Of a stretch of 64,000 bases of DNA, positions 1 through 64,000 are shown piece by piece. A program made the position numbers and the translations under genes. The notes beneath the pieces were generated by a model. That model was not told the DNA's origin. It was given only the letters and a program-made list of their open reading frames with translations, and ran no database searches. The DNA comes from Crossaster papposus (Eukaryota; Echinodermata; Asteroidea; Velatida; Solasteridae), in assembly GCA_037893245.1 (NCBI GenBank), contig JBAIAA010000020.1:124001-188000 (forward strand), in the 5' to 3' direction. The stretch's first letter is position 1. The number at the start of each line of letters is the position of its first letter.

Positions 1-422
1 ACCAAGTTTTTTAATTTTGTTTAGATACTGTGCAAGTATTAAAATCAAGTCCTTAGACACTTTTGTCTGTGCAGGCGCCACCGAAATAAACCAGAGCTGG
101 AGGGAACGGGCATATTGGCTAAGCGCTGTCTCATTATGGTGACGACTTGATTTCAGTCTAAACTATTTTCTATAGGGGCCTATTATCGATGTTAGTTCTA
201 TTATTTGTTAGTTAAATGCATTCTACGTGTGGTATTCCGTTATTTTTTTTAATTTTTTTTTATACACTCTGTACAACATTCGCAAACATCAAAAAAATAA
301 AAACCCAAATCATCTCAAAACACTCGACTGGACTGTTAGGGAATGACAGTCTAAAGCATCCTGTAAAATAATGGCTCTTAGTATGCAGACATTTTCAAGT
401 AAAGTTTTTGTATCAATTTTCT
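1..422. other. AT-rich non-coding flank
   Basis: No exon, RNA gene or recognisable repeat is visible. The stretch is AT-rich, with T-runs near 241-262 and A-runs near 288-303. It may be intron or intergenic DNA of the cysteine-rich gene downstream, because that gene's first visible exon already starts inside a module and so needs earlier exons to the left of 1734. Confidence 0.5.
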
Positions 423-444
423 ACACTGGTCAATTGACCAGTGT
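423..444. repeat. 22-bp perfect palindrome
   Basis: The arm ACACTGGTCAA is followed directly by its exact reverse complement, giving a perfect 22-bp inverted repeat with CAATTG at the centre. It lies 25 bp left of the TTAA-flanked element at 470-983. It could be a small cruciform-forming site or part of an older element. No function can be assigned. Confidence 0.8.
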
Positions 445-469
445 TGACAAAAAAAATGGCTTTCTTAAC

Positions 470-983
470 CAGTTAGCGCCGGGATTATTGTATCATCACC
501 GAGCTGACGCGCTGGTTTATTTTTCAACGAAATACGAGGCGGGTTCAGGCCGATAGTACCGGGAAACACACCCACGCATTTCCAACGTTGCTTGCTGCTG
601 ACAGACATTTTCGGCCTTGCACGTGGCGTGTTTATGTGTCATCCGTTTTAGTCTAGGGAAAACTTTGCGTTTATTTACGTCATCCGCCGCGAACTGGTTA
701 AAACACTGCTCTTCTTGTTCATAATTTCTTTGTAATTGATTACACACCCGAAGCCAGCTTGACTGATTCTCTGACCTTACAAGTTTTCCCCAGATTCGAA
801 ACGGGTGACGCATAAACACCCTCACGAGCAAGGCCGGAAATGTCTGTTAGCAACGAGCAAGGCCAGAAATGCGTGGGTGTGCTTCCCGGTACCATCGGCT
901 TGAACCCGCCTCGGATTGTGTTTTGTTAAAAATAAACCAGCGCGTCGGCTCGGTGATGTTACAATAATCCCGACGCGAACTGG
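470..983. mobile_element. long-TIR MITE (foldback-like) between TTAA sites, piggyBac-like
   Basis: The left arm, about 470-665, aligns to the reverse complement of about 781-983 over nearly 200 bp with scattered mismatches and small gaps. Shared blocks include CGGGATTATTGTA, GCGCTGGTTTATTTTT and CACACCCACGCATTT. About 115 bp of unpaired centre remains. The ends read CCAGTT...AACTGG, and each is flanked by TTAA (466-469 and 984-987), the target duplication typical of piggyBac-type elements. There is no transposase frame, so this is a non-autonomous element. Arm divergence by eye suggests it is not recent. The family label is inferred from TTAA; the inverted-repeat structure is seen directly. 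Confidence 0.75.
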
Positions 984-1733
984 TTAAGTGTTGTCAGAAA
1001 ACTAGACTACAAGAACAAGGTTGATTGTTTTCTTCTTCAGCATGTACGAACCCAAAACGTCAAACAAGTTAGTGTAACAATATTTGCAATAACATTAACC
1101 CCCAAAACTGTCAATTTCAAAAAATTACAGCACAAGTTCAATCAGACGGAATATGGCCACAGCTTAAATACTTTGTCACATCTGCCCATCTGTCCAGTCA
1201 ATGTAAAAATCGTGGCGAAAAACTAGTTAACCCTAAAAGCAGCCATGAGGCCGATTCGGAAGGCACATTTCTTTTTCTAACTTCCATATGAAGTTGTCGA
1301 CCTATTCCATTCAAATGTTTTTATTCCTCAATGACACATTGTAGTTTGAGAAACCTGGGCACCAGCGAAAAACCCATTCACTTGTGCACAAAATGGGCCC
1401 AATTCACTTGCGCACAAAATGGGCTCTTTGTGTTTCGCCGCCTAACTGTCTAGCCAGCCAGCCTCTTCAGGGGTGTCATAAGTCATCCTACTGCTGGCCT
1501 ACAGTAGTGACAGGAAAAAAACCCCACAGATGTATACAACTGCACAAAACATAGGTAAACCAAGGTGCCTTTCAAATTTACCCCATGGAAGCTGCGCGAA
1601 AATATTTGGCTCGCGCTGCTCGCAGGGTTAAAGGCTGTTTTTTCTGTTCTTCGTAGAACCACTTCTGTAGATGTATGTGTGACTGTCCGCCATAACCAAG
1701 TCGATTTCTAACTTCTTTTTTGGTTTTGGTTAG
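984..1733. other. non-coding stretch upstream of the first visible exon
   Basis: No coding exon is recognised here. It contains a 26-bp tandem duplication (1376-1427), given separately. The end, from about 1700, is T-rich and supplies the polypyrimidine tract and AG acceptor (1732-1733) of the first visible exon. It is most likely the 3' part of an intron. Confidence 0.5.
1376..1427. repeat. two tandem copies of a 26-bp unit
   Basis: ATTCACTTG(T/C)GCACAAAATGGGC occurs at 1376 and again at 1402. The two copies differ by one T/C change inside the shared block and by changes in the last few bases. It is a simple local duplication; no function is visible. Confidence 0.8.
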
Positions 1734-1892
1734 GATATTATTGCCCCCCTGGTAAGAAAACTTCTACCCCGGCTGACTACCTGTGCCCAGCTGGTCATTT
1801 CTGCAAGGAGAACTTCCCCGACCCTGAACGGTGCAACAACGGCACGTACCAAGACAAGGAAGGCAAGTCGGACTGCCTGCTGTGTGAAGAAG
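1734..1892 (+). CDS. exon of a cysteine-rich GCC2/GCC3 (ephrin-receptor-like) extracellular protein
   Basis: Internal exon of 159 bp. The acceptor is a T-rich tract plus TTAG (ends 1733) and the donor is GTAAAA at 1893. It enters with one base carried from the previous exon, restoring a Gly before YYCPPG. The 53 codons contain six cysteines in the order GYYC, DYLC, HFC, ERC, SDC, LLC and one N-glycosylation site (NGT). This spacing is typical of GCC2/GCC3 or TNFR-like modules, repeated many times in large extracellular proteins of invertebrates. The exon leaves in phase 1 and joins exactly in frame to 2769-2997, again rebuilding Gly before YFC. Splice boundaries falling at G|Y(Y/F)C are good evidence of real modular exons. 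Upstream exons, signal peptide and any transmembrane part lie outside the window. The exact gene is not recognised. Confidence 0.8.
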
Positions 1893-2768
1893 GTAAAAAA
1901 AGAGATTGGCTCTCAGAACTATTGGCGGGAAGGGGGTGTTACTCAGTACAATTGGCCACACAGGGATGTGCCACAAACATGGGTCGCATTTTTAAATGTA
2001 TGGTATATCAATAAACCCTTTTTCGCCCCTGTTTGGTGGTAAACTCGCACTCGGAAAGGGCATGATGTGGTTTTGCATTTAAAGTTGACACGGTCCTTAG
2101 CAGGATGTGATTTCAACAACAGATTTCAAATACCACATTCAAATGCTTGAAATTCACATCCTTCATTCAAATTCGCATCCTGGGTTAAGTCGTTTAGATT
2201 CAAATTCACATCCACTGGATTCTTATTTTGGAAGAGGATGTGAATTTTGAGCTTTTTGGATGTGATTTTGGAATTCTTTTTTCGAAATCACATTCTGCTA
2301 ATGACCTGGGGTCGCTTTGAATGCAAAATCACATCATGCCCTTTCCTAGTGTCATAGATTGTAATTCTATCCTCAGTATTGACATAGTGTTTTATCACAT
2401 ATAGTATATGAATGGGTGGTAAATATTCTAGCTTGCTCGTTATAATAATAGTGCATGCTCACCATACCAGCTCGTAACGTTATGTATTTGATCTGTTTCC
2501 AACATTCAGGACATTCACGCACATGTGAGTTGAGTGTGCACAAAATAACCTTTCTACCTCCAACCCATGAATCTGACTATGGACCTGTCGATTTGTACTG
2601 TCGATTTGTTTATCAATGGATGGTATTTGAATTTAGTTTACCAGTATAGTCATGGGTACCTATTCTACATTGGTATATGCATGGGTAGTGAAAACAAGTT
2701 CAAATTGGTATAGCCATTGGTCTTACCTCAAAATCAACGTGACATGCATGTCTTTTTTACTCCAAAAG
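1893..2768 (+). other. intron between the first and second visible exons
   Basis: 876 bp, bounded by donor GTAAAA and an AAAAG acceptor. It holds the CACT(A)-ended element at 2048-2351. The rest (1893-2047 and 2352-2768) is AT-rich with no recognised gene. A 64-codon plus-strand frame at 2455-2649 has no domain pattern and lies wholly inside the intron, so it is not called. Confidence 0.75.
2048..2351. mobile_element. 304-bp MITE with CACT(A) ends and subterminal repeats
   Basis: The left end CACTCGGAAAGGGCATGATG is matched by the reverse complement of the right end (CACTAGGAAAGGGC...), and the match continues through TGTG(G/A)TTTTGCATT(T/C)AAAG, about 37 bp in all. Between the ends, a GGATGTGAATTT-like word recurs in both orientations (near 2103, 2149, 2165, 2198, 2235, 2258). 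Such subterminal repeats are typical of CACTA/EnSpm-type transposons. The flanking triplets are TCG and TCA, not a perfect duplication. There is no coding capacity. The inverted repeat is directly visible; the CACTA assignment is inference. Confidence 0.7.
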
Positions 2769-2997
2769 GTTACTTCTGCGACAACACTGAGTCTGCTGTG
2801 ATTCACCTCAGCACCTTTGCCTGTCCGACCGGCTACTACTGCCTGTCGGGCACCCAGCGAGCCAGCGAGTACCCTTGCCCCGTGGGGAATTTCAATAACC
2901 TGACCAATGACGTCAACGAGAGCTGGTGCCAACCCTGCCTGACGGGCTTCTACTGTCTGGTGGGGACCAGCGTATCTGAGTTGCCGTGCTATGCAGG
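2769..2997 (+). CDS. exon of the same cysteine-rich GCC2/GCC3 protein
   Basis: 229-bp exon with acceptor CCAAAAG (ends 2768) and donor GTAGGT at 2998. It is open throughout in the frame set by the preceding exon. It encodes eight cysteines: GYFC, TFAC, GYYC, EYPC, ESWC, QPC, GFYC, LPC. There are three half-module repeats of the form G(Y/F)(Y/F)C...PC, with CPVGNF and CQPC linkers, and two N-glycosylation sites (NLT, NES). It ends in phase 2 after CYAG, and the next exon supplies the last Gly base before YYC. The polypyrimidine tract upstream is poor (TCTTTTTTACTCC then AAAAG), so the acceptor is slightly weak, but frame and motif continuity support it strongly. Confidence 0.85.
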
Positions 2998-3099
2998 GTA
3001 GGTTCTCCATCTGGATTTATATCCGAGACAAGTGGCCGGTCGCTTGTTGTGCACATGCGCAGTTGGAATACTGAACTGGTTTACATTTATAAGTAATTC

Positions 3100-3315
3100 T
3101 GCAGGTCTGGGGTTTGAGTCTAGCCTGGCGTTATGGTATATGTGCTCTTGGGCGAGACACTTTGTCTCTCATTGCTTCTTCCCACCCAGAAGTACCTGTG
3201 AGGGTAGAGAGGGTTATTGTGTTTGATAAGATGGCAGTGACGAGCTGTACACTCTCCGGGGAGCTGAGATGGTATTTGTAATGCTTCAGTGGCCCAATGA
3301 TAATATTCTAGGTGC
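3100..3315 (+). mobile_element. degenerate SINE-like copy
   Basis: GGGTTTGAGTCTAG near 3110 resembles a diverged Pol III B box. It is followed by CTTGGGCGAGACACTTTGTC and a CATTGCTTCTTCCCACCC stretch. That arrangement (a TTGGGCAAG-CACTTT word, then a CCCACCCAG-like word and an AGTGGCCCAATGATAATA tail) is familiar from central domains of invertebrate tRNA-derived SINEs. No convincing A box survives. Boundaries are approximate and the call rests on recalled pattern, not a search. Confidence 0.45.
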
Positions 3316-3424
3316 CATAATATTTGTTAGGTTCAATGAACTACTCTATACTCCCATATGACCCGGGCCACAGCAATGAGCACTTTACACACTGCATCAC
3401 TCGTGAGGTTTTCATAATTAGGGA

Positions 3425-3680
3425 GTCAGGTTGGTGTAGTGGTTACTGTCCTTGCCCTTCCACCACTGTGGCCCGGGTTTGATTCCATGCCTGGTCTAGT
3501 TTCTACCTGATTCCGTGGGTTTTTCCCAGAATATTCTTCCGAGGCTTTTCTCCCACCTCCAAAACTGTAATTATTTCTCACTGTCTTCTCTACAGGTTTC
3601 TTGCGAGTTTAATTCAGTCTTGCACTCTTGTGGATTCCTTGGTATCAGTACCAGAAATATTATAATAATAATAATAATAT
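3425..3680 (+). mobile_element. tRNA-derived SINE with TAA-repeat tail
   Basis: The A box TGGTGTAGTGG (3432-3442) fits TRGYNNARNNG perfectly. The B box GGTTTGATTCC (3476-3486) fits GGTTCRANNCC with one transition. Their starts are 44 bp apart, the natural tRNA spacing. The acceptor and T stems pair only partly, so it is a tRNA-derived head and not a working tRNA. The body has GTGGGTTTTTCCCAG...CTTTTCTCCCACCT, resembling conserved SINE bodies of invertebrates, and a (TAA)n tail at about 3657-3680. The tail stops about 12 bp before the splice acceptor of the third exon. The 3' limit is inferred from that tail. Confidence 0.7.
3657..3680. repeat. (TAA)n microsatellite
   Basis: TATTATAATAATAATAATAATATT is visible as a short trinucleotide run, TAATAATAATAATAATAA at its core. 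It probably represents the tail of the SINE just upstream. Confidence 0.85.
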
Positions 3681-3692
3681 TTCTGACTTCAG

Positions 3693-3886
3693 ATACTACT
3701 GCAAAGGCGGTGACGGCATCCCCAACACCAACGAATGCCCTGAGGGTAGCTACCGCGTGGAAGGTAGCTACCAGCCTACTCCATGCCCTGCAGGGACCAT
3801 ATCGTCTGGAACAGGCAACAAAAACGTGACAGACTGCGCACCCTGCGACATCGGGCACTACTGCAACGTCAACAGCTCTCAAAATT
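3693..3886 (+). CDS. exon of the same cysteine-rich protein, 3' end uncertain
   Basis: The acceptor TTCTGACTTCAG ends at 3692, and the exon enters in phase 2, matching the previous exon exactly (G rebuilt before YYC). It encodes GYYC, NEC, CPEGSY, TPCPAGT, TDC, CAPC and GHYC, then NVNSSQN, with N-glycosylation sites NVT and NSS. Six cysteines follow the module spacing. After GHYC the sibling exons continue about a dozen residues to an xxG|YYC boundary, but here the frame drifts into a non-module sequence and stays open only to TAG at 4039-4041. A weak donor, GTACAAG, exists at 3887. The 3' end given is the best guess; the module may instead be truncated by the rearrangement that brought the satellite. 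Confidence 0.6.
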
Positions 3887-4074
3887 GTACAAGCCTGGCT
3901 TTTTTTGCTCATATGAACTGTCTGTGTAGATGTCTAGTGCATTTTTCATTTTTGTTTTGCTCGTGCCATTTGACAGTGCTCCCAATTTTGGGTCTGCGAA
4001 TAGTTGCCCTTGCTGGGAAGTGTTTTAAGGCAACAACATAGTTCTTGATACAGAGATTTACATGCGCGAGGCAC
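3887..4074. other. unique junction DNA between the gene and the satellite
   Basis: 188 bp with no similarity seen to the satellite monomer or to the exons. It is either intron following the third exon or part of a rearrangement breakpoint. Homology to the monomer starts abruptly at GCCCTAG (4075), preceded here by GCGCGAGGCAC instead of the GGGTCCTAATT found before every later copy. Confidence 0.6.
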
Positions 4075-4094
4075 GCCCTAGAACGTGGAGGGAT

Positions 4095-4111
4095 GCCATT
4101 TGTAAAATGGC
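4095..4111. repeat. hairpin-type inverted repeat of the monomer
   Basis: GCCATTT, a 3-nt spacer GTA, then AAATGGC: a perfect 7-bp stem. It is present in essentially every monomer; rare changes include CATTCGTAAAATGG at about 26457, 29859 and 34233, which breaks one pair. Confidence 0.85.
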
Positions 4112-4331
4112 TGCTTGCAGGCTCGGGAAGTATCACTTTTCGGGAGGTGAGTTTCTTTTGGTGTGAATATAAAAAAATGTAATTGGCTAACCTACTAAAA
4201 ATTGAAAAGAAATGGAAAGATAAAGACCAAGACAATAATCTGATTGTTGTTTGAGAAACCCCAGTGATGTCGGTGTGCAAGAAACTTGGTCGTGAACATT
4301 GTTGATTTTACACCGTTTTCAATGGGACTTG

Positions 4332-4371
4332 AATTAGGCAGGTGCACCCTATAGGGTGCACCACCCTAATT
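4332..4371. repeat. 40-bp palindrome of the monomer (first of 123 copies)
   Basis: The core at 4341-4362 is perfect: GGTGCACCCTA followed by its reverse complement. With AATTAGGCA on the left and ACCCTAATT on the right it extends to 40 bp, 18 of 20 positions pairing. Weaker complementarity continues outward (AAG and CATT words), to about 25 of 32. It recurs every 486 bp. By hand count 109 copies have the perfect core, four carry GGTCC in the left arm (6772, 8717, 10175, 12120), and ten have a changed or lengthened centre (CATATAGGA or CCTATAGGA) with both GGTGCAC/GTGCACC arms intact. Confidence 0.95.
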
Positions 4372-4396
4372 GTAAGGAGAATTTCTACGCGAGCTC

Positions 4397-4404
4397 ATTT
4401 GCAT
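4397..4404 (-). promoter_or_regulatory. octamer ATTTGCAT in each monomer
   Basis: ATTTGCAT is the exact complement of the POU/Oct octamer ATGCAAAT. It is kept in both monomer families (followed by GAAAT in one, TAAAA in the other) about 35 bp right of the palindrome, so about 123 copies occur at 486-bp spacing. An 8-mer in one founder monomer can arise by chance, so function is not shown. Confidence 0.35.
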
Positions 4405-4431
4405 GAAATTTGCCCCCACAATTTCTTTTGA

Positions 4432-4446
4432 AAACGGATGCCGTTT
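4432..4446. repeat. second short hairpin of the monomer
   Basis: AAACGG, spacer ATG, then CCGTTT: a perfect 6-bp stem with a 3-nt centre, in nearly all copies. One subfamily has CCGTAT (for example 38954-38959) and two copies have GGATACCG (near 50130 and 52560), each disrupting the repeat. Confidence 0.8.
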
Positions 4447-4503
4447 GGTGAAAGAAATGGTGGGATTGTGTAAATATAGCATAGGATCAACTCCCTGGTT
4501 TTT
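4446..4503 (+). promoter_or_regulatory. possible Pol III A/B-box-like pair with T-run in the monomer
   Basis: GGATCAACTCC (4484-4494) fits the relaxed B-box GWTCRANNC fully and GGTTCRANNCC with one mismatch. TGGTGAAAGAA (4446-4456) fits the A box except for the final G and begins 38 bp upstream. TTTTT follows at 4499-4503. The arrangement recurs in almost every monomer. No tRNA fold is possible (the T stem does not pair), so this is a weak candidate internal promoter. Confidence 0.25.
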
Positions 4504-6018
4504 GAGCTTCAATCTGAGGGCAGACTTGACAAAATTACGGTTGAAAAATGGGTCCTAATTGCCCTAGAACGTGGAGGGATGCCATTTGTAAAATGGCTGC
4601 TTGCAGGCTCGGGAAGTATCACTTTTCGGGAGGTGAGTTTCTTTTGGTGTGAATATAAAAAAATGTAATTGGCTAACCTACTAAAAATTGAAAAGAAATG
4701 GAAAGATAAAGACCAAGACAATAATCTGATTGTTGTTTGAGAAACCCCAGTGATGTCGGTGTGCAAGAAACTTGGTCGTGAACATTGTTGATTTTACACC
4801 GTTTTCAATGGGACTTGAATTAGGCAGGTGCACCCTATAGGGTGCACCACCCTAATTGTAAGGAGAATTTCTACGCGAGCTCATTTGCATGAAATTTGCC
4901 CCCACAATTTCTTTTGAAAACGGATGCCGTTTGGTGAAAGAAATGGTGGGATTGTGTAAATATAGCATAGGATCAACTCCCTGGTTTTCGAGCTTCAATC
5001 TGAGGGCAGACTTGACAAAATTACGGTTGAAAAATGGGTCCTAATTGCCCTAGAACGTGGAGGGATGCCATTTGTAAAATGGCTGCTTGCAGGCTCGAGA
5101 AGTATCACTTTTCGGGAGGTGTGTTTCTTTTGGTGTGAATATTAAAAAATGTAATTGGCTAACCTACTAAAAATTGAAAAGAAATGGAAAGATAAAGACC
5201 AAGACAATAATCTGATTGTTGTTTGAGAAACCCCAGTGATGTCGGTGTGCAAGAAACTTGGTCGTGAACATTGTTGATTTTACACCGTTTTCAATGGGAC
5301 TTGAATTAGGCAGGTGCACCCTATAGGGTGCACCACCCTAATTGTAAGCAGAATTTCTACGCGAGCTCATTTGCATGAAATGTGCCCCCACAATTTCTTT
5401 TGAAAACGGATGCCGTTTGGTGAAAGAAATGGTGGGATTGTGTAAATATAGCATAGGATCAACTCCCTGGTTTTTGAGCTTCAATCTGAGGGCAGACTTG
5501 ACAAAATTACGGTTGAAAAATGGGTCCTAATTGCCCTAGAACGTGGAGGGATGCCATTTGTAAAATGGCTGCTTGCAGGCTCGGGAAGTATCACTTTTCG
5601 GGAGGTGAGTTTCTTTTGGTGTGAATATAAAAACATGTAATTGGCTAACCTACTAAAAATTGAAAAGAAATGGAAAAATAATGACCAAGACAATAATCTG
5701 ATTGTTGTTTGAGAAACCCCAGTGATGTCGGTGTGCAAGAAACTTGGTCGTGAACATTGTTGATTTTACACCGTTTTCAATGGGACTTGAATTAGGCAGG
5801 TGCACCCTATAGGGTGCACCACCCTAATTGTAAGGAGAATTTCTACGCGAGCTCATTTGCATGAAATGTGCCCCCACAATTTCTTTTGAAAACGGATGCC
5901 GTTTGGTGAAAGAAATGGTGGGATTGTGTAAATATAGCATAGGATCAACTCCCTGGTTTTTGAGTTTCAATCTGAAGGCAGACTTGACAAAATTACGGTT
6001 GAAAAATGGGTCCTAATT

Positions 6019-9000
6019 GCCCTAGAACGTGGAGGGATGCCATTTGTAAAATGGCTGCTTGCAGGCTCGGGAAGTATCACTTTTCGGGAGGTGTGTTTCT
6101 TTCGGTGTGAATATTAAAAAATGTAATTGGCTAACCTACTACAAATTGAAAAGAAATGGAAAGATAAAGACCAAGACAATAATCTGATTGTTGTTTGAGA
6201 AACCCCAGTGATGTCGGTGTGCAAGAAACTTGGTCGTGAACATTGTTGATTTTACACTCTTTTCAATGGGACTTGAATTAGGCAGGTGCACCATATAGGA
6301 GTGCACCACCCTAATTGTAAGGAACATTTCTACGCTAGCTCATTTGCATTAAAAGTGCCCCCACAATTTCTTTTGAAAACGGATGCCGTTTGGTGAAAGA
6401 AATGGTGGGATTGTGTAAATATAGCATAGGATCAACTCCCTGGTTTTCGAGCTTCAATCTGAGGGCAGACTTGACAAAATTACGGTTGAAAAATGGGTCC
6501 TAATTGCCCTAGAACGTGGAGGGATGCCATTTGTAAAATGGCTGCTTGCAGGCTCGGGAAGTATCACTTTTCGGGAGGTGTGTTTCTTTCGGTGTGAATA
6601 TTAAAAAATGTAATTGGCTAACCTACTAAAAATTGAAAAGAAATGGAAAGATAAAGACCAAGACAATAATCTGATTGTTGTTTGAGAAACCCCAGTGATG
6701 TCGGTGTGCAAGAAACTTGGTCGTGAACATTGTTGATTTTACACTCTTTTCAATGGGACTTGAATTAGGCAGGTCCACCCTATAGGGTGCACCACCCTAA
6801 TTGTAAGGAACATTTCTACGCTAGCTCATTTGCATTAAAAGTGCCCCCACAATTTCTTTTGAAAACGGATGCCGTTTGGTGAAAGAAATGGTGGGATTGT
6901 GTAAATATAGCATTGGATCAACTCCCTGGTTTTTGAGCTTCAATCCGAGGGCAGACTTGACAAAATTACGGTTGAAAAATGGGTCCTAATTGCCCTAGAA
7001 CGTGGAGGGATGCCATTTGTAAAATGGCTGCTTGCAGGCTCGAGAAGTATCACTTTTCGGGAGGTGTGTTTCTTTTGGTGTGAATATTAAAAAATGTAAT
7101 TGGCTAACCTACTAAAAATTGAAAAGAAATGGAAAGATAAAGACCAAGACAATAATCTGATTGTTGTTTGAGAAACCCCAGTGATGTCGGTGTGCAAGAA
7201 ACTTGGTCGTGAACATTGTTGATTTTACACTGTTTTCAATGGGACTTGAATTAGGCAGGTGCACCCTATAGGGTGCACCACCCTAATTGCAAGGAACATT
7301 TCTACGCTAGCTCATTTGCATTAAAAGTTTCCCCACAATTTCTTTTGAAAACGGATGCCGTTTGGTGATAGAAATAGTGGGATTGTGTAAATATAGCATA
7401 GGATCAACTCCCTGGTTTTTGAGCTTCAATCTGAGGGCAGACTTGACAAAATTACGGTTGAAAAATGGGTCCTAATTGCCCTAGAACGTGGAGGGATGCC
7501 ATTTGTAAAATGGCTGCTTGCAGGCTCGGGAAGTATCACTTTTCGGGAGGTGTGTTTCTTTCGGTGTGAATATTAAAAAATATAATTGGCTAACCTACTA
7601 AAAATTGAAAAGAAATGGAAAGATAAAGACCAAGACAATAATCTGATTGTTGTTTGAGAAACCCCAGTGATGTCGGTGTGCAAGAAACTTGGTCGTGAAC
7701 ATTGTTGATTTTACACTGTTTTCAATGGGACTTGAATTAGGCAGGTGCACCCTATAGGGTGCACCACCCTAATTGTAAGGAACATTTCTACGCTAGCTCA
7801 TTTGCATTAAAAGTGCCCCCACAATTTCTTTTGAAAACGGATGCCGTTTGGTGAAAGAAATGGTGGGATTGTGTAAATATAGCATAGGATCAACTCCCTG
7901 GTTTTTGAGCTTCAATCCGAGGGCAGACTTGACAAAATTACGGTTGAAAAATGGGTCCTAATTGCCCTAGAACGTGGAGGGATGCCATTTGTAAAATGGC
8001 TGCTTGCAGGCTCGGGAAGTATCACTTTTCGGGAGGTGTGTTTCTTTCGGTGTGAATATTAAAAAATGTAATTGGCTAACCTACTACAAATTGAAAAGAA
8101 ATGGAAAGATAAAGACCAAGACAATAATCTGATTGTTGTTTGAGAAACCCCAGTGATGTCGGTGTGCAAGAAACTTGGTCGTGAACATTGTTGATTTTAC
8201 ACTCTTTTCAATGGGACTTGAATTAGGCAGGTGCACCATATAGGAGTGCACCACCCTAATTGTAAGGAACATTTCTACGCTAGCTCATTTGCATTAAAAG
8301 TGCCCCCACAATTTCTTTTGAAAACGGATGCCGTTTGGTGAAAGAAATGGTGGGATTGTGTAAATATAGCATAGGATCAACTCCCTGGTTTTCGAGCTTC
8401 AATCTGAGGGCAGACTTGACAAAATTACGGTTGAAAAATGGGTCCTAATTGCCCTAGAACGTGGAGGGATGCCATTTGTAAAATGGCTGCTTGCAGGCTC
8501 GGGAAGTATCACTTTTCGGGAGGTGTGTTTCTTTCGGTGTGAATATTAAAAAATGTAATTGGCTAACCTACTAAAAATTGAAAAGAAATGGAAAGATAAA
8601 GACCAAGACAATAATCTGATTGTTGTTTGAGAAACCCCAGTGATGTCGGTGTGCAAGAAACTTGGTCGTGAACATTGTTGATTTTACACTCTTTTCAATG
8701 GGACTTGAATTAGGCAGGTCCACCCTATAGGGTGCACCACCCTAATTGTAAGGAACATTTCTACGCTAGCTCATTTGCATTAAAAGTGCCCCCACAATTT
8801 CTTTTGAAAACGGATGCCGTTTGGTGAAAGAAATGGTGGGATTGTGTAAATATAGCATTGGATCAACTCCCTGGTTTTTGAGTTTCAATCCGAGGGCAGA
8901 CTTGACAAAATTACGGTTGAAAAATGGGTCCTAATTGCCCTAGAACGTGGAGGGATGCCATTTGTAAAATGGCTGCTTGCAGGCTCGAGAAGTATCACTT

Positions 9001-12000
9001 TTCGGGAGGTGTGTTTCTTTTGGTGTGAATATTAAAAAATGTAATTGGCTAACCTACTAAAAATTGAAAAGAAATGGAAAGATAAAGACCAAGACAATAA
9101 TCTGATTGTTGTTTGAGAAACCCCAGTGATGTCGGTGTGCAAGAAACTTGGTCGTGAACATTGTTGATTTTACACTGTTTTCAATGGGACTTGAATTAGG
9201 CAGGTGCACCCTATAGGGTGCACCACCCTAATTGCAAGGAACATTTCTACGCTAGCTCATTTGCATTAAAAGTTCCCCCACAATTTCTTTTGAAAACGGA
9301 TGCCGTTTGGTGATAGAAATAGTGGGATTGTGTAAATATAGCATAGGATCAACTCCCTGGTTTTTGAGCTTCAATCTGAGGGCAGACTTGACAAAATTAC
9401 GGTTGAAAAATGGGTCCTAATTGCCCTAGAACGTGGAGGGATGCCATTTGTAAAATGGCTGCTTGCAGGCTCGGGAAGTATCACTTTTCGGGAGGTGTGT
9501 TTCTTTCGGTGTGAATATTAAAAAATGTAATTGGCTAACCTACTAAAAATTGAAAAGAAATGGAAAGATAAAGACCAAGACAATAATCTGATTGTTGTTT
9601 GAGAAACCCCAGTGATGTCGGTGTGCAAGAAACTTGGTCGTGAACATTGTTGATTTTACACTCTTTTCAATGGGACTTGAATTAGGCAGGTGCACCCTAT
9701 AGGGTGCACCACCCTAATTGTAAGGAACATTTCTACGCTAGCTCATTTGCATTAAAAGTGCCCCCACAATTTCTTTTGAAAACGGATGCCGTTTGGTGAA
9801 AGAAATGGTGGGATTGTGTAAATATAGCATAGGATCAACTCCCTGGTTTTCGAGCTTCAATCTGAGGGCAGACTTGACAAAATTACGGTTGAAAAATGGG
9901 TCCTAATTGCCCTAGAACGTGGAGGGATGCCATTTGTAAAATGGCTGCTTGCAGGCTCGGGAAGTATCACTTTTCGGGAGGTGTGTTTCTTTCGGTGTGA
10001 ATATTAAAAAATGTAATTGGCTAACCTACTAAAAATTGAAAAGAAATGGAAAGATAAAGACCAAGACAATAATCTGATTGTTGTTTGAGAAACCCCAGTG
10101 ATGTCGGTGTGCAAGAAACTTGGTCGTGAACATTGTTGATTTTACACTCTTTTCAATGGGACTTGAATTAGGCAGGTCCACCCTATAGGGTGCACCACCC
10201 TAATTGTAAGGAACATTTCTACGCTAGCTCATTTGCATTAAAAGTGCCCCCACAATTTCTTTTGAAAACGGATGCCGTTTGGTGAAAGAAATGGTGGGAT
10301 TGTGTAAATATAGCATTGGATCAACTCCCTGGTTTTTGAGCTTCAATCCGAGGGCAGACTTGACAAAATTACGGTTGAAAAATGGGTCCTAATTGCCCTA
10401 GAACGTGGAGGGATGCCATTTGTAAAATGGCTGCTTGCAGGCTCGAGAAGTATCACTTTTCGGGAGGTGTGTTTCTTTTGGTGTGAATATTAAAAAATGT
10501 AATTGGCTAACCTACTAAAAATTGAAAAGAAATGGAAAGATAAAGACCAAGACAATAATCTGATTGTTGTTTGAGAAACCCCAGTGATGTCGGTGTGCAA
10601 GAAACTTGGTCGTGAACATTGTTGATTTTACACTGTTTTCAATGGGACTTGAATTAGGCAGGTGCACCCTATAGGGTGCACCACCCTAATTGCAAGGAAC
10701 ATTTCTACGCTAGCTCATTTGCATTAAAAGTTCCCCCACAATTTCTTTTGAAAACGGATGCCGTTTGGTGATAGAAATAGTGGGATTGTGTAAATATAGC
10801 ATAGGATCAACTCCCTGGTTTTTGAGCTTCAATCTGAGGGCAGGCTTGACAAAATTACGGTTGAAAAATGGGTCCTAATTGCCCTAGAACGTGGAGGGAT
10901 GCCATTTGTAAAATGGCTGCTTGCAGGCTCGGGAAGTATCACTTTTCGGGAGGTGTGTTTCTTTCGGTGTGAATATTAAAAAATGTAATTGGCTAACCTA
11001 CTAAAAATTGAAAAGAAATGGAAAGATAAAGACCAAGACAATAATCTGATTGTTGTTTGAGAAACCCCAGTGATGTCGGTGTGCAAGAAACTTGGTCGTG
11101 AACATTGTTGATTTTACACTGTTTTCAATGGGACTTGAATTAGGCAGGTGCACCCTATAGGGTGCACCACCCTAATTGTAAGGAACATTTCTACGCTAGC
11201 TCATTTGCATTAAAAGTGCCCCCACAATTTCTTTTGAAAACGGATGCCGTTTGGTGAAAGAAATGGTGGGATTGTGTAAATATAGCATAGGATCAACTCC
11301 CTGGTTTTTGAGCTTCAATCCGAGGGCAGACTTGACAAAATTACGGTTGAAAAATGGGTCCTAATTGCCCTAGAACGTGGAGGGATGCCATTTGTAAAAT
11401 GGCTGCTTGCAGGCTCGGGAAGTATCACTTTTCGGGAGGTGTGTTTCTTTCGGTGTGAATATTAAAAAATGTAATTGGCTAACCTACTAAAAATTGAAAA
11501 GAAATGGAAAGATAAAGACCAAGACAATAATCTGATTGTTGTTTGAGAAACCCCAGTGATGTCGGTGTGCAAGAAACTTGGTCGTGAACATTGTTGATTT
11601 TACACTCTTTTCAATGGGACTTGAATTAGGCAGGTGCACCATATAGGAGTGCACCACCCTAATTGTAAGGAACATTTCTACGCTAGCTCATTTGCATTAA
11701 AAGTGCCCCCACAATTTCTTTTGAAAACGGATGCCGTTTGGTGAAGGAAATGGTGGGATTGTGTAAATATAGCATAGGATCAACTCCCTGGTTTTCGAGC
11801 TTCAATCCGAGGGCAGACTTGACAAAATTACGGTTGAAAAATGGGTCCTAATTGCCCTAGAACGTGGAGGGATGCCATTTGTAAAATGGCTGCTTGCAGG
11901 CTCGGGAAGTATCACTTTTCGGGAGGTGTGTTTCTTTCGGTGTGAATATTAAAAAATGTAATTGGCTAACCTACTAAAAATTGAAAAGAAATGGAAAGAT

Positions 12001-13900
12001 AAAGACCAAGACAATAATCTGATTGTTGTTTGAGAAACCCCAGTGATGTCGGTGTGCAAGAAACTTGGTCGTGAACATTGTTGATTTTACACTCTTTTCA
12101 ATGGGACTTGAATTAGGCAGGTCCACCCTATAGGGTGCACCACCCTAATTGTAAGGAACATTTCTACGCTAGCTCATTTGCATTAAAAGTGCCCCCACAA
12201 TTTCTTTTGAAAACGGATGCCGTTTGGTGAAAGAAATGGTGGGATTGTGTAAATATAGCATTGGATCAACTCCCTGGTTTTTGAGCTTCAATCCGAGGGC
12301 AGACTTGACAAAATTACGGTTGAAAAATGGGTCCTAATTGCCCTAGAACGTGGAGGGATGCCATTTGTAAAATGGCTGCTTGCAGGCTCGAGAAGTATCA
12401 CTTTTCGGGAGGTGTGTTTCTTTCGGTGTGAATATTAAAAAATGTAATTGGCTAACCTACTAAAAATTGAAAAGAAATGGAAAGATAAAGACCAAGACAA
12501 TAATCTGATTGTTGTTTGAGAAACCCCAGTGATGTCGGTGTGCAAGAAACTTGGTCGTGAACATTGTTGATTTTACACTGTTTTCAATGGGACTTGAATT
12601 AGGCAGGTGCACCCTATAGGGTGCACCACCCTAATTGTAAGGAACATTTCTACGCTAGCTCATTTGCATTAAAAGTGCCCCCACAATTTCTTTTGAAAAC
12701 GGATGCCGTTTGGTGAAAGAAATGGTGGGATTGTGTAAATATAGCATAGGATCAACTCCCTGGTTTTTGAGCTTCAATCTGAGGGCAGACTTGACAAAAT
12801 TACGGTTGAAAAATGGGTCCTAATTGCCCTAGAACGTGGAGGGATGCCATTTGTAAAATGGCTGCTTGCAGGCTCGGGAAGTATCACTTTTCGGGAGGTG
12901 TGTTTCTTTCGGTGTGAATATTAAAAAATGTAATTGGCTAACCTACTAAAAATTGAAAAGAAATGGAAAGATAAAGACCAAGACAATAATCTGATTGTTG
13001 TTTGAGAAACCCCAGTGATGTCGGTGTACAAGAAACTTGGTCGTGAACATTGTTGATTTTACACTGTTTTCAATGGGACTTGAATTAGGCAGGTGCACCC
13101 TATAGGGTGCACCACCCTAATTGTAAGGAACATTTCTACGCTAGCTCATTTGCATTAAAAGTGCCCCCACAATTTCTTTTGAAAACGGATGCCGTTTGGT
13201 GAAAGAAATGGTGGGATTGTGTAAATATAGCATAGGATCAACTCCCTGGTTTTTGAGCTTCAATCCGAGGGCAGACTTGACAAAATTACGGTTGAAAAAT
13301 GGGTCCTAATTGCCCTAGAACGTGGAGGGATGCCATTTGTAAAATGGCTGCTTGCAGGCTCGGGAAGTATCACTTTTCGGGAGGTGTGTTTCTTTCGGTG
13401 TGAATATTAAAAAATGTAATTGGCTAACCTACTAAAAATTGAAAAGAAATGGAAAGATAAAGACCAAGACAATAATCTGATTGTTGTTTGAGAAACCCCA
13501 GTGATGTCGGTGTGCAAGAAACTTGGTCGTGAACATTGTTGATTTTACACTCTTTTCAATGTGACTTGAATTAGGCAGGTGCACCCTATAGGGTGCACCA
13601 CCCTAATTGTAAGGAACATTTCTACGCTAGCTCATTTGCATTAAAAGTGCCCCCACAATTTCTTTTGAAAACGGATGCCGTTTGGTGAAAGAAATGGTGG
13701 GATTGTGTAAATATAGCATTGGATCAACTCCCTGGTTTTTGAGCTTCAATCTGAGGGCAGACTTGACAAAATTACGGTTGAAAAATGGGTCCTAATTGCC
13801 CTAGAACGTGGAGGGATGCCATTTGTAAAATGGCTGCTTGCAGGCTCGGGAAGTATCACTTTTCGGGAGGTGTGTTTCTTTCGGTGTGAATATTAAAAAA
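6019..13900 (+). repeat. array segment: family-2 monomers in a 4/3/4-monomer higher-order pattern
   Basis: Family-2 marks are AGGAACATTTCTACGCTAGCTC, TTAAAAGTG and GTGTGTTTCTTTCGG. The rare variant GGTCCACCC recurs at 6772, 8717, 10175 and 12120, spacings of 4, 3 and 4 monomers. ATTGCAAGG follows at 7289, 9234 and 10692 with the same first two spacings. The 487-bp centre variant marks the unit start at about 6286, 8232 and 11639. Confidence 0.8.
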
Positions 13901-16900
13901 TGTAATTGGCTAACCTACTAAAAATTGAAAAGAAATGGAAAGATAAAGACCAAGACAATAATCTGATTGTTGTTTGAGAAACCCCAGTGATGTCGGTGTA
14001 CAAGAAACTTGGTCGTGAACATTGTTGATTTTACACTGTTTTCAATGGGACTTGAATTAGGCAGGTGCACCCTATAGGGTGCACCACCCTAATTGTAAGG
14101 AACATTTCTACGCTAGCTCATTTGCATTAAAAGTGCCCCCACAATTTCTTTTGAAAACGGATGCCGTTTGGTGAAAGAAATGGTGGGATTGTGTAAATAT
14201 AGCATATGATCAACTCCCTGGTTTTTGAGCTTCAATCCGAGGGCAGACTTGACAAAATTACGGTTGAAAAATGGGTCCTAATTGCCCTAGAACGTGGAGG
14301 GATGCCATTTGTAAAATGGCTGCTTGCAGGCTCGGGAAGTATCACTTTTCGGGAGGTGTGTTTCTTTCGGTGTGAATATTAAAAAATGTAATTGGCTAAC
14401 CTACTAAAAATTGAAAAGAAATGGAAAGATAAAGACCAAGACAATAATCTGATTGTTGTTTGAGAAACCCCAGTGATGTCGGTGTGCAAGAAACTTGGTC
14501 GTGAACATTGTTGATTTTACACTCTTTTCAATGTGACTTGAATTAGGCAGGTGCACCCTATAGGGTGCACCACCCTAATTGTAAGGAACATTTCTACGCT
14601 AGCTCATTTGCATTAAAAGTGCCCCCACAATTTCTTTTGAAAACGGATGCCGTTTGGTGAAAGAAATGGTGGGATTGTGTAAATATAGCATTGGATCAAC
14701 TCCCTGGTTTTTGAGCTTCAATCCGAGGGCAGACTTGACAAAATTACGGTTGAAAAATGGGTCCTAATTGCCCTAGAACGTGGAGGGATGCCATTTGTAA
14801 AATGGCTGCTTGCAGGCTCGAGAAGTATCACTTTTCGGGAGGTGTGTTTCTTTTGGTGTGAATATTAAAAAATGTAATTGGCTAACCTACTAAAAATTGA
14901 AAAGAAATGGAAAGATAAAGACCAAGACAATAATCTGATTGTTGTTTGAGAAACCCCAGTGATGTCGGTGTGCAAGAAACTTGGTCGTGAACATTGTTGA
15001 TTTTACACTGTTTTCAATGGGACTTGAATTAGGCAGGTGCACCCTATAGGGTGCACCACCCTAATTGTAAGGAACATTTCTACGCTAGCTCATTTGCATT
15101 AAAAGTGCCCCCACAATTTCTTTTGAAAACGGATGCCGTTTGGTGAAAGAAATGGTGGGATTGTGTAAATATAGCATAGGATCAACTCCCTGGTTTTTGA
15201 GCTTCAATCTGAGGGCAGACTTGACAAAATTACGGTTGAAAAATGGGTCCTAATTGCCCTAGAACGTGGAGGGATGCCATTTGTAAAATGGCTGCTTGCA
15301 GGCTCGGGAAGTATCACTTTTCGGGAGGTGTGTTTCTTTCGGTGTTAATATTAAAAAATGTAATTGGCTAACCTACTAAAAATTGAAAAGAAATGGAAAG
15401 ATAAAGACCAAGACAATAATCTGATTGTTGTTTGAGAAACCCCAGTGATGTCGGTGTACAAGAAACTTGGTCGTGAACATTGTTGATTTTACACTCTTTT
15501 CAATGGGACTTGAATTAGGCAGGTGCACCCTATAGGGTGCACCACCCTAATTGTAAGGAACATTTCTACGCTAGCTCATTTGCATTAAAAGTGCCCCCAC
15601 AATTTCTTTTGAAAACGGATGCCGTTTGGTGAAAGAAATGGTGGGATTGTGTAAATATAGCATAGGATAAACTCCCTGGTTTTTGAGCTTCAATCCGAGG
15701 GCAGACTTGACAAAATTACGGTTGAAAAATGGGTCCTAATTGCCCTAGAACGTGGAGGGATGCCATTTGTAAAATGGCTGCTTGCAGGCTCGGGAAGTAT
15801 CACTTTTCGGGAGGTGTGTTTCTTTCGGTGTGAATATTAAAAAATGTAATTGGCTAACCTACTAAAAATTGAAAAGAAATGGAAAGATAAAGACCAAGAC
15901 AATAATCTGATTGTTGTTTGAGAAACCCCAGTGATGTCGGTGTGCAAGAAACTTGGTCGTGAACATTGTTGATTTTACACTCTTTTCAATGGGACTTGAA
16001 TTAGGCAGGTGCACCCTATAGGGTGCACCACCCTAATTGTAAGGAACATTTCTACGCTAGCTCATTTGCATTAAAAGTGCCCCCACAATTTCTTTTGAAA
16101 ACGGATGCCGTTTGGTGAAAGAAATGGTGGGATTGTGTAAATATAGCATTGGATCAACTCCCTGGTTTTTGAGCTTCAATCCGAGGGCAGACTTGACAAA
16201 ATTACGGTTGAAAAATGGGTCCTAATTGCCCTAGAACGTGGAGGGATGCCATTTGTAAAATGGCTGCTTGCAGGCTCGAGAAGTATCACTTTTCGGGAGG
16301 TGTGTTTCTTTTGGTGTGAATATTAAAAAATGTAATTGGCTAACCTACTAAAAATTGAAAAGAAATGGAAAGATAAAGACCAAGACAATAATCTGATTGT
16401 TGTTTGAGAAACCCCAGTGATGTCGGTGTGCAAGAAACTTGGTCGTGAACATTGTTGATTTTACACTGTTTTCAATGGGACTTGAATTAGGCAGGTGCAC
16501 CCTATAGGGTGCACCACCCTAATTGTAAGGAACATTTCTACGCTAGTTCATTTGCATTAAAAGTGCCCCCACAATTTCTTTTGAAAACGGATGCCGTTTG
16601 GTGAAAGAAATGGTGGGATTGTGTAAATATAGCATAGGATCAACTCCCTGGTTTTTGAGCTTCAATCTGAGGGCAGACTTGACAAAATTACGGTTGAAAA
16701 ATGGGTCCTAATTGCCCTAGAACGTGGAGGGATGCCATTTGTAAAATGGCTGCTTGCAGGCTCGGGAAGTATCACTTTTCGGGAGGTGTGTTTCTTTCGG
16801 TGTGAATATTAAAAAATGTAATTGGCTAACCTACTAAAAATTGAAAAGAAATGGAAAGATAAAGACCAAGACAATAATCTGATTGTTGTTTGAGAAACCC

Positions 16901-19900
16901 CAGTGATGTCGGTGTGCAAGAAACTTGGTCGTGAACATTGTTGATTTTACACTCTTTTCAATGGGACTTGAATTAGGCAGGTGCACCCTATAGGGTGCAC
17001 CACCCTAATTGTAAGGAACATTTCTACGCTAGCTCATTTGCATTAAAAGTGCCCCCACAATTTCTTTTGAAAACGGATGCCGTTTGGTGAAAGAAATGGT
17101 GGGATTGTGTAAATATAGCATTGGATCAACTCCCTGGTTTTTGAGCTTCAATCCGAGGGCAGACTTGACAAAATTACGGTTGAAAAATGGGTCCTAATTG
17201 CCCTAGAACGTGGAGGGATGCCATTTGTAAAATGGCTGCTTGCAGGCTCGAGAAGTATCACTTTTCGGGAGGTGTGTTTCTTTTGGTGTGAATATTAAAA
17301 AATGTAATTGGCTAACCTACTAAAAATTGAAAAGAAATGGAAAGATAAAGACCAAGACAATAATCTGATTGTTGTTTGAGAAACCCCAGTGATGTCGGTG
17401 TGCAAGAAACTTGGTCGTGAACATTGTTGATTTTACACTGTTTTCAATGGGACTTGAATTAGGCAGGTGCACCCTATAGGGTGCACCACCCTAATTGTAA
17501 GGAACATTTCTACGCTAGTTCATTTGCATTAAAAGTGCCCCCACAATTTCTTTTGAAAACGGATGCCGTTTGGTGAAAGAAATGGTGGGATTGTGTAAAT
17601 ATAGCATAGGATCAACTCCCTGGTTTTTGAGCTTCAATCTGAGGGCAGACTTGACAAAATTACGGTTGAAAAATGGGTCCTAATTGCCCTAGAACGTGGA
17701 GGGATGCCATTTGTAAAATGGCTGCTTGCAGGCTCGGGAAGTATCACTTTTCGGGAGGTGTGTTTCTTTCGGTGTGAATATTAAAAAATGTAATTGGCTA
17801 ACCTACTAAAAATTGAAAAGAAATGGAAAGATAAAGACCAAGACAATAATCTGATTGTTGTTTGAGAAACCCCAGTGATGTCGGTGTGCAAGAAACTTGG
17901 TCGTGAACATTGTTGATTTTACACTGTTTTCAATGGGACTTAAATTAGGCAGGTGCACCCTATAGGGTGCACCACCCTAATTGTAAGGAACATTTCTACG
18001 CTAGCTCATTTGCATTAAAAGTGCCCCCACAATTTCTTTTGAAAACGGATGCCGTTTGGTAAAAGAAATGGTGGGATTGTGTAAATATAGCATAGGATCA
18101 ACTCCCTGGTTTTTGAGCTTCAATCCGAGGGCAGACTTGACAAAATTACGGTTGAAAAATGGGTCCTAATTGCCCTAGAACGTGGAGGGATGCCATTTGT
18201 AAAATGGCTGCTTGCATGCTCGGGAAGTATCACTTTTCGGGAGGTGTGTTTCTTTTGGTGTGAATATTAAAAAATGTAATTGGCTAACCTACTAAAAATT
18301 GAAAAGAAATGGAAAGATAAAGACCAAGACAATAATCTGATTGTTGTTTGAGAAACCCCAGTGATGTCGGTGTGCAAGAAACTTGGTCGTGAACATTGTT
18401 GATTTTACACTGTTTTCAATGGGACTTGAATTAGGCAGGTGCACCCTATAGGGTGCACCACCCTAATTGTAAGGAACATTTCTACGCTAGTTCATTTGCA
18501 TTAAAAGTGCCCCCACAATTTCTTTTGAAAACGGATGCCGTTTGGTGAAAGAAATGGTGGGATTGTGTAAATATAGCATAGGATCAACTCCCTGGTTTTT
18601 GAGCTTCAATCTGAGGGCAGACTTGACAAAATTACGGTTGAAAAATGGGTCCTAATTGCCCTAGAACGTGGAGGGATGCCATTTGTAAAATGGCTGCTTG
18701 CAGGCTCGGGAAGTATCACTTTTCGGGAGGTGTGTTTCTTTCGGTGTGAATATTAAAAAATGTAATTGGCTAACCTACTAAAAATTGAAAAGAAATGGAA
18801 AGATAAAGACCAAGACAATAATCTGATTGTTGTTTGAGAAACCCCAGTGATGTCGGTGTGCAAGAAACTTGGTCGTGAACATTGTTGATTTTACACTGTT
18901 TTCAATGGGACTTAAATTAGGCAGGTGCACCCTATAGGGTGCACCACCCTAATTGTAAGGAACATTTCTACGCTAGCTCATTTGCATTAAAAGTGCCCCC
19001 ACAATTTCTTTTGAAAACGGATGCCGTTTGGTGAAAGAAATGGTGGGATTGTGTAAATATAGCATAGGATCAACTCCCTGGTTTTTGAGCTTCAATCCGA
19101 GGGCAGACTTGACAAAATTACGGTTGAAAAATGGGTCCTAATTGCCCTAGAACGTGGAGGGATGCCATTTGTAAAATGGCTGCTTGCATGCTCGGGAAGT
19201 ATCACTTTTCGGGAGGTGTGTTTCTTTCGGTGTGAATATTAAAAAATGTAATTGGCTAACCTACTAAAAATTGAAAAGAAATGGAAAGATAAAGACCAAG
19301 ACAATAATCTGATTGTTGTTTGAGAAACCCCAGTGATGTCGGTGTACAAGAAACTTGGTCGTGAACATTGTTGATTTTACACTGTTTTCAATGGGACTTG
19401 AATTAGGCAGGTGCACCCTATAGGGTGCACCACCCTAATTGTAAGGAACATTTCTACGCTAGCTCATTTGCATTAAAAGTGCCCCCACAATTTCTTTTGA
19501 AAACGGATGCCGTTTGGTGAAAGAAATGGTGGGATTGTGTAAATATAGCATAGGATCAACTCCCTGGTTTTTGAGCTTCAATCCGAGGGCAGACTTGACA
19601 AAATTACGGTTGAAAAATGGGTCCTAATTGCCCTAGAACGTGGAGGGATGCCATTTGTAAAATGGCTGCTTGCAGGCTCGGGAAGTATCACTTTTCGGGA
19701 GGTGTGTTTCTTTCGGTGTGAATATTAAAAAATGTAATTGGCTAACCTACTAAAAATTGAAAAGAAATGGAAAGATAAAGACCAAGACAATAATCTGATT
19801 GTTGTTTGAGAAACTCCAGTGATGTCGGTGTGCAAGAAACTTGGTCGTGAACATTGTTGATTTTACACTCTTTTCAATGTGACTTGAATTAGGCAGGTGC

Positions 19901-22900
19901 ACCCTATAGGGTGCACCACCCTAATTGTAAGGAACATTTCTACGCTAGCTCATTTGCATTAAAAGTGCCCCCACAATTTCTTTTGAAAACGGATGCCGTT
20001 TGGTGAAAGAAATGGTGGGATTGTGTAAATATAGCATTGGATCAACTCCCTGGTTTTTGAGCTTCAATCCGAGGGCAGACTTGACAAAATTACGGTTGAA
20101 AAATGGGTCCTAATTGCCCTAGAACGTGGAGGGATGCCATTTGTAAAATGGCTGCTTGCAGGCTCGAGAAGTATCACTTTTCGGGAGGTGTGTTTCTTTT
20201 GGTGTGAATATTAAAAAATGTAATTGGCTAACCTACTAAAAATTGAAAAGAAATGGAAAGATAAAGACCAAGACAATAATCTGATTGTTGTTTGAGAAAC
20301 CCCAGTGATGTCGGTGTGCAAGAAACTTGGTCGTGAACATTGTTGATTTTACACTGTTTTCAATGGGACTTGAATTAGGCAGGTGCACCCTATAGGGTGC
20401 ACCACCCTAATTGTAAGGAACATTTCTACGCTAGCTCATTTGCATTAAAAGTGCCCCCACAATTTCTTTTGAAAACGGATGCCGTTTGGTGAAAGAAATG
20501 GTGGGATTGTGTAAATATAGCATAGGATCAACTCCCTGGTTTTTGAGCTTCAATCTGAGGGCAGACTTGACAAAATTACGGTTGAAAAATGGGTCCTAAT
20601 TGCCCTAGAACGTGGAGGGATGCCATTTGTAAAATGGCTGCTTGCAGGCTCGGGAAGTATCACTTTTCGGGAGGTGTGTTTCTTTCGGTGTTAATATTAA
20701 AAAATGTAATTGGCTAACCTACTAAAAATTGAAAAGAAATGGAAAGATAAAGACCAAGACAATAATCTGATTGTTGTTTGAGAAACCCCAGTGATGTCGG
20801 TGTACAAGAAACTTGGTCGTGAACATTGTTGATTTTACACTCTTTTCAATGGGACTTGAATTAGGCAGGTGCACCCTATAGGGTGCACCACCCTAATTGT
20901 AAGGAACATTTCTACGCTAGCTCATTTGCATTAAAAGTGCCCCCACAATTTCTTTTGAAAACGGATGCCGTTTGGTGAAAGAAATGGTGGGATTGTGTAA
21001 ATATAGCATAGGATCAACTCCCTGGTTTTTGAGCTTCAATCCGAGGGCAGACTTGACAAAATTACGGTTGAAAAATGGGTCCTAATTGCCCTAGAACGTG
21101 GAGGGATGCCATTTGTAAAATGGCTGCTTGCAGGCTCGGGAAGTATCACTTTTCGGGAGGTGTGTTTCTTTCGGTGTGAATATTAAAAAATGTAATAGGC
21201 TAACCTACTAAAAATTGAAAAGAAATGGAAAGATAAAGACCAAGACAATAATCTGATTGTTGTTTGAGAAACCCCAGTGATGTCGGTGTGCAAGAAACTT
21301 GGTCGTGAACATTGTTGATTTTACACTCTTTTCAATGGGACTTGAATTAGGCAGGTGCACCCTATAGGGTGCACCACCCTAATTGTAAGGAACATTTCTA
21401 CGCTAGCTCATTTGCATTAAAAGTGCCCCCACAATTTCTTTTGAAAACGGATGCCGTTTGGTGAAAGAAATGGTGGGATTGTGTAAATATAGCATTGGAT
21501 CAACTCCCTGGTTTTTGAGCTTCAATCCGCGGGCAGACTTGACAAAATTACGGTTGAAAAATGGGTCCTAATTGCCCTAGAACGTGGAGGGATGCCATTT
21601 GTAAAATGGCTGCTTGCAGGCTCGAGAAGTATCACTTTTCGGGAGGTGTGTTTCTTTTGGTGTGAATATTAAAAAATGTAATTGGCTAACCTACTAAAAA
21701 TTGAAAAGAAATGGAAAGATAAAGACCAAGACAATAATCTGATTGTTGTTTGAGAAACCCCAGTGATGTCGGTGTGCAAGAAACTTGGTCGTGAACATTG
21801 TTGATTTTACACTGTTTTCAATGGGACTTGAATTAGGCAGGTGCACCCTATAGGGTGCACCACCCTAATTGTAAGGAACATTTCTACGCTAGTTCATTTG
21901 CATTAAAAGTGCCCCCACAATTTCTTTTGAAAACGGATGCCGTTTGGTGAAAGAAATGGTGGGATTGTGTAAATATAGCATAGGATCAACTCCCTGGTTT
22001 TTGAGCTTCAATCTGAGGGCAGACTTGACAAAATTACGGTTGAAAAATGGGTCCTAATTGCCCTAGAACGTGGAGGGATGCCATTTGTAAAATGGCTGCT
22101 TGCAGGCTCGGGAAGTATCACTTTTCGGGAGGTGTGTTTCTTTCGGTGTGAATATTAAAAAATGTAATTGGCTAACCTACTAAAAATTGAAAAGAAATGG
22201 AAAGATAAAGACCAAGACAATAATCTGATTGTTGTTTGAGAAACCCCAGTGATGTCGGTGTGCAAGAAACTTGGTCGTGAACATTGTTGATTTTACACTC
22301 TTTTCAATGGGACTTGAATTAGGCAGGTGCACCCTATAGGGTGCACCACCCTAATTGTAAGGAACATTTCTACGCTAGCTCATTTGCATTAAAAGTGCCC
22401 CCACAATTTCTTTTGAAAACGGATGCCGTTTGGTGAAAGAAATGGTGGGATTGTGTAAATATAGCATTGGATCAACTCCCTGGTTTTTGAGCTTCAATCC
22501 GAGGGCAGACTTGACAAAATTACGGTTGAAAAATGGGTCCTAATTGCCCTAGAACGTGGAGGGATGCCATTTGTAAAATGGCTGCTTGCAGGCTCGAGAA
22601 GTATCACTTTTCGGGAGGTGTGTTTCTTTTGGTGTGAATATTAAAAAATGTAATTGGCTAACCTACTAAAAATTGAAAAGAAATGGAAAGATAAAGACCA
22701 AGACAATAATCTGATTGTTGTTTGAGAAACCCCAGTGATGTCGGTGTGCAAGAAACTTGGTCGTGAACATTGTTGATTTTACACTGTTTTCAATGGGACT
22801 TGAATTAGGCAGGTGCACCCTATAGGGTGCACCACCCTAATTGTAAGGAACATTTCTACGCTAGTTCATTTGCATTAAAAGTGCCCCCACAATTTCTTTT

Positions 22901-23580
22901 GAAAACGGATGCCGTTTGGTGAAAGAAATGGTGGGATTGTGTAAATATAGCATAGGATCAACTCCCTGGTTTTTGAGCTTCAATCTGAGGGCAGACTTGA
23001 CAAAATTACGGTTGAAAAATGGGTCCTAATTGCCCTAGAACGTGGAGGGATGCCATTTGTAAAATGGCTGCTTGCAGGCTCGGGAAGTATCACTTTTCGG
23101 GAGGTGTGTTTCTTTCGGTGTGAATATTAAAAAATGTAATTGGCTAACCTACTAAAAATTGAAAAGAAATGGAAAGATAAAGACCAAGACAATAATCTGA
23201 TTGTTGTTTGAGAAACCCCAGTGATGTCGGTGTGCAAGAAACTTGGTCGTGAACATTGTTGATTTTACACTGTTTTCAATGGGACTTAAATTAGGCAGGT
23301 GCACCCTATAGGGTGCACCACCCTAATTGTAAGGAACATTTCTACGCTAGCTCATTTGCATTAAAAGTGCCCCCACAATTTCTTTTGAAAACGGATGCCG
23401 TTTGGTAAAAGAAATGGTGGGATTGTGTAAATATAGCATAGGATCAACTCCCTGGTTTTTGAGCTTCAATCCGAGGGCAGACTTGACAAAATTACGGTTG
23501 AAAAATGGGTCCTAATTGCCCTAGAACGTGGAGGGATGCCATTTGTAAAATGGCTGCTTGCATGCTCGGGAAGTATCACT
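13900..23580 (+). repeat. array segment: 5,346-bp (11-monomer) higher-order repeat, almost two copies
   Basis: Independent rare variants all recur exactly 5,346 bp (11 x 486) later: GTGACTTG at 14533 and 19879, GGTGTTAAT at 15341 and 20687, CGCTAGTTCA at 16541 and 21887, CTTAAATTAG at 17939 and 23285, CATGCTCGG at 18215 and 23561. The match breaks left of about 13.9 kb and right of about 23.58 kb. Inside it, CGCTAGTTC at 16541, 17513 and 18485 shows a nested 972-bp dimer. Confidence 0.85.
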
Positions 23581-26160
23581 TTTCGGGAGGTGTGTTTCTT
23601 TCGGTGTGAATATTAAAAAATGTAATTGGCTAACCTACTAAAAATTAAAAAGAAATGGAAAGATAAAGACCAAGACAATAATCTGATTGTTGTTTGAGAA
23701 ACCCCAGTGATGTCGGTGTGCAAGAAACTTGGTCGTGAACATTGTTGATTTTACACTCTTTTCAATGGGACTTGAATTAGGCAGGTGCACCCTATAGGGT
23801 GCACCACCCTAATTGTAAGGAACATTTCTACGCTAGCTCATTTGCATTAAAAGTGCCCCCACAATTTCTTTTGAAAACGGATGCCGTTTGGTGAAAGAAA
23901 TGGTGGGATTGTGTAAATATAGCATTGGATCAACTCCCTGGTTTTTGAGCTTCAATCCGAGGGCAGACTTGACAAAATTACGGTTGAAAAATGGGTCCTA
24001 ATTGCCCTAGAACGTGGAGGGATGCCATTTGTAAAATGGCTGCTTGCAGGCTCGGGAAGTATCACTTTTCGGGAGGTGTGTTTCTTTCGGTGTGAATATT
24101 AAAAAATGTAATTGGCTAACCTACTAAAAATTAAAAAGAAATGGAAAGATAAAGACCAAGACAATAATCTGATTGTTGTTTGAGAAACCCCAGTGATGTC
24201 GGTGTGCAAAAACTTGGTCGTGAACATTGTTGATTTTACACTCTTTTCAATGGGACTTGAATTAGGCAGGTGCACCCTATAGGGTGCACCACCCTAATTG
24301 TAAGGAACATTTCTACGCTAGCTCATTTGCATTAAAAGTGCCCCCACAATTTCTTTTGAAAACGGATGCCGTTTGGTGAAAGAAATGGTGGGATTGTGTA
24401 AATATAGCATAGGATCAACTCCCTGGTTTTTGAGCTTCAATCTGAGGGCAGACTTGACAAAATTACGGTTGAAAAATGGGTCCTAATTGCCCTAGAACGT
24501 GGAGGGATGCCATTTGTAAAATGGCTGCTTGCAGGCTCGGGAAGTATCACTTTTCGGGAGGTGTGTTTCTTTCGGTGTGAATATTAAAAAATGTAATTGG
24601 CTAACCTACTAAAAATTGAAAAGAAATGGAAAGATAAAGACCAAGACAATAATCTGATTGTTGTTTGAGAAACCCCAGTGATGTCGGTGTACAAGAAACT
24701 TGGTCGTGAACATTGTTGATTTTACACTGTTTTCAATGGGACTTGAATTAGGCAGGTGCACCCTATAGGGTGCACCACCCTAATTGTAAGGAACATTTCT
24801 ACGCTAGCTCATTTGCATTAAAAGTGCCCCCACAATTTCTTTTGAAAACGGATGCCGTTTGGTGAAAGAAATGGTGGGATTGTGTAAATATAGCATAGGA
24901 TCAACTCCCTGGTTTTTGAGCTTCAATCCGAGGGCAGACTTGACAAAATTACGGTTGAAAAATGGGTCCTAATTGCCCTAGAACGTGGAGGGATGCCATT
25001 TGTAAAATGGCTGCTTGCAGGCTCGGAAAGTATCACTTTTCGGGAGGTGTGTTTCTTTCGGTGTGAATATTAAAAAATGTAATTGGCTAACCTACTAAAA
25101 ATTGAAAAGAAATGGAAAGATAAAGACCAAGACAATAATCTGATTGTTGTTTGAGAAACCCCAGTGATGTCGGTGTACAAGAAACTTGGTCGTGAACATT
25201 GTTGATTTTACACTGTTTTCAATGGGACTTGAATTAGGCAGGTGCACCCTATAGGGTGCACCACCCTAATTGTAAGGAACATTTCTACGCTAGCTCATTT
25301 GCATTAAAAGTGCCCCCACAATTTCTTTTGAAAACGGATGCCGTTTGGTGAAAGAAATGGTGGGATTGTGTAAATATAGCATAGGATCAACTCCCTGGTT
25401 TTTGAGCTTCAATCCGAGGGCAGACTTGACAAAATTACGGTTGAAAAATGGGTCCTAATTGCCCTAGAACGTGGAGGGATGCCATTTGTAAAATGGCTGC
25501 TTGCAGGCTCGGAAAGTATCACTTTTCGGGAGGTGTGTTTCTTTCGGTGTGAATATTAAAAAATGTAATTGGCTAACCTACTAAAAATTGAAAAGAAATG
25601 GAAAGATAAAGACCAAGACAATAATCTGATTGTTGTTTGAGAAACCCCAGTGATGTCGGTGTGCAAGAAACTTGGTCGTGAACATTGTTGATTTTACACT
25701 CTTTTCAATGGGACTTGAATTAGGCAGGTGCACCCTATAGGGTGCACCACCCTAATTGTAAGGAACATTTCTACGCTAGCTCATTTGCATTAAAAGTGCC
25801 CCCACAATTTCTTTTGAAAACGGATGCCGTTTGGTGAAAGAAATGGTGGGATTGTGTAAATATAGCATAGGATCAACTCCCTGGTTTTTGAGCTTCAATC
25901 CGAGGGCAGACTTGACAAAATTACGGTTGAAAAATGGGTCCTAATTGCCCTAGAACGTGGAGGGATGCCATTTGTAAAATGGCTGCTTGCAGGCTCGGGA
26001 AGTATCACTTTTCGGGAGGTGTGTTTCTTTCGGTGTGAATATTAAAAAATGTAATTGGCTAACCTACTAAAAATTGAAAAGAAATGGAAAGATAAAGACC
26101 AAGACAATAATCTGATTGTTGTTTGAGAAACCCCAGTGATGTCGGTGTGCAAGAAACTTG
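23581..26160 (+). repeat. array segment: transition with the only 485-bp monomer
   Basis: Family-2 monomers with mixed marks (ATTAAAAAGAAATGG, CTCGGAAAG, GTGTACAAG). GTGTGCAAAAACTTGG near 24204 lacks one base found in every other copy and is the only 485-bp unit counted. Two successive CTCGGAAAG monomers near 25022 and 25508 foreshadow those in the next segment. Confidence 0.7.
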
Positions 26161-29100
26161 GTCGTGAACATTGTTGATTTTACACTGTTTTCAAGGGGAC
26201 TTAAATTAGGCAGGTGCACCCTATAGGGTGCACCACCCTAATTGTAAGGAACATTTCTACGCTAGCTCATTTGCATTAAAAGTGCCCCCACAATTTCTTT
26301 TGAAAACGGATGCCGTTTGGTGAAAGAAATGGTGGGATTGTGTAAATATAGCATAGGATCAACTCCCTGGTTTTTGAGCTTCAATCCGAGGGCAGACTTG
26401 ACAAAATTACGGTTGAAAAATGGGTCCTAATTGCCCTAGAACGTGGAGGGATGCCATTCGTAAAATGGCTGCTTGCAGGCTCGAGAAGTATCACTTTTCG
26501 GGAGGTGTGTTACTTTTGGTGTGAATATTAAAAAATGTAATTGGCTAACCTACTAAAAATTGAAAAGAAATGGAAAGATAAAGACCAAGACAATAATCTG
26601 ATTGTTGTTTGAGAAACCCCAGTGATGTCGGTGTGCAAGAAACTTGGTCGTGAACATTGTTGATTTTACACTGTTTTCAAGGGGACTTAAATTAGGCAGG
26701 TGCACCCTATAGGGTGCACCACCCTAATTGTAAGGAACATTTCTACGCTAGCTCATTTGCATTAAAAGTGCCCCCACAATTTCTTTTGAAAACGGATGCC
26801 GTTTGGTAAAAGAAATGGTGGGATTGTGTAAATATAGCATAGGATCAACTCCCTGGTTTTTGAGCTTCAATCCGAGGGCAGACTTGACAAAATTACGGTT
26901 GAAAAATGGGTCCTAATTGCCCTAGAACGTGGAGGGATGCCATTTGTAAAATGGCTGCTTGCAGGCTCGGGAAGTATCACTTTTCGGGAGGTGTGTTTCT
27001 TTCGGTGTGAATATTAAAAAATGTAATTGGCTAACCTACTAAAAATTAAAAAGAAATGGAAAGATAAAGACCAAGACAATAATCTGATTGTTGTTTGAGA
27101 AACCCCAGTGATGTCGGTGTGCAAGAAACTTGGTCGTGAACATTGTTGATTTTACACTCTTTTCAATGGGACTTGAATTAGGCAGGTGCACCCTATAGGG
27201 TGCACCACCCTAATTGTAAGGAACATTTCTACGCTAGCTCATTTGCATTAAAAGTGCCCCCACAATTTCTTTTGAAAACGGATGCCGTTTGGTGAAAGAA
27301 ATGGTGGGATTGTGTAAATATAGCATTGGATCAACTCCCTGGTTTTTGAGCTTCAATCCGAGGGCAGACTTGACAAAATTACGGTTGAAAAATGGGTCCT
27401 AATTGACCTAGAACGTGGAGGGATGCCATTTGTAAAATGGCTGCTTGCAGGCTCGGGAAGTATCACTTTTCGGGAGGTGTGTTTCTTTCGGTGTGAATAT
27501 TAAAAAATGTAATTGGCTAACCTACTAAAAATTAAAAAGAAATGGAAAGATAAAGACCAAGACAATAATCTGATTGTTGTTTGAGAAACCCCAGTGATGT
27601 CGGTGTGCAAGAAACTTGGTCGTGAACATTGTTGATTTTACACTCTTTTCAATGGGACTTGAATTAGGCAGGTGCACCCTATAGGGTGCACCACCCTAAT
27701 TGTAAGGAACATTTCTACGCTAGCTCATTTGCATTAAAAGTGCCCCCACAATTTCTTTTGAAAACGGATGCCGTTTGGTGAAAGAAATGGTGGGATTGTG
27801 TAAATATAGCATAGGATCAACTCCCTGGTTTTTGAGCTTCAATCCGAGGGCAGACTTGACAAAATTACGGTTGAAAAATGGGTCCTAATTGCCCTAGAAC
27901 GTGGAGGGATGCCATTTGTAAAATGGCTGCTTGCAGGCTCGGAAAGTATCACTTTTCGGGAGGTGTGTTTCTTTCGGTGTGAATATTAAAAAATGTAATT
28001 GGCTAACCTACTAAAAATTGAAAAGAAATGGAAAGATAAAGACCAAGACAATAATCTGATTGTTGTTTGAGAAACCCCAGTGATGTCGGTGTACAAGAAA
28101 CTTGGTCGTGAACATTGTTGATTTTACACTGTTTTCAATGGGACTTGAATTAGGCAGGTGCACCCTATAGGGTGCACCACCCTAATTGTAAGGAACATTT
28201 CTACGCTAGCTCATTTGCATTAAAAGTGCCCCCACAATTTCTTTTGAAAACGGATGCCGTTTGGTGAAAGAAATGGTGGGATTGTGTAAATATAGCATAG
28301 GATCAACTCCCTGGTTTTTGAGCTTCAATCCGAGGGCAGACTTGACAAAATTACGGTTGAAAAATGGGTCCTAATTGCCCTAGAACGTGGAGGGATGCCA
28401 TTTGTAAAATGGCTGCTTGCAGGCTCGGAAAGTATCACTTTTCGGGAGGTGTGTTTCTTTCGGTGTGAATATTAAAAAATGTAATTGGCTAACCTACTAA
28501 AAATTGAAAAGAAATGGAAAGATAAAGACCAAGACAATAATCTGATTGTTGTTTGAGAAACCCCAGTGATGTCGGTGTACAAGAAACTTGGTCGTGAACA
28601 TTGTTGATTTTACACTGTTTTCAATGGGACTTGAATTAGGCAGGTGCACCCTATAGGGTGCACCACCCTAATTGTAAGGAACATTTCTACGCTAGCTCAT
28701 TTGCATTAAAAGTGCCCCCACAATTTCTTTTGAAAACGGATGCCGTTTGGTGAAAGAAATGGTGGGATTGTGTAAATATAGCATAGGATCAACTCCCTGG
28801 TTTTTGAGCTTCAATCCGAGGGCAGACTTGACAAAATTACGGTTGAAAAATGGGTCCTAATTGCCCTAGAACGTGGAGGGATGCCATTTGTAAAATGGCT
28901 GCTTGCAGGCTCGGAAAGTATCACTTTTCGGGAGGTGTGTTTCTTTCGGTGTGAATATTAAAAAATGTAATTGGCTAACCTACTAAAAATTGAAAAGAAA
29001 TGGAAAGATAAAGACCAAGACAATAATCTGATTGTTGTTTGAGAAACCCCAGTGATGTCGGTGTGCAAGAAACTTGGTCGTGAACATTGTTGATTTTACA

Positions 29101-32100
29101 CTCTTTTCAATGGGACTTGAATTAGGCAGGTGCACCCTATAGGGTGCACCACCCTAATTGTAAGGAACATTTCTACGCTAGCTCATTTGCATTAAAAGTG
29201 CCCCCACAATTTCTTTTGAAAACGGATGCCGTTTGGTGAAAGAAATGGTGGGATTGTGTAAATATAGCATAGGATCAACTCCCTGGTTTTTGAGCTTCAA
29301 TCCGAGGGCAGACTTGACAAAATTACGGTTGAAAAATGGGTCCTAATTGCCCTAGAACGTGGAGGGATGCCATTTGTAAAATGGCTGCTTGCAGGCTCGG
29401 GAAGTATCACTTTTCGGGAGGTGTGTTTCTTTCGGTGTGAATATTAAAAAATGTAATTGGCTAACCTACTAAAAATTGAAAAGAAATGGAAAGATAAAGA
29501 CCAAGACAATAATCTGATTGTTGTTTGAGAAACCCCAGTGATGTCGGTGTGCAAGAAACTTGGTCGTGAACATTGTTGATTTTACACTGTTTTCAAGGGG
29601 ACTTAAATTAGGCAGGTGCACCCTATAGGGTGCACCACCCTAATTGTAAGGAACATTTCTACGCTAGCTCATTTGCATTAAAAGTGCCCCCACAATTTCT
29701 TTTGAAAACGGATGCCGTTTGGTGAAAGAAATGGTGGGATTGTGTAAATATAGCATAGGATCAACTCCCTGGTTTTTGAGCTTCAATCCGAGGGCAGACT
29801 TGACAAAATTACGGTTGAAAAATGGGTCCTAATTGCCCTAGAACGTGGAGGGATGCCATTCGTAAAATGGCTGCTTGCAGGCTCGAGAAGTATCACTTTT
29901 CGGGAGGTGTGTTACTTTTGGTGTGAATATTAAAAAATGTAATTGGCTAACCTACTAAAAATTGAAAAGAAATGGAAAGATAAAGACCAAGACAATAATC
30001 TGATTGTTGTTTGAGAAACCCCAGTGATGTCGGTGTGCAAGAAACTTGGTCGTGAACATTGTTGATTTTACACTGTTTTCAAGGGGACTTAAATTAGGCA
30101 GGTGCACCCTATAGGGTGCACCACCCTAATTGTAAGGAACATTTCTACGCTAGCTCATTTGCATTAAAAGTGCCCCCACAATTTCTTTTGAAAACGGATG
30201 CCGTTTGGTAAAAGAAATGGTGGGATTGTGTAAATATAGCATAGGATCAACTCCCTGGTTTTTGAGCTTCAATCCGAGGGCAGACTTGACAAAATTACGG
30301 TTGAAAAATGGGTCCTAATTGCCCTAGAACGTGGAGGGATGCCATTTGTAAAATGGCTGCTTGCAGGCTCGGGAAGTATCACTTTTCGGGAGGTGTGTTT
30401 CTTTCGGTGTGAATATTAAAAAATGTAATTGGCTAACCTACTAAAAATTAAAAAGAAATGGAAAGATAAAGACCAAGACAATAATCTGATTGTTGTTTGA
30501 GAAACCCCAGTGATGTCGGTGTGCAAGAAACTTGGTCGTGAACATTGTTGATTTTACACTCTTTTCAATGGGACTTGAATTAGGCAGGTGCACCCTATAG
30601 GGTGCACCACCCTAATTGTAAGGAACATTTCTACGCTAGCTCATTTGCATTAAAAGTGCCCCCACAATTTCTTTTGAAAACGGATGCCGTTTGGTGAAAG
30701 AAATGGTGGGATTGTGTAAATATAGCATTGGATCAACTCCCTGGTTTTTGAGCTTCAATCCGAGGGCAGACTTGACAAAATTACGGTTGAAAAATGGGTC
30801 CTAATTGACCTAGAACGTGGAGGGATGCCATTTGTAAAATGGCTGCTTGCAGGCTCGGGAAGTATCACTTTTCGGGAGGTGTGTTTCTTTCGGTGTGAAT
30901 ATTAAAAAATGTAATTGGCTAACCTACTAAAAATTAAAAAGAAATGGAAAGATAAAGACCAAGACAATAATCTGATTGTTGTTTGAGAAACCCCAGTGAT
31001 GTCGGTGTGCAAGAAACTTGGTCGTGAACATTGTTGATTTTACACTCTTTTCAATGGGACTTGAATTAGGCAGGTGCACCCTATAGGGTGCACCACCCTA
31101 ATTGTAAGGAACATTTCTACGCTAGCTCATTTGCATTAAAAGTGCCCCCACAATTTCTTTTGAAAACGGATGCCGTTTGGTGAAAGAAATGGTGGGATTG
31201 TGTAAATATAGCATAGGATCAACTCCCTGGTTTTTGAGCTTCAATCCGAGGGCAGACTTGACAAAATTACGGTTGAAAAATGGGTCCTAATTGCCCTAGA
31301 ACGTGGAGGGATGCCATTTGTAAAATGGCTGCTTGCAGGCTCGGAAAGTATCACTTTTCGGGAGGTGTGTTTCTTTCGGTGTGAATATTAAAAAATGTAA
31401 TTGGCTAACCTACTAAAAATTGAAAAGAAATGGAAAGATAAAGACCAAGACAATAATCTGATTGTTGTTTGAGAAACCCCAGTGATGTCGGTGTGCAAGA
31501 AACTTGGTCGTGAACATTGTTGATTTTACACTCTTTTCAATGGGACTTGAATTAGGCAGGTGCACCCTATAGGGTGCACCACCCTAATTGTAAGGAACAT
31601 TTCTACGCTAGCTCATTTGCATTAAAAGTGCCCCCACAATTTCTTTTGAAAACGGATGCCGTTTGGTGAAAGAAATGGTGGGATTGTGTAAATATAGCAT
31701 AGGATCAACTCCCTGGTTTTTGAGCTTCAATCCGAGGGCAGACTTGACAAAATTACGGTTGAAAAATGGGTCCTAATTGCCCTAGAACGTGGAGGGATGC
31801 CATTTGTAAAATGGCTGCTTGCAGGCTCGGGAAGTATCACTTTTCGGGAGGTGTGTTTCTTTCGGTGTGAATATTAAAAAATGTAATTGGCTAACCTACT
31901 AAAAATTGAAAAGAAATGGAAAGATAAAGACCAAGACAATAATCTGATTGTTGTTTGAGAAACCCCAGTGATGTCGGTGTGCAAGAAACTTGGTCGTGAA
32001 CATTGTTGATTTTACACTGTTTTCAAGGGGACTTAAATTAGGCAGGTGCACCCTATAGGGTGCACCACCCTAATTGTAAGGAACATTTCTACGCTAGCTC

Positions 32101-35100
32101 ATTTGCATTAAAAGTGCCCCCACAATTTCTTTTGAAAACGGATGCCGTTTGGTAAAAGAAATGGTGGGATTGTGTAAATATAGCATAGGATCAACTCCCT
32201 GGTTTTTGAGCTTCAATCCGAGGGCAGACTTGACAAAATTACGGTTGAAAAATGGGTCCTAATTGCCCTAGAACGTGGAGGGATGCCATTTGTAAAATGG
32301 CTGCTTGCAGGCTCGGGAAGTATCACTTTTCGGGAGGTGTGTTTCTTTCGGTGTGAATATTAAAAAATGTAATTGGCTAACCTACTAAAAATTAAAAAGA
32401 AATGGAAAGATAAAGACCAAGACAATAATCTGATTGTTGTTTGAGAAACCCCAGTGATGTCGGTGTGCAAGAAACTTGGTCGTGAACATTGTTGATTTTA
32501 CACTCTTTTCAATGGGACTTGAATTAGGCAGGTGCACCCTATAGGGTGCACCACCCTAATTGTAAGGAACATTTCTACGCTAGCTCATTTGCATTAAAAG
32601 TGCCCCCACAATTTCTTTTGAAAACGGATGCCGTTTGGTGAAAGAAATGGTGGGATTGTGTAAATATAGCATTGGATCAACTCCCTGGTTTTTGAGCTTC
32701 AATCCGAGGGCAGACTTGACAAAATTACGGTTGAAAAATGGGTCCTAATTGACCTAGAACGTGGAGGGATGCCATTTGTAAAATGGCTGCTTGCAGGCTC
32801 GGGAAGTATCACTTTTCGGGAGGTGTGTTTCTTTCGGTGTGAATATTAAAAAATGTAATTGGCTAACCTACTAAAAATTAAAAAGAAATGGAAAGATAAA
32901 GACCAAGACAATAATCTGATTGTTGTTTGAGAAACCCCAGTGATGTCGGTGTGCAAGAAACTTGGTCGTGAACATTGTTGATTTTACACTCTTTTCAATG
33001 GGACTTGAATTAGGCAGGTGCACCCTATAGGGTGCACCACCCTAATTGTAAGGAACATTTCTACGCTAGCTCATTTGCATTAAAAGTGCCCCCACAATTT
33101 CTTTTGAAAACGGATGCCGTTTGGTGAAAGAAATGGTGGGATTGTGTAAATATAGCATAGGATCAACTCCCTGGTTTTTGAGCTTCAATCCGAGGGCAGA
33201 CTTGACAAAATTACGGTTGAAAAATGGGTCCTAATTGCCCTAGAACGTGGAGGGATGCCATTTGTAAAATGGCTGCTTGCAGGCTCGGAAAGTATCACTT
33301 TTCGGGAGGTGTGTTTCTTTCGGTGTGAATATTAAAAAATGTAATTGGCTAACCTACTAAAAATTGAAAAGAAATGGAAAGATAAAGACCAAGACAATAA
33401 TCTGATTGTTGTTTGAGAAACCCCAGTGATGTCGGTGTGCAAGAAACTTGGTCGTGAACATTGTTGATTTTACACTCTTTTCAATGGGACTTGAATTAGG
33501 CAGGTGCACCCTATAGGGTGCACCACCCTAATTGTAAGGAACATTTCTACGCTAGCTCATTTGCATTAAAAGTGCCCCCACAATTTCTTTTGAAAACGGA
33601 TGCCGTTTGGTGAAAGAAATGGTGGGATTGTGTAAATATAGCATAGGATCAACTCCCTGGTTTTTGAGCTTCAATCCGAGGGCAGACTTGACAAAATTAC
33701 GGTTGAAAAATGGGTCCTAATTGCCCTAGAACGTGGAGGGATGCCATTTGTAAAATGGCTGCTTGCAGGCTCGGGAAGTATCACTTTTCGGGAGGTGTGT
33801 TTCTTTCGGTGTGAATATTAAAAAATGTAATTGGCTAACCTACTAAAAATTGAAAAGAAATGGAAAGATAAAGACCAAGACAATAATCTGATTGTTGTTT
33901 GAGAAACCCCAGTGATGTCGGTGTGCAAGAAACTTGGTCGTGAACATTGTTGATTTTACACTGTTTTCAAGGGGACTTAAATTAGGCAGGTGCACCCTAT
34001 AGGGTGCACCACCCTAATTGTAAGGAACATTTCTACGCTAGCTCATTTGCATTAAAAGTGCCCCCACAATTTCTTTTGAAAACGGATGCCGTTTGGTGAA
34101 AGAAATGGTGGGATTGTGTAAATATAGCATAGGATCAACTCCCTGGTTTTTGAGCTTCAATCCGAGGGCAGACTTGACAAAATTACGGTTGAAAAATGGG
34201 TCCTAATTGCCCTAGAACGTGGAGGGATGCCATTCGTAAAATGGCTGCTTGCAGGCTCGAGAAGTATCACTTTTCGGGAGGTGTGTTACTTTTGGTGTGA
34301 ATATTAAAAAATGTAATTGGCTAACCTACTAAAAATTGAAAAGAAATGGAAAGATAAAGACCAAGACAATAATCTGATTGTTGTTTGAGAAACCCCAGTG
34401 ATGTCGGTGTGCAAGAAACTTGGTCGTGAACATTGTTGATTTTACACTGTTTTCAAGGGGACTTAAATTAGGCAGGTGCACCCTATAGGGTGCACCACCC
34501 TAATTGTAAGGAACATTTCTACGCTAGCTCATTTGCATTAAAAGTGCCCCCACAATTTCTTTTGAAAACGGATGCCGTTTGGTAAAAGAAATGGTGGGAT
34601 TGTGTAAATATAGCATAGGATCAACTCCCTGGTTTTTGAGCTTCAATCCGAGGGCAGACTTGACAAAATTACGGTTGAAAAATGGGTCCTAATTGCCCTA
34701 GAACGTGGAGGGATGCCATTTGTAAAATGGCTGCTTGCAGGCTCGGGAAGTATCACTTTTCGGGAGGTGTGTTTCTTTCGGTGTGAATATTAAAAAATGT
34801 AATTGGCTAACCTACTAAAAATTAAAAAGAAATGGAAAGATAAAGACCAAGACAATAATCTGATTGTTGTTTGAGAAACCCCAGTGATGTCGGTGTGCAA
34901 GAAACTTGGTCGTGAACATTGTTGATTTTACACTCTTTTCAATGGGACTTGAATTAGGCAGGTGCACCCTATAGGGTGCACCACCCTAATTGTAAGGAAC
35001 ATTTCTACGCTAGCTCATTTGCATTAAAAGTGCCCCCACAATTTCTTTTGAAAACGGATGCCGTTTGGTGAAAGAAATGGTGGGATTGTGTAAATATAGC

Positions 35101-35200
35101 ATTGGATCAACTCCCTGGTTTTTGAGCTTCAATCCGAGGGCAGACTTGACAAAATTACGGTTGAAAAATGGGTCCTAATTGCCCTAGAACGTGGAGGGAT
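26160..35200 (+). repeat. array segment: 7-monomer (3,402 bp) higher-order repeat and derivatives
   Basis: CAAGGGGACTTAAAT occurs at 26192, 26678, 29594, 30080, 32024, 33968 and 34454, spacings of 1, 6, 1, 4, 4 and 1 monomers. GTTACTTTTGG pairs with it at 26509, 29911 and 34285 (7 and 9 monomers apart). AATTGACCTAG lies at 27401, 30803 and 32747 (7 and 4 apart). The unit was duplicated whole once and in shortened form afterwards. Confidence 0.85.
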
Positions 35201-35666
35201 GCCATTTGTAAAATGGCTGCTTGCAGGCTCGGGAAGTATCACTTTTCGGGAGGTGTGTTTCTTTCGGTGTGAATATTAAAAAATGTAATTGGCTAACCTA
35301 CTAAAAATTAAAAAGAAATGGAAAGATAAAGACCAAGACAATAATCTGATTGTTGTTTGAGAAACCCCAGTGATGTCGGTGTGCAAGAAACTTGGTCGTG
35401 AACATTGTTGATTTTACACTCTTTTCAATGGGACTTGAATTAGGCAGGTGCACCCTATAGGGTGCACCACCCTAATTGTAAGGAACATTTCTACGCTAGC
35501 TCATTTGCATTAAAAGTGCCCCCACAATTTCTTTTGAAAACGGATGCCGTTTGGTGAAAGAAATGGTGGGATTGTGTAAATATAGCATTGGATCAACTCC
35601 CTGGTTTTTGAGCTTCAATCCGAGGGCAGACTTGACAAAATTACGGTTGAAAAATGGGTCCTAATT

Positions 35667-37127
35667 GCCCTAGAACGTGGAGGGATGCCATTTGTAAAAT
35701 GGCTGCTTGCAGGCTCGGGAAGTATCACTTTTCGGGAGGTGTGTTTCTTTCGGTGTGAATATTAAAAAATGTAATTGGCTAACCTACTAAAAATTGAAAA
35801 GAAATGGAAAGATAAAGACCAAGACAATAATCTGATTGTTGTTTGAGAAACCCCAGTGATGTCGGTGTGCAAGAAACTTGGTCGTGAACATTGTTGATTT
35901 TACACTCTTTTCAATGGGACTTGAATTAGGCAGGTGCACCATATAGGAGTGCACCACCCTAATTGTAAGGAACATTTCTACGCTAGCTCATTTGCATTAA
36001 AAGTGCCCCCACAATTTCTTTTGAAAACGGATGCCGTTTGGTGAAAGAAATGGTGGGATTGTGTAAATATAGCATTGGATCAACTCCCTGGTTTTTGAGC
36101 TTCAATCCGAGGGCAGACTTGACAAAATTACGGTTGAAAAATGGGTCCTAATTGCCCTAGAACGTGGAGGGATGCCATTTGTAAAATGGCTGCTTGCAGG
36201 CTCGGGAAGTATCACTTTTCGGGAGGTGTGTTTCTTTCGGTGTGAATATTAAAAAATGTAATTGGCTAACCTACTAAAAATTGAAAAGAAATGGAAAGAT
36301 AAAGACCAAGACAATAATCTGATTGTTGTTTGAGAAACCCCAGTGATGTCGGTGTGCAAGAAACTTGGTCGTGAACATTGTTGATTTTACACTCTTTTCA
36401 ATGGGACTTGAATTAGGCAGGTGCACCATATAGGAGTGCACCACCCTAATTGTAAGGAACATTTCTACGCTAGCTCATTTGCATTAAAAGTGCCCCCACA
36501 ATTTCTTTTGAAAACGGATGCCGTTTGGTGAAAGAAATGGTGGGATTGTGTAAATATAGCATTGGATCAACTCCCTGGTTTTTGAGCTTCAATCCGAGGG
36601 CAGACTTGACAAAATTACGGTTGAAAAATGGGTCCTAATTGCCCTAGAACGTGGAGGGATGCCATTTGTAAAATGGCTGCTTGCAGGCTCGGGAAGTATC
36701 ACTTTTCGGGAGGTGTGTTTCTTTCGGTGTGAATATTAAAAAATGTAATTGGCTAACCTACTAAAAATTGAAAAGAAATGGAAAGATAAAGACCAAGACA
36801 ATAATCTGATTGTTGTTTGAGAAACCCCAGTGATGTCGGTGTGCAAGAAACTTGGTCGTGAACATTGTTGATTTTACACTCTTTTCAATGGGACTTGAAT
36901 TAGGCAGGTGCACCATATAGGAGTGCACCACCCTAATTGTAAGGAACATTTCTACGCTAGCTCATTTGCATTAAAAGTGCCCCCACAATTTCTTTTGAAA
37001 ACGGATGCCGTTTGGTGAAAGAAATGGTGGGATTGTGTAAATATAGCATTGGATCAACTCCCTGGTTTTTGAGCTTCAATCCGAGGGCAGACTTGACAAA
37101 ATTACGGTTGAAAAAGGGGTCCTAATT
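35667..37127 (+). repeat. array segment: three successive near-identical 487-bp monomers
   Basis: GCCCTAG starts at 35667, 36154, 36641 and 37128, exactly 487 bp apart. All three carry the CATATAGGA palindrome centre, and they match each other almost base for base; the third ends GAAAAAGGGG instead of GAAAAATGGG. This is very recent single-monomer amplification. Confidence 0.85.
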
Positions 37128-39073
37128 GCCCTAGAACGTGGAGGGATGCCATTTGTAAAATGGCTGCTTGCAGGCTCGGGAAGTATCACTTTTCGGGAGG
37201 TGTGTTTCTTTCGGTGTGAATATTAAAAAATGTAATTGGCTAACCTACTAAAAATTGAAAAGAAATGGAAAGATAAAGACCAAGACAATAATCTGATTGT
37301 TGTTTGAGAAACCCCAGTGATGTCGGTGTGCAAGAAACTTGGTCGTGAACATTGTTGATTTTACACTCTTTTCAATGGGACTTGAATTAGGCAGGTGCAC
37401 CCTATAGGAGTGCACCACCCTAATTGTAAGGAGAATTTCTACGCGAGCTCATTTGCATGAAATGTGCCCCCACAATTTCTTTTGAAAACGGATGCCGTTT
37501 GGTGAAAGAAATGGTGGGATTGTGTAAATATAGCACAGGATCAACTCCCTGGTTTTTGAGCTTCAATCTGAGGGCAGACTTGACAAAATTACGGTTGAAA
37601 AATGGGTCCTAATTGCCCTAGAACGTGGAGGGATGCCATTTGTAAAATGGCTGCTTGCAGGCTCGGGAAGTATCACTTTTCGGGAGGTGAGTTTCTTTTG
37701 GTGTGAATATAAAAAAATGTAATTGGCTAACCTACTAAAAATTGAAAAGAAATGGAAAGATAAAGACCAAGACAATAATCTGATTGTTGTTTGAGAAACC
37801 CCAGTGATTTCGGTGTGCAAGAAACTTGGTCGTGAACATTGTTGATTTTACACCGTTTTCAATGGGACTTGAATTAGGCAGGTGCACCCTATAGGGTGCA
37901 CCACCCTAATTGTAAGGAGAATTTCTACGCGAGCTCATTTGCATGAAATGTGCCCCCACAATTTCTTTTGAAAACGGATGCCGTTTGGTGAAAGAAATGG
38001 TGGGATTGTGTAAATATAGCATTGGATCAACTCCCTGGTTTTTGAGCTTCAATCCGAGGGCAGACTTGACAAAATTACGGTTGAAAAATGGGTCCTAATT
38101 GCCCTAGAACGTGGAGGGATGCCATTTGTAAAATGGCTGCTTGCAGGCTCGGGAAGTATCACTTTTCGGGAGGTGTGTTTCTTTCGGTGTGAATATTAAA
38201 AAATGTAATTGGCTAACCTACTAAAAATTGAAAAGAAATGGAAAGATAAAGACCAAGACAATAATCTGATTGTTGTTTGAGAAACCCCAGTGATGTCGGT
38301 GTGCAAGAAACTTGGTCGTGAACATTGTTGATTTTACACTCTTTTCAATGGGACTTGAATTAGGCAGGTGCACCCTATAGGAGTGCACCACCCTAATTGT
38401 AAGGAGAATTTCTACGCGAGCTCATTTGCATGAAATGTGCCCCCACAATTTCTTTTGAAAACGGATGCCGTTTGGTGAAAGAAATGGTGGGATTGTGTAA
38501 ATATAGCACAGGATCAACTCCCTGGTTTTTGAGCTTCAATCTGAGGGCAGACTTGACAAAATTACGGTTGAAAAATGGGTCCTAATTGCCCTAGAACGTG
38601 GAGGGATGCCATTTGTAAAATGGCTGCTTGCAGGCTCGGGAAGTATCACTTTTCGGGAGGTGAGTTTCTTTTGGTGTGAATATAAAAAAATGTAATTGGC
38701 TAACCTACTAAAAATTGAAAAGAAATGGAAAGATAAAGACCAAGACAATAATCTGATTGTTGTTTGAGAAACCCCAGTGATGTCGGTGTGCAAGAAACTT
38801 GGTCGTAAACATTGTTGATTTTACACCGTTTTCAATGGGACTTGAATTAGGCAGGTGCACCCTATAGGGTGCACCACCCTAATTGTAAGGAGAATTTCTA
38901 CGCGAGCTCATTTGCATGAAATGTGCCCCCACAATTTCTTTTGAAAACGGATGCCGTATGGTGAAAGAAATGGTGGGATTGTGTAAATATAGCATAGGAT
39001 CAACTCTCTGGTTTTTGAGCTTCAATCTGAGGGCAGACTTGACAAAATTACGGTTGAAAATTGGGTCCTAATT
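37128..39073 (+). repeat. array segment: switch from family 2 to family 1
   Basis: Two 487-bp monomers with CCTATAGGA centres (37402 and 38374) have family-2 marks on the left of the palindrome and family-1 marks (GAGAATTT, GCGAGCTC) on the right. Each is followed by a family-1 monomer with GGTGAGTTT. The switch falls at the palindrome itself. Confidence 0.75.
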
Positions 39074-42000
39074 GCCCTAGAACGTGGAGGGATGCCATTT
39101 GTAAAATGGCTGCTTGCAGGCTCGGGAAGTATCACTTTTCGGGAGGTGAGTTTCTTTTGGTGTGAATATAAAAAAATGTAATTGGCTAACCTACTAAAAA
39201 TTGAAAAGAAATGGAAAGATAAAGACCAAGACAATAATCTGATTGTTGTTTGAGAAACCCCAGTGATGTCGGTGTGCAAGAAACTTGGTCGTGAACATTG
39301 TTGATTTTACACCGTTTTCAATGGGACTTGAATTAGGCAGGTGCACCCTATAGGGTGCACCACCCTAATTGTAAGGAAAATTTCTACGCGAGCTCATTTG
39401 CATGAAATGTGCCCCCACAATTTCTTTTGAAAACGGATGCCGTTTGATGAAAGAAATGGTGGGATTGTGTAAATATAGCATAGGATCAACTCCCTGGTTT
39501 TTGAGCTTCAATCCGAGGGCAGACTTGACAAAATTACGGTTGAAAAATGGGTCCTAATTGCCCTAGAACGTGGAGGGATGCCATTTGTAAAATGGCTGCT
39601 TGCAGGCTCGAGAAGTATCACTTTTCGGGAGGTGTGTTTCTTTCGGTGTGAATATTAAAAAATGTAATTGGCTAACCTACTAAAAATTGAAAAGAAATGG
39701 AAAGATAAAGACCAAGACAATAATCTGATTGTTGTTTGAGAAACCCCAGTGATGTAGGTGTACAAGAAACTTGGTCGTGAACATTGTTGATTTTACACTG
39801 TTTTCAATGGGACTTGAATTAGGCAGGTGCACCCTATAGGGTGCACCACCCTAATTGTAAGGAACATTTCTACGCTAGCTCATTTGCATTAAAAGTGCCC
39901 CCACAATTTCTTTTGAAAACGGATGCCGTTTGGTGAAAGAAATGGTGGGATTGTGTAAATATAGCATAGGATCAACTCCCTGGTTTTCGAGCTTCAATCC
40001 GAGGGCAGACTTGACAAAATTACGGTTGAAAAATGGGTCCTAATTGCCCTAGAACGTGGAGGGATGCCATTTGTAAAATGGCTGCTTGCAGGCTCGAGAA
40101 GTATCACTTTTTGGGAGGTGTGTTTCTTTTGGTGTGAATATTAAAAAATGTAATTGGCTAACCTACTAAAAATTGAAAAGAAATGGAAAGATAAAGACCA
40201 AGACAATAATCTGATTGTTGTTTGAGAAACCCCAGTGATGTCGGTGTGCAAGAAACTTGGTCGTGAACATTGTTGATTTTACACTGTTTTCAATGGGACT
40301 TGAATTAGGCAGGTGCACCCTATAGGGTGCACCACCCTAATTGTAAGGAACATTTCTACGCTAGCTCATTTGCATTAAAAGTGCCCCCACAATTTCTTTT
40401 GAAAACGGATGCCGTTTGGTGAAAGAAATGGTGGGATTGTGTAAATATAGCATAGGATCAACTCCCTGGTTTTTGAGCTTCAATCTAAGGGCAGACTTGA
40501 CAAAATTACGGTTGAAAAATGGGTCCTAATTGCCCTAGAACGTGGAGGGATGCCATTTGTAAAATGGCTGCTTGCAGGCTCGGGAAGTATCACTTTTCGG
40601 GAGGTGTGTTTCTTTCGGTGTGAATATTAAAAAATGTAATTGGCTAACCTACTAAAAATTGAAAAGAAATGGAAAGATAAAGACCAAGACAATAATCTGA
40701 TTGTTGTTTGAGAAACCCCAGTGATGTCGGTGTGCAAGAAACTTGGTCGTGAACATTGTTGATTTTACACTCTTTTCAATGGGACTTGAATTAGGCAGGT
40801 GCACCCTATAGGGTGCACCACCCTAATTGTAAGGAACATTTCTACGCTAGCTCATTTGCATTAAAAGTGCCCCCACAATTTCTTTTGAAAACGGATGCCG
40901 TTTGGTGAAAGAAATGGTGGGATTGTGTAAATATAGCACAGGATCAACTCCCTGGTTTTTGAGCTTCAATCTGAGGGCAGACTTGACAAAATTACGGTTG
41001 AAAAATGGGTCCTAATTGCCCTAGAACGTGGAGGGATGCCATTTGTAAAATGGCTGCTTGCAGGCTCGGGAAGTATCACTTTTCGGGAGGTGTGTTTCTT
41101 TCGGTGTGAATATTAAAAAATGTAATTGGCTAACCTACTAAAAATTGAAAAGAAATGGAAAGATAAAGACCAAGACAATAATCTGATTGTTGTTTGAGAA
41201 ACCCCAGTGATGTCGGTGTGCAAGAAACTTGGTCGTGAACATTGTTGATTTTACACTCTTTTCAATGGGACTTGAATTAGGCAGGTGCACCCTATAGGGT
41301 GCACCACCCTAATTGTAAGGAACATTTCTACGCTAGCTCATTTGCATTAAAAGTGCCCCCACAATTTCTTTTGAAAACGGATGCCGTTTGGTGAAAGAAA
41401 TGGTGGGATTGTGTAAATATAGCACAGGATCAACTCCCTGGTTTTTGAGCTTCAATCTGAGGGCAGACTTGACAAAATTACGGTTGAAAAATGGGTCCTA
41501 ATTGCCCTAGAACGTGGAGGGATGCCATTTGTAAAATGGCTGCTTGCAGGCTCGGGAAGTATCACTTTTCGGGAGGTGAGTTTCTTTTGGTGTGAATATA
41601 AAAAAATGTAATTGGCTAACCTACTAAAAATTGAAAAGAAATGGAAAGATAAAGACCAAGACAATAATCTGATTGTTGTTTGAGAAACCCCAGTGATGTC
41701 GGTGTGCAAGAAACTTGGTCGTGAACATTGTTGATTTTACACCGTTTTCAATGGGACTTGAATTAGGCAGGTGCACCCTATAGGGTGCACCACCCTAATT
41801 GTAAGGAGAATTTCTACGCGAGCTCATTTGCATGAAATGTGCCCCCACAATTTCTTTTGAAAACGGATGCCGTATGGTGAAAGAAATGGTGGGATTGTGT
41901 AAATATAGCATAGGATCAACTCTCTGGTTTTTGAGCTTCAATCTGAGGGCAGACTTGACAAAATTACGGTTGAAAATTGGGTCCTAATTGCCCTAGAACG

Positions 42001-45000
42001 TGGAGGGATGCCATTTGTAAAATGGCTGCTTGCAGGCTCGGGAAGTATCACTTTTCGGGAGGTGAGTTTCTTTTGGTGTGAATATAAAAAAATGTAATTG
42101 GCTAACCTACTAAAAATTGAAAAGAAATGGAAAGATAAAGACCAAGACAATAATCTGATTGTTGTTTGCGAAACCCCAGTGATGTCAGTGTGCAAGAAAC
42201 TTGGTCGTGAACATTGTTGATTTTACACCGTTTTCAATGGGACTTGAATTAGGCAGGTGCACCCTATAGGGTGCACCACCCTAATTGTAAGGAGAATTTC
42301 TACGCGAGCTCATTTGCATGAAATGTGCCCCCACAATTTCTTTTGAAAACGGATGCCGTTTGGTGAAAGAAATGGTGGGATTGTGTAAATATAGCATAGG
42401 ATCAACTCCCTGGTTTTTGAGCTTCAATCCGAGGGCAGACTTGACAAAATTACGGTTGAAAAATGGGTCCTAATTGCCCTAGAACGTGGAGGGATGCCAT
42501 TTGTAAAATGGCTGCTTGCAGGCTCGAGAAGTATCACTTTTCGGGAGGTGTGTTTCTTTCGGTGTGAATATTAAAAAATGTAATTGGCTAACCTACTAAA
42601 AATTGAAAAGAAATGGAAAGATAAAGACCAAGACAATAATCTGATTGTTGTTTGAGAAACCCCAGTGATGTAGGTGTACAAGAAACTTGGTCGTGAACAT
42701 TGTTGATTTTACACTGTTTTCAATGGGACTTGAATTAGGCAGGTGCACCCTATAGGGTGCACCACCCTAATTGTAAGGAACATTTCTACGCTAGCTCATT
42801 TGCATTAAAAGTGCCCCCACAATTTCTTTTGAAAACGGATGCCGTTTGGTGAAAGAAATGGTGGGATTGTGTAAATATAGCATAGGATCAACTCCCTGGT
42901 TTTCGAGCTTCAATCCGAGGGCAGACTTGACAAAATTACGGTTGAAAAATGGGTCCTAATTGCCCTAGAACGTGGAGGGATGCCATTTGTAAAATGGCTG
43001 CTTGCAGGCTCGAGAAGTATCACTTTTCGGGAGGTGTGTTTCTTTTGGTGTGAATATTAAAAAATGTAATTGGCTAACCTACTAAAAATTGAAAAGAAAT
43101 GGAAAGATAAAGACCAAGACAATAATCTGATTGTTGTTTGAGAAACCCCAGTGATGTCGGTGTGCAAGAAACTTGGTCGTGAACATTGTTGATTTTACAC
43201 TGTTTTCAATGGGACTTGAATTAGGCAGGTGCACCCTATAGGGTGCACCACCCTAATTGTAAGGAACATTTCTACGCTAGCTCATTTGCATTAAAAGTGC
43301 CCCCACAATTTCTTTTGAAAACGGATGCCGTTTGGTGAAAGAAATGGTGGGATTGTGTAAATATAGCATAGGATCAACTCCCTGGTTTTTGAGCTTCAAT
43401 CTAAGGGCAGACTTGACAAAATTACGGTTGAAAAATGGGTCCTAATTGCCCTAGAACGTGGAGGGATGCCATTTGTAAAATGGCTGCTTGCAGGCTCGGG
43501 AAGTATCACTTTTCGGGAGGTGTGTTTCTTTCGGTGTGAATATTAAAAAATGTAATTGGCTAACCTACTAAAAATTGAAAAGAAATGGAAAGATAAAGAC
43601 CAAGACAATAATCTGATTGTTGTTTGAGAAACCCCAGTGATGTCGGTGTGCAAGAAACTTGGTCGTGAACATTGTTGATTTTACACTCTTTTCAATGGGA
43701 CTTGAATTAGGCAGGTGCACCCTATAGGGTGCACCACCCTAATTGTAAGGAACATTTCTACGCTAGCTCATTTGCATTAAAAGTGCCCCCACAATTTCTT
43801 TTGAAAACGGATGCCGTTTGGTGAAAGAAATGGTGGGATTGTGTAAATATAGCATTGGATCAACTCCCTGGTTTTTGAGCTTCAATCCGAGGGCAGACTT
43901 GACAAAATTACGGTTGAAAAATGGGTCCTAATTGCCCTAGAACGTGGAGGGATGCCATTTGTAAAATGGCTGCTTGCAGGCTCGAGAAGTATCACTTTTC
44001 GGGAGGTGTGTTTCTTTTGGTGTGAATATTAAAAAATGTAATTGGCTAACCTACTAAAAATTGAAAAGAAATGGAAAGATAAAGACCAAGACAATAATCT
44101 GATTGTTGTTTGAGAAACCCCAGTGATGTCGGTGTGCAAGAAACTTGGTCGTGAACATTGTTGATTTTACACCGTTTTCAATGGGACTTGAATTAGGCAG
44201 GTGCACCCTATAGGGTGCACCACCCTAATTGTAAGGAGAATTTCTACGCGAGCTCATTTGCATGAAATGTGCCCCCACAATTTCTTTTGAAAACGGATGC
44301 CGTATGGTGAAAGAAATGGTGGGATTGTGTAAATATAGCATAGGATCAACTCTCTGGTTTTTGAGCTTCAATCTGAGGGCAGACTTGACAAAATTACGGT
44401 TGAAAATTGGGTCCTAATTGCCCTAGAACGTGGAGGGATGCCATTTGTAAAATGGCTGCTTGCAGGCTCGGGAAGTATCACTTTTCGGGAGGTGAGTTTC
44501 TTTTGGTGTGAATATAAAAAAATGTAATTGGCTAACCTACTAAAAATTGAAAAGAAATGGAAAGATAAAGACCAAGACAATAATCTGATTGTTGTTTGAG
44601 AAACCCCAGTGATGTCAGTGTGCAAGAAACTTGGTCGTGAACATTGTTGATTTTACACCGTTTTCAATGGGACTTGAATTAGGCAGGTGCACCCTATAGG
44701 GTGCACCACCCTAATTGTAAGGAGAATTTCTACGCGAGCTCATTTGCATGAAATGTGCCCCCACAATTTCTTTTGAAAACGGATGCCGTTTGGTGAAAGA
44801 AATGGTGGGATTGTGTAAATATAGCATAGGATCAACTCCCTGGTTTTTGAGCTTCAATCCGAGGGCAGACTTGACAAAATTACGGTTGAAAAATGGGTCC
44901 TAATTGCCCTAGAACGTGGAGGGATGCCATTTGTAAAATGGCTGCTTGCAGGCTCGAGAAGTATCACTTTTCGGGAGGTGTGTTTCTTTCGGTGTGAATA

Positions 45001-48000
45001 TTAAAAAATGTAATTGGCTAACCTACTAAAAATTGAAAAGAAATGGAAAGATAAAGACCAAGACAATAATCTGATTGTTGTTTGAGAAACCCCAGTGATG
45101 TAGGTGTACAAGAAACTTGGTCGTGAACATTGTTGATTTTACACTGTTTTCAATGGGACTTGAATTAGGCAGGTGCACCCTATAGGGTGCACCACCCTAA
45201 TTGTAAGGAGAATTTCTACGCGAGCTCATTTGCATGAAATGTGCCCCCACAATTTCTTTTGAAAACGGATGCCGTTTGGTGAAAGAAATGGTGGGATTGT
45301 GTAAATATAGCATAGGATCAACTCCCTGGTATTTGAGCTTCAATCCGAGGGCAGACTTGACAAAATTACGGTTGAAAAATGGGTCCTAATTGCCCTAGAA
45401 CGTGGAGGGATGCCATTTGTAAAATGGCTGCTTGCAGGCTCGAGAAGTATCACTTTTCGGGAGGTGTGTTTCTTTCGGTGTGAATATTAAAAAATGTAAT
45501 TGGCTAACCTACTAAAAATTGAAAAGAAATGGAAAGATAAAGACCAAGACAATAATCTGATTGTTGTTTGAGAAACCCCAGTGATGTAGGTGTACAAGAA
45601 ACTTGGTCGTGAACATTGTTGATTTTACACTGTTTTCAATGGGACTTGAATTAGGCAGGTGCACCCTATAGGGTGCACCACCCTAATTGTAAGGAACATT
45701 TCTACGCTAGCTCATTTGCATTAAAAGTGCCCCCACAATTTCTTTTGAAAACGGATGCCGTTTGGTGAAAGAAATGGTGGGATTGTGTAAATATAGCATA
45801 GGATCAACTCCCTGGTTTTCGAGCTTCAATCCGAGGGCAGACTTGACAAAATTACGGTTGAAAAATGGGTCCTAATTGCCCTAGAACGTGGAGGGATGCC
45901 ATTTGTAAAATGGCTGCTTGCAGGCTCGAGAAGTATCACTTTTCGGGAGGTGTGTTTCTTTTGGTGTGAATATTAAAAAATGTAATTGGCTAACCTACTA
46001 AAAATTGAAAAGAAATGGAAAGATAAAGACCAAGACAATAATCTGATTGTTGTTTGAGAAACCCCAGTGATGTCGGTGTGCAAGAAACTTGGTCGTGAAC
46101 ATTGTTGATTTTACACTGTTTTCAATGGGACTTGAATTAGGCAGGTGCACCCTATAGGGTGCACCACCCTAATTGTAAGGAACATTTCTACGCTAGCTCA
46201 TTTGCATTAAAAGTGCCCCCACAATTTCTTTTGAAAACGGATGCCGTTTGGTGAAAGAAATGGTGGGATTGTGTAAATATAGCATAGGATCAACTCCCTG
46301 GTTTTTGAGCTTCAATCTAAGGGCAGACTTGACAAAATTACGGTTGAAAAATGGGTCCTAATTGCCCTAGAACGTGGAGGGATGCCATTTGTAAAATGGC
46401 TGCTTGCAGGCTCGGGAAGTATCACTTTTCGGGAGGTGTGTTTCTTTCGGTGTGAATATTAAAAAATGTAATTGGCTAACCTACTAAAAATTGAAAAGAA
46501 ATGGAAAGATAAAGACCAAGACAATAATCTGATTGTTGTTTGAGAAACCCCAGTGATGTCGGTGTGCAAGAAACTTGGTCGTGAACATTGTTGATTTTAC
46601 ACTCTTTTCAATGGGACTTGAATTAGGCAGGTGCACCCTATAGGGTGCACCACCCTAATTGTAAGGAACATTTCTACGCTAGCTCATTTGCATTAAAAGT
46701 GCCCCCACAATTTCTTTTGAAAACGGATGCCGTTTGGTGAAAGAAATGGTGGGATTGTGTAAATATAGCATTGGATCAACTCCCTGGTTTTTGAGCTTCA
46801 ATCCGAGGGCAGACTTGACAAAATTACGGTTGAAAAATGGGTCCTAATTGCCCTAGAACGTGGAGGGATGCCATTTGTAAAATGGCTGCTTGCAGGCTCG
46901 AGAAGTATCACTTTTCGGGAGGTGTGTTTCTTTTGGTGTGAATATTAAAAAATGTAATTGGCTAACCTACTAAAAATTGAAAAGAAATGGAAAGATAAAG
47001 ACCAAGACAATAATCTGATTGTTGTTTGAGAAACCCCAGTGATGTCGGTGTGCAAGAAACTTGGTCGTGAACATTGTTGATTTTACACCGTTTTCAATGG
47101 GACTTGAATTAGGCAGGTGCACCCTATAGGGTGCACCACCCTAATTGTAAGGAGAATTTCTACGCGAGCTCATTTGCATGAAATGTGCCCCCACAATTTC
47201 TTTTGAAAACGGATGCCGTATGGTGAAAGAAATGGTGGGATTGTGTAAATATAGCATAGGATCAACTCTCTGGTTTTTGAGCTTCAATCTGAGGGCAGAC
47301 TTGACAAAATTACGGTTGAAAATTGGGTCCTAATTGCCCTAGAACGTGGAGGGATGCCATTTGTAAAATGGCTGCTTGCAGGCTCGGGAAGTATCACTTT
47401 TCGGGAGGTGAGTTTCTTTTGGTGTGAATATAAAAAAATGTAATTGGCTAACCTACTAAAAATTGAAAAGAAATGGAAAGATAAAGACCAAGACAATAAT
47501 CTGATTGTTGTTTGAGAAACCCCAGTGATGTCAGTGTGCAAGAAACTTGGTCGTGAACATTGTTGATTTTACACCGTTTTCAATGGGACTTGAATTAGGC
47601 AGGTGCACCCTATAGGGTGCACCACCCTAATTGTAAGGAGAATTTCTACGCGAGCTCATTTGCATGAAATGTGCCCCCACAATTTCTTTTGAAAACGGAT
47701 GCCGTTTGGTGAAAGAAATGGTGGGATTGTGTAAATATAGCATAGGATCAACTCCCTGGTTTTTGAGCTTCAATCCGAGGGCAGACTTGACAAAATTACG
47801 GTTGAAAAATGGGTCCTAATTGCCCTAGAACGTGGAGGGATGCCATTTGTAAAATGGCTGCTTGCAGGCTCGAGAAGTATCACTTTTCGGGAGGTGTGTT
47901 TCTTTTGGTGTGAATATTAAAAAATGTAATTGGCTAACCTACTAAAAATTGAAAAGAAATGGAAAGATAAAGACCAAGACAATAATCTGATTGTTGTTTG

Positions 48001-51000
48001 AGAAACCCCAGTGATGTCGGTGTGCAAGAAACTTGGTCGTGAACATTGTTGATTTTACACTGTTTTCAATGGGACTTGAATTAGGCAGGTGCACCCTATA
48101 GGGTGCACCACCCTAATTGTAAGGAACATTTCTACGCTAGCTCATTTGCATTAAAAGTGCCCCCACAATTTCTTTTGAAAACGGATGCCGTTTGGTGAAA
48201 GAAATGGTGGGATTGTGTAAATATAGCATAGGATCAACTCCCTGGTTTTTGAGCTTCAATCTAAGGGCAGACTTGACAAAATTACGGTTGAAAAATGGGT
48301 CCTAATTGCCCTAGAACGTGGAGGGATGCCATTTGTAAAATGGCTGCTTGCAGGCTCGGGAAGTATCACTTTTCGGGAGGTGTGTTTCTTTCGGTGTGAA
48401 TATTAAAAAATGTAATTGGCTAACCTACTAAAAATTGAAAAGAAATGGAAAGATAAAGACCAAGACAATAATCTGATTGTTGTTTGAGAAACCCCAGTGA
48501 TGTCGGTGTGCAAGAAACTTGGTCGTGAACATTGTTGATTTTACACTCTTTTCAATGGGACTTGAATTAGGCAGGTGCACCCTATAGGGTGCACCACCCT
48601 AATTGTAAGGAACATTTCTACGCTAGCTCATTTGCATTAAAAGTGCCCCCACAATTCCTTTTGAAAACGGATGCCGTTTGGTGAAAGAAATGGTGGGATT
48701 GTGTAAATATAGCATTGGATCAACTCCCTGGTTTTTGAGCTTCAATCCGAGGGCAGACTTGACAAAATTACGGTTGAAAAATGGGTCCTAATTGCCCTAG
48801 AACGTGGAGGGATGCCATTTGTAAAATGGCTGCTTGCAGGCTCGAGAAGTATCACTTTTCGGGAGGTGTGTTTCTTTTGGTGTGAATATTAAAAAATGTA
48901 ATTGGCTAACCTACTAAAAATTGAAAAGAAATGGAAAGATAAAGACCAAGACAATAATCTGATTGTTGTTTGAGAAACCCCAGTGATGTCGGTGTGCAAG
49001 AAACTTGGTCGTGAACATTGTTGATTTTACACCGTTTTCAATGGGACTTGAATTAGGCAGGTGCACCCTATAGGGTGCACCACCCTAATTGTAAGGAGAA
49101 TTTCTACGCGAGCTCATTTGCATGAAATGTGCCCCCACAATTTCTTTTGAAAACGGATGCCGTATGGTGAAAGAAATGGTGGGATTGTGTAAATATAGCA
49201 TAGGATCAACTCTCTGGTTTTTGAGCTTCAATCTGAGGGCAGACTTGACAAAATTACGGTTGAAAATTGGGTCCTAATTGCCCTAGAACGTGGAGAGATG
49301 CCATTTGTAAAATGGCTGCTTGCAGGCTCGGGAAGTATCACTTTTCGGGAGGTGAGTTTCTTTTGGTGTGAATATAAAAAAATGTAATTGGCTAACCTAC
49401 TAAAAATTGAAAAGAAATGGAAAGATAAAGACCAAGACAATAATCTGATTGTTGTTTGAGAAACCCCAGTGATGTCAGTGTGCAAGAAACTTGGTCGTGA
49501 ACATTGTTGATTTTACACCGTTTTCAATGGGACTTGAATTAGGCAGGTGCACCCTATAGGGTGCACCACCCTAATTGTAAGGAGAATTTCTACGCGAGCT
49601 CATTTGCATGAAATGTGCCCCCACAATTTCTTTTGAAAACGGATGCCGTTTGGTGAAAGAAATGGTGGGATTGTGTAAATATAGCATAGGATCAACTCCC
49701 TGGTTTTTGAGCTTCAATCCGAGGGCAGACTTGACAAAATTACGGTTGAAAAATGGGTCCTAATTGCCCTAGAACGTGGAGGGATGCCATTTGTAAAATG
49801 GCTGCTTGCAGGCTCGAGAAGTATCACTTTTCGGGAGGTGTGTTTCTTTCGGTGTGAATATTAAAAAATGTAATTGGCTAACCTACTAAAAATTGAAAAG
49901 AAATGGAAAGATAAAGACCAAGACAATAATCTGATTGTTGTTTGAGAAACCCCAGTGATGTAGGTGTACAAGAAACTTGGTCGTGAACATTGTTGATTTT
50001 ACACTGTTTTCAATGGGACTTGAATTAGGCAGGTGCACCCTATAGGGTGCACCACCCTAATTGTAAGGAACATTTCTACGCTAGCTCATTTGCATTAAAA
50101 GTGCCCCCACAATTTCTTTTGAAAACGGATACCGTTTGGTGAAAGAAATGGTGGGATTGTGTAAATATAGCATAGGATCAACTCCCTGGTTTTCGAGCTT
50201 CAATCCGAGGGCAGACTTGACAAAATTACGGTTGAAAAATGGGTCCTAATTGCCCTAGAACGTGGAGGGATGCCATTTGTAAAATGGCTGCTTGCAGGCT
50301 CGAGAAGTATCACTTTTCGGGAGGTGTGTTTCTTTTGGTGTGAATATTAAAAAATGTAATTGGCTAACCTACTAAAAATTGAAAAGAAATGGAAAGATAA
50401 AGACCAAGACAATAATCTGATTGTTGTTTGAGAAACCCCAGTGATGTCGGTGTGCAAGAAACTTGGTCGTGAACATTGTTGATTTTACACTGTTTTCAAT
50501 GGGACTTGAATTAGGCAGGTGCACCCTATAGGGTGCACCACCCTAATTGTAAGGAACATTTCTACGCTAGCTCATTTGCATTAAAAGTGCCCCCACAATT
50601 TCTTTTGAAAACGGATGCCGTTTGGTGAAAGAAATGGTGGGATTGTGTAAATATAGCATTGGATCAACTCCCTGGTTTTTGAGCTTCAATCCGAGGGCAG
50701 ACTTGACAAAATTACGGTTGAAAAATGGGTCCTAATTGCCCTAGAACGTGGAGGGATGCCATTTGTAAAATGGCTGCTTGCAGGCTCGAGAAGTATCACT
50801 TTTCGGGAGGTGTGTTTCTTTTGGTGTGAATATTAAAAAATGTAATTGGCTAACCTACTAAAAATTGAAAAGAAATGGAAAGATAAAGACCAAGACAATA
50901 ATCTGATTGTTGTTTGAGAAACCCCAGTGATGTCGGTGTGCAAGAAACTTGGTCGTGAACATTGTTGATTTTACACCGTTTTCAATGGGACTTGAATTAG

Positions 51001-54000
51001 GCAGGTGCACCCTATAGGGTGCACCACCCTAATTGTAAGGAGAATTTCTACGCGAGCTCATTTGCATGAAATGTGCCCCCACAATTTCTTTTGAAAACGG
51101 ATGCCGTATGGTGAAAGAAATGGTGGGATTGTGTAAATATAGCATAGGATCAACTCTCTGGTTTTTGAGCTTCAATCTGAGGGCAGACTTGACAAAATTA
51201 CGGTTGAAAATTGGGTCCTAATTGCCCTAGAACGTGGAGGGATGCCATTTGTAAAATGGCTGCTTGCAGGCTCGGGAAGTATCACTTTTCGGGAGGTGAG
51301 TTTCTTTTGGTGTGAATATAAAAAAATGTAATTGGCTAACCTACTAAAAATTGAAAAGAAATGGAAAGATAAAGACCAAGACAATAATCTGATTGTTGTT
51401 TGAGAAACCCCAGTGATGTCAGTGTGCAAGAAACTTGGTCGTGAACATTGTTGATTTTACACCGTTTTCAATGGGACTTGAATTAGGCAGGTGCACCCTA
51501 TAGGGTGCACCACCCTAATTGTAAGGAGAATTTCTACGCGAGCTCATTTGCATGAAATGTGCCCCCACAATTTCTTTTGAAAACGGATGCCGTATGGTGA
51601 AAGAAATGGTGGGATTGTGTAAATATAGCATAGGATCAACTCTCTGGTTTTTGAGCTTCAATCTGAGGGCAGACTTGACAAAATTACGGTTGAAAATTGG
51701 GTCCTAATTGCCCTAGAACGTGGAGGGATGCCATTTGTAAAATGGCTGCTTGCAGGCTCGGGAAGTATCACTTTTCGGGAGGTGAGTTTCTTTTGGTGTG
51801 AATATAAAAAAATGTAATTGGCTAACCTACTAACAATTGAAAAGAAATGGAAAGATAAAGACCAAGACAATAATCTGATTGTTGTTTGAGAAACCCCAGT
51901 GATGTCAGTGTGCAAGAAACTTGGTCGTGAACATTGTTGATTTTACACCGTTTTCAATGGGACTTGAATTAGGCAGGTGCACCCTATAGGGTGCACCACC
52001 CTAATTGTAAGGAGAATTTCTACGCGAGCTCATTTGCATGAAATGTGCCCCCACAATTTCTTTTGAAAACGGATGCCGTTTGGTGAAAGAAATGGTGGGA
52101 TTGTGTAAATATAGCATAGGATCAACTCCCTGGTTTTTGAGCTTCAATCCGAGGGCAGACTTGACAAAATTACGGTTGAAAAATGGGTCCTAATTGCCCT
52201 AGAACGTGGAGGGATGCCATTTGTAAAATGGCTGCTTGCAGGCTCGAGAAGTATCACTTTTCGGGAGGTGTGTTTCTTTCGGTGTGAATATTAAAAAATG
52301 TAATTGGCTAACCTACTAAAAATTGAAAAGAAATGGAAAGATAAAGACCAAGACAATAATCTGATTGTTGTTTGAGAAACCCCAGTGATGTAGGTGTACA
52401 AGAAACTTGGTCGTGAACATTGTTGATTTTACACTGTTTTCAATGGGACTTGAATTAGGCAGGTGCACCCTATAGGGTGCACCACCCTAATTGTAAGGAA
52501 CATTTCTACGCTAGCTCATTTGCATTAAAAGTGCCCCCACAATTTCTTTTGAAAACGGATACCGTTTGGTGAAAGAAATGGTGGGATTGTGTAAATATAG
52601 CATAGGATCAACTCCCTGGTTTTCGAGCTTCAATCCGAGGGCAGACTTGACAAAATTACGGTTGAAAAATGGGTCCTAATTGCCCTAGAACGTGGAGGGA
52701 TGCCATTTGTAAAATGGCTGCTTGCAGGCTCGAGAAGTATCACTTTTCGGGAGGTGTGTTTCTTTTGGTGTGAATATTAAAAAATGTAATTGGCTAACCT
52801 ACTAAAAATTGAAAAGAAATGGAAAGATAAAGACCAAGACAATAATCTGATTGTTGTTTGAGAAACCCCAGTGATGTCGGTGTGCAAGAAACTTGGTCGT
52901 GAACATTGTTGATTTTACACTGTTTTCAATGGGACTTGAATTAGGCAGGTGCACCCTATAGGGTGCACCACCCTAATTGTAAGGAACATTTCTACGCTAG
53001 CTCATTTGCATTAAAAGTGCCCCCACAATTTCTTTTGAAAACGGATGCCGTTTGGTGAAAGAAATGGTGGGATTGTGTAAATATAGCATAGGATCAACTC
53101 CCTGGTTTTTGAGCTTCAATCTAAGGGCAGACTTGACAAAATTACGGTTGAAAAATGGGTCCTAATTGCCCTAGAACGTGGAGGGATGCCATTTGTAAAA
53201 TGGCTGCTTGCAGGCTCGGGAAGTATCACTTTTCGGGAGGTGTGTTTCTTTCGGTGTGAATATTAAAAAATGTAATTGGCTAACCTACTAAAAATTGAAA
53301 AGAAATGGAAAGATAAAGACCAAGACAATAATCTGATTGTTGTTTGAGAAACCCCAGTGATGTCGGTGTGCAAGAAACTTGGTCGTGAACATTGTTGATT
53401 TTACACTCTTTTCAATGGGACTTGAATTAGGCAGGTGCACCCTATAGGGTGCACCACCCTAATTGTAAGGAACATTTCTACGCTAGCTCATTTGCATTAA
53501 AAGTGCCCCCACAATTTCTTTTGAAAACGGATGCCGTTTGGTGAAAGAAATGGTGGGATTGTGTAAATATAGCATTGGATCAACTCCCTGGTTTTTGAGC
53601 TTCAATCCGAGGGCAGACTTGACAAAATTACGGTTGAAAAATGGGTCCTAATTGCCCTAGAACGTGGAGGGATGCCATTTGTAAAATGGCTGCTTGCAGG
53701 CTCGAGAAGTATCACTTTTCGGGAGGTGTGTTTCTTTTGGTGTGAATATTAAAAAATGTAATTGGCTAACCTACTAAAAATTGAAAAGAAATGGAAAGAT
53801 AAAGACCAAGACAATAATCTGATTGTTGTTTGAGAAACCCCAGTGATGTCGGTGTGCAAGAAACTTGGTCGTGAACATTGTTGATTTTACACTGTTTTCA
53901 ATGGGACTTGAATTAGGCAGGTGCACCCTATAGGGTGCACCACCCTAATTGTAAGGAACATTTCTACGCTAGCTCATTTGCATTAAAAGTGCCCCCACAA

Positions 54001-54625
54001 TTTCTTTTGAAAACGGATGCCGTTTGGTGAAAGAAATGGTGGGATTGTGTAAATATAGCACAGGATCAACTCCCTGGTTTTTGAGCTTCAATCTGAGGGC
54101 AGACTTGACAAAATTACGGTTGAAAAATGGGTCCTAATTGCCCTAGAACGTGGAGGGATGCCATTTGTAAAATGGCTGCTTGCAGGCTCGGGAAGTATCA
54201 CTTTTCGGGAGGTGAGTTTCTTTTGGTGTGAATATAAAAAAATGTAATTGGCTAACCTACTAAAAATTGAAAAGAAATGGAAAGATAAAGACCAAGACAA
54301 TAATCTGATTGTTGTTTGAGAAACCCCAGTGATGTCGGTGTGCAAGAAACTTGGTCGTGAACATTGTTGATTTTACACCGTTTTCAATGGGACTTGAATT
54401 AGGCAGGTGCACCCTATAGGGTGCACCACCCTAATTGTAAGGAGAATTTCTACGCGAGCTCATTTGCATGAAATGTGCCCCCACAATTTCTTTTGAAAAC
54501 GGATGCCGTATGGTGAAAGAAATGGTGGGATTGTGTAAATATAGCATAGGATCAACTCTCTGGTTTTTGAGCTTCAATCTGAGGGCAGACTTGACAAAAT
54601 TACGGTTGAAAATTGGGTCCTAATT
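39074..54625 (+). repeat. array segment: 4-, 5- and 6-monomer higher-order repeats
   Basis: A diagnostic monomer with CCGTATGG, CTCTCTGG and GAAAATTGGG lies at (GAAAATT position) 39056, 41972, 44402, 47318, 49262, 51206, 51692 and 54608. The spacings are 6, 5, 6, 4, 4, 1 and 6 monomers. The basic five-monomer order is: this monomer; one with GATGTAGGTGTACAAG; one with TTTTCGAGC; one with CTAAGGGC; one with CATTGGATC. Longer units double or insert a monomer and shorter ones lose one. Confidence 0.85.
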
Positions 54626-57600
54626 GCCCTAGAACGTGGAGGGATGCCATTTGTAAAATGGCTGCTTGCAGGCTCGGGAAGTATCACTTTTCGGGAGGTG
54701 AGTTTCTTTTGGTGTGAATATAAAAAAATGTAATTGGCTAACCTACTAAAAATTGAAAAGAAATGGAAAGATAAAGACCAAGACAATAATCTGATTGTTG
54801 TTTGAGAAACCCCAGTGATGTCAGTGTGCAAGAAACTTGGTCGTGAACATTGTTGATTTTACACTGTTTTCAATGGGACTTGAATTAGGCAGGTGCACCC
54901 TATAGGGTGCACCACCCTAATTGTAAGGAACATTTCTACGCTAGCTCATTTGCATTAAAAGTGCCCCCACAATTTCTTTTGAAAACGGATGCCGTTTGGT
55001 GAAAGAAATGGTGGGATTGTGTAAATATAGCATAGGATCAACTCCCTGGTTTTCGAGCTTCAATCCGAGGGCAGACTTGACAAAATTACGGTTGAAAAAT
55101 GGGTCCTAATTGCCCTAGAACGTGGAGGGATGCCATTTGTAAAATGGCTGCTTGCAGGCTCGAGAAGTATCACTTTTCGGGAGGTGTGTTTCTTTCGGTG
55201 TGAATATTAAAAAATGTAATTGGCTAACCTACTAAAAATTGAAAAGAAATGGAAAGATAAAGACCAAGACAATAATCTGATTGTTGTTTGAGAAACCCCA
55301 GTGATGTCGGTGTGCAAGAAACTTGGTCGTGAACATTGTTGATTTTACACTCTTTTCAATGGGACTTGAATTAGGCAGGTGCACCCTATAGGGTGCACCA
55401 CCCTAATTGTAAGGAACATTTCTACGCTAGCTCATTTGCATTAAAAGTGCCCCCACAATTTCTTTTGAAAACGGATGCCGTTTGGTGAAAGAAATGGTGG
55501 GATTGTGTAAATATAGCATTGGATCAACTCCCTGGTTTTTGAGCTTCAATCCGAGGGCAGACTTGACAAAATTACGGTTGAAAAATGGGTCCTAATTGCC
55601 CTAGAACGTGGAGGGATGCCATTTGTAAAATGGCTGCTTGCAGGCTCGAGAAGTATCACTTTTCGGGAGGTGTGTTTCTTTTGGTGTGAATATTAAAAAA
55701 TGTAATTGGCTAACCTACTAAAAATTGAAAAGAAATGGAAAGATAAAGACCAAGACAATAATCTGATTGTTGTTTGAGAAACCCCAGTGATGTCGGTGTG
55801 CAAGAAACTTGGTCGTGAACATTGTTGATTTTACACTGTTTTCAATGGGACTTGAATTAGGCAGGTGCACCCTATAGGGTGCACCACCCTAATTGTAAGG
55901 AACATTTCTACGCTAGCTCATTTGCATTAAAAGTGCCCCCACAATTTCTTTTGAAAACGGATGCCGTTTGGTGAAAGAAATGGTGGGATTGTGTAAATAT
56001 AGCATAGGATCAACTCCCTGGTTTTTCAGCTTCAATCTGAGGGCAGACTTGACAAAATTACGGTTGAAAAATGGGTCCTAATTGCCCTAGAACGTGGAGG
56101 GATGCCATTTGTAAAATGGCTGCTTGCAGGCTCGGGAAGTATCACTTTTCGGGAGGTGTGTTTCTTTCGGTGTGAATATTAAAAAATGTAATTGGCTAAC
56201 CTACTAAAAATTGAAAAGAAATGGAAAGATAAAGACCAAGACAATAATCTGATTGTTGTTTGAGAAACCCCAGTGATGTCGGTGTGCAAGAAACTTGGTC
56301 GTGAACATTGTTGATTTTACACTGTTTTCAATGGGACTTAAATTAGGCAGGTGCACCCTATAGGGTGCACCACCCTAATTGTAAGGAACATTTCTACGCT
56401 AGCTCATTTGCATTAAAAGTGCCCCCACAATTTCTTTTGAAAACGGATGCCGTTTGGTGAAAGAAATGGTGGGATTGTGTAAATATAGCATAGGATCAAC
56501 TCCCTGGTTTTTGAGCTTCAATCCGAGGGCAGACTTGACAAAATTACGGTTGAAAAATGGGTCCTAATTGCCCTAGAACGTGGAGGGATGCCATTTGTAA
56601 AATGGCTGCTTGCAGGCTCGGGAAGTATCACTTTTCGGGAGGTGTGTTTCTTTCGGTGTGAATATTAAAAAATGTAATTGGCTAACCTACTAAAAATTAA
56701 AAAGAAATGGAAAGATAAAGACCAAGACAATAATCTGATTGTTGTTTGAGAAACCCCAGTGATGTCGGTGTGCAAGAAACTTGGTCGTGAACATTGTTGA
56801 TTTTACACTGTTTTCAATGGGACTTGAATTAGGCAGGTGCACCCTATAGGGTGCACCACCCTAATTGTAAGGAACATTTCTACGCTAGCTCATTTGCATT
56901 AAAAGTGCCCCCACAATTTCTTTTGAAAACGGATGCCGTTTGGTGAAAGAAATGGTGGGATTGTGTAAATATAGCATAGGATCAACTCCCTGGTTTTCGA
57001 GCTTCAATCCGAGGGCAGACTTGACAAAATTACGGTTGAAAAATGGGTCCTAATTGCCCTAGAACGTGGAGGGATGCCATTTGTAAAATGGCTGCTTGCA
57101 GGCTCGAGAAGTATCACTTTTCGGGAGGTGTGTTTCTTTTGGTGTGAATATTAAAAAATGTAATTGGCTAACCTACTAAAAATTGAAAAGAAATGGAAAG
57201 ATAAAGACCAAGACAATAATCTGATTGTTGTTTGAGAAACCCCAGTGATGTCGGTGTGCAAGAAACTTGGTCGTGAACATTGTTGATTTTACACTGTTTT
57301 CAATGGGACTTGAATTAGGCAGGTGCACCCTATAGGGTGCACCACCCTAATTGTAAGGAACATTTCTACGCTAGCTCATTTGCATTAAAAGTGCCCCCAC
57401 AATTTCTTTTGAAAACGGATGCCGTTTGGTGAAAGAAATGGTGGGATTGTGTAAATATAGCATAGGATCAACTCCCTGGTTTTTGAGCTTCAATCTAAGG
57501 GCAGACTTGACAAAATTACGGTTGAAAAATGGGTCCTAATTGCCCTAGAACGTGGAGGGATGCCATTTGTAAAATGGCTGCTTGCAGGCTCGGGAAGTAT

Positions 57601-60600
57601 CACTTTTCGGGAGGTGTGTTTCTTTCGGTGTGAATATTAAAAAATGTAATTGGCTAACCTACTAAAAATTGAAAAGAAATGGAAAGATAAAGACCAAGAC
57701 AATAATCTGATTGTTGTTTGAGAAACCCCAGTGATGTCGGTGTGCAAGAAACTTGGTCGTGAACATTGTTGATTTTACACTCTTTTCAATGGGACTTGAA
57801 TTAGGCAGGTGCACCCTATAGGGTGCACCACCCTAATTGTAAGGAACATTTCTACGCTAGCTCATTTGCATTAAAAGTGCCCCCACAATTTCTTTTGAAA
57901 ACGGATGCCGTTTGGTGAAAGAAATGGTGGGATTGTGTAAATATAGCATTGGATCAACTCCCTGGTTTTTGAGCTTCAATCCGAGGGCAGACTTGACAAA
58001 ATTACGGTTGAAAAATGGGTCCTAATTGCCCTAGAACGTGGAGGGATGCCATTTGTAAAATGGCTGCTTGCAGGCTCGAGAAGTATCACTTTTCGGGAGG
58101 TGTGTTTCTTTTGGTGTGAATATTAAAAAATGTAATTGGCTAACCTACTAAAAATTGAAAAGAAATGGAAAGATAAAGACCAAGACAATAATCTGATTGT
58201 TGTTTGAGAAACCCCAGTGATGTCGGTGTGCAAGAAACTTGGTCGTGAACATTGTTGATTTTACACTGTTTTCAATGGGACTTGAATTAGGCAGGTGCAC
58301 CCTATAGGGTGCACCACCCTAATTGTAAGGAACATTTCTACGCTAGCTCATTTGCATTAAAAGTGCCCCCACAATTTCTTTTGAAAACGGATGCCGTTTG
58401 GTGAAAGAAATGGTGGGATTGTGTAAATATAGCATAGGATCAACTCCCTGGTTTTTGAGCTTCAATCTAAGGGCAGACTTGACAAAATTACGGTTGAAAT
58501 ATGGGTCCTAATTGCCCTAGAACGTGGAGGGATGCCATTTGTAAAATGGCTGCTTGCAGGCTCGGGAAGTATCACTTTTCGGGAGGTGTGTTTCTTTCGG
58601 TGTGAATATTAAAAAATGTAATTGGCTAACCTACTAAAAATTGAAAAGAAATGGAAAGATAAAGACCAAGACAATAATCTGATTGTTGTTTGAGAAACCC
58701 CAGTGATGTCGGTGTGCAAGAAACTTGGTCGTGAACATTGTTGATTTTACACTCTTTTCAATGGGACTTGAATTAGGCAGGTGCACCCTATAGGGTGCAC
58801 CACCCTAATTGTAAGGAACATTTCTACGCTAGCTCATTTGCATTAAAAGTGCCCCCACAATTTCTTTTGAAAACGGATGCCGTTTGGTGAAAGAAATGGT
58901 GGGATTGTGTAAATATAGCATTGGATCAACTCCCTGGTTTTTGAGCTTCAATCCGAGGGCAGACTTGACAAAATTACGGTTGAAAAATGGGTCCTAATTG
59001 CCCTAGAACGTGGAGGGATGCCATTTGTAAAATGGCTGCTTGCAGGCTCGAGAAGTATCACTTTTCGGGAGGTGTGTTTCTTTTGGTGTGAATATTAAAA
59101 AATGTAATTGGCTAACCTACTAAAAATTGAAAAGAAATGGAAAGATAAAGACCAAGACAATAATCTGATTGTTGTTTGAGAAACCCCAGTGATGTCGGTG
59201 TGCAAGAAACTTGGTCGTGAACATTGTTGATTTTACACTGTTTTCAATGGGACTTGAATTAGGCAGGTGCACCCTATAGGGTGCACCACCCTAATTGTAA
59301 GGAACATTTCTACGCTAGCTCATTTGCATTAAAAGTGCCCCCACAATTTCTTTTGAAAACGGATGCCGTTTGGTGAAAGAAATGGTGGGATTGTGTAAAT
59401 ATAGCACAGGATCAACTCCCTGGTTTTTGAGCTTCAATCTGAGGGCAGACTTGACAAAATTACGGTTGAAAAATGGGTCCTAATTGCCCTAGAACGTGGA
59501 GGGATGCCATTTGTAAAATGGCTGCTTGCAGGCTCGGGAAGTATCACTTTTCGGGAGGTGAGTTTCTTTTGGTGTGAATATAAAAAAATGTAATTGGCTA
59601 ACCTACTAAAAATTGAAAAGAAATGGAAAGATAAAGACCAAGACAATAATCTGATTGTTGTTTGAGAAACCCCAGTGATGTCGGTGTGCAAGAAACTTGG
59701 TCGTGAACATTGTTGATTTTACACCGTTTTCAATGGGACTTGAATTAGGCAGGTGCACCCTATAGGGTGCACCACCCTAATTGTAAGGAGAATTTCTACG
59801 CGAGCTCATTTGCATGAAATGTGCCCCCACAATTTCTTTTGAAAACGGATGCCGTATGGTGAAAGAAATGGTGGGATTGTGTAAATATAGCATAGGATCA
59901 ACTCTCTGGTTTTTGAGCTTCAATCTGAGGGCAGACTTGACAAAATTACGGTTGAAAATTGGGTCCTAATTGCCCTAGAACGTGGAGGGATGCCATTTGT
60001 AAAATGGCTGCTTGCAGGCTCGGGAAGTATCACTTTTCGGGAGGTGAGTTTCTTTTGGTGTGAATATAAAAAAATGTAATTGGCTAACCTACTAAAAATT
60101 GAAAAGAAATGGAAAGATAAAGACCAAGACAATAATCTGATTGTTGTTTGAGAAACCCCAGTGATGTCAGTGTGCAAGAAACTTGGTCGTGAACATTGTT
60201 GATTTTACACCGTTTTCAATGGGACTTGAATTAGGCAGGTGCACCCTATAGGGTGCACCACCCTAATTGTAAGGAGAATTTCTACGCGAGCTCATTTGCA
60301 TGAAATGTGCCCCCACAATTTCTTTTGAAAACGGATGCCGTTTGGTGAAAGAAATGGTGGGATTGTGTAAATATAGCATAGGATCAACTCCCTGGTTTTT
60401 GAGCTTCAATCCGAGGGCAGACTTGACAAAATTACGGTTGAAAAATGGGTCCTAATTGCCCTAGAACGTGGAGGGATGCCATTTGTAAAATGGCTGCTTG
60501 CAGGCTCGAGAAGTATCACTTTTCGGGAGGTGTGTTACTTTTGGTGTGAATATTAAAAAATGTAATTGGCTAACCTACTAAAAATTGAAAAGAAATGGAA

Positions 60601-61923
60601 AGATAAAGACCAAGACAATAATCTGATTGTTGTTTGAGAAACCCCAGTGATGTAGGTGTACAAGAAACTTGGTCGTGAACATTGTTGATTTTACACTGTT
60701 TTCAATGGGACTTGAATTAGGCAGGTGCACCCTATAGGGTGCACCACCCTAATTGTAAGGAACATTTCTACGCTAGCTCATTTGCATTAAAAGTGCCCCC
60801 ACAATTTCTTTTGAAAACGGATGCCGTTTGGTGAAAGAAATGGTGGGATTGTGTAAATATAGCATAGGATCAACTCCCTGGTTTTCGAGCTTCAATCCGA
60901 GGGCAGACTTGACAAAATTACGGTTGAAAAATGGGTCCTAATTGCCCTAGAACGTGGAGGGATGCCATTTGTAAAATGGCTGCTTGCAGGCTCGAGAAGT
61001 ATCTCTTTTCGGGAGGTGTGTTTCTTTTGGTGTGAATATTAAAAAATGTAATTGGCTAACCTACTAAAAATTGAAAAGAAATGGAAAGATAAAGACCAAG
61101 ACAATAATCTGATTGTTGTTTGAGAAACCCCAGTGATGTCGGTGTGCAAGAAACTTGGTCGTGAACATTGTTGATTTTACACTGTTTTCAATGGGACTTG
61201 AATTAGGCAGGTGCACCCTATAGGGTGCACCACCCTAATTGTAAGGAACATTTCTACGCTAGCTCATTTGCATTAAAAGTGCCCCCACAATTTCTTTTGA
61301 AAACGGATGCCGTTTGGTGAAAGAAATGGTGGGATTGTGTAAATATAGCATAGGATCAACTCCCTGGTTTTTGAGCTTCAATCTAAGGGCAGACTTGACA
61401 AAATTACGGTTGAAAAATGGGTCCTAATTGCCCTAGAACGTGGAGGGATGCCATTTGTAAAATGGCTGCTTGCAGGCTCGGGAAGTATCACTTTTCGGGA
61501 GGTGTGTTTCTTTCGGTGTGAATATTAAAAAATGTAATTGGCTAACCTACTAAAAATTAAAAAGAAATGGAAAGATAAAGACCAAGACAATAATCTGATT
61601 GTTGTTTGAGAAACCCCAGTGATGTCGGTGTGCAAGAAACTTGGTCGTGAACATTGTTGATTTTACACTCTTTTCAATGGGACTTGAATTAGGCAGGTGC
61701 ACCCTATAGGGTGCACCACCCTAATTGTAAGGAACATTTCTACGCTAGCTCATTTGCATTAAAAGTGCCCCCACAATTTCTTTTGAAAACGGATGCCGTT
61801 TGGTGAAAGAAATGGTGGGATTGTGTAAATATAGCATTGGATCAACTCCCTGGTTTTTGAGCTTCAATCCGAAGGCAGACTTGACAAAATTACGGTTGAA
61901 AAATGGGTCCTAATTGCCCTAGA
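54626..61923 (+). repeat. array segment: reshuffled higher-order units, 11-monomer spacing
   Basis: The GAAAATTGGG monomer recurs at 54608 and 59954, again 5,346 bp apart, but between them the order is different: two CTAAGGGC/CATTGGATC pairs in tandem (57.5-59.0 kb) and a CTTAAATTAG monomer near 56338. A CTAAGGGC monomer near 61383 also carries ATTAAAAAG, marks that are separate in other segments, so it is a recombinant. Confidence 0.7.
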
Positions 61924-64000
61924 ACGTGGAGGGATGCCATTTGTAAAATGGCTGCTTGCAGGCTCGGGAAGTATCACTTTTCGGGAGGTGTGTTTCTTTC
62001 GGTGTGAATATTAAAAAATGTAATTGGCTAACCTACTAAAAATTGAAAAGAAATGGAAAGATAAAGACCAAGACAATAATCTGATTGTTGTTTGAGAAAC
62101 CCCAGTGATGTCGGTGTGCAAGAAACTTGGTCGTGAACATTGTTGATTTTACACTCTTTTCAATGGGACTTGAATTAGGCAGGTGCACCATATAGGAGTG
62201 CACCACCCTAATTGTAAGGAACATTTCTACGCTAGCTCATTTGCATTAAAAGTGCCCCCACAATTTCTTTTGAAAACGGATGCCGTTTGGTGAAAGAAAT
62301 GGTGGGATTGTGTAAATATAGCATTGGATCAACTCCCTGGTTTTTGAGCTTCAATCCGAGGGCAGACTTGACAAAATTACGGTTGAAAAATGGGTCCTAA
62401 TTGCCCTAGAACGTGGAGGGATGCCATTTGTAAAATGGCTGCTTGCAGGCTCGGGAAGTATCACTTTTCGGGAGGTGTGTTTCTTTCGGTGTGAATATTA
62501 AAAAATGTAATTGGCTAACCTACTAAAAATTGAAAAGAAATGGAAAGATAAAGACCAAGACAATAATCTGATTGTTGTTTGAGAAACCCCAGTGATGTCG
62601 GTGTGCAAGAAACTTGGTCGTGAACATTGTTGATTTTACACTCTTTTCAATGGGACTTGAATTAGGCAGGTGCACCCTATAGGAGTGCACCACCCTAATT
62701 GTAAGGAGAATTTCTACGCGAGCTCATTTGCATGAAATGTGCCCCCACAATTTCTTTTGAAAACGGATGCCGTTTGGTGAAAGAAATGGTGGGATTGTGT
62801 AAATATAGCATAGGATCAACTCCCTGGTTTTTGAGCTTCAATCTGAGGGCAGACTTGACAAAATTACGGTTGAAAAATGGGTCCTAATTGCCCTAGAACG
62901 TGGAGGGATGCCATTTGTAAAATGGCTGCTTGCAGGCTCGGGAAGTATCACTTTTCGGGAGGTGAGTTTCTTTTGGTGTGAATATAATAAAATGTAATTG
63001 GCTAACCTACTAAAAATTGAAAAAAAATGGAAAGATAAAGACCAAGACAATAATCTGATTGTTGTTTGAGAAACCCCAGTGATGTCGGTGTGCAAGAAAC
63101 TTGGTCGTGAACATTGTTGATTTTACACCGTTTTCAATGGGACTTGAATTAGGCAGGTGCACCCTATAGGGTGCACCACCCTAATTGTAAGGAGAATTTC
63201 TACGCGAGCTCATTTGCATGAAATGTGCCCCCACAATTTATTTTGAAAACGGATGCCGTTTGGTGAAAGAAATGGTGGGATTGTGTAAATATAGCATAGG
63301 ATCAACTCCCTGGTTTTTGAGCTTCAATCTGAGGGCAGACTTGACAAAATTACGGTTGAAAAATGGGTCCTAATTGCCCTAGAACGTGGAGGGATGCCAT
63401 TTGTAAAATGGCTGCTTGCAGGCTCGGGAAGTATCACTTTTCGGGAGGTGAGTTTCTTTTGGTGTGAATATAAAAAAATGTAATTGGCTAACCTACTAAA
63501 AATTGAAAAGAAATGGAAAGATAAAGACCAAGACAATAATCTGATTGTTGTTTGAGAAACCCCAGTGATGTCGGTGTGCAAGAAACTTGGTCGTGAACAT
63601 TGTTGATTTTACACCGTTTTCAATGGGACTTGAATTAGGCAGGTGCACCCTATAGGGTGCACCACCCTAATTGTAAGGAGAATTTCTACGCGAGCTCATT
63701 TGCATGAAATGTGCCCCCACAATTTCTTTTGAAAACGGATGCCGTTTGGTGAAAGAAATGGTGGGATTGTGTAAATATAGCATAGGATCAACTCCCTGGT
63801 TTTTGAGCTTCAATCCGAGGGCAGACTTGACAAAATTACGGTTGAAAAATGGGTCCTAATTGCCCTAGAACGTGGAGGGATGCCATTTGTAAAATGGCTG
63901 CTTGCAGGCTCGAGAAGTATCACTTTTCGGGAGGTGTGTTACTTTTGGTGTGAATATTAAAAAATGTAATTGGCTAACCTACTAAAAATTGAAAAGAAAT
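61924..64000 (+). repeat. array segment: return of the 36.6-39 kb order at the window end
   Basis: A CATATAGGA 487-bp monomer (62186), then a CCTATAGGA 487-bp monomer (62680), then family-1 monomers repeat the order seen at 36.6-37.9 kb, with the same internal spacing. GTTACTTTTGG reappears at 63939, 3,405 bp after 60534. The array continues past the window. Confidence 0.75.

Follow-up and report, generated by a model that had tools for sequence, protein, structure and literature searches.

A 486-bp satellite of Crossaster papposus whose monomer is very probably a complete non-autonomous DNA transposon

The satellite array and its junction palindrome

The DNA analysed here, referred to as the window, is a stretch of 64,000 nucleotides from a contig of Crossaster papposus (C20:124001-188000). 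Tandem Repeats Finder describes an array that occupies the window from position 4075 to position 64000 as 123.3 copies of a 486-bp period, with 98% matches over 59.9 kb. An array that is this long, homogenised (98% matches) and arranged head to tail is what is understood by satellite DNA. The features of the array and its first units are as follows.

4075..64000, plus strand: satellite array with a period of 486 bp (Tandem Repeats Finder, position of the edge, probes along the contig)
4332..4371, no strand: near-palindrome made of the right end of one unit, the junction and the left end of the next unit (inverted repeat I1)
4332..4349, plus strand: putative right terminal inverted repeat of the leading unit, AATTAGGCAGGTGCACCC, matching the left one at 16 of 18 positions in the window consensus
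4350..4353, no strand: TATA junction, read from the window junctions as one copy of a 4-bp target site (TNTA) between elements
4354..4371, plus strand: putative left terminal inverted repeat, GGGTGCACCACCCTAATT, from the comparison of terminal repeats
4354..4835, plus strand: first full 482-bp element of the array, GGGTGCACC...GGTGCACCC, with the same extent as solo copies on contigs C1 and C116
4415..4464, plus strand: second, weaker hairpin inside the unit, at monomer positions 64-113 (inverted repeat I3; self-match of the consensus)

The arms of the near-palindrome (4332-4351 and 4352-4371) are 20 nt each, are 90% complementary (18 of 20 pairs) and meet without a spacer at the centre CCTA/TAGG. 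The initial annotation had placed a near-palindrome with this centre in every monomer, and this was borne out at all 123 junctions of the window. With up to 6 edits allowed, the junction core GGTGCACCCTATAGGGTGCACC was found 123 times, 109 times exactly and 14 times with one or two edits, and the 122 spacings between cores are 486 bp in 111 cases, 487 bp in 10 and 485 bp in one. Scored without a spacer, the best dyad of the circular consensus reaches 15.0, compared with a maximum of 11.0 in 500 dinucleotide shuffles (0 of 500 reach it), and the single-stranded DNA of positions 4320-4385 has a folding energy of -15.9 kcal/mol (z -5.06), matched by 0 of 200 shuffles. The annotation had also followed the match of the two sides outward from the centre. 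Here the 20-bp arms stand, whereas the outer AAG and CATT line up only if a one-base gap is introduced; the CATT that was annotated is absent where it was placed, the monomer reading GGAGAATTTC there, and 96 of the 122 monomers have the C (alignment column 30) that completes CATT.

When the array is cut from palindrome to palindrome it yields 122 complete monomers with a mean difference of 8.7 alignment columns. In the array part of window positions 1-6000, for which frames were listed, the unit has no transposase of its own, the longest stop-to-stop frame wholly in the array being 94 aa. A hammerhead-type ribozyme was sought with Rfam in the same 6,000 positions, and none was among the four matches up to E = 1, which comprised three to mir-548 and one to mir-458, all far below the gathering score. 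A structured RNA made from the monomer was considered and set aside for want of a clear case: the consensus fold has z values of -3.7 (plus strand) and -2.8 (minus strand), which become -1.6 and -0.4 without the end repeats. The first monomer folded as RNA has a z of -5.0. An octamer, ATTTGCAT, which we take to be a POU site motif, lies near the left end of the unit (window 4397-4404) and is present in the consensus; it may be a chance occurrence.

Solo copies and the ends of the element

The window's own genome (G000, 1.02 Gb) was searched for further copies. An exact search with a 25-bp tag from the left end gave 15,260 matches (8,890 forward and 6,370 reverse; 0 with the backwards control), which at 486 bp per copy would amount to about 7.4 Mb. 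The roughly 123-fold expansion proposed by the annotation thus fits the 123 junctions of the window, but the copies in the genome number thousands. The exact junction core was also sought in viral contigs, with 0 matches.

Copies outside arrays were sought with the pattern BTAGGGTGCACCACCCTAATT, in which the base before TAGGG may not be A, so that ordinary TATA junctions are skipped. This pattern matched the genome 1,725 times (189 forward and 1,536 reverse; 0 with the backwards control), and solo copies were drawn from the first 100 of these matches. Seven contigs have a single match among the first 100 of 1,725; the one on C4 lies in an array, and the six others are lone copies, as judged over the 0.9 to 3.0 kb read around each. 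One of the six, on C143, is decayed and partial, covering positions 1-275 of the window consensus only, at 80.8%. The other five have both ends. Measured from GGG to CCC, the copies on C1 and C116 are each 482 bp long and match consensus positions 1-486 at 94.2% and 96.1%, respectively, and the copy on C140 is 493 bp long and matches positions 1-485 at 91.9%. Two shorter copies lack about 100 bp inside, one on C58 (380 bp; positions 1-69 and 170-486) and one on C195 (374 bp; positions 1-48 and 170-485). Both resume at monomer position 170, and a deletion common to the two was considered as proof of mobility and rejected, since their left breakpoints differ (69 and 48) and the unit tree separates them.

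The left end of a lone copy was fixed by the pattern and the right end was free, and all five of the free right ends stop at the palindrome. The test suggested in the annotation, a search for solo units that end at the palindrome centre, therefore came out in its favour in five of the six lone copies, and the proposal that the monomer consists of transposon ends joined head to tail is supported by these solo copies with the same two ends. The ten sequences that flank these copies (194 to 1,503 bp) have no mutual similarity. Dispersed copies with the same ends and unrelated flanks are what is expected of a miniature inverted-repeat transposable element (MITE), and so are a short unit and terminal inverted repeats at both ends, which in the five solos match at 15 to 18 of 18 positions: 18 in C195, 17 in C116, 16 in C1 and C58, as in the window consensus, and 15 in C140. 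On contig C105, the junction arms read 20 of 20 with TA included, among the junctions displayed, and substitutions in the left end are present in 15 of 40 junctions. Given the perfect arms on C105 and the perfect repeats of the C195 copy, the two mismatches in the window look like decay.

What flanks the solo copies bears on where the element stops. The flanking 4-mers to the left and right are TTTA/TATA in three solos, TTTA/TTTA in one and TGTA/TGTA in one, so TNTA stands on both sides in all five, with identical 4-mers in two and a different second base in three; the left TA was imposed by the pattern. The pattern also barred A at the second left base, which made copies with TATA on the left invisible to the search. 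A random control, in which 0 of 20,000 draws reached the 17 of 20 flank matches, overstates the case, since the left TA was imposed in all five. On the right side, which was free of the pattern, TNTA is present in five of five solos, and it could also belong to the element. A 482-bp element running from GGG to CCC plus a flanking 4-mer fits better than a 486-bp one running from TAGGG to CCCTA, and refines the annotated unit of roughly 486 bp. The former is preferred because two of the five solos end otherwise than in CCCTA, with right flanks that read CCC-TTTA (C195) and CCC-TGTA (C140).

Our best reading of the unit is therefore a 482-bp element that is bounded by 18-bp terminal inverted repeats and flanked by TNTA at either end, and from these five solos we take the target site to be 4-bp TNTA, perhaps mostly TATA. 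If the site is TATA, the sequence CCC-TATA-GGG at the junction would be two element ends around exactly one copy of the site (482 + 4 = 486). TATA is present in 109 of the 109 window junctions with exact ends, the 14 variant junctions not being counted. Tc1/mariner and Sola2 elements were considered as possible transposase donors. With Tc1/mariner elements the window element shares a TA site, but TA beside CCC, which Tc1/mariner needs, fails in two of the five solos (C195 and C140); TA lies directly outside both ends in the other three, and the failures could be later mutations. Sola2 copies have AWWT-type target sites according to the source consulted (PMC3627910), and as far as that description goes Sola2, with its AT-rich 4-bp sites, resembles the window element in the length of the site and differs from it in the sequence, AWWT-type versus TNTA. 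The array edge (GCCCTAGAA) was also considered as piggyBac-like, and this was rejected because TTAA is absent beside it.

Origin of the arrays and competing explanations

We consider it very probable that each monomer represents a whole non-autonomous DNA transposon, and that the satellite was born from this MITE by way of TATA or TATATTA dimers plus unequal exchange. The basis for this reading is observed: solo copies, junction types, tree positions, block duplications and linkage across the junction. The choice between double insertion and a circle, and the number of origins, we infer. The MITE would be 482 bp long with 18-bp terminal inverted repeats GGGTGCACCACCCTAATT, would lack a long reading frame and would insert at TNTA. 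The palindrome would then consist of the right end of one copy, one copy of the TATA site and the left end of the next. In a first step, a second copy may have inserted into a target-site copy of the first, or an excision circle may have kept one site copy; the outcome would be a dimer in head-to-tail order whose units are separated by one TATA. In a second step, unequal exchange and block duplication would have expanded the dimer into long, locally homogenised arrays. The process would have taken place at least twice from different family members, once with a TATA junction and once with a TATATTA junction.

The junction types of other arrays and a tree of units speak to the number of births. 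Between 86 and 106 kb on C105, 40 junctions were found, 38 with TATATTA and 2 with TACATTA; C223 has TATATTA in three of three junctions within 1.5 kb, and the junctions of C186 have TATA and, locally, TGTA. What separates neighbouring elements is thus 4 bp (TATA) in the window but 7 bp on C105 and C223, and the 7-bp junction does not equal one copy of a 4-bp site. The tree was built from 36 units (33 different) with five solos and no outgroup, and 15 of its 30 inner branches are open; it samples 36 units out of many thousands, and its groupings could be blurred by conversion between arrays. It groups six C105 units with the solos of C1 and C140 (99/98), places the C58 solo as sister to 23 units of C20, C4 and C186 (98/94), and sets the two C223 units apart (100/96), so that C105 and C223 share TATATTA yet stand apart. 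The label "solo" requires three changes on the tree, and 8 of 500 shufflings of the labels require as few. Given the junction types and the position of solo copies among the array clades, arrays probably arose at least twice, as separate tandem births from different family members with a TATA and a TATATTA junction, respectively.

The data leave double insertion and an excision circle both standing as the first step and do not decide between them. According to the latter, an excised circle closed through one site copy was amplified by rolling circle and the concatemer was reinserted; within the MITE reading we regard this as a real possibility, if a somewhat less than even one. The single 4-bp site between the ends suits a circle as well as it suits double insertion, and a concatemer inserted at random phase would be expected to have an edge such as that of the window array, where position 4075 corresponds to monomer position 210, away from the palindrome and the element end. 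A review sets rolling-circle routes beside double insertion, and lists both, with unequal exchange, among satellite mechanisms (PMC12628747). What counts against the circle is the array on C105. It starts with an element end, and in front of this end stands TATATTA, the same 7 bp as between its units, as if the array sat at its founding insertion, although the CCC that precedes the TATATTA could be the end of a cut-off unit. Since the solo element, the junction and the array are all present in this genome, with more than one junction type, counts of junctions and short arrays can test double insertion against circle amplification.

A more far-reaching form of the MITE origin, which we find rather doubtful, is that the element seeds its own arrays. 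Each insertion at TATA, its favoured target, would leave TATA between two inverted ends, and this symmetric site would draw further insertions; separate arrays would be founded by different members with the spacer as a birth certificate, and the result would be a major, possibly centromeric satellite.

The order of events might also be reversed, an older array having come first and a transposase that recognises the dyad having cut out single monomers and inserted them elsewhere, so that the solos would be offspring of the array. We regard this as improbable. A dyad with a TA-rich centre would be a plausible accidental site for a transposase, and the C58 solo, sister to the C20-type units and 99.0% identical to one C20 unit, could have come out of an array. 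The solos of C1, C116, C140 and C195, however, fall outside the C20-type clade in the unrooted 36-unit tree, those of C1 and C140 being with the C105 array; the inverted repeat of C195 is perfect over 18 bp versus 16 of 18 in the window consensus; and the same ends are joined through different spacers in different arrays, which would not be expected from one ancestral array.

Very unlikely, in our estimate, is an explanation that dispenses with the transposon, the palindrome being a structural or protein-binding dyad of an ordinary satellite (a cruciform, a centromere-type dyad or a recombination site). Satellites with dyads are known, and the palindrome is the strongest dyad of the monomer and folds well. 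In six of eight distance classes, pairs of sites that straddle the junction have a lower mean r2 than pairs within a monomer, mostly by a small margin, which leaves room for a mild excess of exchange at the junction. Such a dyad leaves unexplained why solo copies end at it. Linkage of one group of variants through the junction is strong, column 450 of one monomer being associated with columns 30, 41 and 55 of the monomer that follows (r2 0.81, D' 1.0). The arms are also about as variable as the rest of the monomer (pi 0.0156 versus 0.0176, with 221 of 486 forty-base windows less variable), they hold 5 of the 48 segregating sites, and the stem is disrupted by variants such as CCATATAGGAG. In the MITE reading, the palindrome, which varies like the remaining monomer, would be a record of origin, with no present function of, or selection on, the dyad detected. 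A Helitron-type 3' terminus, with the array as rolling-circle product, was suggested by a hairpin with a 9-bp stem and CTAA within a few bases after it, and can be practically dismissed, since Helitrons are described as lacking terminal inverted repeats and ending in 5'-TC...CTRR-3' (PMC10741241), whereas the solo copies are inverted-repeated at both ends and stop in the centre of the hairpin rather than after CTAA.

The window array bears traces of its turnover. Eight blocks of 1,575 to 3,551 bp are repeated exactly at distances of 4 to 16 monomers, and monomer types occur in repeated blocks along the array; present turnover is therefore by local block exchange. A divergent haplotype block (alignment columns 286-450 and 29-59) spans the junction, its right part being present in about 26 of 122 monomers, and looks as if it came from exchange with a diverged array.

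Known systems and the surroundings of the array

Satellites of this kind are already known, and it is the completeness, the scale and the probable repeated birth that set the window satellite apart. The Bari1 array in the h39 heterochromatin of Drosophila melanogaster has roughly 80 head-to-tail copies, each without the first two nucleotides (PMC8834629). Bari1 clusters, which belong to Tc1/mariner, are like the window array, as far as they are described there, in consisting of complete DNA transposons joined precisely head to tail by a common junction, and in numbering more than one. The window family differs in that it would be a 482-bp non-autonomous element with thousands of copies, at least two junction types and, in our reading, a 4-bp site at the junction. 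That 2022 review regards the head-to-tail Bari1 cluster as being without a comparable described example (PMC8834629); by this account the window satellite would be such an example, and a far larger one. For hobo, dimers and a 16-copy tandem are reviewed together with the double-insertion model of McGurk and Barbash 2018 (PMC12628747). As summarised there, insertion into a target-site duplication gives element-site-element, followed by expansion, which is like the window junction; hobo reaches 16 copies, whereas the window element makes a whole satellite family.

Satellites have also been derived from MITE or foldback elements, among them Xstir and miDNA4 of Xenopus and Tetris TIR-220 of Drosophila virilis (PMC12628747; PMC4079207). 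In these, as presented in the sources, the repeat unit is an internal or end segment, whereas in the window the unit would be the element in full, from one end to the other. D1100 of rye, HindIII of oysters and BIV160 of bivalves are listed in reviews as MITE-derived satellites (PMC9659126; PMC6947457), and since our comparison extends to the listing alone, one of them could be closer to the window satellite. In the open-licence literature consulted we met no satellite in which entire MITEs follow one another head to tail with the target site kept between them, several of the MITE-derived satellites there being known to us by name only. The origins of satellites are usually lost because arrays erase them, and in this genome the solo element occurs alongside the junction and the array.

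Beyond the window, the array extends along its contig to C20:1,130,921, and the places sampled between are all satellite except for two interruptions. At C20:900,307, a 185-bp element-like insert (CAGAGGCGTG...CACGCCAATG) lies at monomer position 209/210, the same monomer position as the left edge of the array. At about C20:950,200-954,070, a 3.9-kb transposon with ends TAGTCCGGCGGATATGTG lies inside the TATA of a satellite junction, and a junction can therefore serve as a target. This transposon has three open stretches on the plus strand (210, 217 and 417 aa), and no Pfam family above the cut-off was found for the 217- and 417-aa stretches. The orientation of the array flips near C20:954,620, and its right edge is an inverted copy of the left edge (C20:1,130,921 and 128,074). 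The two flanks are 97.08% identical over 9,111 bp, with 216 mismatches and 8 gap openings. Either two haplotypes have been folded together through the array or there is a true inverted duplication; about 1 Mb is therefore not safely the length of one natural array. On C4 (595 kb) the satellite is present in eight of eight sampled places; it is absent from the first 3 kb of C1, C2, C3, C5, C6 and C10 and from the first 1.5 kb and last 10 kb of C20.

The 4-kb left flank of the array within the window contains only short matches to the satellite, of 10 to 30 bp, the best of them being 18 bp long (E 0.018). Cysteine-rich, receptor-like exons adjoin the left edge of the array: exon-like stretches lie at window positions 1733-1894, 2768-3001 and 3694-3885, the last ending about 190 bp before the array, and the first and third have weak Ephrin_rec_like or ELAPOR-like matches that are below the Pfam cut-offs. 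A foldback element with long inverted arms occupies positions 464-988 (ends TTAACCAGTT and AACTGGTTAA), and a second one occupies positions 2048-2351 (arms CACTCGGAAAGGGCATG and CATGCCCTTTCCTAGTG). At about 3422-3600 there is a sequence (GGTGTAGTGGTTA ... GGGTTTGATTCC) that, by eye, we take to be a tRNA-like SINE.
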